Part shown: piece by piece, positions 1 to 64,000 of the stretch
How positions within the stretch are numbered: the first letter of the stretch is position 1
How the letters are laid out: each line of letters begins with the position of its first letter
Assembly (NCBI GenBank): GCA_035772405.1
Contig: JAYKKM010000047.1
Coordinates: 469,501-533,500, forward strand
Source: Chrysogorgia sp. JL179-B06
Lineage: Eukaryota > Cnidaria > Anthozoa > Scleralcyonacea > Chrysogorgiidae
Reading direction: 5' to 3'
Length of the DNA: 64,000 nucleotides
The notes under the pieces: generated by a model
The model's input: the letters and a program-made list of their open reading frames with translations, nothing else
What the model was told of the DNA's origin: nothing
Databases searched by the model: none
Translations under genes and position numbers: made by a program

Positions 1-112
1 TGAACTGCCACTTGGTTAGCAATGTGTTACTGAACAACAGCGATTTGGAGAGGCGTTAAAGAGGTTGGGAACCATTGACACTGCTAGATTTGTACGGAAC
101 TGAAATAGTATG

Positions 113-289
113 TAATAGACCTTATTCCAAAATGGCGGCCAATTTAATATTCTTTTATCTGCATTTAAATCATCCCTTATATAGCCTCGTTTCAGAAGAA
201 AAATTATTTTGAATTTATATACAATGGGTTAATTTATACACAAATAAAAGAATATTAAATTGGCAGCCATTTTGAACTAACGTCTATAG
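113..289. repeat. Short foldback MITE
   Basis: The left arm (AATAGAC followed by CCAAAATGGCGGCCAATTTA) is repeated as its reverse complement at about 236-289. The arms are about 50 bp around a roughly 75-bp centre. No coding capacity. It lies beyond the last recognised amine oxidase exon. The stretch 290-933 shows no gene, exon or clear repeat that I can support. Confidence 0.6.
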
Positions 290-933
290 TAATGTGCATA
301 ATACAATCTAAATGGACCCCAGGTTTATATATTTTTAATTTAGCCAATATTAATAATTATAATAATTAGGAGGTTAGTTGCACTGATTAATCGTGGGTTA
401 AATAAAGACGCTTTTCCACTTGCTAACATATGCCCGTCTTAGGAGCTCTCGGCTGGAATTATTAACAGTAATTTTCAATTTATAGAATAGAAATGTCGCT
501 TCGCGGTGGAAAAGTGGAAAATCTGTTTTAGAAACAAATCCGCTATTTTATTTCAACATATGTCCTGTTTGACAAATTTAATTGAAATTTTCAAGGTAAT
601 AAACCTTTCTGAATTTTAAAACTAACTGAAAATAAAAAGAACAACTTTATTTGCATATCAAATGCTAAATTCTCCTTATAATTATCAGAACCAATCACTT
701 CTTTTCCCTGTCCAGTCTTCACTGAGAACGAATACCAATTAGTGACGTCTCGTACAAATACGGCAATGGACCAATCACAGCGTGCGTAAACTGACACTTA
801 TTTTATAAAATGATGTGGTGCTACCTCTCTTGGCATTTCGCTCGCTATAGCTCTACGTGATCTCAAAATCATGTCCCGAGTGTTATTACACTCCAATTCC
901 ACACTAAAGTAGCTACAAAAATACTACACAAAC

Positions 934-1021
934 CTGCAAGCCGGGGAGGAATTGCTATAATACAATACTTGGAGTGAAACGATTCCCCATTTGAAGTCGT
1001 AATCTTTACCTCGTTGTCGTC
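934..1021 (-). CDS. Amine oxidase exon 7
   Basis: The acceptor is TATTTTTAG/GACGAC and the donor CTTGCAG/GTTTGT. It encodes DDNEVKITTSNGE and KYCIIAIPPRLAG, the beta strands ending at the family's conserved xAIPP turn. One base remains for the next exon, which must lie before position 1 or was not recognised in 1-933. Confidence 0.82.
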
Positions 1022-4000
1022 CTAAAAATACAGTTGCACGTTACTACGATAAAAACGTAAAAGAAATAGAGTGATTCTCAGCTTACGGATACCCAATTAT
1101 CTATATTTCTCAATTTTAAACTATATGCACGCAAGTCAAACAAATTTCTAATTTAGTAACATTTTAATCAATTTTACTTAATCAAAATTAAATTAATATG
1201 AAATTAATTTTTAATAAGGTATTTAACAAAAAATTTCACATAATAATAATAATATTTATTTATTTAAGGAGGATAAGTTATTCAGAAACACTATTTCCTG
1301 CATTTTGAGGCGAGTTTTAGGATAATCTGAAAGCAACAAATCGTATGTCAAAAATCTAGTCAAAAATCGAGTTTTTCTTTCCATTACCACAGGACTAGCT
1401 TCCATTATAAAAAGACTGTCAATGGTTTTACAACAAGTTTTAAACTAAACGAACTTCCGACTGTTACGATACCGACGGTCTGATATCAATCTCGTACTCT
1501 GAGCCTGCGTTGTTTGTGGCTTGTGCTACGTAGTACTTCAATTCACCTCGTTATTAGGTAGCACAAATTAGTCTTGACCAAAATCTAAATGTTTACCCTA
1601 GGGACGGGGAGAGCGGAAATAAGACCCTGGGTACGAGGTTGACCCTAATACGCTACGGAGTCGGTTTAGAACAGACTTTCTTGCTCTTCTTATCAGGAAA
1701 ACTGTTGATGTAAGCTCTTGGGATCTTTACTTCCTCCCAGTATTTTCTTATCGGATTTAGAAGAATTTCAAAAGTGTGGGGTAGACCGGGACACCCATTA
1801 AGCGTCTGGTAACCATTCGTCCCGCTTCGCCGTGGTATGGTGAAGGCGGCCCGGGAAAGCGCTTGAGAAGACAATTTGAATATCTTTGGCGTAAATTCAG
1901 GAATCTTGCTGATCGCAAGAAATTTATTAATCAATGTAGGATAGTAAAATTTGTTGATCAATGGATAGCTTCATGAAGAATGAAACATCACTATAGACCT
2001 CACACGCCTTTCTGACCTCGTTTGTCTTATTCCTGTGATTGTCAAGATTGTTAATCTATCTCTTCGGGTTGCTGTCATGCCAACTCACGGTAGCTATGCT
2101 TATAGACCTCTTCCTAAGATTGTGTTGAACTGTTTCTTGATCATTGTATTTCAAACAATTCCCGTCCTATTTTTAATTTACAATTCATCGCTAAGACAAT
2201 TGAGAGCGCGTTGTTTCTCTACAGCTTACAGCCTATACATTGAGGACAACCATCTTCATGAGCCCTTATACAGTCTGCCTGCAGGAAATCGTACCGCAGA
2301 GAAACTGTACTTATTCATGTACAGAATGACATACTTTCAGCTATTGACAACTATCAATCTGTTATCCTAGTTCGTCTGGATTAATCCGCTGCGTTCGATA
2401 CTATCGACCATCATAATAATAATAAAGACGTTTTAGGAGCATTATACAATAGTCTCAATGCTCTTACAACGATATATTCTTAAAGTTACTTATGTATCAT
2501 TACAAATTACATATCATTACAATATATACAACATATCATTATATATATATACATATACATGTCTCAAACGACGTGTATCATACACTCATTTCAATATTAT
2601 CTTAGCGTTTTGGTGTCTGTGACAACGCCCTGGCTTGGTTTTCATCTTATTTATCTTACCGCTACCAATTTATCAAGGTATTGGATGGCAAGTCCTCTAC
2701 ATGATGTCTGCATCAAAGAGTCCCTCAGGAATATCTGTCCTGGGACCGATTCTATATAATTATGCACTACACACTTCTCCACTTGGAGATATTATAAGGC
2801 AGCACAATCTCTGTGTAACTTTCAACACTTCTGATTCTGCTTATACATGTATGTCTGTGAAAAAATCAAGATTAGAATCTTGTATAAAAGACATCAATCT
2901 TTGGATTCTTCAAAATTAGCGTAAACTGAATGGTAATAAATCCGAGTTGTTTGTACTTTCTACGTCCTCTTCTGGATTCCATGAAAATTGGCAATGATAC
3001 TATTTCTGCTGCATCTACTGCCACAAACATCGGTGTTCTCTTTGATAACTCACAATCCAACGTCTGTTGTATTATGGCTGTGTAAATCTGCGTTTATTTC
3101 CATCTTCGTTGTTTTTTCAATATCCGCAAATTATGGACTCCTGTAATGCATTGTACATGCTAGGTCGACTACCTACAATCCTGGCAAAACGTCCTTGCGA
3201 CATCAACTGTAAATCCTCAAAAACAGCGATGTGTCCCAACAATTTTGGTCAGGATTGTCTAAAAATGGTGTATTGAAAACAATCGAAGAAAAAGCAGTTT
3301 ATTAACATAGTAAAGGTCTACATTCAAGCCAAATTAGCCCCCAGTCTCTGCCCCGCCCTACCACCCTCAATGGGGCAGGGGCCACTGGAGCAGAGTCTCT
3401 GCAGAGTCCCATCAACTGCAAATCCTCAAAAACAGCGATGTGTACCAACAATTTTGGCCAGGATGTGGATGAACCAGGATGATTATCAAGCGTCTTCAAC
3501 ATGTTCATGGTACTGCTGCAAAGCTGATCCTTTGTGCTAGATAATATGATCACGTTACACCTTTACTTATGGAGCTTGTTACCAGTTGAATTTCATAGAA
3601 TTTCATTTAAAATTCTCACTGTTACCTTTAAGGTTTTACAGGTAACCACTCCAAAGTATTTTCCTATTATTATTACGTTATACCCCTGGTCGCACACTTC
3701 GAAAAATCTGTTACTCAAGCAAAAGTTCAATTTAAAGACCTATGGTGGACGTTTCTTTTCTGTCGCAGCACCAGTCAAAAAGAGAAAAAATCTCATTTAT
3801 TTGTTTCTTATAAATTTTGACTTAATTTAATGATTTGGATTTTTAAATTTTTATTTTATACTTATTAGTTATTATAGCTATTTTTGTTTAAACTTATTGT
3901 ATAAAGTTGTAATATTGACAAACAACAGTTTTATCACTTTCGTATTAAAATATTCGTAATGCCTAAAATTAATAGAAATATTATTAAAAGGAAATCAACA

Positions 4001-7000
4001 CCTGTGTTTGACAAAGTTTGTCAGATTATCATCAAAAAGTTGTTTATTACGATTTTGGATAGCTTTCTGCGCTTGCTGCTCGACTAATTTCGGTACTTTC
4101 TGTACATTTAATTAGTGTATTGAACGTGCCATCGAGGCACGAAACATTAGTTGTATTAAATAATTCCCCACCTCTGAGATACTCTGAGGCAATGAATGGT
4201 GGTGTCCTGCAGTGGACACAAACATTGATTTTGATACACTGTTTATTTCCACGTAGCGTATTTTCTCCACTTTTATATTTGCACACTTGTATATATATAA
4301 TCAGACTGTACAAGGCAATATGCCGCGCATGCAAGTACTTACTACTTAGCTATAAGCGCCACTATAAGATACCTGAAGTTTACAGTACATAACAGAGACT
4401 AAACAAATCCCGAGCCAGACCGAGGTAAAAATTCAAAAATTGATTGGAATCTGAACAACTTATTTCTCGTTCTCACCTGAAAAATATTTGTGACAACATG
4501 GTTAAGTAAAACATTTTCCGCACCAATTGCTTCTTGTAACTTTGCACACACTTGATACATTCCACCCTAAAAAGACAAGGCAGTACGTGAAAATACAAAA
4601 TATCCTTTAAGAAACTGCAAAAGTGCAAAAGTCTTTTTCAAACAAAAAATGTCACTGTGAATTTCACATGTGAAAAAACTTATTTCCTATAGCAAGATTT
4701 CACCTGTGAACCATGTCACGTCATTTCACACATAAGATGGATAGCAACGACCCAATGTTACTGAAATTAACGGAATTCAAAAATAGAAATTTTAATCTAT
4801 AAATACAACCAAGTGTCTACCGAATGAAGCTTGAGCATACAAGATTTAAGTGTATCAAGGAAGTAAAAATTTAAAAGGAAGTAAAAAGTTTTGTTTTGGG
4901 TGATCCGTTTGAATCCGACAATATTTGGGCAACGCGAAGAGCGGTCATTGGCGATTTGTGATATGACGAACTACATAAAGAGGTTTTTACGAAGGGTATA
5001 CACGTTTGCGTAATATAATAGGTACGTGATGTATTTAGATTCGCTAATTCCAAATCTGTTTTCAGTATTGAAAACGGTTAAATATTGATCGAGATAACGT
5101 TCAAAATAATATACGACGAAGTGGCAGCGGGCAGCCTGATTGCCGACTAATTTCTAATATAATAGACACGTATGTTATGTATTTAGACTCGGTTTTCAGA
5201 ATTGAAATCGAGTAAATATTGGCCGAGATTCCGTTCAAAATCTACGTACGACGAAACAGCTTTTTGCGATTTGTTATTATTGTTTTGTTATTATTATAAT
5301 CCCTGGGGATCATGAATGGGAAACGAAACTCTAGGGGGGGGGGGGAGACGGGCGAGGGTACACGTACACGGGCGAGGGTATACTACTATATTCAGGTTTA
5401 TAAACAGAAGGGCGTCCTACGCCGACACCCTACAATAGGGACCTTAAGATCTACGACGCAGCAACCTCGACGACGCGGCCCTCAAAACTTTAACAAGCAG
5501 TGTGAATGTAAGCATTTGAAAGAAGCCATGGTAAATTAACTATCGTATTTGATGTTTGAAGCTTGTTTTATGACCTCCAAAACGCTCCAGTTCTGCTAAA
5601 ATGATTGTATAGTGTTTGAGCTGAAGTCAACATTAAGGAACAGCTCTCACCTCTCAGCGAGTTCACGTCCTCTTGAAGACGTGAAAATGCTCAGAGTTGC
5701 GTTTTAAACAGAACGAGGACGGCGTTGAGAATACATTTGGGACTACAAATTTTTCATTCTCTTTGTTTTGCATGAAGAATTCATTGTTTTGAAGGCCACA
5801 TCGTCGAGGTTGCCGCATCGTAGATCTTAAAGTCCCCAATGAAAAAGTGGACGCCTTTGAACGCCTTAAAATTTTGAGGAAAAACAAAATTATTCTGATG
5901 ATTTTCCTAAAAATATATATATGTTATTTACCGGTTTGGAGGTCCGTATGGAGAAATATTTCCCGAGGTCTCACAAACGTCCCGAGGCCGCAGGCCGAGG
6001 GACGTTTTTGAGACCAAGGGAAATCTTTCTCAATACGGACCGACCAAAACGGTAAATAATTTATTTATTTTTTCCTTAATATCCTGGCTTGTTTTTTTTG
6101 GTTGTCATCAGTATTTCTAGTGGACAAAAAAGAAATTCTGTGCTTTTTCTTCGTCAAAGGAAATTGAGAGTCTCTATCCGGATAAAAATGTTTTCAATAT
6201 GTTCAATCTCGTTTGAGTTCATTTTCAAATGTTTTTAGAATATTTTACGGCTTATAAAAGGCATTTAAAACTGAAATTATGGGCTCATACGGACCGCTCG
6301 TTAGCCAATCAGAAAGCAGGATTTGGTAGGATACGGACCGGGAAAAAATAAGAATATATATGAAAAGAAATATCATATATTTGACAGTTTACCTCAACAT
6401 ACGCGTATCAATAAATCAATAAATAATAACGTAATAAAAACCACTCTCTGAAATTGTACGCCTTCTTTCAAAATCCTGGCTATAAGCCTGACTATACTCA
6501 CAAGTTATTTGAAATGTTTCATTGTTAAACGAACCTTAACTTTCATTTCTTGAGCTCCTCCTTTATTGTTTATCAATGGCATAAATCCTCCCGCAGCGTT
6601 GCAATAATGAAGGAAATATAAAAGCGAAATTTGAGAAGCTGACATTCCAAACACAGTGCTTATGCAAATGTCGAACAGTCGTTTAGCGCCTGGAGAAAGT
6701 TGAAAAAACAACAAATAATTATTCCATTCGTGAACCCTTTTAAACGTTTTTATTTCCTAAAAAACTGTCAAGAAATTTTCGGAAAATAAAAAATAAGATA
6801 AATAAAGCAACGCACACAAATAAAAAACACAAACAAAATGAAATTTAAATCCTGTATCTGTAAGGCTTTTAAAAATGAATATGAATTCTATAGAAGGAAA
6901 TCCACAAAAAGAGCGGATATTTGAGTGGATATAATTACTGTGGATATCGTTAAGGTATACTTATACACTGCGATTAATCGGACCGAATTCTTATCCAACC

Positions 7001-10000
7001 CAGTCTCCACCTAGTTCATGTAGACAGTCTAACATTGGTAATGTATGATGTCTACATTAAAAAATAACCGCTAACCCCAAAACAACAAAGATCCTAACCC
7101 TAACCCCCCCGGGTTTTCATGCCATCGTTATCCCCCACCACTCCAGTTCCCTACTTGGGTCCCCAGTCGCTCGCGTACAAAGGAAGGCGCGCGAGGAACG
7201 ACGGGAAGGGGAGAGAGCGAGAAGCGACTGGGAAATCCTGCATCCAAAATGGTGTTCTCTGTATTATGGCGACTAATTTGAGTAATCTCTATATAGAGAT
7301 CAGCGAATGGGATTTGCAGCTAGAGACAGGAATCGCGCCAACGCAATATTGGTCTGACAATATAAAATACTTGTCGATGACGTTTAAATTAAAGATTTAT
7401 AGGTAAAATACTATAGTTCGATGACAATTTTTAAATTATTCGCGTGAACATATACGCGCTATAATTGCCAAAATACCAGTACACTTTTGCTTTATATGAA
7501 TATTAATATGCTTTGTAAAGGAAATATGTAGGATATAGTAAATTATTCCAGGTCAAACACTGACAAAATATAGTTTAAATTGCATAACTATGGTGATGAC
7601 TGATGTATTATATTATATTATGTTGCTATGTGCTATTACTACCGACGTACCTGAGTTTGAATGATTTCCACCTTTACAGTGTATATATCGATTATCAAAT
7701 ACAATATATGCCGTTATAACGGCACTCGAGAAGCTGGTAAAACACTCGGCGGTATATCGCCGTTTAATATAAACACTGTTATTTAATACTCGAATACGAT
7801 AATCACACGCGGTTTTCACCTACAAAGAGCTATTTATATAGACCAATATGGCATCGGCGTATTTCCCGTCTCTAGCTGCAAGTTTGTCAAGCGACTTCGC
7901 GTCTTCGCCATTTCCAAAGCCAATTTCCAATGTTTCGATCAAATTTGCATTGTTTCGACACTCGATTTCGCAGGCTCTAAAATTTGCATTTATCGCCTTC
8001 CCATCAACCCTTGTTTTTATCACCTTCCCATCAACCATTGCTGGCACTCTATTGCTAGCCTGCGCCGCTCCGCCTGCCCACTCCCGATTAAGAGCCTGCG
8101 GAGGAGGCAGGACTAGTGAGAGAGACTAAGCATGTGGCATTAGAAATTGACTGTTAAACGCATGCGCTAACTATCGTTATTTTAGTGCGAGTTGAGTTAA
8201 TGTAGACATCATACATTCACAGCTACGTGTTACCAATGTAGACTGTCTACATTAACTTGGTGGAGACTAGGTTGTCTTATCATATAGCCAGCGTAGCCGG
8301 CGCAAATTAAGGGGCTGCGACGGCGCCTACAGTGGTCCTATTGTTTCTGCGTTTTACGCCCCCGAGTAGCAATTAAAAGAAAACAGTAAATTATTATGTT
8401 GTTCCTGAATCAACTATACTGTAATGGTAATTCATTTTACCTCAAACCCATCCACATTTTCACTGTATGCGTTTCGCAACCAAATTTTCTTGAAATACTA
8501 TCGCTGACAAAAATATTTTGTTGGTAGCAGTTATATTAATATTTCCTCTAGTTTTCAAAGTTGGGTAAAGTTGAAATTGCAGCAGCAACATGTACTTCCA
8601 AAATTCATGCTTCACCGAAGGTTATTTAACAAGAACACATTCAAAAACACCTACTGGGCGTCCAAAAGATTTGCTGTTTAAAAGTTTCCACAGTCATTCC
8701 ATCCCATTCTTCTGCATGAGGACATTTCTCGGGTTCCTCCAAAGGCACTTCTTTGCACATATTTTCAATCTAACAATAAAAACGATGATTGAAGGCATCT
8801 GTATCTTATATACCAATTCTCGATTTCTTTTCATTTATCATTGGGTTATATTATACTATTTCAATTTCATTTGTTCAATCTTCTGACCGAGCGTCCATCG
8901 CGCGTTCAGGTTGGTTAGCTACTGATCTACACTGGCTTCCTGTAAGCGAAAGAATCGATTTCAAAGTGTTATCTATGAAATTCAAAGCACTTCATGGCCT
9001 GGCACCGTTGTATCTTCAGGTCGTTTTATTAACGATACTTACAAAACATTTCATCAGCATAAATAACAGTGTAAAACTGCAGTAAAACTAACGTAACTTT
9101 GCCCAAGTGAAGCAACATTTGCTTGGTAATTACGAATTTTGGGTTGAAATCATCGTCGTCATCTCAAAACTCATCCCGGCTTACCGAGCTAGCCCGCCTC
9201 ATGTAATCGCAATATGAATCTCAGCCCCGACTTACCGGGCCAACTCGGCTTACCGGGCCAACTCGGTTAACTGGCCAACTCGCCTCATGTAATCGGCCCC
9301 TTAATTTATTGGGCTGCTATGATCACACTATAGGAATTCACCTTTTTTATCGTGAGGAACAATTCAATTGAAGTAAAAAATCCCACCGATGCTATTTCAT
9401 CTTTATGGCTTGTCACTTCACCATTATTTATCTCAATAAGCTTACTCCCTTCAAAGTACTGGTCGTATGTCTTCAAGTTAAACCCATTTATCAGCTTCAT
9501 GATGTTCTTTTGTTTTCTAACAGAAAAAAACACAAGTCTTTGACATTATTATATAGTGGTGTTATATCTGATAGTTAATGAAGGTATGGTCTGGAAACCC
9601 GACGGAAGTCTTAGTTCTATGTTTTTCTTCACGTTCACGCTTACTGAACAATCATCCAGGAGCAATGTTTAAAGTGCCCATGATCCCAAATACGATATTA
9701 GTAATATAGATTCTACATGAAGTGAATAGTTGAATACCAAAATATTTTATGATTTGAGCTTTGCGTTGATGTTTTATAAAGATTTATTTGTCCGAAATGC
9801 TAATGAGTGTGACGTCATTTACGGCATCATTTCGGATACAATATTCTACTGTTAAAGCAAATTAATCTAACTCAAACGTTGATGATGTACTTGACCGCTA
9901 TAATAAAGATTTTATCAACTTTTTCACTCAAATCTTCAACCAGTCTATCACACGGAAAGCAGAAAAGAAACCAAATGCCGTAAATGACGTCACATTAGAA

Positions 10001-13000
10001 TTTCAGTTGAAACAAACCTTTCTAGAACAAGGCAAAGCTCAAATCGTAAAATATTTTGGCATTCAACTTTTCACTTCATGTAGAATCTATATCAGTAATA
10101 TCGCATTTGGGGTCATGGGCACTTTAAGTTCAATCGCTCAACCGTGCCGTTTAAATATTAACAAGACGCCCGCTAGGCGTTAACTCGGGCTACTTTAGCC
10201 TGCGCATGGAACTACGATGCAATAAGGTATGACTGCTGAGTCAGCCCATAGTCAATGGAATACGTGGTCTGGAAACGCGGCAAACTTTCAAAGAGGCTAG
10301 CAATCGAACTGTGATTCATGTTGAGGGAGACCTGAAGGTGCACACATACTTTGTTTTAGGTTTGTTAATATTTAAACAACATTAAGCTCAAACGTTTCTA
10401 TTGGATAACTACGGCTTCATTATACAGAAAATACAATGTGTTCAGTAACCGTGAAAGTGCACAAACTGAACAAAAACATAGAACAATGATTTTTGCCAGC
10501 TTCCAGACCATGTATTCCATTGACTATGGTCAGCCATTATCGCGATATAGAAAGGAAAATAACACAGAAAGCAGTGGAGGACACTAGGGTGGGGTGGGGT
10601 GGGGGGCGAGGGGGATGGGCGACCGCCCCTCCCCCCAATAATTTTCGAAATACTAAAATTTCAAGGATAGTTAATTAGCTGAGTCGAGTAACTCATAAAC
10701 GGTAACAAGTTTTTTTTACAACCTTGATAGTGCGGCAGACGGCAGCAGTTTCAAATATCAACTTATAAGTTATAATGCATAGCATTTGCATATTCACGCC
10801 CCCCGTGTAGGTTGTCACTGTTGGAAATGGAAAATAAACATGCCAAATTTTACCGCACAGAGCGTTATAAGTAGAACATGTAGAAGGTAGGTGAAAAGTG
10901 AAAAATAGCGAAAAGTCCAGTGAATATAAAAATAATTCATTACTCACACAGAAGTAAACCGTTGAACGTTTGAAACATTACAAATGGGCGGAGAAAACTT
11001 TAAGTCGCAGAATATGTTTTGTTATTAACAGGTGTTCACGAATCACGGGTAGATGCAATCGATGGTATAGCTTCGATTTTCTCAGCTAAAATAGCGCATA
11101 TCTCCAAAATAGTTGGTAAACTCTACATATTTCATTTTGGCTAACGCCAAACAATTTTACTCGTCAGTTTGCCTCATGAATAGATGACCGTTTGGCCTAA
11201 GCTTATAAAGGAATGAAATTTGCCAAATATGGTGCGGTAAAATAAGAACTTGACAAAATTATTTTTTTTGAAATTGACAAAAAGACGATACATGGACGAT
11301 CGTCAAGCTCGTAACCTCAGAAATTTATATTTATATAATTACATATATAAATCGGACCAGGACATCATTGTAACCTTCTCTCTCCATCTGAGTCTCGTTA
11401 GACGTTAGTTCAATGGTTAGAGCGTCTCACCGGCAATCAGAAGGTTACGTGCGATTCCTGTTCGGTTCATTCTGTAATGTTGTTGCCCTATCAAAAGCAG
11501 CCAAATCCATGGCTAATTAGGAAGCTATGAAAGAAGTGGGGAACGAACTAATGCACCACTTGAAACAAGGGAATGTTGATAACATTGCTCAGTGTGGTGT
11601 CTGAAGTGATGGAACTTGGCAAAGGCGAAGACATTCCTCATTGAATGATTGAATGGTTGTGTAACCTTATCAACCTGCGAAAAGTCTGCCTAGTTTACAA
11701 AAAAAATTGAAAGAGAAACTGATAATGAAAAGAAATATGTGCAACAAGCAGAACATGCAGGGAAAAGTAAGGCGAACTACAAAGGATCAGCACCATCAAT
11801 GGAGACTGTAGTCGTATTTTCTTGGGTTTCTTCTAAAATAAAACTGTTTTCACACTGTCACAAAATTCTTATATAAACGCATCAAATTAACATAAATAAA
11901 TAAACATAAATAAATAAACATATATACATAAATTACATGTCACATATTTCGGTCTCTACACACTCCCGGCCGATAAGGAGTTCTCAAACTACTCATCCTA
12001 ACATTCTTCTAAGACACAAATGTTCACTATTGGCCTACAGTAGTAAAAACAGAATCTTTTGTTTTATGTTCGACGGTTCGAATCCTATTATCTCTTCCAT
12101 GGAAAACTTTGGTTATAACAGCTATTAGCCATAATCCTCTTGGTACATGTACTGATTCTTTTATCGCTCATTAATACCATGTCTCCAATACGAATATCGC
12201 GTTGCGTTTTCATCCACATTTGACGAAGATGTATAGCGTTATTCATTCATCCATCTGGACCAGAAGTGGTTCGCGAGTATTGAATTTGTTTCTATTTTTT
12301 CTGCTAACAATTGAGTCTTGACTAAATTCTCCTGGGGAAGAACAACTGCTTGTCGTTGTATAATAAAAGATGGGCTGGGGTAATGGCTGTAGAATCTTAT
12401 GCATTTTCGCTTGACTTTGTTAATGGTCGTGAGTTAAGGATCGATTCGACTTCCGAAAATGTGTCCGTAACACATGATTTGTGACTAAAGCTCGTCTCAA
12501 AGTAGCTTTCAAGGCACGTTTTACGTCCTTAATCAGCCTCTCCCATACTCCAGGAAAATGCGACGATGAGGTGGATGTTAATACCTCTCAGTTAACACCT
12601 CTCTGACGTACTGTAGTTGCTCTTCGTGATGGTTCTCGTTCCAAATGTCCATCGCCTTCCGTAGCTCGTTCTGTGCACCACGAAATTTAGTACCACAGTC
12701 ATCGATTGGTGAAGCCGCGGTGCATAACCTCTTCTATTATTCTTCTGACTAATGATCGGGCGTAACAAATCCATACTCTCTGACGTAACAGACTCTCTGT
12801 CTCTGACGTATATGTTCTTGTCCGATATGAGCGTGGGTGCAGTGCACATGTCTCGCCATTAGTTCGGCGATCTAGTGGTGCTTTGGTACTATAGGTGGAA
12901 ACTTTGCATCGTAACTCAAAGGCGCGTACTCTAATCTACTTCTCACTTGAAGTTCTTTCCCATGAAAGGACTCAATCTCGCAATGTTGCTGGAGGATTTT

Positions 13001-16000
13001 ACGCATTCCTAGCCCTTGCTAGGACTATTATATTCATCCGAATACTCTTGCTGTTGAACCATTCTGATAATGTTCTCTCCGTTTTCCATTTCAATGATGG
13101 TGGGTGTCTCACTGGAACTATTGCAACGGAGATGATGTCGATTTCGTAATCTTGTCAACCAGATAATCTTTGATTTCAGCTTACTCCATGTTGAGTATCT
13201 GTCCAACAGCTGATATAAGGCTGGTTTATCTACACTATACAGCAGGTTTGTCTGGGTGTTCTTGATAATTTCAGGGTCGTCGTCTGTTAGTTTTTCCAAC
13301 GACATCTTCGGCCAACTTGGCACCGAACTCTTCAGAAATGGAGGCCTTTCAGCCATCGGTGTTCCGATGTCAGCTCCGACGGATTTAATCTGCGTGAGGC
13401 GTCGTTAATTGGGTTGTCCTTACTAGGGCAATGTCTCCATTGGTACAGCTTAGATTTTCCTCGAATTTCTGCCAATCGATTGCCGACGTATAGACTGTTT
13501 TTTCACTGTAAATCTCTTACTTTCATTTTGTATATTTCTCGCGCTGTTGTAATTCCAGTCGCAGGATAGGGACCTTGTGTCGAGGTGTGGTACGGCACAT
13601 TCCTAACACAAAAGAACACGTAATTGTTCCATCGGTGTATGCATGTGTTTCGACGTCTTCGACGCACTTTGCGGAGCAACATTTGCTTGATGTATGGTTT
13701 ACAGCTGTGTCGAATTGGTAACATCGTGGGATCTCTACCTTTTGCAATAGAGCTTTAGCTCAATAATGTCACCGGCGCAGCAAATCCTAATGGATCATAC
13801 AGGCTGCAACTGTTAATAAGATTCCTCTCTTTGTTTCCGGTTTATTATTATTCAGTCTTTATTAGATTCAAATGATAAAAATACATATCTAAAGTTACAG
13901 TATAGATATATAAAAAGAAATATTTACATTATATGAATAAATTATAGTTATAAATAAGTCTATTTACAAACGACGAATTAAAACGGTCTATGTTAACATT
14001 AGGGCGTTGACTGGTCATTTTTCTCAATTAATACAATAGATGGTAGACTTATTTTTTGGCAGTAAATCGTATAAAGGGGAACCCTGCTTAGAAGCAGCTT
14101 TAAAAATATTCCTATCCAGCTGGTTTTCTAACAAATCTTTAATATTTACAGGTTGCGATGTATATTTACGGTTGTAACATCGATCTAAGGAAGCATTGTA
14201 CGGTATTTAGCTCAGATGCAGATGAACCGTAGACAGATAGGCCACAGATAGGTTTATCAGGGTTGATCACTTTAAATTCCAATGCGTCTTCTTCGACATT
14301 CCACTGGAGTCTGAGGGCTCTTTCTACGGGTAGCTTATATCCAAATCCAAGTTTAAAGACCCGTTCTAATTCTGGAATCGAGGAAAGTACGTTCTTACTG
14401 GAACTGATCCATTTGGTTAAGCGGAATCCTCCTCTTCTGAGGAGTTTGGTAAGTTCTAGTTGGCATGCTGAACCGCATCTACTTCGTTGGGAAGCGATTT
14501 AAGTAGTTCGTCTACGTAGAAATCTCTCTCTACCGATTTGATAACTCCTTCACTGAAATTGGAGGTATTATCTCTTAATTGCTATCCTCTTCAAAGCGAA
14601 ATTCGCAATTGATGTTGAATCGCGCCGAATATGTGCACATGTGCCAGTATGTCTCGGAATCGTCGTCTAGATCGGATGAAAACCACAGGAACCTCAAGAA
14701 TTCACGATTTCTTTCCGGAACTTTCGCTTGGTGAAACATCTCATGTATATCAGCGACGCGATAGCTACTTCTTCTTTGCGAAACATTAATAATACTTTGA
14801 TTGATTTTGTAAAGCACAAATTCAAATTTATGTTCTTTTACAAAGTTAGAAAAAAGGACCATATTTATTGAAATGACCTGTTTCTCAAATTCAACAGCCA
14901 CCATGCATCAAGTGAAGACGAGAATATCTTCCAATGATCATGCATAAACTTTTTTAAAATGCACCGTCCCGTATTAAATTATATGTTGAATATATAACAC
15001 GGTTATTTCTGCGTTATATTGGATATACGTGTACCAGCTTGATTTTTTAATTAAATAGCCCATAAAATAACCTTTTTTTTAAATCACTTTTCAGACAATC
15101 CAGCTGGACAAAACTCGTGTGGACGCAGCGCGTGCTTTTGCATTATTATTAGGAATTTTACTCGGAACAAACAAAATACGGTCTCCCCTCCCCCTAGGTA
15201 ATGTTTGTGAATCTACACGCGCAAAAAGCTGAGCATTTTTTTTGTTTATCATGGAATAACACAACAATGATGTGGGGAGAAGGGGAAGAAACGTTTTATT
15301 TAGGCAGAAATTGGGCAATAAAAAGCTAATTAACGTTGGATGTTTTGCGTTGTCCACATAATTTTGTCCAGGATTGTAGAAACAGAACACGCCCAAGACG
15401 ACAAACAGTAAAAGACGAATTTCATGAAAATTCTCATTTAGCAAGGAGTTTTTCCACCTGAAGAACACCAGACATATATCCAAGCAAAACGGTATTTTCA
15501 TCAAACTTTAATACAATACATGTACTTCTATCAACTTATATAATGGTACTAAAATCGACATGAATAAATAAAATGTTGTATAAAACATTATTACCTAGAA
15601 ACGAATTGGCCACCTAGATCAAACAAGTCTGGTCCATTGCTTCCTTTTAAACAAACTGGGAAGATTCTACCTCCAATTTGATCTAAAATCAACATGTCCA
15701 ATAAAATAATATACCTTTAGTTTGTACATTATCAATAAATATATCTAATTATTACCAGTACGGCTGTACAATTTACAAGTTATGCCATATTTTGGTAAGC
15801 CCATGGGGGCAAGTCAAGGGGACTTGATAATTGGTAATGAGATCATAATTTATTTTTGTATTGTGAGTGGGCAAAATCCTCGGCTTTCCTGTAATTTGAT
15901 TGGCTGCCTAACGAAGGCCCTTCGTCAAAGTGCAAACAGTTCTCCCAGACACGGCTTCCGTAGCTTAGTGGTCAGAGCACTGCATCTAGCATCACAGGGT

Positions 16001-17677
16001 CGCAGGTTCAATTCCAGCCGGAAGGCCTTGAAGTTACATTTTTCGCAACTGCATGGTCCTCATGGTTTGGTCTTAAAATGTATGTATTGCAACACTCGAA
16101 ATTTTCCTTCACCATAAATCCTTTCAACAATATATATATATATATATATATAAAAGGTAATATTTGGCATTTCACTCGATTAAATTACATGTTGTATATA
16201 CTTGTATATACTTGCAGGACGTCTCTCTCTTCGGCAGCGTTTCTACAAATCCTGAAGCGGGCCATCACCATGACGTCCACAAATAATATTTAAACTTGAA
16301 TATGCAAATTCAATTTGCACATTCATTAGAATTACCATTTTTATTAGTGAAACATCGTTGTTCCATGACGGTCACTTAACCATTAAAACAATAAATCTAT
16401 TGTAATATTCTCCCAATCACTCACAAGACAGAAGGAGAATTTTAGAAGTCATTTTTTGGCTTGCATCTTTAAACAATGATAATTAGCCCTCTGACTCGGT
16501 TTGTAAATATTATGTACAGTATTATATAAAACTTGCGATGTGAATAAATGTTCACTTGGTCAAGAGAGCTCAATATAGATAAAATCTAATAGTGTACATG
16601 AATACAAATAGAAAAGCAAGTTAGAAAAGTAAAAAAGTTTAAAACAATTATTACTCAGAGTTTCATGCTCCTTACCTAAGTCATATCTTCAGACTAAAAT
16701 AAATGATATATAATATATTTTAGTCTGAAGATCACCTAGGAGCTTTTATATTGATATATATATATTTTATATATATTTGATATATATTTGATATATATAT
16801 ATATATATATATATATATTGAAATATAGCGAGCGGTCTATTGACGTCTTGATCGAAGAGTGCTCAATATAGTAGGGGAGAGCAGTGAAGATCGTGCAATG
16901 GCGTGAAACTTTTTACAACTATATAATATATATATATATATAAATTATATATATATAAATATATCCCCATCGCCTGGGCTACAAGTAATAAAATAATGCT
17001 ATATGCATGGCTACCGCATGTACATACTGTATCTCATGGATACCCAGCAATCAACATCAAACCTTTAACTGCAGAGCGTTTAACGTTGAAATGTTTCAGC
17101 ACTATAACGTCTATTTAAATTATTATGCAACATATTATTTTGAAAACGCGGCACACCGCACTGTATTCAATACATTTATATATGTCTATGATCACCAGAC
17201 TAGAAGCAGATTAAATTTTAAAATAATAATTAAAGGAGATCTGTGATTCAGCATATAAATCGAAAAGATGGGCGATGAAATGCAAACATACCAACTTATT
17301 CTGGACAATAATCGTAAACATGTCCGGCTGATGAGGAAATAATATTCGCTAAATAGGATATCTTACTGGTGTATGTTCAGCTGCCAAATTTGCACAAAAG
17401 AACACGAGTCAAAACTTTATACATTTACAATATATTCAATAAATCATATGTGATATAGCACAAGTTGAAATTTAGTGTTTAAAACAATTTGTTAGCAGTA
17501 CGCGGCTAAAGTTACAGTAATACGTAATTTCCTTAAAACACTCGTTACTGTACCTTTGGCTTCGAGGATGACAAGCTTGTATTTTGTTTTATTTTGACGA
17601 AGCTCAAATGCAGCAGTTAACCCTGCGATCCCTCCGCCAATAATAACCACATCGAATGCATTCTGATTCTCGGACAT
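934..17677 (-). CDS. Flavin-containing monoamine oxidase-like gene, 5' seven exons (incomplete)
   Basis: Seven exons on the minus strand (17554-17677, 15595-15682, 9342-9516, 8655-8769, 6535-6689, 4477-4566, 934-1021) join in one frame. All show AG acceptors and GT donors, and the running total of 835 nt is phase-consistent at every junction (124, 212, 387, 502, 657, 747, 835). The 278-residue product starts with an ATG and has the FAD Rossmann fingerprint IIGGGIAGL (residues 12-20) followed by the ILEAK strand end. It then has the amine-oxidase GGR and DLGGQ segments, a CPHAEEWDGMTVETF block, the SLLYFLHYCNAAGG helix and an AIPPRLAG strand. Family proteins are about 500 residues, so the substrate domain C-terminus, the usual FAD-linking cysteine and the membrane tail would lie left of position 1. 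The expected role is oxidative deamination of amines, giving aldehyde, ammonia and peroxide. Whether it is an MAO proper or another flavin amine oxidase cannot be decided from half a protein. Introns are 0.6-6.1 kb and filled with transposons. Confidence 0.85.
1626..1643 (+). repeat. Dispersed repeat motif CCTGGGTACGAGGTTG
   Basis: The same 16-bp word occurs at about 17848, next to the Penelope-like GIY-YIG end, and a partial form (CAACCTCGTACC) at about 25708. A 102-codon open frame on the minus strand runs from about 1653 to 1961. It has no recognisable domain and is not called a gene. Confidence 0.45.
2035..3830 (+). pseudogene. Decayed L2/CR1-like LINE reverse transcriptase
   Basis: Pieces of a non-LTR reverse transcriptase occur in order in shifting frames. 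EDNHLHEPL is followed by an AIDNYQSVILV stretch and S-AAFDTIDHH (motif A; normally DLSAAFDTIDH). Next come the degraded PQGxSVLGPILY segment near 2720, SRLESCIKDINLWxLQN, and the closing GGRFFSVAAPV near 3745. There are many stops and frameshifts and the YADD site is lost, so it is inactive. It sits in amine oxidase intron 6, antisense to that gene. A second, partial copy of a short internal stretch (GTCCCATCAACTGCAAATCC and neighbours) recurs near 3190-3265 and 3405-3460. Confidence 0.75.
4477..4566 (-). CDS. Amine oxidase exon 6
   Basis: The acceptor is TTTTTAG/GGTGG and the donor TTTCAG/GTGAGA. It is exactly 30 codons in phase 0 and encodes GGMYQVCAKLQEAIG followed by NVLLNHVVTNIFQ. This continues the KVK-GGM sequence of exon 5 as in MAO proteins. 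Confidence 0.85.
5010..5262. repeat. Degenerate two-copy tandem repeat
   Basis: 5010-5135 and 5155-5262 share GTATTTAGA, TTTTCAG-ATTGAAA, TAAATATTG-xCGAGAT and CGTTCAAAAT in the same order. They are diverged tandem copies of about 110-140 bp. A run of eleven G residues and a CACGGGCGAGGGTA duplication follow at about 5334-5380. Confidence 0.55.
5410..5860. repeat. Foldback element with AGATCTACGACG arms
   Basis: The left arm (GGCGTCC..., AGATCTACGACGC, CAACCTCGACGA) is repeated inverted at 5788-5860 (TCGTCGAGGTTG, GCATCGTAGATCT, GGACGCC). The arms are about 70 bp and the centre about 300 bp. It is noncoding and lies in amine oxidase intron 5. Confidence 0.7.
5924..6063. repeat. Long hairpin, GGTCCGTAT stem
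   Basis: ATTTACCGG...GGTCCGTATGGAGAAA...TTCCC pairs with GGGAAAT-TTTCTC-ATACGGACC...ACGGTAAAT about 100 bp later. The centre contains CGTCCCGAGGCCGCAGGCC, itself self-complementary. Related ATACGGACC words recur at about 6290 and 6340, which suggests one repeat of roughly 430 bp. Confidence 0.65.
6535..6689 (-). CDS. Amine oxidase exon 5
   Basis: The acceptor is TTTCTCCAG/GCGC and the donor GTTAAG/GTTCG. It encodes AKRLFDICISTVFGM, then QISLLYFLHYCNAAGGFM and GGAQEMKVK, the classic MAO helix pair and the glycine-rich turn before the next FAD strand. It is 155 nt and ends in phase 0. Confidence 0.88.
6996..8274. mobile_element. Non-autonomous DNA transposon with TIRs and 7-bp target duplication
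   Basis: The ends read CAACCCAGTCTCCACC at 6996 and, inverted, CAACCTAGTCTCCACC at 8274. The similarity continues inward through ATGTAGACAGTCTA and GTATGATGTCTACATTAA. It is flanked on both sides by TCTTATC (6989-6995 and 8275-8281). There is no transposase. Internal frames of about 95 codons show no domain. The TSD length would fit hAT-like or related cut-and-paste elements, but the family is not identified. It lies in amine oxidase intron 4. Confidence 0.75.
8655..8769 (-). CDS. Amine oxidase exon 4
   Basis: The acceptor is TTGTTAG/ATTGAA and the donor CGCCCA/GTAGGT. It encodes 38 residues, including MCKEVPLEEPEKC and EEWDGMTVETF, the conserved amine-oxidase block ahead of the substrate-domain helices. 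It ends after one base of a codon, which exon 5 completes to serine. Confidence 0.85.
8887..9040 (+). pseudogene. LINE reverse transcriptase C-terminal fragment
   Basis: The translation DLHWLPVSERIDFKVL followed by MKFKALHGLAPLYLQ is the conserved thumb-region signature of CR1/L2-like LINE polymerases in animals. Only about 50 codons survive, within amine oxidase intron 3 and antisense to it. Confidence 0.7.
9165..9297. repeat. Short GC-richer tandem repeat
   Basis: Units of about 20 bp (CGGCTTACCGGGCCAACT and variants, with CGCCTCATGTAATCG between them) repeat four to five times. No function can be read from the sequence. Confidence 0.55.
9342..9516 (-). CDS. Amine oxidase exon 3
   Basis: The acceptor is CTGTTAG/AAAAC and the donor AAAAAG/GTGAAT. 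It encodes about 58 residues (KNIMKLINGFNLKTYDQYF... to ...TIKK). These match the helix and strand after DLGGQ in amine oxidases, where HVLxLxxELxLxTYxQ-type text is expected. It ends in phase 0. Confidence 0.8.
9669..10127. mobile_element. TTAA-flanked foldback MITE (AGTGCCCATGATCCC tip)
   Basis: TTAA at 9669-9672 and at 10124-10127 bracket inverted arms of about 100 bp that begin AGTGCCCATGATCCC. The arms continue through ATATAGATTCTACATGAAGT. A TTAA duplication with no lost bases is the piggyBac-type target pattern; no transposase is present. Confidence 0.75.
10158..10197. repeat. Dispersed repeat AAGACGCCCG-TAGGCGT
   Basis: AAGACGCCCGCTAGGCGT followed by ACTCGGGCTA occurs here. It occurs inverted, with a few changes, at about 25405-25441. 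From here to about 11395 I see only intronic sequence with a G-rich patch at 10583-10640. Confidence 0.45.
11398..11665 (+). mobile_element. tRNA-derived SINE
   Basis: A pol III A-box-like TAGTTCAATGGTTAGAGC is followed about 35 bp later by a degraded B box (GTGCGATTCC) and by unrelated body sequence. It ends in a short ATTGAATG repeat. The cloverleaf is not intact, so this is a SINE head and not a tRNA gene. It lies in amine oxidase intron 2. Confidence 0.55.
12010..14930 (-). pseudogene. Decayed BEL/Pao retrotransposon pol
   Basis: Reading down the minus strand, the order is reverse transcriptase (YRVADIHEMFHQAKVP and FLRFLW near 14750), the RT-RNase H connection (LLRRGGFRLTKWISSS, LPVERALRLQWNVEE near 14300-14450) and YDPLGFAAPV near 13780. 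The RNase H follows (ETHAYTDG, then LGMCRTTPRHKVPILRLELQ near 13550-13720), then the PPLLDRYS-like linker near 13210. The integrase has DDCGTKFRGAQNELRKAM near 12690 and GVWERLIKDVKRALKATL near 12540. The C-terminal FWSRWMNE and VPRGLWLIAVITKVFHGR lie near 12250 and 12140. There are many stops and frameshifts, and gag and protease are missing. A purine tract GGCCGGGAG followed by TGTGTAGAG near 11965 may mark the 3' LTR edge. It lies in amine oxidase intron 2 in the same orientation. Confidence 0.8.
13839..14252 (-). mobile_element. 5'-truncated LINE inserted in the BEL/Pao relic
   Basis: Between the BEL fragments ending INPDKP and starting ETKRGIL lies foreign sequence. It translates on the minus strand as LSVYGSSASELNTVQCFL, then VNIKDLLENQLDRNIFKAAS and SPLYDLLPKNKSTIY, the typical C-terminus of a LINE ORF2. 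A GGTTTAT word on both sides is a likely target duplication, and the 3' end is rich in AATAA. Confidence 0.7.
15091..15504 (-). other. Open frame of 137 codons, unrecognised, probably repeat
   Basis: The frame has a hydrophobic N-terminal third and no family motif. It contains a CTAGGGGGAGGGGAGACC word that looks repeat-like, and it lies in amine oxidase intron 2, antisense to nothing known. I do not consider it a gene. Confidence 0.2.
15595..15682 (-). CDS. Amine oxidase exon 2
   Basis: The acceptor is TTTTAG/ATCAAATT and the donor TCTAG/GTAAT. Joined to exon 1 it reads ...EAK-DQIGGRIFPVCLKG...FDLGGQFVS. GGR and DLGGQ are the second FAD-contacting stretch of the family. The exon is 88 nt and leaves two bases to be completed by exon 3. 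Confidence 0.85.
15953..16030 (+). mobile_element. tRNA-like SINE head
   Basis: CTTCCGTAGCTTAGTGGTC carries the A box and GGTTCAATTCC is a good B box. CTTCCG and CGGAAG form most of an acceptor stem, but the anticodon stem (CTGCA against TCACAG) does not close properly. The tail runs into (TA)n at 16131-16153. It lies in amine oxidase intron 1. Confidence 0.55.
16683..16965. repeat. Hairpin and (TA)n microsatellites
   Basis: A perfect hairpin (ATCTTCAGACTAAAAT and its complement) lies at 16685-16732. It is followed by long TA runs at about 16750-16820 and 16920-16965. The rest of 16150-17490 is AT-rich intron without recognisable content. Confidence 0.7.
17554..17677 (-). CDS. Amine oxidase exon 1 (start codon, FAD-binding motif)
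   Basis: This exon encodes 41 residues from ATG 17675-17677 plus one base. It contains DVVIIGGGIAGLTAAFEL, the beta-alpha-beta dinucleotide-binding start of flavin amine oxidases, and ends AAAG before the donor GTACAG. The ATG was preferred over an upstream in-frame TTG because it gives the usual short N-terminus before the Rossmann strand. There is no signal peptide. Confidence 0.88.
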
Positions 17678-17769
17678 TTTGTGCAAAAAGAAGTTTCTGT
17701 TTAGAACAGAGATTGTAAATGAGCTTTATGCAGGATTGCAGGAATAAGGAAACAAAAGCAAGCCTACAA

Positions 17770-18128
17770 GCCACTAAGCCAGACAAGGTAATATCAGTGG
17801 GTAATATATATCATAATTTGCGACATACACTTTCCTTGGATAAGAGCCTGGGTACGAGGTTGACCGCTCTTTGGGACTATAACAGTTTAGTTTTTCTGTC
17901 CAAAATCTTTCTCTTTGTGTTTGATCTCTAATATCAGTGACATCAATTATTTTCACTTTAACATTCTGTAAACCCGAGTGTCCATCCTCATAAAAGTGAG
18001 CATATAAATGTTCACCGCATATTCCCCTCTGCCCCCTTCCATACCTATTAAGTGAGCTTTTATGATTATTAAATCTCATCCTAAATGGTGTGATGGTACT
18101 TCCCACATATTGCTTAGCAAGAACTTGG
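17770..18128 (-). pseudogene. GIY-YIG domain of a Penelope-like element (detached 3' part)
   Basis: The translation AKQYVGSTITPFRMRFNNHK, then GEHLYAHFYEDGHSG and TQRERFWTEKLNCYSP, is the GIY-YIG nuclease that ends Penelope-like polyproteins. The YVGST core, the arginine in FRxRFxxH and the late glutamate (RERFWTEKL) are visible. It begins at TCQVLAKQ, the point where the reverse transcriptase part at 22440-24200 stops, with four kilobases of LINE sequence between them. It is in the same orientation as that part, so I read the two as one interrupted element. After SPKERS the sequence leaves the family. Confidence 0.8.
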
Positions 18129-18129
18129 C

Positions 18130-18500
18130 AGGTACCTAAACCAAGTGGATTGGAGTATTATTGACGAGGCTCAAACGTGCGAAGAAAAGAACAGTATTTT
18201 CAATACTATTGTTTCGACAGGTTTAGATCTGCTCATGCCTGAGAAAGAAGTTAAACTCCATCACAGCGACCCTCCTTGGATTACCGATAACTTCAAACGC
18301 TTTGTCCAACGACGACTGTGGAAATCCCACGAGTAAGGAAAACCTGTCACGCAAATTATTATGCTTCAAAAGTGAGTCACCTCAAGCAGTCCAAACCTAA
18401 CTAGGAGTGGTGACTGAGGTCATAAACGTATTATCGGTCTGAAGCCAACCGGCTACAGTTAAACGAACACCAAGTGCAAAGAACTTAGAATATACTAGTT
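18130..18500 (+). pseudogene. LINE ORF2 linker fragment (plus strand)
   Basis: The text NTIVSTGLDLLMPEKEVKLH, then HSDPPWITDNFKRFVQRR and a later ANYYASKVSHLKQSKPN in another frame, is the endonuclease-RT linker of an animal CR1/L2-type LINE. It is in the opposite orientation to the adjoining RT fragment of what looks like the same family. Confidence 0.65.
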
Positions 18501-19585
18501 GGGAAAACTAATGTAGTGCTTCCTAGACTCCGTGTCAATGGCGATGAATGGACGTTGTAGTTATTAATTAGGTAGGCAAGGTCCGATGTTGATAGATGAT
18601 CAGTATTCTCAATCTGCAGATGTGAGAAAAGGCCGTCAGGACCCGAAGATGAGGTCATACCATAGTTGGACGTGGTCAACAGCATCTTGGATGGTACTAC
18701 TACTAGGGGTTTTTCTCTTGAATACTTCAGATACGGTCGTGTCGTCGATATATTTCCAGGTATCAAATCGTTGATCATCAAGATGAACAACCAACGGCCC
18801 AATTTAGTTCCTTGCGGGACACCAGAGGAAACCGCACCCCATTCTGAATAACAATCTCTTGATAGTTTTACCCGCTGTTCTCTGTTATAGTCAAAATGTT
18901 TGCAACCCAATTCTTCACCCAAGAAGGAATGTTAAGCTGGAAAACTTTACTTACGAGGATTTGATAATCGATCAGATCGAATGCTTTTCGATAATCGAAA
19001 AGCGCTACGCGAACTACATCACCAGTTCCGTCCGTTGCTTCAGCCCATTTATGCACCATGCTGACAAGGGCTAGCCGGGTCGATAATACTAAGGATGGCA
19101 GGGGCTATATGGTCTTTTACCACGAAATCTTCGGCTACTTTGGATAGAGCCGGCGTGAGAGAGATCGGTCTTAAATGCTTGTTGATTTGAGTGACAGGTT
19201 TCTCTTTCGGGATTGGTGTGACGTTCGCACGCTTCCAAACTGATGGTAATATTTGTTCTTGGTAAGTGGCGTTGATTATGCTGGAGATAGGTGTAGCTAG
19301 GATTTCGGCATACTCTTTTAAAATCCAATGCGAAATTCCATCTGGCCCAGGTGCTTTCGAAGGGTTCAGCAATTTAAGCTTGTGATAAACCGATGATGTT
19401 GATGTCAGGTCCGTATCATAACTCGTGTTGGTAGAATTAAGGGGTGTCATCTGTCTGCAAGCTTTGTAGATCTTCACGACTGAGGGGGTTGTATTCACTC
19501 ATAGGTTCGAGGAAACAGCGCATATTTAAAATGGAATACACCATGTAATCAACATCATAAAGAAAGCTAATAAGCGCATGTATTT
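18500..19585 (-). pseudogene. LINE reverse transcriptase fragment (minus strand)
   Basis: In order on the minus strand are PSKAPGPDGISHWILKEYA, LPSVWKRANVTPIPKEKPV, LRPISLTPALSKVAEDFVV, the motif A piece LFDYRKAFDLIDYQILV, GVPQGTKLGRWLFILMINDL and, in a shifted frame near 18735, KYIDDTTVSEVFK (the YIDD active site). At least three frameshifts make it inactive. Endonuclease and 3' UTR are absent. Confidence 0.8.
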
Positions 19586-19586
19586 C

Positions 19587-19633
19587 GCCCCTGCTTCGGA
19601 TATTTTGCTTTTTTATTGTACTTGTGTAAGACC
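19587..19633. repeat. Left copy of a 47-bp direct repeat flanking a LINE
   Basis: GCCCCTGCTTCGGATATTTT and the following 27 bases to GTAAGACC recur identically at 21828-21874, on the other side of the LINE at 19634-21806. Confidence 0.85.
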
Positions 19634-21806
19634 TGTTGAAATCTATCAAGAGAAAAAACATATTATATAAAAAATACATTGGCCGTCCAACTGTTGAGCG
19701 TGAACGTCAGTACAAGTGTTATAAAAACAAATTAAACCATTCACTAAGAAATGCCAAACGTATTTATTATGAAAAAAAATTAGCTGATTTTAAATTCAGT
19801 ACCAAAGGTACTTGGAAGATACTTAATGAAGTTATTAATCGTCAAAAGAGGCCTCATACCATACCTTCCATGTTTGAAAATGATGAAGCGATATATAATA
19901 ACCCTCTAGAGATTGCCAATAAATTTTGTGAATATTTCACTAATATTGGCACAAGCTTGCTGACAAAATACCTATCTCGAATACATCTCATAAATGTTTC
20001 TTAAAAGGGAATTTTTCTAATTCAATATTTGTTGACTCTGTGACTCAACAGGAAATAATTGATATTTCTAATTATTTTCGCAATGGAATAGCGGCTGCAG
20101 GTTATGATAATATACCGATGGGAATTGTTAAAGAAACAATTGGTATAATCTCAATACCACTTACTCATATAATTAATTTGTCCCTCAGCTCTGGCATAGT
20201 TCCTGATCAGCTTAAAATAGCCCGTATAATTCCTATTTATAAGTCCGGTGATAAAGGTCTCTTTACCAACTATAGACCAATTTCAATCCTTCCTATTTTT
20301 TCTAAGTTATTTGAGCGGGTTATGTCTAATCGCTTTATCAACTTTTTAAATAAATGCGAAATTCTCTCTAGCAATCAATATGGCTTTAGGAAAAATTATT
20401 CGACAACTCTCGCATTAATTCATTTATATGACAAAGTTTCTGCTGCTATCGATAATAGGGAATATACGGTAGGGATCTTCCTCGATCTTTCTAAGGCTTT
20501 TGACACTGTAAATCATGATATTTTGCTTGATAAACTTGAGTATTATGGAGTCCGTGGAATTGTCTTACAGTGGTTCAAGAGTTATCTCTCGGACCGTCAA
20601 CAGTTTGTTCAATTCAATATAATGGACATAATTCTTTGTCTAAAGTCGTTAAGTGTGGTGTTCCACAAGGGTCCATTCTTGGACCATTATTATTTTTATT
20701 ATATATTAATGATCTTTGTCTAGTTTCAAATACTTTGGAATTTATCTTATTTGCTGATGATACTAATGTATTCTTTTCCCATAAAAACCCAGAGGTATTG
20801 ATGCATGAAGTTAATCTTGAGTTGATCAAATTAACTAGCTGGTTTCAGGCTAATAGGCTATCAATTAATATTAAAAAAACCAACTTCATTATATTTAAGC
20901 CAAGACAAAAGAGTCAAATATCTGATGGTTTTGCCTTAAAGTTATGTGATGTAAATATTGATTGCGTGAGGGAAGTCGCATTTTTAGGCGTTATTTTGGA
21001 TGAGCACTTATCGTGGAAATCACATATTGCTCATCTTGCAACCAAAGTGTCTAGACAGTTAGGTATAATCTATAAATGTAGTTTTTGCCTGAATAAATAT
21101 GCCTTACGAATCCTTTATTTTTCCCTTATTTATCGATACCTTCTATATTGTATAATCATTTGGGGATCAACGTATCCTACTAACTTAAATCGTCTCAAAA
21201 ATGTGCTATTAGAATAATTAGTAAATCTTGTTTTGATGCGCATACGGGTCCTATTTTTAAGGAACTTAATGTACTACCATTTCACCAAATTTATTTGGTT
21301 CAAGTTGGAAAGATAATGTTTCAGTATAAACTTGGCATGCTCCCAAATAGTTTTGATACAATGTTTTTAATAACAAGTCAGGTCCACAACTATAATACAC
21401 GTAATGCAGCCAACTCCTTCTACATTCCTCAATGTAGAACCAATATAAGACAATTTTCATTTCGATATGTAGGTCCAAAATATTTTAATTCACTTAGTTC
21501 TGAAATTCAAAATTCATCTATAGTGTTGCTGTTTTCAATGATAAACTTAAACATTATCTTCTCAATTGATTTCTTATATAATTGCAATTTGTAATTATGT
21601 TATTTATTAGTCAACTATTGTTTGTATTCTCACCATCTTGTACTATATTTCTTATGCTAACTATATTTATGTGAGGAATCCCTATCTCTAATAAGCCTTA
21701 TGGTTTCTTTGGGGTTTTCTCGCCACTATCTGATGTATATTTATACTTTACAATTCTTATATAATATTGTTAAGTGGTGGCAAATAAAATTTGATTTGAT
21801 TTGATA
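19634..21806 (+). pseudogene. CR1/Jockey-like LINE, 5'-truncated, nearly intact RT
   Basis: The linker runs from about 19636. The RT includes [19 protein letters not shown], the [20 protein letters not shown] motif A near 20490, [20 protein letters not shown] near 20655, and the FADDTN active site near 20752. AFLGVILDEHLSWKSHI and a C-terminal domain follow to about 21500. One frameshift near 20005 separates the linker from the RT, and others lie at about 20620 and 21200. The endonuclease is missing. The 3' end is AAATAAAATTTGATTTGATT, a short pentanucleotide repeat tail typical of CR1-clade elements. It was inserted after LINE fragment 21807-22400 was in place and looks like the youngest piece of the cluster. 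Confidence 0.85.
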
Positions 21807-22400
21807 GTTCAACTCAAACGGGCTAAAGCCCCTGCTTCGGATATTTTGCTTTTTTATTGTACTTGTGTAAGACCGGTTCTGAAATATAGCAGCCAAGTTT
21901 TTCATTACGTATTACCAAACTATTTAAGTGATGCCATTGAGCGAGTGCAAAAAAGGGCACTTTCTATTATTTATCCTGGAAGTAGCTATACCGATTGTTT
22001 AACACTTGGCGATCTTGCTACTCTAAGTGAAAGACGGAAGGAAGCTTGTTTAAAACTATTTGAGTCTATTGATGGTAATCCAGATCACAAGCTTGCAACT
22101 TTGTTACCGCCTAGGAACTTACAATCGTACAATTTGAGGAGTCAACGCAAATTTGCACCGTCTGTTACCAAGACCAAGCGATTTTTAAGTACATTTATTA
22201 TGTCATCAGTACTGAATGAGGTTAACAAAAAATAGTGCAATCAATGATCTTAACTTTACGAACTTTATTCAGAGAATGATTGTATTTATCCCTTTTTAAA
22301 TTGTACATATCGATTTTTATATTCTTTAATTCTTAGTTTTTACTCTATTAATTACTGAAACTCACGCAATTCAGTTAATTGTAACTGCTAGGTGAAGTTT
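21807..22400 (+). pseudogene. Second LINE, RT C-terminus and 3' UTR
   Basis: An open frame reads LLFYCTCVRPVLKYSSQVFH, then YLSDAIERVQKRALSIIYPG and LATLSERRKEACLKLFESI, the thumb and C-terminal domain of an L2/CR1-like polymerase. It ends NEVNKK-stop at 22233-22235. A UTR follows with CGCAATTCAGTTAATTGTAA and AATAAA at the end. It carries the right copy of the 47-bp repeat. Confidence 0.8.
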
Positions 22401-22439
22401 TTAATAAACTATACAGCTATAATTACTATACTATAATAT

Positions 22440-24200
22440 AGCACATATACTTGAATCACAATCAAAAGAATGATTGACGTGGAAAGACCGTCTCTCCACC
22501 GAACTTTTAAAAGTAGAACCGACAATTTCGACAAAATCACAAACTTTGCAGCTGGCCTTTCCACAACAAAACATCCCCTTAACTCCTTCCAACTTAGGTT
22601 TAATCTAATAGCCCTGACCAAATTATCCTTCAGATTCCTAGGTCTTCTGAAACTCACCGCGGCAAAATACTTTTAAGTAAAGGTAACATATTCACCAGAA
22701 TTTGCAATTCCCGAAGGATTCTGTGAAGGTCCAACAGAGCAGGGTGATAATTCATAACCAAAACCATACGGTCCTTTCTTTCACAACGCACCGTCTGTTC
22801 TCTTGACAAAATCCCTGTACGTTGTACACCCCTCACCCTACTAAATTGACTCTCCACAAAATCCTCCCTATATCCTCTCTTAACCAAGAAGGCTTTCAAA
22901 TCCTTTAACCTATTTTCAAAAACATTTTGCGAATAACAAATACGTTTCAATCTCAATCCCTGACTGTAGGGAATACCTCTCTTAACAATGCATGAGGAGG
23001 GTGACAAGACTTGTAATTCAAATACTGATGAGTATCAGTAGGTTTATGGTATACATCCGTAACCTGCATGACTATAATAGGCCAAAATCCAAAGATATCA
23101 AACATCAAGGAAAGAAAGCCTACTCTGACTAATCTCCCATGTAAATTTGATAGTTTCATGATATGAATTCAACGTCTGCAAAAATGTTCAAGTTCATCTC
23201 GACCATGAAGCCATATCACAAAAATATCATCAAGAAAATAAGCGCCACCACACCCACGGTTTAATACTGTATGTCTCTAGAAAACCATTTTCCCAATCAC
23301 CCATGCATAAATTAAGATGTTGGCAAAACCCAGCTTTTGACAATAAACTTTATTCTCAAATTCGAAATAATTATTCTGCAGAATAAGCCAAGCTAAATTC
23401 ACCAAGTCATGCACTGGAACTTCTTCTACAGCCTGTTCCATTGCCTTCCTAAGCGCCTCCAAGCCTTCCTCGTGTGGTATATGAGGATACAAACCCGGCC
23501 CACTACATCAATATAGTGCATAAAATGGCCGTCTTAGGTACAAAACTAAGTTCTCTCAATTTCTTAATAAAATGGGTAGTATCTTTAATAATAGAAGGAA
23601 TTACAGACTTAACTAATGGTTGTATATGAAAATCCAAAACTTCTGATATTCTCTCTGTAGCTGATACATTTTCTAACCTCTTATGTATCTTAGGTAATAA
23701 ATAAAACCCAACCTATGCTTAAATCCCACAAAATACTTCCTATTTTTGGAAGTAATATATCCTCTTTCAACCAAGGAGTCAAGGCTTTCGGCGACAAGAG
23801 AAGATATCCTGTCAACCAAGGTATTATCAACAACAACTTCGTAAACATCCGTATCACCTAGTTGAACATAAGCTTCCTTACAATTATAATCTTCCCTATA
23901 TCCCTGCAGATAACTACAGCGGAACCCTTATCCGCTTCTTTAACAATAATATCCGTATAACTTTTCAATTTCTTAAGCGCCTCCCTCTCACTCGTTGTAA
24001 GGTTACTATTATTTCTACCCCTCGTATTAATCGACAAAACTCGTTCTTCCCACCCATTCATCTATAATAGGATCTACTTCTGCTCCCGTAGGGACCCAGG
24101 CTGACTTTTCTCTAAAGCGACTCAAATCTTAACCATAATCCCCTCTGTCACAATCTTCATAATTATTCAAATGAAAGTAAGCCTTACATTTAAGTTTGCG
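22440..24200 (-). pseudogene. Penelope-like element reverse transcriptase
   Basis: Down the minus strand are KSAWVPTGAEVDP, VKEADKGSAVVI near 23930, and YPHIPHEEGLEALRKAMEQA near 23450 (motif A neighbourhood). YFLDDIFVIWLHGRDELEHF follows near 23220 (the LDD catalytic motif), then YHKPTDTHQYLNYKSCHPPH near 23010, IPYSQGLRLKRICYSQN and FRRPRNLKDNLVRA near 22640. The linker VNHSFDCDSS near 22460 is cut off there. Penelope-like retroelements combine this telomerase-related RT with a GIY-YIG nuclease, here found at 17770-18128. Multiple frameshifts and stops make it inactive. Confidence 0.88.
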
Positions 24201-25773
24201 TCCAAGTTTACGTCCAAATCACTCTTATAGATGCCCATATATATATATATATATATGTAGATACGGAAAAAAGAGGCAAACAACTTCTTTTCTGGTCCTT
24301 TATTTATTAAAACGTTTCGGCATATTCTACCCTGTGAGCAGAGCCTTCTTTTCCTTTGCTCGTCCGAGATAATAATATTGATTGCAGTGTTTTCTTTACG
24401 ACAGCGCGAGGAGACTCAAAGTATCTCAAATATGATCTACACATAATGTTACGTCATCACAATGGAATGTCTCAGGGTATACCTCAACTTGAGGCCAAAA
24501 TGAGCAAACAGAGGACAAAACGTGAAGCGTCCATGTCATAATTCAAGTCTTAACGTCATAACGTTAATGTCATAACGCATTGTGGCAATAACAAAATGTA
24601 CAAATTGGAGTGCAAAATGTAAACACATCACCCTCCATATTTATTAAACAATGATCTGATTCCTCGTGAGGGATTTCTGTCGTTGAACATGCAAGTTACC
24701 AACTGTTGTTTGTTGCCGTTGGTTAGAAGACAAGTCAAACAACTCGTGCATTAGACCTTGTAAAGTTTACTTTTTCTCAACAAAACGTTCGAAGAGGAGC
24801 GCCTTATTATATACAGTATATATATGCAAAAATATAATTTGGCCGCCATTTCAAAAACAGCATCGTAATTTAACCCAAATACGTCGAACGTTTTCTTGAC
24901 AAATAATCAACCCTGCAAGCTCTCTTATACCTCAAAACAAAGATAATTTATCTGTCTACAATATACGTAAACGTTATTGTGCTAACTTACTTAGTTTTAT
25001 TTAAAAAGAGCAATATCGAGCATGCCTTGATATTCGTGATATGTCATATTCGTGTATATATGTCAGTGTATCATGATCAAGCGAGCGCTTCGAAAACATT
25101 CGTTAATATTACATCAGAGATTTTAAAAGTTCTTCTACATGCCTGTAGCTATTGTATTTCAAAAGTTATACAAGTTAAAATGGATGTGACATTAGTTTCT
25201 ACTGAAACAAAGATACACGGTTCAACATAATTCGCAATAGCATTTCGACATTGTTTACATTTAGATATCCAAATATCATTGCTCACAATATATTAGCTTT
25301 TACTTCAAGATAAACATAGCTACATTCGTTGGCTTTCAAATTGCGGTATATGCATACGTTGTGCAATGCATACGTTGTGCTGCGTTTACATACACAAGCC
25401 CAAGTGTATAGCCCGAGTTTACGCCTACCGGGCGTCTTGGCAAAAGTGTCGCTTGATCAAGGAAAATTTATAACTTTGCGAGGCTAGTATAATTGCTCTT
25501 TCGAGTAAATGCTGTTCGAATTAGATATATGGCGTTCAAATGGTCTCGTTGATTTTGACATTATAAACGCGCCATATGATTACCGTATGTTGATCGCCTT
25601 GATATGTGGTGTACATTCTACAGTCTATTTATTTGATCCGCTATATCCTATAGGAAATTTCTAGCATCATTCTGCAGGCATGCCTGATCCTGAACACTGC
25701 TCCAACCTCGTACCACTGCTCTTGCGTCAGTTAAGTGGCAGCATTTCACTTCTGATAAGAACTTCTAGTTTAT
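24201..25773. other. Spacer without recognisable genes
   Basis: It holds a (TA)n run at 24238-24256, GCCGAAACGTTTTAATAAA (minus strand near 24315) and the CTCTGCTCACAGGGTA word that recurs as a hairpin at 34745-34796. A TGCATACGTTGTGC direct repeat lies at about 25350-25382, with the dispersed repeat at 25405-25441. No exon or domain is seen. Confidence 0.5.
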
Positions 25774-26018
25774 CACATAGCTTATAGCGGTAGTTGAAAT
25801 TCTGATAACTTCCGTAGTTCTCGTAAAAATACTTTACAAAATATCAAGATTTTAATATTTCTCTAGCCCGCATGTCCACCTTGTGACGTCATCGCGCTAA
25901 AATTTCAAATGCTTAAACTAGACAACGGTGAATGATAAAGAAACAATTTAAACAGATTTCGTCATTATTCAAAATCTACTTTCGAAGAAAGGACATTATG
26001 GAAACTCAATTTTTTTAT

Positions 26019-26265
26019 TTCATAGGCACTTTGAATCATCCAGATGATGTGCATGAGCTGCATGTAACCTTTCAGCCGGATAGACAAGCCATCCCTCATT
26101 CAACTCATATATATCCCGTTTCCTCTTGTACCACTATTTCTTGTCAGGTGTATAGCAGCATCCTGTATATAAATCGTGTGTGATTTGATTTAATATGAAA
26201 AGAAGAAATAAGAGAACTTCAATGTGTCGAAAAATACTTAAAGTACCTATGAAATGAAAAAATTG
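26019..26265. repeat. CCTATGAAATGAAAAA foldback ends in unit A
   Basis: TTTCATAGGCACTTTGAATC ends one arm at about 26032, and CTTAAAGTACCTATGAAATG begins a new inverted terminus at about 26239. The full foldback is seen at 46103-47033 and 62067-63027. 26270-27400 is unit spacer with no gene. Confidence 0.5.
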
Positions 26266-27400
26266 AGTTTCCATAATGTCCTTCCTTTGTCTTTCTTCAG
26301 GGGGTAAGACGTCAGGCCAGACATAAGTGAAACTTGTCTGAATACTCAGTGTGTCTATTGAAACTTCTTTCCAACTCAACGACATTTTCATTTCATACAA
26401 ATTCTAATTTCCATGAAGGCAAATCAAAAGCTAAAATCTATTTGGTGGCTTTATTTTATTTACTAGATTTGATTATCCCCCCACAATGCCACAATGGCAT
26501 TGTTTCATTGTCTGCATTGCTGAGAATAATATTCAATGACAACACTGTAGCATTGCAAGATTTAATTATTTGCTGTCAAACTGATTTCTAGAACTTTGAA
26601 ATGTTTACCTGGACAATTCTAATTCTTATAAATGTTTTATATACTGTATTACTATATTGAACTATATTTTATACGTGCCATGTATATAAAGATTTCCTCC
26701 TCCAATTATGTATTACATTTTTTTATATGTATTTGATTAACACCTTTCATATATAGAATTGTATTATTGTTCATTTAATCAAGATATTTCCCGTGATTTT
26801 CATGAAAAATATTCTTGTTTTACATATTTTTACAAATCTTTTTCGAAATTTTTTTTATGGTTTCCAGAAAATCTATTTTGATTTGTTAGGAACATTTATC
26901 TTGCTAAGATAATGTTTCCCACAGAAGGGACCAAAAGAAATATTTCTTAATTTATTAATAAAATATTTCTTGTCCAGATAATTTTTATAGAAAAAAAATT
27001 AAAATACTGATTCTTAATTTAAGAAATATATAAGGGACAAGAAACAGAAGAGACAAGAAATAGAAGGGACATTGAAATAAGTTTTTTATATATAATATGG
27101 AAACGCCGTTCAACATGCTTATAATAGAAGCCATTTTGGGCACCGACTTCATGTACTGGACACACAATGGACACAGACTATGTGTCTATGACATCAAGGT
27201 TATTTTCTCGGGATTCAGAAGCTTTACGAGAACAAAAACACTAACCATAACCCAAATAAAAACTCTAGTCCTAACCCTGCAATAAAGGAATACTAACCCT
27301 ACTTTTAAACTAAAGATTTCAATGATGTAATCTGTGTCCGGTACACGAAGTAAGAGTCCCATTTTGACAACATCATTTTATTAATGTTCGTGTATTATCC

Positions 27401-27872
27401 TTAAAGTGCCTATCCGGGGTTTGGGGGTTTTACATATTCGTAATCCATGGTTCTACCAAGAAGAAATGAAATATATCTTGTCGTTCGAAAATTTCATCTT
27501 CATGCCTTTTTCCTTTGCTAAAGTTGATTTACTATTCACAGGAAATGACGTCAAAGCAGGGACACGCCTAGTCGTTACAAACTAATTCAACAGTGAAATA
27601 CAAAGAAAGTTTGGCTCTGAACTTTAAACACACCAGTTTAGACAAAATTCGCTCAATTCCCAAACTTTCTTGATATTTCACTTCTGAATCAGTGTGCAAA
27701 GTTTTTGCGTGTCCCTGCTTTGACCTCATATCCTGTGAATAGTAAATCACATCAGCAGGGGGAAAGGTATGAAGATGAAATTTTCGCACGACAAGATATT
27801 TCACAAATCTTCTCAAGAGATTTCAAAGATCACAAATATGTAAAATCCCCAAACCCCGGATAGGCACTTTAT
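27401..27872. mobile_element. Foldback MITE, AGTGCCTATCCGGGG tip (copy A1)
   Basis: TTAA plus AGTGCCTATCCGGGGTTTG opens the element. The inverted CAAACCCCGGATAGGCACT closes it, with arms of over 150 bp (a CTATTCACAGGA word and an AAAGCAGGGACACGC word each recur inverted). The right flank is TTAT instead of TTAA. Further copies are at 29978-30313 (left part missing) and 48455-48930. Confidence 0.75.
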
Positions 27873-28406
27873 GAAAATTGAACTGAAACAGAAGCTTTGG
27901 ATTCATAATGACTTGTGGCAAAAAGAGATAGCGAAAGAAGTACGGCTAAACCGGGAGGAGGGCGTTCTATCCGACGACCTGAAATGGGGATCACCCATTT
28001 CAGAGAGTTATTAACTAAGCCTGAAAGATGCTCAGCATTTATAAGGTTGATGCCTTAACCCATCCAAATCCTTCAGGTCATGAATGAAGTGTTTGAGGCA
28101 CAGCACTTCTGTGAAGTGATGAGGATCATATCATCCTGCCCTCGTTTATTGGGTTATTTATTTTTACAGAACAGTTAGTGGGTGGAAAAGCTGCTATTTT
28201 TCTGAACGATTAGTTCCTGGGGCTGGTGAGCTCTGCTCTCGGACTGTCACAAAATAGCCATTGCCCCCTTTGCCGCATTCATGTATATACAATGCCTCGG
28301 GCAGGAATTTTTTGAAGAAGGAATCTTTTGATAAGCTCACTTGGTTGGTTTTTATCTTAATCCTTTCAGTGGGAAATATTTGGTTTTGTTATCTAACTTT
28401 GTGACT

Positions 28407-28517
28407 TTGCAACTGTGCCTATATTCCATGTTCTTAATTTTTAAACTTAATAACGCGAAGAATAGTTAATAAAATTCCCACGAAAAATTAACAACATGGA
28501 GTATATATAGGCACAGT
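28407..28517. repeat. Hairpin CTGTGCCTATAYTCCATGTT (copy A1)
   Basis: An inverted repeat of about 40-bp arms (CTGTGCCTATA-TCCATGTTCT against its complement ending TATATATAGGCACAG). It is also found at 30848-30953 and 49469-49573. It is a small foldback element or transcribed hairpin; no further function can be read. Confidence 0.65.
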
Positions 28518-29735
28518 TTTCCACAGAATTTTAGGCATTCAACACAAACCGTTGTCAATTGATCCCACGCTCGCAACAAGGTCAATTTCATTTTAAAGCG
28601 ATTTGATTTGACTATGAATGGGAAGGATCAATTTTCTCTGTCAACATCTCTCACTTGTAAAGATATGTAAATTTTGGTTCTTTTTTTTCATATTCATATT
28701 CTATACACACAAAATATCTACCACTACGCGACATATGTCTATCAATTAAATTATCGCTCGAAAATATGGTGTGTTGTCTGTTGAATTTCAGGGAATAACT
28801 TACACTAATGATAATAGATCGGTTAAAATTTCTTTGGCTTTTCCATCCTTTTTGCTTTAACTCGTTGTACAGTTTCGTGATCACCCTTACAGATTGTTTC
28901 TTCAGATATTTACCAGTGTTCATATACATAAATCATGTAACTCATCTAATAGATATATTTTATCATCGAAACAGCTAAGACTCACTTTATTGATTTCGTA
29001 TCGACTACCAAACTGATAATGTTTTATGTACGTGTCACTGGTGTACACAAAAATCGACTGTCAAAAGTCAAATTTCTATTTTGTCATCTAAAATTCTTGT
29101 GAAAAACTGTGCCAATATACCCCCATATCCTATACTATACTTCAATGGGTTATTATCTATTTTCATATGAAAGAACTGAACACTATATATATATATATAT
29201 GCCAATATATATGCTGAACTATGGAACAATCTGCCTTTAAGAGATACGTCAAATCCCAAATATAAATTTATTCAAATCTAAATCAAAACGTTATCTGTTT
29301 GAACTGGTTTGATTGTTCATGCCATTGTAGAGCAAATAGAACATTTATGTATATTATATTACTATATCTTATAATATTCACAGCCGATCAGGGATACATG
29401 ACCAAAAAAGCTTCAAACAGTAAGCGGATGAGGTGTTGTTGCGTACACGTATTTCTAGTTAAGTATATAAGCATCCTAATTGCAGGTAAAGTGTATAATG
29501 ATTCGCGTGGGGCAATGACGCGCGATGTAATCACTTCATTGGATATTGCATTGTCTTTTTCGGGTTTTATTGAAACTTTCAATAAGAATGTTTGCATGCA
29601 TGTACAAGACGTCGAAATTCCCGTGTTTGGATAGTACTCCGATCCTCCACAGGTATATTGACCAGCCAGAGCGGTTGTTGTGTACATGTTATTTAATTTT
29701 ATAAATGACATTCGGAGCCTCCAGAATAGTTTTAG

Positions 29736-29739
29736 TTAA
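29736..29739. other. Unoccupied TTAA target site homologous to the MITE insertion
   Basis: The context GAATAGTTTTAG-TTAA-GTTCTAG matches both flanks of the MITE pair at 42091-43313 and 53126-54370. There the same TTAA is split by 1.2 kb. Confidence 0.8.
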
Positions 29740-29862
29740 GTTCTAGTCGATCAGTTCTAGTTAAGAATTGTTTTAAGCCAGAGGCAACTTATTCGAGGCC
29801 CTTGCTCAACATTGATGATCCCCTAAATATTGGGTAGTTTCAACCATATTTTTAACATGTAA

Positions 29863-29892
29863 TCACAAAAAGCACTGGTCTGTTCGAGCCTC
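29863..29892 (-). pseudogene. GPCR gene 3'-end remnant
   Basis: ATCACAAAAAGCACTGGTCT followed by GTTCGAGCCTCTT is identical to the stop-proximal end of the intact GPCR genes. The rest of the gene was lost from duplication copy A1. Confidence 0.75.
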
Positions 29893-30311
29893 TTCGATAG
29901 AGAAATAAGAAGGTTGCAAGTTCGATTCTTGTCCGGAACTCAGAATAATTTCATGAGGATTAATGACAATCATCATTGCCTTTTTCCTTTGCTAAAGTTG
30001 ATTTACTATTCACAGGAAATGACGTTAAAGCAGCGACACGCCTAGTCATTACAAACTAATTCAACAGTGAAATACAAAGAAAGTTTGGCTCTGAACTTTA
30101 AACCCACCTGTTTAGACAAAATTCGCTCAATTCCCAAATTTTCTTGGTATTTCACTTCTGAATCAGTGTGCAACGTTTTTGTGTGTCCCTGCTTTGACGG
30201 GGAAAAGGTACGAAGATGAAATTTTCGCACAACAAGATATTTCACAATTCTTCTCAAGAGATTTCAAAGAACACAAATATGTAAAATCCCCAAACCCCGG
30301 ATAGGCACTTT

Positions 30312-30500
30312 ATGAAAATTGAACTGAAACAGAGCCTTTGGATTCATAATGACTTGTGGCAAAAAGAGATAGCGAAAGAAGTAGCTAAACCGGGAGGAGG
30401 GCGTTCTATCCGGCGACCTGAAATGCCGGGGATCATCCATTTCAGAGAGTCATTAACTAAGCCTGAAAGATGCTCAGCACTTATAAGGTTGATGCCTTAA
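30312..30500 (+). other. Shared 62-codon open frame, unrecognised
   Basis: The frame (MKIELKQSLWIHNDLWQKEI to ...ALIRLMP) is kept in unit B at 48929-49117 with three substitutions. In copy A1 (27871-28057) it is broken by frameshifts. There is no known domain. It begins directly at the end of the foldback MITE, so it may be chance conservation of young DNA. Confidence 0.25.
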
Positions 30501-31516
30501 CCCATCCAAATCCTTCAGGTCATGAATGAAGTGTTTGAGGCACAGCACTTCTGTGAAGTGATGAGGATGATATCATCCTGCCCTCGTTTATTGGGTTATT
30601 TATTTTTACAGAAGAGTTAGTGGGTGGAAAAGCTGCTATTTTCCTGAACGATTAGTTCCTGGGGCTGGTGAGTCTCTCGGACTGTCACAAAATAGCCATT
30701 GCCCCCTTTGCCGCATTCATGTATACAATGCCTCGGGCAGGAATTTTTTGAAGAAGGAATCTTTTGATAAGCTCACTTGGTTGGTTTTTATCTTAATCCT
30801 TTCAGTGGGAAATATTTGGTTTTGTTATCTAACTTTGTGACTTTGCAACTGTGCCTATACTCCATGTTCTTAATTTTTAAACTTAATAACGCGAAGAATA
30901 TTTGATAAAATTCCCACGAAAAATTAAGAACATGGAGTATATATAGGCACAGTTTTCCACAGAATTTTAGGCATTCAACACAAACCGTTGTCAATTGATC
31001 CCACGCTCGCTACAAGGTCAATTTCATTTTAAAGCGATTTGATTTGACTATGAATGGGAAGGATCAATTTTCTCTGCCAACATCTCTCACTTGTAAAGAT
31101 ATGTAAATTTGGTTCTTTTTGTTTCATATTCATATTCTACACACAAAATATCTACGACTACGCGGCATATGTCTATCAATTAAATTATCGCTCGAAAATA
31201 GGGTGTGTTGTGTGTTGAATTTCAGGGAATAACTTACACCAATGATTATAGATCAGTTAAAATTTCTTTGGCTTTTCCATCCTTTTTGCTTTAACTCGTT
31301 GTACAGTTTAGTGATCACCCTTGCAGATACTTTCTTCAGATATTTACCAGTGTTCATATACATAAATCATGTAACTCATCTAAAATAGATATATTTTATC
31401 ATCGAAACAGCTAAGACTCACTTTATTGATTTCGTGTCGACTACCAAACTGATAATGTTTTATGTACGTGTCACTGGTGTACACAAAAATCGACTGTCAA
31501 AAGTCAAATTTCTATT

Positions 31517-31735
31517 TTGTCATCTAAAATTCTTGTGAAAAACTGTACCAATATACCCCCATATCCTATACTACTTGAATGGGTTATTATCTATTTTCAT
31601 ATAAAAGAACTGAACGCTATATATATGCCAATATCAGCATCTGAAGGAACAATCTGCCTAAGAGATACTCGTCAAATCCCAAACATAAATTTATTTAAAT
31701 CTAAATTAAAACGTTATCTGTTTGAACTGGTTTGA
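31517..31735 (+). pseudogene. Possible LINE ORF2 C-terminal remnant
   Basis: The end reads NINLFKSKLKRYLFELV-stop. In copy A1 near 29214 and in unit B near 50265 a preceding LWNNLP can be read in another frame, as expected for the last residues of a LINE polymerase. Copies are at 29080-29310 and 50138-50362. It is short, so uncertain. Confidence 0.4.
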
Positions 31736-32266
31736 TTGTCCATGCCATTGTAGCGCAAATAGAACATTTATGTATATTATATTACTATATCTTATAATAT
31801 TCACTGCATAAGTAATTCATTATTTGAACAAGCAGCCGATCAGGGATACATGACTATAAAAGCTTCAAACAGTAAGCGGATGAGGTGTTGTTGCGTACAC
31901 GTAATTCTTGTTAAGTATATAAGCATCCTAATTGCAGGTAAAGTGTATAATGATTCGCGTGGGGCAATGACGCGCGATGTAATTACTTCATTGGATATTG
32001 CATTGTCTTTTTTGGGTTTTATTGAAACTTCAATAAGAATGTTTGCATGTGTACAAGACGTCGAAATTCCCATGTTTGGATAGTATTTCATTGAATAGAA
32101 TTTTATTTAATTTTATAAATGACATTCGGAGCCTCCAGAATAGTTTTAGTACAAGTTCTAGTCGATCAGTTCTAGTTAAGAATTGTTTTAAACCAGAGGC
32201 CACTTATTCGAGGCCCTTGCTCAACATTCATGATCCCCTAAATGTTGGGTAGTTTCAACCATATTT

Positions 32267-33229
32267 TTAACATGTAATCACAAAAAGCACTGGTCTGTTC
32301 GAGCCTCTTTGATTGAGGTCAGTTAGTGTGTTATGAAAAATGCGACGTTTCGCATTGCTCAGATGTCGCTTTAATACAGATCCAATTTTGAAATAAAGTA
32401 ATGGATCAATGATGGCATTTAACAACACGATTAGGTAGGTCCAGGTTGTTTTACGACGAAACGAGAGCGATTGACGATCTTCCTTGGTCGGATATAAGCT
32501 CCAAATTATGATACTTGGAATAGAGGAAGCGAAAAAGCTAAGCGCTACAAGCAACAGTCGAAATAGCAAACGATATTCGTTCATAAGGTCTTTCCGTTGT
32601 TGTCCAGCCATGACAGCAATGTGTTGTTTCTTGATGATCTTCCGTTGTTCCCTTGCCTTTTTAAGCATGTAACTGTTTAGTGCGGTAATAAGCAGTATTA
32701 GTGCGGCGTAATACACAATTGCTATATAAAGTAATACCTGAACACCTGCCAGGACGGACAAGGCAGTTACAAATAACAGACAAATAGAGGCACACCAAGG
32801 TACCCAGACCAAACGCTTGACTAGTCCAAGAGTCATGTAACTCGGGTATTTTAGTGAGTCGTAGATGGATAAAAAGCGATTGAACATCAAAAGCAATAGA
32901 TTTCCAGCGCTAGCATGAAGAGCAAGCTGAATACAACATCCCAAGGCCACCAAGCCGGACGCAGGAATAGTTTCAATGGCAAGTCGTGGAAACGCCAAAA
33001 GACTGACGACTGCATCAGCAATAGCCAAACTGAGGACGAACCAGTTAGAAGGAACATCGAGTAGAATATCTTTTGTTACAATAGTAACGATCACAGTAAT
33101 GTTTTCTATGGAGCCGATGAGACCCAATAAGCATTCAAAAAACTTTACTGCTACAAGCTCACCTGGTGTGAAAGGATGTGAAAAAATTGTGGTTGGATCT
33201 GAGGTGGCGTTTGGCGAAGAATTGCGCAT
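32267..33229 (-). CDS. Rhodopsin-like (class A) GPCR, intronless, unit A copy
   Basis: This is a 320-residue seven-helix receptor in one exon. The N-terminus is short and without a signal peptide, with two glycosylation sequons (N3, N7). TM1 has N43 in GSIEN and TM2 has LSLAIAD with D72. TM3 ends NRF (117-119) in place of DRY, TM4 has W145, and TM6 has P238 without the usual CWxP. TM7 reads NAIIDPLLY (271-279), the DPxxY variant of NPxxY. The loop between TM4 and TM5 is only a few residues and lacks a cysteine, so the common disulfide is not expected. Short ECL2, DPxxY and an SLKYPSYMT-like second loop resemble the melanocortin/adenosine/cannabinoid branch, but this is inference and the ligand is unknown. 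The start is the Met shared with unit B; an in-frame Met ten codons upstream (33259) exists only here. It is presumably at the cell surface, coupling to G proteins. Confidence 0.9.
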   Translation of the reverse strand: MRNSSPNATSDPTTIFSHPFTPGELVAVKFFECLLGLIGSIENITVIVTIVTKDILLDVPSNWFVLSLAIADAVVSLLAFPRLAIETIPASGLVALGCCIQLALHASAGNLLLLMFNRFLSIYDSLKYPSYMTLGLVKRLVWVPWCASICLLFVTALSVLAGVQVLLYIAIVYYAALILLITALNSYMLKKAREQRKIIKKQHIAVMAGQQRKDLMNEYRLLFRLLLVALSFFASSIPSIIIWSLYPTKEDRQSLSFRRKTTWTYLIVLLNAIIDPLLYFKIGSVLKRHLSNAKRRIFHNTLTDLNQRGSNRPVLFVITC

Positions 33230-33730
33230 CTTTGAAAGATGGATACGAGTCCACTCCACGTCAGCAATTGATTTATCTTAACAGTTGCAATACGCGACTA
33301 TATAAAAGCTGACAATGGTTGACAATTAAGTAAAAGAACACCTGGCCCGTCGCTGCGTCTTTGAATGAAAAATATTTTATTGCAAAAGAAGGCTTCGTAG
33401 TGTCAATTCAATCACAAGCTGCTGCATGCAGTTGTTAATTTAAACACGGTAACTCATACCATTTAAAAGTTATTTATTTGGTCGACATTTTCATTACCGA
33501 CGCGCTGTTTTTTGGCATAGTTGTCCATTTTCTGTTTTGTCACTAAAACCAGTGTCCTTTTTGTTTCATTTCGCACGAACAATTTGTCTAGTGGAAAAGC
33601 GGATTTAAGAAAAGGTCTCTCGTCTAAGATGATATATCTTTTCGTCCGACTAGACAGGAAATGGGACGATACATCTGAGACGGGAAATGCCTCTTTCGCT
33701 GGAGTTTATATCTGACAAGTTTGTCAACAA
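33230..33730. other. 5' flank of the GPCR gene
   Basis: No other gene is seen. It is nearly identical to 51854-52340 in unit B apart from a 6-bp insertion in B near 51880 (TTTTTTCACACC replaces CC) and a 21-bp deletion near 52298. A promoter cannot be defined with confidence. Confidence 0.5.
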
Positions 33731-34544
33731 GGATCCAGAGGGGTGCGAGCGTGGCTAGAGCCACGGTCAGATTTTCCTAATTAAAAATTAGAATTTAAGT
33801 TTAATTGAAAATAAATCATTAGTTATTAAAAGTTCAAGAGAGTAAGAATGAAGCTAGCCACAATGAAAACACTATTCAGATCCAGGGGCGGATCTAGGCC
33901 AAAATCTGACTGCTGCTAAGCTAAATGTCCGATGTGCGCCGTAGGCGCACACCCTCTAGGGGGGTTTGGGGGCATGCCCCCCCAAGAAATTTTTGAAAAT
34001 TGAAGGCTTAAAAACGCAATTCCTGCTAATTTCCGAAAGATTTCAAGTATTCCTGAATGACAGATTTCCACATTTTTAAGACGCATTTTCTTAGTCAACA
34101 AACCCACTGCGTGGCGGGAAAATTGCGGACACAAAATATGGATTGCGTCTTGGTATTAACTAGTTACTAGAACCGCATGTGGTTCGCACGTATGTTTTCA
34201 TGCTGCTAGGCTTTGCTCAGTAGTGTGTGGAAAGATTTCTAATTTCTTCTAATAAAAACAATGTAAAGTGGATTTCAACCGCCAATGTGCGTCAAATGCG
34301 TGTTATATGCGATACTAATATTCGTTTTCACGCCGTAAACGGTATAATTTCAAACTGTACAGTACATTATAACAGTTACGCTGACAAACTTTGCTTCTTT
34401 TCAATCTGAATTATATGCCTAGGCAAATACTTTTCGAATAAATTTTCTGTCTAACCCTCCCAGAAAAGAAACCCAAAACTATTTCGAATATAGGATATTC
34501 GTTTGGAATATAGGATGTTCGCCAAATTCGTTCGACGCGCACCA

Positions 34545-34862
34545 GAGCAGGAAAGTGTTTATATGCGTGTTGATTGACCACCAGACCACCCAAATAGACA
34601 GTTTAAAATGTTTGTATACCTGTTGGTTGAGCAGCAGAGCAGGAAAATAGACAGTTGAAAATATTTGTAGATGTGTTGGTTGAGCAGCAGAGCAGGAAAA
34701 TAGACAGTTATTTATAGTTATTTATTTATAGATATGTTGGTTGATACCCTGTGAGCAAGGGGAAACAAAGGAAAAGAAGGCTCTGCTCACAGGGTAGTTG
34801 GTTGACCACCATAGCAGGAAAATAGACAGTTAAAAATGTTTGCAGATGTGTTGGTTGACAAT
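34545..34862. repeat. Minisatellite of about 60 bp, interrupted by a hairpin
   Basis: About five copies of GTTGGTTGAGCAGCAGAGCA / GGAAAATAGACAGTT / AAAATRTTTGTAGATG. One copy is split by a palindrome at 34745-34796 (ACCCTGTGAGCA ... TGCTCACAGGGT), a word also found near 24335. Confidence 0.75.
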
Positions 34863-35214
34863 TTCATATACTACATATACTGTGCTATAGTTTGTAATAG
34901 ACCACTTGCACTATGATGTTTAATGGCATTATTTGACTACAATCACCAGAATGCTTTGCCAGTATCTTAACACTAATAGATAGAGGACACTGGCAAACCA
35001 TACTGGTACGTAGCCGTAGTCAAGTAATCCCATTGAAAAAAATGTCTATTGTTCTGCAACTTGATTTTCATAAAATTCACTATATATTTGCAACATGATA
35101 ACAATTGCAAAGTATGAAACATACCAATATAAAAGATTATTTTCAACAACTTTTTCTTTCTATTTTTCTCTTTTTCTGTTGCATTCTCAAATGTACGCAA
35201 TATCCTTTATATAA

Positions 35215-35480
35215 CCATCTGTTGTGGTCTAGTGGTTACCACACATGTCTATGAGCTGGGAGACACAGGTTCAAATCCTTGGTCGGACCTCCACTCAGGG
35301 TCTTATTGACTAAATAATTGAGGAGAAAGTGCTGCCTTTGCAATAATATCAGCAAATGGTAAGACTTTTGGGTCTTCTCGGATACCAACCTTAAATCATA
35401 GGCCCTCGGAACCCCTATCAATTGGGCTTCTAGCCTGTTCGGGTATTCCGTTCACCAAAAATGGAGTGATAAATCTAACA
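35215..35480 (+). mobile_element. tRNA-derived SINE
   Basis: TGTGGTCTAGTGGTTACCAC (A box region) and GGTTCAAATCCTTGG (B box) lie about 40 bp apart. A body follows with GAGAAAGTGCTGCCTTTGCA and ACTTTTGGGTCTTCTCGGAT. The tRNA part is degenerate, so it is a SINE and not a functional tRNA. Confidence 0.65.
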
Positions 35481-35837
35481 AACTTGGTATATCGTTCGGT
35501 TCCCTTTGGATGAAGCCCTCATCTGGCTGTAACTTTGTGACTGTAACGTTTTTGGTTTCATTACCTAATAAGTACTTTGAAATCTGAAATATTTTGACAA
35601 TATAAAATACATGATTTCAGGAGAAGCTTAACATCCACTTAAAACAAAACAAGTTGGGGACCACAAATAATTTGTATAAAATACCAAGCTAAGTTGTTTA
35701 TTAATACTTTTGAAATACTGAACTAGTTGCCCCAGAGGCAGGGGAAATTGCTGTTTTTTAACATTTGGAAAATGTTAAATTCCCCGCTATATATCCCAGG
35801 GGTTGGGGGCTGTGATTTCAAATCATACATAAAAGAC

Positions 35838-36517
35838 TTAAGGTGGCTCCCTACTGTTTCTTGAAAGGTGGAAAAAATGCAAATTTCAATCCCGAAAAGT
35901 GCCCATGGATATTTCGGAAAAGATTGAAACTAAAGTTATGCATAGAATAACTTTCAGGGCATCAAATACTATTAATGGCTAAAGTGTTTCATCTGTTGCT
36001 ATGACAACAGTGACGTTTCAAAATGGCCGAAAATGAACATTTAATCTAATTTATTTCGCAAACGAGTCGGTGACCCCCGATTTTTTTTGCATTTAAACGT
36101 TTCTTTTAGTTTAATTAATAAATAGGCAGTTTAAAAAAAAATTCTGTGGATCCAATTATTTTACACAAAAAAAATCATGTTTTTTTAGTTTTTTAAAAAT
36201 TGGATCCACAGAATCTTTTTCAAATTTGCCTATTCATTAATTAAACTAAAATAAATATTTAAATGCAAAAAATATCGGGGGTCACCGACTTGTTTGCGAA
36301 ATAAATCAGATTAAATGTTCATTTTCGGCCATTTTGAAACGTCACTGTTGTCATAGCAACAGATGAAACACTTTAGACATTAATAGTATTTGATGCCCTG
36401 AAAGTTATTCTATGCATAGCTTTAGTTTCAATCTTTTCCGAAATATCCATGGGCACCTTTCGAGATTGAAATTTGCATTTTTGCCACCTTTCAAGAAACA
36501 GTAGGGAGCCACCTTAA
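35838..36517. mobile_element. 680-bp near-perfect palindromic MITE with TTAA ends
   Basis: TTAA-GGTGGCTCCCTACTGT at 35838 and ACAGTAGGGAGCCACC-TTAA at 36517 are the ends of two arms of about 300 bp. The arms match almost throughout, for example CCATGGATATTTCGGAAAAG against its complement and TGGATCCACAGAAT near the centre. The centre is about 30 bp of A/T. TTAA on both sides is a piggyBac-like target pattern. There is no coding capacity. Confidence 0.85.
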
Positions 36518-36573
36518 GTATACCACCATACAGTATATACAAGACAGGTGAGCTATATGCAATCAGTTTAATC

Positions 36574-36655
36574 AATAACAATATAATATAATTTCAGACA
36601 ATAACAATATAATATAATTTCAGACAATAACAATACTGTATATAATATAATTTAT
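36574..36655. repeat. 26-bp tandem repeat
   Basis: Three copies of ATAACAATATAATATAATTT plus CAGACA, the last interrupted. A second small repeat (GAACATGTAAACTTAACTT variants) follows at 36735-36800. Confidence 0.75.
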
Positions 36656-37949
36656 TTTGGAAATGATGCAAGACTTGATGACTACAAGAACATATCAATC
36701 ATAACATCTTTGTCAATAGCTGAATCCTCAGACTAAACATGTAAACTTAAACATGTCTTAACTTGAACATGTAAACTTAACTTGAACACGTAAACTTAAC
36801 ACAAATGGACAAAGAATAATAGGATAAATACTGTATAATATGTATGCTGTTGCGATGTTCATTACATTTTCTGTCAGTAATATCATGTTTTGGTGATTGA
36901 GAGTTTGGTATTTGTCTCACACAAAATATAATCACTCGCTCAATTGAAGTTTAAACTCGGCGACTGGACAGCAAAAATATAGGTAACACCAAAGTTAATA
37001 TTCATGACTTTAGCTGTGTTTATATCGATTACATGTTAAATAATTATCATATTATTCATGAGCTATTTCATAAAAAATACATGCGGCAATGCTTACCTTA
37101 CTGGGAAGTAGTTTAAACAACGAGATTCCTGGCTAATTGGGAATTGAAGCTTCGCAAATAATTATAATACGCGCACGACCATCGACAGCTTAATTCTTCA
37201 TCTCCACATATAAAACCATTTGCGCGCATTCTTCCCTGAGCAAGGATAATTCTTGTTCTTTTTCTGCAGAAGAAAAGCTTCCCCAAGTATATTAAGCAAT
37301 TGCTGTAAGACCTTGTTGGAAGCCATCGTGGACATCGTGATTCGAACAGAACTCACAATAGTCTCGTCAATAAATAAGATCAACCGTGGTCTGAAACGAA
37401 ATTCTTACGCAATAGGCTTCCGAATATTTCCGATCTGACTGCTGCTGACTGCTGCTCGGGTTTGCTCGGCAAGGTGTCTGATTGGTTTGCTGCATCTGAC
37501 TGCTGCTCAGTTTACTAAAAATAGCCTCATTTGAGGCTATTTTAAGGTTTCAGGGCTGCTCACTAAGGAGAAAAGACCCTCCGTACGATGTTCCCGCTAT
37601 TGGTGCGCCGCTGCCGCGAGTGATGCTGCGCTAGGAAGCCTTCGACCGATTTAGACATACTTCAAGTAATAAATATATCCTGTATTACAATTTTAAGGAG
37701 TGTCAGCTGCCCAGAAGCGACCACGGGCGCATGAAATAAGAACCAAATGTTTCCGCATTTTCCTGCATTAATTAATTATAGGCAAAATCTGACTGCTGCT
37801 TGAGCAGCAGTTGCGCCCCTCTAAATCCGCCCCTGAGATCTTAAATAGCCGTGGAGATTAGCTGAAATTGAATTTTCCCGTTTCACACACGTCTATTGCG
37901 CCAGCAATCGTACCAGACAGCTGATAGGTCGAAGATGTTGCGATTGTTA

Positions 37950-38450
37950 CCGACAAGTTTGCGAGCGTGGTCTGATTCGCGCGAGAAGTTCGAGAAACGA
38001 GTTCTGCTAAATTCCGCCACGGTCAGCGTAAGATTCTGCTAAATTCCGCCACGGTCAGCGGACGGTAGAAGGGGTGCAAGCCAATCAGAGAGCCAGAATC
38101 TGCGTAATAGAGTGTCAGAATTTTGGCGGGAGCCACCCTCAGCCACTCTTGCGTAATACCGCAATGCATATTTGCTCGATCGGCTCTGGTCGGCACTGCA
38201 CGTCAGCTGAGTCGAACGCTCTTGTCTGTTCGGTTACATTGAATATCAAGTGATGAGTCACAGGAAATCAAGAGAAGTTGGTTTCCTTACGAAAGAAATG
38301 CGAAGGAATGATTTTCGAGGAGAGAAATCGAGTGCATCCCGAGCACGATTAATTATCTGTTTCAGTTTGTTCGTGTGAATTCTCGCGCATTCAGTTTCTA
38401 AAAGTCGAGGTCTGGCCATCGCCGTCCAGTGAGGTTAGTCGAGATTAATA
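37950..38450. promoter_or_regulatory. Promoter-like GC-richer patch inside the island
   Basis: This stretch is clearly richer in G+C and CpG than its surroundings. It has a 28-bp direct duplication (ATTCTGCTAAATTCCGCCAC-GGTCAGCG, ending about 38030 and 38060), an AGCCAATCAGAG CCAAT-type box near 38083 and TTTTGGCGGGAG (E2F-like) near 38122. TCCAGTGAG/GTTAGTCG near 38430 could serve as a splice donor. No downstream exon was recognised. This may be a captured promoter and first noncoding exon, or only a transposon promoter. Confidence 0.3.
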
Positions 38451-39361
38451 TTTATGTATTTATGCCAGAATTTATGTAAATAGTATAGCCTAGCTAAGTC
38501 GAACAAACGTAAACAAAATAGATCAAGTTGTGGCATTTGCTTTTCCCTCCACCAAAATCGCCAGGGGCTATAAACCAATATCACAATAGTTAAATCTGTT
38601 TAGACTGGTGTTTATAGTCAATTTAATTTGTGGATGGAGGTTTACTCTTGTATAAAAGCTTGTAATATAACAGATTAATCCATCCCTTCGACTTGTCAAG
38701 TGCCCAGCCAATAGATCAGAGGCTCAGAGCCTTAATTAATAATATTTTATAGTCTTAAATTATTACCTAAAATATTATAAAAATATTTTGTTTTATTGAT
38801 GTCTCCTACTCTACCAATATTATAATTAAAATTAAAAATTGTCAATGTGCATATTATTTTATCACCCTATACAGTGTATAGGGTTTGCATTTTGTAAGCA
38901 AATCATCTGGCACTGGTGGCTGGTTTTAGTCGGCCTAGTAGGCAGAGTTAAACCGAACTGACTTTTGTTCTTTTGAACAACCGGTGTTGTCACAGTTATC
39001 CCCATGTCTAAAATTTTCCCTTAATTCACATACCCAACAGAAATGCACTTAAATTATTATTCGAGCTCTGTTATTCTGTATCAGTATTAGATTTATGTTG
39101 ACCTTATTTGTATCAGTATTAGATTTGATTTATGTTGATGTGGATGTTAGTGAGCAAGTCGTTCAATTGAATATGATTTTAAGCTACTATGCTGTACAGC
39201 CTATGCTACAACATAAATTTAATACAGAATGGATTGTTGCATTATCTGTTCTATGGAAAATATGCTTCAGACAAACAATAAACTGTAAAAGGCTATCACC
39301 ATATACAAGAATGCAAACTTCAATATTCTTAATCTTCAATTAAGAATGACCAACTAAAATT

Positions 39362-39456
39362 ATATACATGTATAAATTAATATATATACACTATAAATAT
39401 ATATATACACTATAAATATATATACACTATAAATAAATATATATATATATATAAAC
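39362..39456. repeat. TATA(CACTA) microsatellite
   Basis: A repeated ATATATATACACTATAA unit grades into (TA)n immediately upstream of the plus-strand ribozyme motif. Confidence 0.8.
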
Positions 39457-39460
39457 TATA

Positions 39461-39531
39461 AAGTATATGAGAGTCGTCTGATGATTGCCACAGGCATGAA
39501 ACACAGTGTTACGGCATCTGTACATATACTT
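39461..39531 (+). ncRNA. Hammerhead ribozyme motif (type I), plus strand
   Basis: The core CTGATGA (39478-39484) is followed by stem II (TGCC-ACA-GGCA) and GAAA (39498-39501). A short stem III (ACA-CAG-TGT) precedes the cleavage position after T39510 (GTT). Stem I pairs GTCGT with ACGGC beside the core, then after an internal loop AAGTATATG pairs perfectly with CATATACTT. The open helix I and very short helix III match the type I hammerheads reported in Penelope-like and other small retroelements. The first stem II pair is T-T and the triplet GTT is less usual, so activity is uncertain. Confidence 0.7.
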
Positions 39532-39605
39532 TATAACTAGCTCTACAAATTTTGTATCGAGCACTCTTACTTATTGGGATATTGTCCATGTTTTGGTCTA
39601 TTCAC

Positions 39606-39608
<3 letters not shown>

Positions 39609-39690
<82 letters not shown>
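39609..39690. repeat. (TA)n microsatellite between the two ribozyme motifs
   Basis: About 80 bp of almost uninterrupted TA. It produces long Tyr-Ile open frames on both strands that are artefacts. Confidence 0.95.
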
Positions 39691-39691
<1 letters not shown>

Positions 39692-39736
39692 CTACAGACG
39701 GTACCGTTTCGGCCTTTTGGGCCTCATCAGTGTAGT
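39691..39736 (-). ncRNA. Hammerhead ribozyme (type I), minus strand
   Basis: Read on the minus strand, stem I is ACTACA/TGTAGT and the core is CTGATGA. Stem II is GGCC-CAAAA-GGCC, followed by GAAA (with C as the next base). Stem III is ACG-GTAC-CGT and the cleavage site is GTC. Every invariant core base is present. Helix III is minimal and helix I open, as in retrotransposon hammerheads. Directly upstream, CTCATCAG can pair with the core's CTGATGAG, an alternative hairpin that would hide the catalytic core. The flank on the other side is (TA)n. Confidence 0.82.
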
Positions 39737-39927
39737 GCTGATGAGCAGGATGAAGATGACTGCTATTTACAGTCACCCTTGATGCACACAAAATGTGGGA
39801 CATCAAGAACCATGCCAGAGCGCTCATATAATATATATATTATATATTAGCTAATATATATATATATATTAGCTATCGATTGACCAGGTGGGAATCGTAC
39901 TCATAGGATAAATATCTAAGCGCAGCA

Positions 39928-40120
39928 TAATATTTTGACAAAAGCCATGCCACTCTAATGAGTAAAACAATCATAATATATATTATATTATAATATTTAT
40001 ATTATTTTTTATTTTCTCTGAAGATGTTGTGATAACAACAAAACATTAGAACTTTAAATATATAAATATATGATTTAACTCGTGTTTTACTCATTATAAT
40101 GGCTTTTGTCAAAATATATG
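39928..40120. repeat. Foldback with a degenerate hammerhead-like centre
   Basis: ATTTTGACAAAAGCCATG...ATGAGTAAAAC is repeated inverted as GTTTTACTCAT...ATGGCTTTTGTCAAAAT. Between the arms lies CTGAAGA, then TGTTGT-GATA-ACAACA and AAAC (40018-40044), which looks like a hammerhead core with the required G12 changed to A. Confidence 0.5.
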
Positions 40121-40142
40121 CTGGGTTACTGTAATGGGCCTG

Positions 40143-40575
40143 TTTAACCTTCCACCAAGATTATGTAAGGTTGAACATTTTAACCTTCCTTACTGTTTTG
40201 TTGCTCCACCAAAATGATATTGAATTAATTAACCTTCCTGACTACAATTTTGTTGCTCCACCAATATGATTTTGAACTACTGTAATTAACATTCTTGTAT
40301 ACTATTTTGCTGCTCCACCAAGATGATGTTGAACTGTTTAACCTTCCTGACTAATGTTTTGCTGCTCCACCAAGATGATTTTGAACTAATTAACCTTCTC
40401 ATCTTAACCACCATTTTTGCTGAACTTTTTGAACTGTTTAACCTTCCTACAGTATCTACTATTTTGCTGTTCCACCAAGATGATATTGAACTATCTAACC
40501 TTCTTAACCACCATTTTGGTGCTAAACAAAGATGATTTTTGAACTGTTTTTCATTCCTATTTTGCTGAACCATAG
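40143..40575. repeat. Minisatellite, about 55-60-bp unit
   Basis: About seven diverged copies with TTTTGCTGCTCCACCAAGAT, GATTTTGAACT and TTAACCTTCCTGACTA in order. Spacing drifts between copies and there is no coding constraint. Confidence 0.75.
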
Positions 40576-42090
40576 TTAATACAATACTTGAGTTTCCAGT
40601 CCATTCCTGTACATGAACCTTACAAGTTAGTTTTACTACATGTATCTTGAATAAAGAAAATAATTTGCAAAGTATCCATCTTGTTCAAACCCTGTTTTAT
40701 GTTACTTCAAGTGGAAAGTACAGTACAGTGATGAGTGAGTAACATTTATCTTTGAGATGTATTGCAGGTGTAAGCTACAGTACACTAGTTAGTTAATTAA
40801 TTCTTCAGTATTGTCAATTGTGTATTTATTTCATAAACTGCTTCATAGTACTACTAGATATAAATATGTTACATATTTACAATACCTATGGTACAACACT
40901 AGTTCATCTTGTTTTACAAAACGAACTACATCAAAGAAATAAATATTGGTGGATTTTCAGCAAAAAAATGTTTTCTTGTTAGTAGAGACTAAGGAACAGA
41001 GAATGTGATTTCACTGTTTTGGAAGTACATGTATATATGCAGAAAATTCGAGCTACATTACAAGCTTGAACAAAATATTGGACTTTCGTTCAAGCAAAAT
41101 GAGGTGCAAAAGGCAATTATTTTTGTGAAAGGCACAGCATTTTTTCAGTTTTTTCTTCTGAAAAGTGTTCTCAAAATGCAGGAAATAGCGTTTTAGAGGT
41201 TCTAGTATTTCAAATTTTCCAGGGGAGGATCCTCCCGTACCCCCCTGGAAATGTACACTTCCCAGATGAGCCACGGTCAGATTTTGGGCTAGATCCGCCC
41301 CTGTCCAGTTCCAATGATATGATCATAAACAATTATTCACACCAAACTACGTGAAGTTAATAGCGTTTTTAAATAATAGCGAGACTTAAGAAAACCTGCG
41401 ATGCGGACACCAACTAATGAAATAAAATTAAATCAGTAATTGAATTTTACGCCCTTTAAACAGATCGAGAATAGTGAATTTCAGGGTATCCTTTCTCATA
41501 AATGTTTAATAAATAACTCAACTGTGCCTAATCTACTGAACTATACGGTTCCATGCGATTCTATATATATATATATATATTATGTAAGATCGTTGGATAT
41601 GTTGAAATTAGTTATAATTTAGTCAAATTTCTATTTTGTCTAAAATTGTTGTGGAAAACTGTGCTAAAACTATAGGGGTTATTATCTATTTACATGTAAA
41701 AGAACTGACTATTATATATGCACTATAAAAGCTTCAAACAGTAAGCGGATGATGTGTTGATGCGCACACGTATTTCTTGTTAAGTATATAAGCATCCTAA
41801 TTGGTACAGTGTATATAATGATTCGCGGGGCAATGACGCGCGACGTATATTATAATCACTTCATTGTCTGTTTGGGTTTTATTGAAACTTTCAAGAATGT
41901 TTGCATGTGCACAAGACGTCAAAATTCCCGTGTTTGGATACTCTGATCCTCCATTATTGACCAGTCAGAGCGTGGTTGTTGTGTACATATTATTTAATTT
42001 TATAAACGCCCTTTCCACACTATATCAGAACTCAATTCCGCCATCACATCATGTGAAAGGACATTCGGAGCCTCCTGAATATAGTTTTAG

Positions 42091-42881
42091 TTAAAGGACA
42101 TTGGCAACACAAATTAAGTTTGTCATTTGAAAAAACTCTTAAAATAATGAAGAATATTAATTTATAGTTCTTTCATATTTTACTTAGTTCTTGAGATATT
42201 TAGACTTATGTGATATTCAAATGAGATGATCTACAGTATGACGTCATAACCTGGCAAATACATTTTAACATATTGGAAAATCGTGAATATCTTTATGATT
42301 ATTAAATGAAATTACTTGAAACTTTGCATGTAGATACATACCACTAAACTGAAGATCATCGGTCAAGTCTTATGGTTTCCATGGTAACGGATTAGTTTAC
42401 AGACCTCTTGATTTCGAAAACAAAACTATTTGTTTTCTGACATAGTAGACTTTGTACCAACTTCAAATCTCAGTTTCGAATTGGCTATGACAGTGAACAT
42501 TTTCTAAACAGGTACCAACCCAAATAAGGTTCGGCACTGAAGAGAAAACAAATAATTTTGTTTTCGAAATCAAAAGGTCTGTAAAATAATCTGTTACCAT
42601 GACAACCATAAGACTTGAACGATGATCTTCAGTTTAGTGGTATGTATCTACATGCAAAGTTTCAAGTAATTTCATTTAATAATGATAAAGATATTCACGA
42701 TTTTCTAATATGTTAAAATTTTTCCCAGGTTTTGACGTCATAGATCATCTCATTTGAATATCGCATAAGTCTAAATATCTCAAGAACTAAGTAAAATATG
42801 AAAGAACTATAAATTAATATTCTTCATTATTTTAAGAGTTCTTTCAAATAAAACAAACTTAATTTTTGTTGCCAATGTCCT
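42091..42881. mobile_element. TTAA foldback MITE-1, unit A (AGGACATTGGCAACA)
   Basis: TTAA-AGGACATTGGCAACAC opens 350-bp inverted arms, for example GATCATCTCATTTGAATATC and GTTACCATG-CAACCATAAG. They close with TGTTGCCAATGTCCT. In unit A the right TTAA and the first 20 or so bases of the adjacent MITE-2 are deleted. The intact copy is 53126-53920 in unit B. Confidence 0.85.
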
Positions 42882-43313
42882 AAAAATATCTAAAATTGAA
42901 CTACCTCTTTGTCCTATCGATATCTCTGGAAATATCCATAACTGTTGCGAAACCTATACATTTTCTGAAAGCCCGATAAACCGGCTTTTACTTGTACTTT
43001 TGAATTTCCCGAACAATACATTATGTTAATATAAATTAGCATTAATTATCATAAATCAGGTTGAAAAACCTCCATTTTGCTAGAAAACGCCATCTTGGGC
43101 GCCCGTGTAGGATCATGAAAATTCAAAACGCCACCAATTGCAGAGTTGTATATGAAATCAAATCAAACTTGGCGTGTGACTGGATCTTATGTGCCTGGCG
43201 CTTGTCGAATTTCAATTTTTAATCTGGCGTTACCGTGTGCCGTGTTTTTCGATTGACGACTTAGGGGTCTTCGCTATGACCCCTTTTGACTGTGTCGGAC
43301 AGGAAAGAGTTAA
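42882..43313. mobile_element. TTAA MITE-2, unit A (left tip lost)
   Basis: The right end CGGACAGGAAAGAG-TTAA is present at 43300-43313. The left end CTCTTTCCTGTCCGGC, visible in unit B at 53921, is missing here. The body contains paired CCGATAAACCGG and ATTTTGCTAGAAAACGC words and no coding frame. Confidence 0.75.
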
Positions 43314-43440
43314 GTTCTAGTTGATCAGTTCTAGTTAAAAATTGTTTTATGCCAGACAGAGACAAATTATTCGAAACCCTTGCTCAACATTCACGATCCC
43401 CAAAATGTTGAGTAGTTTCAACCATATTTTTAACATGAAA

Positions 43441-43815
43441 TCACAAAAAGCACTGGTCTTTTGAGCTTCTTTGATTGAGGTCAGTTACTGTGTTGCGAGT
43501 TAAAATGCGACGTTGCCCGTTGATCAGATGTCGCCTTAATACAGATCCAATTTTGAAATAAACTGATGGATCAATGATGACATTTAACAATACGATTAGG
43601 TAGGTCCAGGTTGTTTTACGACGAAACGAGAGCAATTGACGATCTTCCTTGGTCGGATATAAGCTCCAAATTATGATACTTGGAATAGAGGAAGCGAAAA
43701 AGCTAATCGCTACAAGTAACAGTCGAAATAACAAACGATATTCGTTCGTAAGGTCTTTCCGTTGTTGTCCAGCCATGACAGCAATATGTTGTTTCTTGAT
43801 GATCTTCCGTTCCAT
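43441..43815 (-). pseudogene. 5'-truncated GPCR fragment, unit A
   Basis: The fragment corresponds to the intact receptor from K197 to the stop: end of the third intracellular loop, TM6 (SIPSIIIWSLY), TM7 (NVIIDPSVYF) and tail. TM1-TM5 are absent; the sequence becomes unrelated just after MERKII, at about 43812. The frame stays open but with several substitutions relative to the intact copies, including an L-to-I change in TM6 not shared with unit B. It cannot form a receptor alone. Confidence 0.85.
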
Positions 43816-44007
43816 GTTCCGTTCTACGGTTCCATGCTATTCCATGTATATGTAAGATTGTTGGATATGTTGAAATTAGTTATAGTTATTCGACTGTTAA
43901 AAAGCAATATAAAGGTTAGCATTTACCGGCAACCATCTCCGAGCCCGTCCCAAACCCCCAGCCCCTTTGCGCCGGCTACGCAGGCTATACGGCAACCACT
44001 GTTTATA

Positions 44008-44244
44008 AAGGTTTTGACACACGAGGTGACAAATCGCGGGGACGTGTCGCAGGGACATGTTGTAGGGACAAATCCCGTCGTATGCACCATGCGAAATCTT
44101 GTCGCGATGACAACATTTTAATAAACCAATCAAAGAAAGTTATTTTATTTTCCCTTTCCTTCTCGTGTGTCCTCCCACAACAGGGAAAATGTCTTCGCGA
44201 CACGCCCCAGCGATTTGTCGCCTCGTGTGTCCTAACCTTAATGG
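44008..44244. mobile_element. MITE with GACACACGAGG inverted ends, unit A
   Basis: AAGGTTTTGACACACGAGG and its near-exact inverted form CCTCGTGTGTCCTAACCTT bracket 235 bp. GTGACAAATCGCGGGGACGT continues the left arm and GCGATTTGTCGCC the right. The copy in unit B is at 55043-55280. It carries incidental 67- and 113-codon frames. Confidence 0.75.
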
Positions 44245-45042
44245 TTAACTGCATTGAGCACTCAGTACTGTTAAAACAATTGTAGTGTCGTTCATATGAG
44301 ACAGGATATCTCACGCGCGTACATTCATATTTCATACGAATCATTACTTAATAATTGTTTTTAATAATAATTAAAACATAAAATACTTATTAATAATTCC
44401 TCGAATAATTCACGAAGAAAAAATTAAACAAAAGAAATGAATGTTTAATGAATGGTTCAAATCAATCACAAAATCCTCCTGATTTACATGTTAAACTATT
44501 CCTTCGATTCACTCGGCTAAAATAGCTATAATTTAAATAAACATGAACATTTAGATGTATGCGGAGTATCTTTACAATATTAGTGCCAGTATTGTATCCG
44601 ATACACAAACTATCGCCTTCGCCTCGAGCTTGTATATACAATACAATACGCGGCCACTTATATTGTAAATAGTACAAAAGAGATGGTTAAACTAAAAATA
44701 CGTATACGCAACAACTCTTCGCCCGCTTACTGTTTCAATTGTCAAACTTTTATAGTGTAGTTCATGCTTACAGTAGTTCTTTTACTTGAATTAGGTAATA
44801 GCCCATTCATTTGCCAAACTTGAATTGATTTTCAGTGGACAATATCTCTGGGAGCGCTGTGTTGTCTGAATTCAATTGTTTCATAGGGCATTAAACGTAA
44901 CTAGTAAATAGCCCAAACCTTTTAATTTTATGGGTTCAGTACCTTCACTGAACAGAATAGTTGGAAAGTCTACTGCTGTTTCTACCATCAATCACTAAGA
45001 AAGAAATTACTTGAAATTACATGACATGCAGCTGCACCTGCT

Positions 45043-45231
45043 TGTTGACAATAATCTAGCTGATATTGTGTTTTTACATACTTTATTTTTCATAATATCT
45101 TATATACAAACGAAAACCTTCTGTCTCAGAGTCTTACTTTATATGTCCCCAACTGTAATATTAACCCCGCCTTTTGGCATCTTATAACATGTCTGTGATT
45201 AGTTAATTAAATCATTAGTTACATCACAACA
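45043..45231 (-). mobile_element. Ty3/gypsy-type LTR, unit A
   Basis: A 189-bp LTR read on the minus strand begins TGTTGTGATG and ends ATTGTCAACA (TG...CA). It has a TATAAAG box near 45144, AATAAA near 45082, and just upstream a purine tract AAAGAAAGAGGGAAA, the expected 3' polypurine tract. Copies are at 56063-56251 and 61005-61193. Only the 3' LTR is seen. Confidence 0.75.
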
Positions 45232-45364
45232 TTTCCCTCTTTCTTTACACTTAAAATCAACCTTATTTACAGACAATATAAATCAAAATTATTGCTCTAG
45301 ATCAAAACCTCAATCAATAAATCAAATCACTATAACCCTAAATTTGTACATCCAAAATCTCAGT

Positions 45365-45670
45365 GTTCATAGTTAACACGTTTCTATTTCCAAAGAAATT
45401 TGGCTGACTTCTTTGTCTACGAGGGTATATCTTTGCAGTTGAGGTTCTTGAATATCATGATGGTCTTGGTCATTATCATCAACCGATTTTTCTTCATCCG
45501 ATGTGTCCTCTTTTGGCCGTCACGGAGCGTCCGTTGGTACTTGCAAACTGTATAAGGTCGCGGGTCATACGATTAGCTTAAACATATCATTCTCGTCCTC
45601 CATTTTCCATTTTCATATAATAGCTTGTGCTCAAGAAAATTATTACGAAATTACGGACAACTTCTGCTTC
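45365..45670 (-). pseudogene. Decayed Ty3/gypsy pol C-terminus, unit A
   Basis: Across frameshifts the minus strand reads GKWRTRMI, DPRPYTV, STNGRSV and RPKEDTSDEEKSVDDNDQDH, ending VSQISLEIETC-stop about 150 bp before the LTR. The pattern fits the integrase C-terminal K-W...PRSY-V...G...RR tail of Ty3/gypsy elements. The same remnant is in the third copy (about 61330-61640). In the middle copy only the last part remains, before the BEL junction. Confidence 0.55.
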
Positions 45671-46102
45671 CGGTGCCCACGTTTTTGACCACATAAAGAA
45701 CTTGCAATGCTTCGACAACGCTAACATCGACATGGACATCGCATGGTATTATCGTGGTATACACAAAGGGGAATTGCCTTTCAATTCAATCGAATGCTAA
45801 TTAAGACCATTGGAAGGTATTTAAGACTGAATAAACAAGATAAACTTTTATATTCTAGGGTGAAACATATAATTTTTATTTCTACGTACATGTATATGAA
45901 TATGGACTAGTTCGAGTATACCTACATGCATGTAAGTTACCCTGCTTACTCAAGGAAGAACAAAGCTATACAAATTTTATTCTCAGTGTTTTAATACAAG
46001 GCCCAGGCTAACTTTTTTAGCCACAGATTCCAGCATCTCACTTTTGCGGGCAAGTTGTTAATTTATAACTTACACATGAGGAAACAGAATTCATGAACAA
46101 TG

Positions 46103-47033
46103 TTAAAGTGCCTATGAAATGAAAAAGTCGATATTCCATAGTGTGTTCCCTTCAAAAGTAGGCTTCGAATAATGACAAAATTTGTTTAAATTTTTTCTTT
46201 ATTATTCACCGTTGTCTAGTTATAAGCATTTAAAATTTTAGCGTGATGACGTCACAAGGTGGACCCGCTGCACCTGAGAAATATTAAAGTGTTGATATTT
46301 CATAAAGTATGACCACAGGGTGCTCATCTCAAATTTATTATTTTTATTAATTGATTTTCAGCATATTCAGCGTACTTGAGACACAATAATGACGATTTTT
46401 TAATACACAATAATGGCGATTTCTAGCATTCTCACATATTTAGAAAATAAATAATAAATTAAAAATAAATTAATAAAAATAATAAATTTGAGATGGGCAC
46501 CCTGTGGTATGACTTGAACAAAGACGAAACATGGCAGCAATGTTGACCTTCAAGTGTTCGACTCACCACTTACCAAAGGTTCCAGACCCTTTTATCCTTA
46601 TTTCATAAAATGTACTTTTCTTGTTTTCTGGATACCTGCTGTTGGCTTTGTTCTGGATATGTATTTAGCATGACGTCCTTAACATGAGAAACGATAGTGT
46701 TTCTCTAAACAATGCCTCGTACTAAAACTAGAGCAAGTTTTATTTACTCTTTTCAGGGGCCTGGAGCCACGTAGCACATAGCTTATAGCGGTAGTTGAAA
46801 TGCTGCTAACTTCCGTAGTTCTCGTAAAAATACTTCACAAAATATCAAGACTTTAATATTTCTCTAGTACAGCGTGTCCACCTTGTGACGTCTCGCGCTA
46901 AAATTTCAAATGCTTATAACTAGACAACGGTGAGTGATAAAGAAACAATTTAAACAGATTTCGTCATTATTCAAAATCTACTTTCGAAGGAAGGACATTA
47001 TGGAAACTCAATTTTTTCATTTCATAGGCACTT
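46103..47033. repeat. Foldback element TTAA-AGTGCCTATGAAATG (units A/B boundary)
   Basis: The left arm from 46103 (AGTGCCTATGAAATGAAAAA, then GTAGGCTTCGAATAATGAC, TTATTCACCGTTGTCTAG) is inverted at about 46845-47033. The right flank is TTGA, not TTAA. A second AGTACCTATGAAATG terminus starts at 47240. The array unit boundary word lies inside it. Confidence 0.7.
46314..46506. mobile_element. 193-bp MITE with 7-bp target duplication GTATGAC (first copy)
   Basis: The inverted ends CACAGGGTGCTCATCTCAAA and its complement (one mismatch) extend about 38 bp. GTATGAC flanks both sides (46307-46313, 46507-46513). An identical arrangement is at 62278-62470. It is nested in the larger foldback. Confidence 0.85.
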
Positions 47034-48454
47034 TGAATCATCCAGATAATGTGCATGAGCTGCATGTAACCTTTCAGCCGGATAGACAAGCCATCCCTCA
47101 TTCAACTCATATATATCCCGTTTCCTCTTGTACCACTATTTCTTGTCAGGTGTATAACAGCATCCTGTATATAAATCGTGTGTGATTTGATTTAATATGA
47201 AAAGAAGAAATAAGAGAACTTCAATGTGTCGAAAAATACTTAAAGTACCTATGAAATGAAAAAATTGAGTTTCCATGTCCTTCCTTTGTCTTTCTTCAGC
47301 GGGTCAGACGTCAGGCCAGACAGAAGTGAAACTTGTCTGAGTATTCAGTGTATCTATTGAAACTTCTTTCCAACTTAACGACATTTTCATTTCATACAAA
47401 TTCTAATTTCCATGAAGGCAAATGAAAAGCTAAAATCTATTTGGTGGCTTTATTTTATTTACTAGATTTGATTATCCCCCCACAATGCCAGGGCATTGTT
47501 TCATTGTCTGCATTGCTGAGAATAATATTCAATGACAACACTGTAGCATTGCAAGATTTAATTATTTGCTGTCAAACTGATTTCTAGAAATTTTAAATGT
47601 TTACCTGGACAATTCTAATTCTTATAAATGTTTTCTTTATACTGTATTACTATATTGAACTATATTTTATACGTGCCATGTATATAAATATTTCCTCCTC
47701 CAATTATGTATTACATTTTTTTATATGTATTTGATTAACACCTTTCATATATATAATTGTATTGTTGTTCATTTAATCAAGATATTTCCCATGATTTTCA
47801 TGAAAAATATTCTTGTTTTACATATTTTTACTAATCTTTTTCGAAATTTTTTTTATGGTTTCCAGAAAATCGATTTTGATTTTTTAGGAACATTTATCTT
47901 GCTAAGATAATGTTTCCCACAGAAGGGACCAAAATAAATATTTCTTAATTTATTAAGAAAATATTCCTTGTCTAGATAATTTTTATAGAAAAAAAATTAA
48001 AATATATTCTTAATTTAAGAAATATATAAGGGCAAGAAACAGAAGAGACAAGAAACAGAAGGGACATTGAAATAAGTTTTTTATTATGCTAGTTTTTGAA
48101 TTTTTGAATTTTTGAATTTTTGCAGTATAGAGTGTTAATTGTCGAGTATTAACTGAATATAGTATTGACTGAATATAGAAGCCATTTTGGGCACCGACTT
48201 CGTGTACTGGACACACAATGGACACAGACTACGTCATAGACACATCAAGGTTATTTTCTCGGGACTCAGAAGCTTTACAAGAACAAAAACCTAACCATAA
48301 CCCAAATAAAAACTCTAGTCCTAACCCTGAAATAAAGGAATACTAACCCTACTTTTAAACTAAAGATTTCAATGATGTAATATTCTGTGTCCGGTACACG
48401 AAGTAAGAGCCCCATTTTGACAACATCATTTTATTAATGTTCGTGTATTATTCT

Positions 48455-48930
48455 CTAAGTGCCTATCCGGGATTTGGGGGTTTTACATATTCGTAATCCT
48501 TGGTTCTACCAAGAAGAAATGTAATATATCTTGTCGTTCGAAAATTTCATCTTCATGCCTTTTAATTTTCATTTGCTAAAGTTGATTTACTATTCACAGG
48601 AAATGACGTCAAAGCAGGGACACGCCGAGTCATTACAAACTAATTCAACAGTGAAATACAAAGAAAGTTTGGCTCTGAACTTTAAACACACCTGTTTAGA
48701 CAAAATTCGCTCAATTCCCAAACTTTCTTGATATTTCACTTCTGAATCAGTGTGCAAAGTTTTTGCGTGTCCCTGCTTTGACGTCATATCCTGTGAATAG
48801 TAAATCACATCAGCAAGGGAAAAGGTATGAAGATGAAATTTTCGCACAACAAGATATTTCACAATTCTTCTCAAGAGATTTCAAAGATCACAAATATGTA
48901 AAATCCCCAAACCCCGGATAGGCACTTTAT
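48455..48930. mobile_element. Foldback MITE, CCTATCCGGG tip (unit B)
   Basis: Full-length counterpart of 27401-27872, with a 5' CTAAGTGCCTATCCGGG end. Internal inverted arms keep CACAGGAAATGACGTCAAAG and its complement almost exactly. Confidence 0.75.
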
Positions 48931-49117
48931 GAAAATTGAACTGAAACAGAGCCTTTGGATTCATAATGACTTGTGGCAAAAAGAGATAGCGAAAGAAGTA
49001 GCTAAACCGGGAGGAGGGCGTTCTATCCGCCGACCTGAAATGCCGAGGATCACCCATTTCAGAGAGTCATTAACTAAGCCTGAAAGATGCTCAGCACTTA
49101 TAAGGTTGATGCCTTAA
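48929..49117 (+). other. Shared 62-codon open frame (unit B copy)
   Basis: Same frame as 30312-30500, differing at three residues (MPRITHF against MPGIIHF region). Unrecognised. Confidence 0.25.
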
Positions 49118-49468
49118 CCCATCCAAATCCTTCAGGTCATGGATGAAGTGTTTGAGGCACAGCACTTCTGTGAAGTGATGAGGATGATATCATCCTGCGC
49201 TCGTTTATTGGGTTATTTATTTTTACAGAAGAGTTAGTGGGTGGAAAAGCTGCTATTTTCCTGAACGATTAGTTCCTGGGGCTGGTGAGCTCTGCTCTCG
49301 GACTGTCACAAAATAGCCATTGCCCCCTTTGCCGCATTCATGTATACAATGCCTCGGGCAGGAATTTTTTGAAGAAGGAATCTTTTGATAAGCTCACTTG
49401 GTTGGTTTTTATCTTAATCCTTTCAGTGGGAAATATTTGGTTTTGTTATCTAACTTTGTGACTTTGCA

Positions 49469-49573
49469 ACTGTGCCTATACTCCATGTTCTTAATTTTTA
49501 AACTTAATAACGCGAAGAATATTTGAAAAAATTCCCACGAAAAATTAAGAACATGGAGTATATATAGGCACAG
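49469..49573. repeat. Hairpin CTGTGCCTATACTCCATGTT (unit B)
   Basis: Unit B copy of the hairpin at 28407 and 30848; arms of about 40 bp. Confidence 0.65.
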
Positions 49574-50890
49574 TTTTCCACAGAATTTTAGGCATTCAAC
49601 ACAAACCGTTGTCAATTGATCCCACGCTCGCTACAAGGTCAATTTCATTTTAAAGCGATTTGATTTGACTATGAATGGGAAGGATCAATTTTCTCTGTCA
49701 ACATCTCTCACTTGTAAAGATATGTAAATTTGGTTCTTTTTGTTTCATATTCATATTCTACACACAAAATATCTACGACTACGCGGCATATGTCTATCAA
49801 TTAAATTATCGCTCGAAAATAGGGTGTGTTGTGTGTTGAATTTCAGGGAATAATTTACACCAATGATTATAGATCAGTTAAAATTTATTTGGCTTTTCCA
49901 TCCTTTTTGCTTTAACTCGTTGTACAGTTTAGTGATCACCCTTGCAGATACTTTCTTCAGATATTTACCAGTGTTCATATACATAAATCATGTAACTCAT
50001 CTAAAATAGATATATTTTATCATCGAAACAGCTAAGACTCACTTTATTGATTTCGTGTCGACTACCAAACTGATAATGTTTTATGTACGTGTCACTGGTG
50101 TACACAAAAATCGACTGTCAAAAGTCAAATTTCTATTTTGTCATCTAAAATTCTTGTGAAAAACTGTACCAATATACCCCCATATCCTATACTACTTGAA
50201 TGGATTATTATCTATTTTCATATAAAAGAACTGAACGCTCTATATATACGCCAATATCAGCATCTGAACTATGGAACAATCTGCCTAAGAGATACTCGTC
50301 AAATCCCAAACATAAATTTATTTAAATCTAAATTAAAACGTTATCTGTTTGAACTGGTTTGATTGTTCATGCCATTGTAGAGCAAATAGAACATTTATGT
50401 ATATTATATTACTATATCTTATAATATTCACTGCATAAGTAATTCATTATTTGAACAAGCAGCCGATCAGGGATATATGACTATAAAAGCTTCAAACAGT
50501 AAGCGGATGAGGTGTTGTTGCGTACACGTATTTCTTGTTAAGTATATAAGCATCCTAATTGCAGGTAAAGTGTATGATTCGCGTGGGGCAATGACGCGCG
50601 ATGTAATCACTTCATTGGATATTGCATTGTCTTTTTTGGGTTTTATTGAAACTTGAATAAGAATGTTTGCATGTGTACAAGACGTCGAAATTCCCATGTT
50701 TGGATAGTATTTCATTGAATAGAATTTAATTTAATTTTATAAATGACATTCGGAGCCTCCAGAATAGTTTTAGTATAAGTTCTAGTCGATCAGTTCTAGT
50801 TAAGAATTGTTTTAAGCCAGAGGCAACTTATTCGAGGCCCTTGCTCAACATTCATGATCCCCTAAATGTTGGGTAGTTTCAACCATATTT

Positions 50891-51853
50891 TTAACATGTA
50901 ATCACAAAAAGCACTGGTCTGTTCGAGCCTCTTTGATTGAGGTCAGTTAGTGTGTTATGAAAAATGCGACGTTTCGCATTGCTCAGATGTCGCTTTAATA
51001 CAGATCCAATTTTGAAATAAAGTAATGGATCAATGATGGCATTTAACAACACGATTAGGTAGGTCCAGGTTGTTTTACGACGAAACGAGAGCGATTGACG
51101 ATCTTCCTTGGTCGGATATAAGCTCCAAATTATGATACTTGGAATAGAGGAAGCGAAAAAGCTAAGCGCTACAAGCAACAGTCGAAATAGCAAACGATAT
51201 TCGTTCATAAGGTCTTTCCGTTGTTGTCCAGCCATGACAGCAATGTGTTGTTTCTTGATGATCTTCCGTTGTTCCCTTGCCTTTTTAAGCATGTAACTGT
51301 TTAGTGCGGTAATAAGCAGTATTAGTGCGGCGTAATACACAATTGCTATATAAAGTAATACCTGAACACCTGCCAGGACGGACAAGGCAGTTACAAATAA
51401 CAGACAAATAGAGGCACACCAAGGTACCCAGACCAAACGCTTGACTAGTCCAAGAGTCATGTAACTCGGGTATTTTAGTGAGTCGTAGATGGATAAAAAG
51501 CGATTGAACATCAAAAGCAATAGATTTCCAGCGCTAGCATGAAGAGCAAGCTGAATACAACATCCCAAGGCCACCAAGCCGGACGCAGGAATAGTTTCAA
51601 TGGCAAGTCGTGGAAACGCCAAAAGACTGACGACTGCATCAGCAATAGCCAAACTGAGGACGAACCAGTTAGAAGGAACATCGAGTAGAATATCTTTTGT
51701 TACAATAGTAACGATCACAGTAATGTTTTCTATGGAGCCGATGAGACCCAATAAGCATTCAAAAAACTTTACTGCTACAAGCTCACCTGGTGTGAAAGGA
51801 TGTGAAAAAATTGTGGTTGGATCTGAGGTGGCGTTTGGCGAAGAATTGCGCAT
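50891..51853 (-). CDS. Rhodopsin-like (class A) GPCR, intronless, unit B copy
   Basis: The 320-residue product is identical by eye to the unit A receptor (32267-33229), including NRF in TM3, D72, W145, P238 and DPLLY. The Met at 51853 is the first in-frame one here, because a short insertion upstream breaks the extension present in unit A; this fixes the likely true start. Upstream flank, downstream spacer and the neighbouring GPCR fragment are also shared. Near-identity at nucleotide level means recent duplication or ongoing gene conversion. The function is as for the unit A copy: an orphan cell-surface receptor whose ligand cannot be told from sequence. Confidence 0.9.
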   Translation of the reverse strand: MRNSSPNATSDPTTIFSHPFTPGELVAVKFFECLLGLIGSIENITVIVTIVTKDILLDVPSNWFVLSLAIADAVVSLLAFPRLAIETIPASGLVALGCCIQLALHASAGNLLLLMFNRFLSIYDSLKYPSYMTLGLVKRLVWVPWCASICLLFVTALSVLAGVQVLLYIAIVYYAALILLITALNSYMLKKAREQRKIIKKQHIAVMAGQQRKDLMNEYRLLFRLLLVALSFFASSIPSIIIWSLYPTKEDRQSLSFRRKTTWTYLIVLLNAIIDPLLYFKIGSVLKRHLSNAKRRIFHNTLTDLNQRGSNRPVLFVITC

Positions 51854-53125
51854 CTTTGAAAGATGGATACGAGTCCACTTTTTTCACACCGAGTCAGCAA
51901 TTGATTTATCTTAACAGTTGCAATACGCGACTATAAAAGCTGACAATGGTTGACAATTAAGTAAAAGAACACCTGGCCCGTCGCTGCGTCTTTGAATGAA
52001 AAATATTTTATTGCAAAAGAAGGCTTCGTAGTGTCAATTCAATCACAAGCTGCTGCATGCAGTTGTTAATTTAAACACGGTAACTCATACCATTTAAAAG
52101 TTATTTATTTGGTCGACATTTTCATTACCGACGCGCTGTTTTTTGGCATAGTTGTCCATTTTCTGTTTTGTCACTAAAACCAGTGTCCTTTTTGTTTCAC
52201 TTCGCACGAACAATTTGTCTAGTGGAAAAGCGGATTTAAGAAAAGGTCTCTCGTCTAAGATGATATATCTTTTCGTCCGACTAGACAGGAAATGGGAGCC
52301 TCTTTCGCTGGAGTTTATATCTGACAAGTTTGTCAACAAGATCTTCCAATGATATGATCATAAACAATTATTCACACCAAACTACGTGAAGTTAATAGCG
52401 TTTTTAGATAATAGCGAGACTTAAGAAAACCTGCGATGCGGACACCAACTAATGAAATCAAATTAAATCAGTAATTGAATTTTACGCCCTTTAAACAGAT
52501 CGAGAATAGTGAATTTCAGGGTATCCTTTCTCATAAATGTTTAATAAATAACTCAACTCTGCCTAATCTACTGAACTATACGGTTCCATGCGATTCTATA
52601 TATATATATATATATTATGTAAGATCGTTGGATATGTTGAAATTAGTTATAATTTAGTCAAATTTCTATTTTGTCTAAAATTGTTGTGGAAAACTGTGCT
52701 AAAACTATAGGGGTTATTATCTATTTACATGTAAAAGAACTGACTATTATATATGCACTATAAAAGCTTCAAACAGTAAGCGGATGATGTGTTGATGCGT
52801 ACACGTATTTCTTGTTAAGTATATAAGCATCCTAATTGATACAGTTTATATAATGATTCGCGGGGCAATGACGCGCGACGTATATTATAATCACTTCATT
52901 GTCTGTTTGGGTTTTATTGAAACTTTCAAGAATGTTTGCATGTGCACAAGACGTCAAAATTCCCGTGTTTGGATACTCTGATCCTCCATTATTGACCAGT
53001 CAGAGCGCGGTTGTTGTGTACATGTTATTTAATTTTATAAACGCCCTTTCCACACTATATCAGAACTCAATTCCGCCATCACATCATGTGAAAGGACATT
53101 CGGAGCCTCCTGAATATAGTTTTAG

Positions 53126-53920
53126 TTAAAGGACATTGGCAACACAAATTAAGTTTGTCATTTGAAAAAACTCTTAAAATAATGAAGAATATTAATTTAT
53201 AGTTCTTTCATATTTTACTTAGTTCTTGAGATATTTAGACTTATGTGATATTCAAATGAGATGATCTACAGTATGACGTCATAACCTGGCAAATACATTT
53301 TAACATATTGGAAAATCGTGAATAGCTTTATGATTATTAAATGAAATTACTTGAAACTTTGCATGTAGATACATACCACTAAACTGAAGATCATCGGTCA
53401 AGTCTTATGGTTTCCATGGTAACGGATTAGTTTACAGACCTCTTGATTTCGAAAACAAATCTATTTGTTTTCTGACATAGTAGACTTTGTACCAACTTCA
53501 AATCTCAGTTTCGAATTGGCTATGACAGTGAACATTTGCTGAACAGGTACCAACCCAAATAAGGTTCGGCACTGAAGAGAAAACAAATAATTTTGTTTTC
53601 GAAATCAAAAGGTCTGTAAAATAATCTGTTACCATGGCAACCATAAGACTTGAACGATGATCTTCAGTTTAGTGGTATGTATCTACATGCAAAGTTTCAA
53701 GTAATTTCATTTAATAATGATAAAGATATTCACGATTTTCTAATATGTTAAAATTTTTCCCAGGTTTTGACGTCATAGATCATCTCATTTGAATATCGCA
53801 TAAGTCTAAATATCTCAAGAACTAAGTAAAATATGAAAGAACTATAAATTAATATTCTTCATTATTTTAAGAGTTCTTTCAAATAAAACAAACTTAATTT
53901 TTGTTGCCAATGTCCTTTAA
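53126..53920. mobile_element. TTAA foldback MITE-1, unit B (complete)
   Basis: TTAA at 53126-53129 and 53917-53920; ends AGGACATTGGCAACA and TGTTGCCAATGTCCT; arms about 350 bp. It shares its right TTAA with MITE-2. Confidence 0.88.
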
Positions 53921-54370
53921 CTCTTTCCTGTCCGGCTGAAAAATATCTAAAATTGAACTACCTCTTTGTCCTATCGATATCTCTGGAAATATCCATAACT
54001 GTTGCGAAACCTATACATTTTCTGAAAGCCCGATAAACCGGCTTTTACTTGTACTTTTGAATTTCCCGAACAATACATTATGTTAATATAAATTAGCATT
54101 AATTATCATAAATCAGGTTGAAAAACCTCCATTTTGCTAGAAAACGCCATCTTGGGCGCCCGTGTAGGATCATGAAAATTCAAAACGCCACCAATTGCAG
54201 AGTTGTATATGAAATCAAATCAAACTTGGCGTGTGACTGGATCTTATGTGCCTGGCGCTTGTCGAATTTCAATTTTTAATCTGGCGTTACCGTGTGCCGT
54301 GTTTTTCGATTGACGACTTAGGGGTCTTCGCTATGACCCCTTTTGACTGTGTCGGACAGGAAAGAGTTAA
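53917..54370. mobile_element. TTAA MITE-2, unit B (complete)
   Basis: TTAA-CTCTTTCCTGTCCGGC at the left and GTCGGACAGGAAAGAG-TTAA at the right; 454 bp. It abuts MITE-1 at a single TTAA, so one of the two used the other's target duplication. Confidence 0.85.
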
Positions 54371-54483
54371 GTTCTAGTTGATCAGTTCTAGTTAAAAATT
54401 GTTTTATGCCAGACAGAGACAAATTATTCGAAACCCTTGCTCAACATTCACGATCCCCAAAATGTTGAGTAGTTAACATGAAA

Positions 54484-54858
54484 TCACAAAAAGCACTGGT
54501 CTTTTGAGCTTCTTTGATTGAGGTCAGTTACTGTGTTGCGAGTTAAAATGCGACGTTGCCCGTTGATCAGATGTCGCCTTAATACAGATCCAATTTTGAA
54601 ATAAACTGATGGATCAATGATGACATTTAACAATACGATTAGGTAGGTCCAGGTTGTTTTACGACGAAACGAGAGCAATTGACGATCTTCCTTGGTCGGA
54701 TATAAGCTCCAAATTATGATACTTGGAATAGAGGAAGCGAAAAAGCTAAGCGCTACAAGTAACAGTCGAAATAACAAACGATATTCGTTCGTAAGGTCTT
54801 TCCGTTGTTGTCCAGCCATGACAGCAATATGTTGTTTCTTGATGATCTTCCGTTCCAT
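54484..54858 (-). pseudogene. 5'-truncated GPCR fragment, unit B
   Basis: Counterpart of 43441-43815 with the same breakpoint after MERKII and the same substitutions relative to the intact gene (for example DLTNEY, QLLSF, NVIIDPSVY). The truncated copy therefore existed before the 11-kb unit was duplicated. Only TM6, TM7 and the tail remain. Confidence 0.85.
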
Positions 54859-55042
54859 GTTCCGTTCTACGGTTCCATGCTATTCCATGTATATGTAAGA
54901 TTGTTGGATATGTTGAAATTAGTTATAGTTATTCGACTGTTAAAAAGCAATATAAAGGTTAGCATTTACCGGCAACCATCTCCGAGCCCGTCCCAGCCCC
55001 TTTGCGCCGGCTAAGCAGGCTATACGGCAACCACTGTTTATA

Positions 55043-55280
55043 AAGGGTTTTGACACACGAGGTGACAAATCGCGGGGACGTGTCGCAGGGACATGTTGTA
55101 GGGATAAATCCCGTCGTATGCACCATGCGAAATCTTGTCGCGATGACAACATTTTAATAAACCAATCAAAGAAAGTTATTTTATTTTCCCTTTCCTTCTC
55201 GTGTGTCCTCCCACAACAGGGAAAATGTCTTCGCGACACGCCCCAGCGATTTGTCGCCTCGTGTGTCCTAACCTTAATGG
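55043..55280. mobile_element. MITE with GACACACGAGG inverted ends, unit B
   Basis: Unit B copy of 44008-44244, same ends and interior with two or three substitutions. Confidence 0.75.
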
Positions 55281-55659
55281 TTAACTGCATTGAGCACTCA
55301 GTACTGTTAAAACAATTGTAGTGTCGTTCATATGAGACAGGATATCTCATGCGCGTACATTCATATTTCATACGAATCATTACTTAATAATTGTTTTTAA
55401 TAATAATTAAAACATAAAATACTTATTAATAATTCCTCGAATAATTCACGAAGAAAAAATTAAACAAAAGAAATGAATGTTTAATGAATGGTTCAAATCA
55501 ATCACAAAATCCTCCTGATTTACATGTTAAACTATTCCTTCGATTCACCCGGCTAAAATAGCTATAATTTAAATAAACATGAACATTTAGATGTATTGTA
55601 TTGTATCCGATACACAAACTATCGCCTTCGCCTCGAGCTTGTATATACAATACAATACG

Positions 55660-56443
55660 CGGCCACTTATATTGTAAATAGTACAAAAGAGATGGCTAAA
55701 CTAAAAATACGTATACGCAACAACTCTTCGCCCGCTTACTGTTTCAATTGTCAAACTTTTATAGTGTAGTTCCATGCTTACAGTAGTTCTTTTACTTGAA
55801 TTAGGTAATAGCCCATTCATTTGCCAAACTTGAATTGATTTTCAGTGGACAATATCTCTGGGAGCGCTGTGTTGTCTGAATTCAATTGTTTCATAGGGCA
55901 TTAAACGTAACTAGTAAATAGCCCAAACCTTTTAATTTTATGGGTTCAGTACCTTCACTGAACAGAATAGTTGGAAAGTCTACTGCTGTTTCTACCATCA
56001 ATCACTAAGAAAGAAATTACTTGTTTTGAAATTACATGACATGTACTGTAGCTGCACCTGCTTGTTGACAATAATCTAGCTGATATTGTGTTTTTACATA
56101 CTTTATTTTTCATATCTTATATACAAACGAAAACCTTCTGTCTCAGAGTCTTACTTTATATGTCCCCATGAACTGTAATATGAACCCCGCCTTTTGGCAT
56201 CTTATAACATGTCTGTGATTGGTTAATTAAATCATTAGTTACATCACAACATTTCCCTCTTTCTTTACACTTAAAATCAATCTTATTTACAGACAATATA
56301 AATCAAAATTATTGCTCTAGATCAAAACCTCAATCAATAAATCAAATCACTATAACCCTAAATTTGTACATCCAAAATCTCAGTGTTCATAGTTAACACA
56401 AATTTCCAAAGAAATTTGGCTGACTTCTTTCTCTACGAGGGTA
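55660..56443. repeat. 0.78-kb direct repeat left of the BEL fragment
   Basis: Matches 60613-61389 and, without interruption, 44651-45427 in unit A. It includes the gypsy LTR (56063-56251). Breakpoints are CGGCCACTTATATTG on one side and CTACGAGGGTA on the other. Confidence 0.85.
56063..56251 (-). mobile_element. Ty3/gypsy-type LTR, unit B left copy
   Basis: Same TGTTGTGATG...TTGTCAACA LTR (minus strand), with the polypurine tract next to it at 56252-56266. Confidence 0.72.
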
Positions 56444-56557
56444 GTTAACAAAAAACAACAATGCTCTCGTGTTCCCGTCTCGATCACAGTTAAAAATAAC
56501 AACGTATTGAATTACCAGTTTGCATAATTAATGCTTAATTAACTAAATATCAAAACA
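56444..56557 (-). mobile_element. Partial BEL/Pao 3' LTR
   Basis: On the minus strand the BEL pol is followed by CACTGGGGAGGAG (polypurine tract) and TGTTTTGATATTTAG, a typical LTR start. The 114 bp end abruptly at the junction with the unit repeat. No second LTR is found at the other end. Confidence 0.55.
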
Positions 56558-56635
56558 CTCCTCCCCAGTGCGGAAAATCTGACTGGAGTTTGAGCAACGA
56601 TACTCAATGTCTCGGTCTTTCAACTATTATAAAGT

Positions 56636-58053
56636 TTACTGTCCGTTTTCAAGTTCTCGTCGTGTTGCAATCAAACATAGCTTTACTATGGGTCTTTCGT
56701 AATGTCCTTTTGATGTCTTGATCTTCACCTTTCGAACAAGACCATCACTGCCAGGGAATACTTCATCCACGAGCGCCATCTGCCATTCAGCTCTCTTGCG
56801 ATTGGCGTCGATCTCTAACACCAGGTCTCCAACTTCCAGGTTCTCTCTCTTCTTGTGCCACTTTTCTCTAACCAAGAGACTAGGAGCAAAGTATTTCAAC
56901 CAGCATTGCCAGAACTGATACGCTCTCTTCTGGACACTTCTGGTAAGGTGCCTTGGGTTGACCAACTCTTCTGGTTCTGGTTGTGCCACACCAAAGTTCG
57001 GTCCTATGATCAGATCGTTGGGCGTGATTGGAGGCTCCTCCCAAATGTTGCTTGACGCCGGATACAAAGGTCTCGAGTTGACCAGATAGGTTACTTCAGA
57101 TAGGAATGTCCTCCATTGCTCTTCCGTGTACGCTGCCATCTTGCATGTACTCTCCAACGCTCTTCGGACTGACTTGATCAGAGATTCCACGACCCTAATC
57201 ATGTGGCTGGCCTTCGGAACGTTCCAAACCCATTCAAACATGGTGCCTTGATCTGCAAGCGTAGATTTCACTTCTGTCACATTCCAGCTGCGTACCATCT
57301 CTCGCAGGTATTCTTGAGCTCCCACAAAGTTGGTTCCTCGGTCTGACCACACCAGTTTAGGATGTCCTCTAAGGCATGCAAATCTCCTAAAGGCCATCAA
57401 GAACGTGTCCGTGGACTTGTCAGTGCAGAGCTCAAGGTGAATGGCTCTACTCGTCATACAAGTGAAGATGCAGCACCAAGCTTCTTTGATCGTCCTTCTT
57501 GCAACTTTCACTTCGAATGGACCAAAGAGATCCATGGCGGTGTTGGCAAACGCTGGATAACTGGCTTCAACCCGGTAGTTTGGTAGCTGTCCCACACGTT
57601 GTTCGCACGCTTTCTTTCGACTGAATCTGCAAGGAATACAGTTTCTGACGATAAATCTGGCCACGTCTTCCAGTCCAATTATCCAATATTCTAGCCTGAT
57701 CTCTGCCATCAATCGCTTGTATCCAAGTGTTGGAGCAGCAGCTTGACCAATGGGTGGATCTTCGGCAGAATTGTCGGATTTCGGATCGCTTGGGGCAAAT
57801 CACGAACATTTTCTAGCCTACCTCTGGCTTTCCAACGTCCGTCGTCATCTAGAAATGGGCTCAAATTCTGTACTTGCTTGTGATTCACTTCCATTCCTGT
57901 CTGCACCATCTTGATTAGACGTCTTTCTGCATCTTGAATTTCTGCAACGGATATCAGTCCCTTGATACCCTTCTTTCGAAGAATGTTCTCAATCGCTCTC
58001 ACGGTCAAAGCTGTCACTCTTCTCGCTTTACGAAAGTTGGATGATCTGGCCAA
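56636..58053 (-). pseudogene. BEL/Pao integrase region
   Basis: Two overlapping frames (58053-57709 and 57712-56636). The first holds the pre-integrase linker (QVQNLSPFLDDDGRW, GRLENVRDLP, HPLVKLLLQHL). The second is a 358-residue integrase with a zinc-binding-like CIPCRF and the catalytic series D in MDLFGPF, D in WSDRGTNFVGAQ and E in RVVESLIKSVRRALE. Also present are NSRPLYPASS, FWQCWLKYFAPSLLVREKWH and the chromoshadow-like GDLVLEID end. Only one frameshift separates the pieces. This is the best-preserved part of the element. Confidence 0.88.
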
Positions 58054-58061
58054 AATTCTGT

Positions 58062-59161
58062 CTAAGACATTTTCTGTCTAAGACATCTGTCTAAGACATC
58101 TTTGGTTTCTTCACTGGTTTCCACAATCAGTCCAGGTACTACTCTTTCTTCATCTTGAATCTTTTCAAAGGTGACTGCACTGGTTTCTGCCTCTCTGTTG
58201 TCGATATCCTCAGCAGTCACTGCCTTGAGTTTTGGCGATGTTTCTTCAGTATCATGTGGTGTAGGTTGCAAGTTCTTTTGGGTCTTCGACGTGGTTTTGT
58301 TCTTCTTCTCCGGGTCAAATTGCAATTTGGGTATCTTCTTCGCCCTTGTACTTTTAAAATCTGGCCATTCGCTTTCTGGCTGTTGCATAAATGGTGGACC
58401 ACGATGCCTGCATGTTAGGAGTTCCTCTGGCGTTATCCCCCGAGTGAGTGCATCTGCTGGGTTTTCTTCAGAAGTGATGTACCGCCAAACGTCTTGTGGA
58501 TGACTTAATTTCCTGTATCTCAGCAACTCGGACACTGACGAACGGCTTAAACTCTGCTGAAGAACTTCTTATCCAAGACAAGACTGTGGTGGAGTCGCAG
58601 CAGAATTTCTTGTTGAGCTTGATCTTTAAGGCTCGCTCCGTCTCGGTAGCTAGTCGACTCAGTAGTAGACATCCCATCAATTCCAGCCTCGGTATGGTCT
58701 TTTTCTTCAATGGTGCAACCAGGGCTTTCGATGCCACAAAGCTAGAAGAAAAGTTTCCATTTTTCCAACTGCCATCGAAGGAAGATTGCGCTGCCGTACC
58801 CCTTCTCTCCTCCATCTGAAAATCCATGGAGTTGTGGAGATCCAACCGCGCTTTTAGGTTTCAGGCATCTTTCTAGTCGGGTATGAAGAAGAGTGTTCAT
58901 CGTCTCGACAATCTTCAGCCACTTGGTCTTCTCTTCCTGGGGTAGCAACTCGTCCCACTGGTAGCCTTCTGCCCACAAATTCTGGAGGTGTATGCGAAAT
59001 TGGATTGTAGTTGGTGCCATTAGACCCAATGGATCCCACAATTGCGAGACTAAACCAAGGACCTTTCGTTTGGTACACTGATCGAGATCTGCTTTCACGG
59101 CATCCTTTTTCAGAGAAATACTATCAGCTTTCTTATCCCATTGATGGCCAAGTAAGTTCAC
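58062..59161 (-). pseudogene. BEL/Pao RT-RNase H connection and RNase H
   Basis: Frame 59161-58742 reads LLGHQWDKKADSISL, VLGLVSQLWDPLGLMAPTTI and LHGFSDGGEKGYGSAIFLR (RNase H first strand with its Asp). After a frameshift, SFVASKALVAPLKKKTIPRL then ELMG and CCDSTTVLSWI follow to 58468. A second shift leads to WRYITSEENPADALTRG, the end of RNase H, and a Lys/Glu-rich spacer down to 58062. An ATCTGTCTAAGACA-type duplication near 58060-58100 lies next to the last break. Confidence 0.85.
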
Positions 59162-59745
59162 ACAATTTTCACTTGGCGATTATTACTGTGCCACGCTTTG
59201 ATTGCGAACTTGCCTTTTCTCAGAATAGCATCTATACCAGAAGTCACTTCTTTGGCCTTGTCTGCAGGTGTTGTCTCTGACCCTGCGATATCGTCTACGT
59301 AGGTATGATCTTTTAGGACTCTTGCTGCTTCTGGTGCTTCATCTTTGGCATTAATGGCGAGGTCTGGAGCTGGCTTATCTCCAAAGCTGAGACGTACCCA
59401 TTGATACAAATCTGGCTCCCTGTGGGCATCTCCATCTCTCCAAAGAAATCTGTGGTACTTCTGGTCATCTGGATGGACAGCAACTTGGTTGAACATTTTT
59501 GCGATGTCTCCCGCAAAGGCAATTTCTTCTTCTCTCCATCCAACTAAGACATCAAAGAGGGAATTCATGAAGCACGGTCCTTTCTCAAGAGCATCATTGA
59601 GCGAAAGTCCTTTCGCTTTGGCAGCTGAGTCAAAGACCAATCTAACCTTTGTAGACTTGTCAGGCGTTTCGACTTCCCCAATTGGAAGATACCAAGCTGG
59701 CTCACCTGGGTTTACTGCATCAGGTTGGATGCACCTCTCTATCAA
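59158..59745 (-). pseudogene. BEL/Pao reverse transcriptase
   Basis: PAWYLPIGEVETPDKSTKVR is followed by LVFDSAAKAKGLSLNDALEK (RT motifs 1-2), FAGDIAKMFNQVAVHPDDQ with the first catalytic Asp, and HTYVDDIAGSETT (YVDD). It is open for 195 residues and joined to the protease frame by a small frameshift near 59720-59745. Confidence 0.88.
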
Positions 59746-60616
59746 CCAAGGCTTTTATCTCCTTGTTGAAGACCTCCAATTTCCCTTTCTTTGCCATTTG
59801 TTTTTCTTTAGATACCATTCTCTTGTAGGCCATGGACCAGTTGTTTGGCAAATTAGGATGTCCTTTCTTCCAAGGCATTCTGACTTGAATACGACCATCT
59901 TCCAATACTGTGGTTGTTTCTTGAACATGTCGAATGAAATCGCATTCTTTCATGTCTTTTCCAGAACATACACAGTACCGTGTAGGTTTTACTCCAACTT
60001 GGTCTTGGAAGAGCAGTTTCTTTATGTCGTGATTCGTTGACTCTTCATCGACCGTTTCTATGGCATGGATTCCGGGAGCACTCTCCTCATCAATATGGCC
60101 CAAAGCTGACCAACCAAAGATATTCTTCTTGGTAATTGGTTCCCCAGGGTTACCTGTCAGAACTTTAGAATCATGGTGGGCTTCTGGCAGATCAGTTCCT
60201 AACAAGATATCAACTGGTCCCCCACTAAGGTGAAGATCTTCTACGATGTGAGCTAAGTGTGAAAATCGGGTTACAGCTTTCTTCGATACAGTTCTGGCTC
60301 CTTGGCATGGTTTCTTGACTGAGTAGGCTTTCACGTTGAAAACAATATCATCATCAAAGCATGGAGAGATCTTCAATTCAAATTCTGCTGAGTCCTCAAT
60401 CCTGACTCCTCCTCCTGTTACATACATTTTCATCCTTTTGGTTTCACCAACCAGCCCAAGCCTTTCTGCGAATTCTTTTCGGATCAAGCTTTGGTTGGAA
60501 CCACTGTCAATCATGGCGAGAGCTTCAACTGGAATACCACTGCTGCAGTGAACATTGACTTTCTGGATTGGAACGTTTGCAGTGCCTGACGAATTTGTCG
60601 AGATGGTATACACGGC
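59720..60616 (-). pseudogene. BEL/Pao aspartic protease and RT start
   Basis: The frame contains LAMIDSGSNQSLI (the DSG protease active site), DILLGTDLPE and GEPITKKNIFGWSALG, then the tether to RT (NNWSMAYKRMVSKEKQM). It has no ATG at its 5' end: the first codon is GTG at the junction with the unit repeat (60613), preceded by a stop. Gag and the 5' LTR are therefore missing and the element was truncated here. Confidence 0.85.
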
Positions 60617-61389
60617 CACTTATATTGTAAATAGTACAAAACAGATGGTTAAACTAAAAATACGTATACGCATGAACAACTCTTCTCCCGCTTACTGTTT
60701 CAATTTTCAATAGTTGCATGCTTACAGCAGTTATTTTACTTGAATTAGGTAATAGCCTGCATTCATTTGCCAAACTGAATTGATTTTCAGTGGACCGAAT
60801 ATCTCTGGGAGCGCTGTGTTGTCTGAATTTAATTGTTTCATAGGACATCAAACTAAGTAACTAGTTAGCCCAAACCTTTTAATTTTATGGGTTCAGTACC
60901 TTCACTGAACAGAATAGTTGGAAAGTCTACTGCTGTTTCTACCATCAATCACTAAGAAAGAAATTCCTTGTCTTGAAATTACATGACATGTAGCTGCACC
61001 TGCTTGTTGACAATAATCTAGCTGAGATTGTGTTTTTACATACTTTATTTTTCATAATATCTTATATACAAACGAAAACCTTCTGTCTCAGAGTCTTACT
61101 TTATATGTCCCCAACTGTAATATGAACCCCGCCTTTTGGCATCTTATAACATGTCTGTGATTAGTTAATTAAATCATTAGTTACATCACAACATTTCCCT
61201 CTTTCTTTACACTTAAAATCAACCTTATTTACAGACAATATAAATCAAAATTATTGCTCTAGATCAAAACCTCAATCAATAAATCAAATCACTATAACCC
61301 TAAATTTGTACATCCAAAATCTCAGTGTTCATAGTTAACACGTTTCTATTTCCAAAGAAATTTGGCTGACTTCTTTGTCTACGAGGGTA
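60613..61389. repeat. 0.78-kb direct repeat right of the BEL fragment
   Basis: Same segment as 55660-56443, with some small indels of its own (for example the CGCATGAACAAC insertion near 60670). After it the sequence follows unit A 45428-46774 closely, up to unit C. Confidence 0.85.
61005..61193 (-). mobile_element. Ty3/gypsy-type LTR, third copy
   Basis: 189 bp, TG...CA, polypurine tract at 61194-61208, followed on the right by the same decayed pol tail as at 45365-45670. Confidence 0.72.
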
Positions 61390-62066
61390 TATCTTTGCAG
61401 TTGAGGTTCCTGAATATCATGATGGTCTTGGTCATTATCATCAACCGATTTTTCTTCATCCGATGTGTCCTCTTTTGGCCGTCACGGAGCGTCCGTTGGT
61501 ACTTGCTATAACTGTATAAGGTCGCGGGTCATACGATTAGCTTAAACGTATCATTCTCGTCCTCCATTTTCCATTTTCATATAATAGCTTGTGCTCAAGA
61601 AAATTATTACGAAATTACGGACAACTTCTGCTTCCGGTGCCCACGTTTTTGACCACATAAAGAACTTTCAATGCTTCGACAACGCTAACATCGACATGGA
61701 CATCGCATGGTATTATCGTGGTATACACAAAGGGGAATTGCCTTTCAATTCAATCGAATGCTAATTAAGACCATTGGAAGGTATTTAAGACTGAATAAAC
61801 AAGATAAACTTTTATATTCTAGGGTGAAACATATAATTTTTATTTCTACGTACATGTATATGAATATGGACTAGTTCGAGTATACCTACATGCATGTAAG
61901 TTACCCTGCTTACTCAAGGAAGAACAAAGCTATACAAATTTTATTCTCAGTGTTTTAATACAAGGCCCAGGCTAACTTTTTTAGCCACAGATTCCAGCAT
62001 CTCACTTTTGCGGGCAAGTTGTTAATTTATAACTTACACATGAGGAAACAGAATTCATGAACAATG

Positions 62067-63027
62067 TTAAAGTGCCTATGAAATGAAAAAGTCGATATTC
62101 CATAGTGTGTTCCCTTCAAAAGTAGGCTTCGAATAATGACAAAATTTGTTTAAATTTTTTCTTTATTATTCACCGTTGTCTAGTTATAAGCATTTAAAAT
62201 TTTAGCGTGATGACGTCACAAGGTGGACCCGCTGCACCTGAGAAATATTAAAGTGTTGATATTTCATAAAGTATGACCACAGGGTGCTCATCTCAAATTT
62301 ATTATTTTTATTAATTGATTTTCAGCATATTCAGCATACTTGAGACACAATAATGACGATTTTTTAATACACAATAATGGCGATTTCTAGCATTCTCACA
62401 TATTTAGAAAATAAATAATAAATAAAAAATAAATTAATAAAAATAATAAATTTGAGATGGGCACCCTGTGGTATGACTTGAACAAAGACGAAACATGGCA
62501 GCAATGTTGACCTTCAAGTGTTCGACTCACCACTTACCAAAGGTTCCAGACCCTTTTATCCTTATTTCATAAAATGTACTTTTCTTGTTTTCTGGATACC
62601 TGCTGCTGGCTTTGTTCTGGATATGTATTTAGCATGACGTCCTTAACATGAGAAACGATAGTGTTTCTCTAAACAATGCCTCGTACTAAAACTAGAGCAA
62701 GTTTTTATTTACTCTTTTCAGGGGCCTGGAGCCACGTTTATTACCATGGTGACTACGAAAAGTAGTTTATCACATAGCTTATAGCGGTAGTTGAAATGCT
62801 GCTAACTTCCGTAGTTCTCGTAAAAATACTTCACAAAATATCAAGACTTTAATATTTCTCTAGTACAGCATGTCCACCTTGTGACGTCTCGCGCTAAAAT
62901 TCAAATGCTTATAACTAGACAACGGTGAGTGATAAAGAAACAATTTAAACAGATTTCGTCATTATTCAAAATCTACTTTCGAAGGAAGGACATTATGGAA
63001 ACTCAATTTTTTTATTTCATAGGCACT
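62067..63027. repeat. Foldback element TTAA-AGTGCCTATGAAATG (second copy)
   Basis: Counterpart of 46103-47033, including the nested 193-bp MITE at 62278-62470 with GTATGAC duplications. It also keeps CCACGTTTATTACCATGGTG and 20 more bases before the unit word, which are deleted at 46770. Confidence 0.7.
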
Positions 63028-64000
63028 TTGAATCATCCAGATAATGTGCATGAGCTGTAACCTTTCAGCCGGATAGACAAGCCATCCCTCATTCAACTCA
63101 TATATATCATATCCCGTTTCCTCTTGTACCACTATTTCTTGTCAGGTGTATAACAGCATCCCGTATATAAATCGTGTGTGATTTGATTTAATATGAAAAG
63201 AAGAAATAAGAGAACTTCAATGTGTCGAAAAATACTTAAAGTACCTATGAAATGAAAAAATTGAGTTTCCATAATGTCCTTCCTTTGTCTTTCTTCAGCG
63301 GGTCAGACGTCAGGCCAGACAGAAGTGAAACTTGTCTGAATATTCAGTGTGTCTATTGAAACTTCTTTCCAACTCAACGACATTTTCATTTCATACAAAT
63401 TCTAATTTCCATGAAGGCAAATGACTGAAAGCTAAAATCTATTTGGTGGCTTTATTTTATTTACTAGATTTGATTATCCCCCACAATGCCACAATGGCAT
63501 TGTTTCATTGTCTGCATTGCTGAGAATAATATTCAATGACAACACTGTTGCATTGCAAGATTTAATTATTTACTGTCAAACTGATTTCTAGAACTTTTAA
63601 ATGTTTACCTGGACAATTCTAATTCTTATAAATGTTTTCTTTATACTGTATTACTATATTGAACTATATTTTATACGTGCCATGTATATAAAGATTTCCT
63701 CCTCCAATTATGTATTACATTTTTTATATGTATTTGATTAACACCTTTCATATATAGAATTGTATTGTTGTTCATTTAATCAAGATATTTCCCGTGATTT
63801 TCATGAAAAATATTCTTGTTTTACATATTTTTACTAATCTTTTTCGAAATTTTTGTTATGGTTTCTCATTTATCTTGCTAAGATAATGTTTCCCACAGAA
63901 GGGACCAAAATAAATATTTCTTAATTTATTAAGAAAATATTCCTTGTCTAGATAATTTTTATAGAAAAAAAATTAAAATATATTCTTAATTTAAGAAATA
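62771..64000. repeat. Tandem array unit C (start only)
   Basis: Near-identical to 46775-48010 and 25774-27010. The window ends before the position where the next GPCR gene would be expected, about 4 kb further. Confidence 0.85.

What the first reader, a model, noticed from the sequence alone, without database searches (positions are those of the whole stretch)
39691..39746. Complete minus-strand hammerhead ribozyme with a built-in core-masking hairpin
All invariant hammerhead bases are present (CTGATGA, GAAA, GTC) with three well-paired helices (ACTACA/TGTAGT, GGCC/GGCC, ACG/CGT). Immediately upstream, CTCATCAG can pair with the CTGATGAG of the core, so the RNA could switch between an active fold and a blocked one. 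Hammerheads are known in Penelope-like elements and retrozymes; the masking arm is what I find unusual.
Basis: partly seen in the sequence, partly recalled or inferred. Interest (0 to 1): 0.75.

Follow-up and report, generated by a model that had tools for sequence, protein, structure and literature searches.

The report
Hammerhead ribozyme with possible blocking arm
A stretch of what looks like animal DNA encodes a textbook self-cutting RNA (a type I hammerhead ribozyme), and the RNA just before it is predicted to fold over the ribozyme's active core; the ribozyme is a familiar kind, and whether the blocking arm matters could not be tested because no other copies could be reached.

Summary
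Minus strand 39691-39736 has every invariant hammerhead base and three helices. Rfam's type I model aligns end to end at 31.0 bits, 3 below its curated threshold. A full descriptor finds 2 such motifs in the window and none in 30 shuffles. The arm CTCATCAG (plus 39738-39745) complements all eight bases of CTGATGAG. With it, the blocked fold beats the hammerhead by about 4 kcal/mol; removing it raises predicted stem I pairing from 0.002-0.24 to about 0.87.

The arm's significance is modest: 2.2% of shuffles of this TCATC-rich flank contain the same 8-mer, though none of 74 viral-contig hammerhead-type sites has 7 nt or more. Conservation is untested: the genome search did not complete (13 tries).

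It is a solitary copy beside (AT)41, with no tandem repeat and no recognisable Penelope gene nearby, so I file it only as a type I hammerhead, not as a retrozyme or Penelope element. Core blocking by a complementary sequence is published for plant retrozymes and viroids and described as exceptional in animal ones (PMC7229834). A second type I hammerhead-like motif lies 175 bp away on the other strand.

The parts
39691..39736 (-). type I hammerhead ribozyme (stem I 6 bp, stem II 4 bp with loop CAAAA, stem III 3 bp with loop GTAC), cleavage expected after GTC at plus coordinate 39697
   Evidence: descriptor scan; RF00163 31.0 bits full length; coordinates
39738..39745 (-). arm CTCATCAG, fully complementary to the core bases CTGATGAG (39723-39730)
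   Evidence: (only CTGATGAG on the minus strand of the window with the arm within 200 nt upstream)
39723..39745 (-). predicted blocking hairpin: 8 bp, 7-nt loop CACTACA which holds the stem I 5' strand
39755..39807 (-). two adjacent upstream hairpins (39755-39778 and 39778-39807) of the same structured leader
   Evidence: folds; coordinates; 39691-39825 z -2.71, 1 of 200 shuffles as good
39609..39690 (.). (AT)41 tract directly beyond stem I, probable insertion target or 3' junction of the element
   Evidence: interpretation inferred
39457..39535 (+). second type I hammerhead-like motif on the opposite strand (core part 39473-39515), stem I with internal loop and 13-bp outer helix; cleavage base would be U
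   Evidence: core; outer helix; no Rfam match up to E 1; the hammerhead fold is not its predicted minimum, -15.6 against -23.9 kcal/mol

Best explanation
A genuine type I hammerhead with a short, palindromic stem III (ACGGUACCGU), left at the 3' edge of a solitary, non-coding retroelement copy that probably inserted at an AT repeat in an animal genome (inferred). When transcribed on the minus strand, the arm CUCAUCAG comes out first and closes an 8-bp hairpin over CUGAUGAG as soon as the core is made, so most molecules are predicted to start in a blocked fold with stems II and III free to form (shown by computation only). Cleavage would then need the stem I strand UGUAGU to invade the hairpin loop ACUACA, which is its own partner, or help from a second copy (10-bp stem III dimer) or a protein. 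After cleavage the hairpin would keep the core closed and disfavour religation (inferred). Whether selection made the arm is left open.
For: All invariant bases and three helices; full-length alignment to Rfam Hammerhead_1 at 31.0 bits; 0 of 30 shuffles with such a site. Blocked ensemble better than the hammerhead ensemble by 4.09, 4.14, 3.99 and 4.37 kcal/mol in four contexts. Growing-chain folds: block probability about 0.98 once the core has emerged; at the end 0.42-0.89 for the block against 0.002-0.24 for stem I with the arm present, and stem I 0.85-0.87 with the arm removed. Core-only dimer minimum is exactly the double hammerhead, -37.2 kcal/mol. PMC11167929 (passages): a Penelope-like hammerhead cleaved only with its protein present, and insertions favour AT-rich DNA. 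PMC7229834 (abstract, Results parts 1-2 of 3, Discussion): minimal and canonical type I hammerheads are plentiful in animal genomes.
Against: Rfam score is below the curated threshold (31.0 against 34). Even the bare core has a slightly better non-hammerhead minimum (-12.0 against -10.4), and the 51-nt core region is not unusually stable (z -1.02). Nearest-neighbour energies leave out the non-canonical core pairs and tertiary contacts, so the 4 kcal/mol gap is probably too large. The arm 8-mer arises in 2.2% of flank shuffles. In the dimer the blocked form still wins (-51.0 against -37.8 with the arms held unpaired), so dimerisation alone is not predicted to release it. No second copy in the window, so the retroelement origin and its ends are inferred. 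The host being an animal is inferred from 7tm_1 and Pao peptidase matches.
Confidence: 0.6

Rival explanations
1. The ribozyme is real but the arm is an accident of a TCATC-rich flank in one decayed copy; it has no role and other copies lack it.
For: 2.2% of shuffles of the own 60-nt flank hold the 8-mer and 13% at least 7 nt; none of 74 distinct viral-contig sites with the same core has 7 nt or more, so such arms are not a general hammerhead trait; the copy is solitary.
Against: All eight core bases are complementary, none mismatched, and the arm sits at hairpin distance (7-nt loop); the leader as a whole is more stable than its shuffles (39690-39780: z -3.50, 0 of 200; 39691-39825: z -2.71, 1 of 200).
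Confidence: 0.45
2. The copy descends from an animal retrozyme whose circular RNA is protected from re-cutting by the arm, as the complementary sequence does in plant retrozymes and viroids.
For: Type I hammerhead and a strongly self-paired leader. PMC7229834 Discussion says the abundant animal circles must be blocked somehow, and that plant retrozymes and viroids block the core by complementary pairing; PMC4918200 passages describe this in plants.
Against: No tandem copy in the window and no circle shown; stem I runs straight into (AT)41, leaving no clear loop 1. The same Discussion says that most animal retrozyme circles leave the hammerhead free, mussel ones excepted.
Confidence: 0.15
3. 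The two opposite-strand hammerheads belong to one element with ribozymes in both polarities, viroid-like.
For: Two type I descriptors 175 bp apart on opposite strands around one AT tract; 0 of 30 shuffles has even one strict site.
Against: The two have unlike sequences; the + motif has U at the cleavage position, no Rfam match up to E 1 and a non-hammerhead minimum. AT-rich DNA could simply have received two insertions. No second copy of the pair is known.
Confidence: 0.05
4. Chance resemblance, not a ribozyme.
For: Below the Rfam gathering score; the short pattern alone is expected 1.81 times in such a window.
Against: Complete descriptor with three helices, absent from 30 shuffles; full-length alignment to the type I model.
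Confidence: 0.04

Closest known systems
Type I hammerhead ribozyme, Rfam RF00163 Hammerhead_1
   Same: Topology, invariant core, three helices, GUC cleavage site; model aligned 1-45 of 45
   Different: 31.0 bits, 3 under the gathering score; stem III only 3 bp with a palindromic loop; no room for the loop 1-loop 2 contact because stem I abuts (AT)41
Minimal type I hammerheads of Penelope-like elements and Terminons (PMC7761336, PMC6155905, PMC11167929, passages only)
   Same: Short helices, lack of clear tertiary contacts, AT-rich surroundings, possible need for a dimer or protein
   Different: Those usually lack stem III and sit in pLTRs next to an RT/GIY-YIG gene; here stem III is present and no pLTR or such gene was found nearby
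Metazoan non-LTR retrozymes (PMC7229834)
   Same: Type I hammerhead, highly self-paired non-coding RNA, low G+C
   Different: Those are tandem repeats of about 170-400 nt giving circles, mostly with an unblocked ribozyme; here a single copy, with the core predicted to be blocked
Plant LTR retrozymes and hammerhead viroids (PMC4918200 passages, PMC7229834 Discussion)
   Same: Hammerhead blocked by a complementary sequence in the same RNA
   Different: Plant retrozymes use type III hammerheads in LTRs and the block is a long hairpin of the LTR region; here a local 8-bp hairpin next to a type I core
RAGATH-1 hammerhead, Rfam RF03152
   Same: Hammerhead preceded by a hairpin; weak match including the leader (18.2 bits)
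   Different: Far below its gathering score of 56.3

Membership tests
Type I hammerhead ribozyme | Invariant core CUGANGA, GAAA and a cleavage triplet NUH | tested here: met
   CTGATGA, GAAA, GTC
Type I hammerhead ribozyme | Three helices with stem I open | tested here: met
   6, 4 and 3 bp; Rfam type I model 1-45/45
Type I hammerhead ribozyme | Rfam gathering score (a curation cut-off, not a structural feature) | tested here: not met
   31.0 against 34 bits; none in the whole-window search
Type I hammerhead ribozyme | Self-cleavage after GUC | not testable with these tools
   needs in vitro transcription
Metazoan non-LTR retrozyme | Tandem repeats of a unit of about 150-450 bp, each with a hammerhead | tested here: not met
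   no second copy of the 39691-39825 region within 38500-41000 or elsewhere in the window
Metazoan non-LTR retrozyme | Circular and linear unit-length RNA | not testable with these tools
   no RNA data
Metazoan non-LTR retrozyme | Loop 1-loop 2 tertiary contact | tested here: inconclusive
   stem I is followed at once by (AT)41; no loop 1 defined on the 3' side
Penelope-like element | RT plus GIY-YIG coding sequence next to the hammerhead-bearing pLTR | tested here: not met
   no ORF over 132 aa in 36500-42500; Pfam on 11 of those 38 ORFs gave no RT or GIY-YIG (one weak DUF846 match). A weak GIY-YIG match lies 21 kb away at 17774-18157 (E 0.0022, below cut-off)
Penelope-like element | Hammerhead in direct pLTR copies | tested here: not met
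Plant-retrozyme or viroid-like blocked hammerhead (works like) | Core paired with a complementary stretch in the same RNA | tested here: met
   predicted only:
Plant-retrozyme or viroid-like blocked hammerhead (works like) | Block conserved among copies | not tested
   The genome search gave no answer in 13 tries

The most novel reading that the evidence does not exclude
An animal type I hammerhead that carries its own local, selected lock: an 8-nt antisense arm that folds over the core during transcription and opens only by loop invasion, dimerisation or protein binding, so that the retroelement RNA (or circle) is cut only at a certain stage. It would be an animal answer, by self-pairing, to the open question of what keeps ribozyme-bearing circles from cutting themselves.
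Probability: 0.15. Interest if true: 0.6.

Novelty: new member of a known kind. Interest (0 to 1): 0.32.

Why it matters
PMC7229834 states that animal retrozyme circles stay intact although most leave their ribozyme free to fold, and concludes that something other than self-pairing must block it. If this arm is conserved, self-pairing is a solution in at least one animal family, and the block can be tested with a short transcript. If it is not conserved, this is one more of the thousands of type I hammerheads in animal genomes.

Tried and rejected
Rejected or led nowhere. (1) Host-genome copies: the genome search (own) gave 'busy or cannot be reached' in all 13 calls. (2) Relatives in IMG/VR: arm + core + CGAAAC gave 2 loci, in which I see no stem II by eye; exact-type HHR1 pattern 0; looser core pattern 67 stretches and the pattern of the second motif 17, used as a control for the arm; CATCAG..CTACACTGATGAG 1 (no GAAA follows within 40 nt); upstream hairpin pattern 5, none with a CTGANGA core in the next 80 nt. 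(3) genome contigs: CTACA-type pattern 0; 7-nt arm + core pattern 38 stretches: with L087 the script listed 39 matches, of which 2 have stem II of 4 bp or more (L100, L105), both with at most 2 bp of stem I, so none is a hammerhead by this test. (4) Phage records, distant BLAST: 3 records, 17-24% of the query, E 0.5. (5) A plus-strand hammerhead that uses the arm's complement CTGATGAG at 39738: looked at by eye, no GAAA after the would-be stem II. (6) tRNA-derived SINE head upstream: ARAGORN found none in 39600-40200. (7) Rfam Pestivirus 3'UTR, snoR11 and similar matches: AT-rich, far below gathering scores, taken as chance. (8) Minimal hammerhead without stem III: scan found none in the window, 1 in 40 shuffles.

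Control details: the control began from 90 matches (73 + 17); sites with less than 60 nt upstream were dropped and identical 100-nt contexts collapsed, leaving 59 + 15 = 74; not every one was checked to be a real hammerhead, and some look coding. One search failed (wrong function name) and was rerun.

Full report
What is there. On the minus strand at 39691-39736 the sequence reads ACTACA CTGATGA GGCC CAAAA GGCC GAA ACG GTAC CGT C TGTAGT (the last A of GAAA opens stem III), a complete type I hammerhead with stems of 6, 4 and 3 bp and cleavage expected after GTC at 39697. A descriptor that asks for the core, the three helices and the cleavage triplet finds two strict sites in the 64-kb window and none in 30 dinucleotide shuffles; with a relaxed core it still finds the same two, and 1 in 30 shuffles. 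The bare pattern CTGATGA...GAAA is not significant (3 against 1.81 expected).

Rfam. No hammerhead reaches a gathering score in the whole window. In 901 bases the best of the clan is HH9, 25.2 bits against 52, E 0.00087. In 61 bases it is RF00163 Hammerhead_1, aligned from first to last model position, 31.0 bits against 34, E 1e-6. I still call it a type I hammerhead because each structural feature is met; the gathering score is a curation cut-off.

The arm. CTCATCAG (minus strand, plus 39738-39745) is the exact complement of CTGATGAG, 7 nt before it. The loop CACTACA holds the stem I 5' strand. Forced-fold ensembles: hammerhead worse than blocked by 4.09, 4.14, 3.99 and 4.37 kcal/mol in four contexts from 59 to 291 nt. 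As the chain grows the block is at about 0.98 once the core is out; later it varies between 0.25 and 0.88, and at full stem I length the hammerhead stem I stands at 0.24 or less. Cutting off the arm brings stem I to 0.87; cutting off 3 nt of it gives 0.38. These energies ignore the core's non-canonical pairs and any tertiary contact, so they favour the block too much. The bare core itself has a slightly better alternative minimum (-12.0 against -10.4).

Is the arm more than chance? By base composition an exact 8-mer in 20 positions has a chance of 2.4e-4, and 0.17% of all 60-nt stretches of the window hold it. But the flank itself is TCATC-rich, and 2.2% of its own dinucleotide shuffles hold the 8-mer, 13% at least 7 of it. 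Among 74 distinct sites with related cores in IMG/VR viral contigs the longest upstream complement to the core is 6 nt (1 site), and none has 7 or more; these are unrelated hammerheads and not all were verified, so this says only that such arms are not a usual by-product. A scan of one genome each for 84,980 bacterial and archaeal species for arm + core + CGAAAC gave 38 stretches, none of them a hammerhead by stem I and II. The proper test, other copies in the host genome, could not be run: 13 calls unanswered.

Dimers. The stem III strand ACGGUACCGU is self-complementary. Two bare cores fold, as the minimum, into the double hammerhead with a 10-bp stem III (-37.2 kcal/mol). With the arms present the blocked dimer is at -51.0 against -37.8 for the double hammerhead with arms held unpaired, so the dimer alone is not predicted to open the lock.

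Surroundings. Stem I abuts an (AT)41 tract, 39609-39690. Upstream the RNA forms two more hairpins (39755-39778, 39778-39807); 39691-39825 is more stable than 199 of 200 shuffles, and the 91-nt piece 39690-39780 than all 200. No second copy of this unit lies in the window. The 36500-42500 region has no ORF over 132 aa; of its 38 ORFs of 50 aa or more, 11 were scanned against Pfam, with one weak DUF846 match and no RT or endonuclease. The whole 7.6-kb block 33732-41308 is missing from a 97%-identical paralogous copy (29982-33731 matches 48566-52340, 41309-45427 matches 52344-56443), so it was gained or lost after that duplication. The window looks like an invertebrate's: rhodopsin-type receptor (7tm_1), Pao peptidase, RVT_1; the organism is not known to me.

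A second motif. Plus strand 39473-39515 is a type I hammerhead by the same descriptor, with a stem I internal loop and a 13-bp outer helix, 39457-39535. Its cleavage base would be U; it has no Rfam match up to E 1; its predicted minimum is not the hammerhead (-23.9 against -15.6), and the 65-nt core region is no more stable than its shuffles. Two insertions into AT-rich DNA are the simple reading; one element with ribozymes in both polarities is not excluded.

Literature. PMC7229834 (abstract, Results parts 1-2 of 3, Discussion): more than 6000 type I hammerheads in one coral genome, minimal and canonical; animal retrozymes as tandem repeats giving circles; plant retrozymes and viroids block the core with a complementary sequence while most animal ones, some mussel ones excepted, do not. 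PMC4918200 (passages): the plant block. PMC11167929 (passages): a Penelope-like hammerhead that cleaved only with its protein, with AT-rich targets. PMC6155905 and PMC7761336 (passages): Penelope hammerheads are minimal, usually without stem III. The two main papers on Penelope hammerheads are not held.

Verdict. A real, ordinary kind of ribozyme motif, with an arm that would physically block it if the energies are near the truth. The arm's selection and use are unproved. Shown: sequence, structure match, shuffles, predicted energies. Inferred: animal host, retroelement origin, AT-repeat insertion, release by invasion, dimer or protein.

Noticed in passing
window 39457-39535 (+): Second type I hammerhead-like motif on the opposite strand, with stem I internal loop and a 13-bp outer helix; U at the cleavage position; not its own predicted minimum fold.
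   Followed up: partly
window 40011-40054 (+): TTCT-CTGAAGA-TGTTGT-GATA-ACAACA-AAACATT-AGAA looks by eye like a decayed minimal hammerhead without stem III, with the G of GAAA lost or changed; the minimal-motif scan did not report it.
   Followed up: no
window 39923-40123: About 200-bp inverted repeat (72% over 220 columns) that resembles a small palindromic transposon.
   Followed up: no
window 33732-41308: 7.6-kb non-coding block absent from the paralogous copy at 52340/52344; GCCACGGTCAGATTTT occurs near both ends.
   Followed up: partly
window 35836-36519: Large near-perfect palindrome: the 684-bp stretch matches its own reverse complement at 93%.
   Followed up: no
window 32267-33277, 50891-51883, 43441-43836, 54484-54879 (all -): Tandem duplicates of a rhodopsin-type receptor gene, the first a 336-aa open frame with a 7tm_1 match, the last two partial.
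   Followed up: partly
window 17774-18157 (-): Weak GIY-YIG match (E 0.0022, below Pfam cut-off), possibly a Penelope-like element fragment.
   Followed up: no
L070, L072-L076, L078-L083, L085 (IMG/VR): A family of viral-contig hammerhead-type sites (CTGATGATTGCC..GGCATGAAACA) with near-identical upstream sequence, shortly before an ATG preceded by a GGAGG-like stretch; could be 5'-end processing of a phage gene.
   Followed up: no
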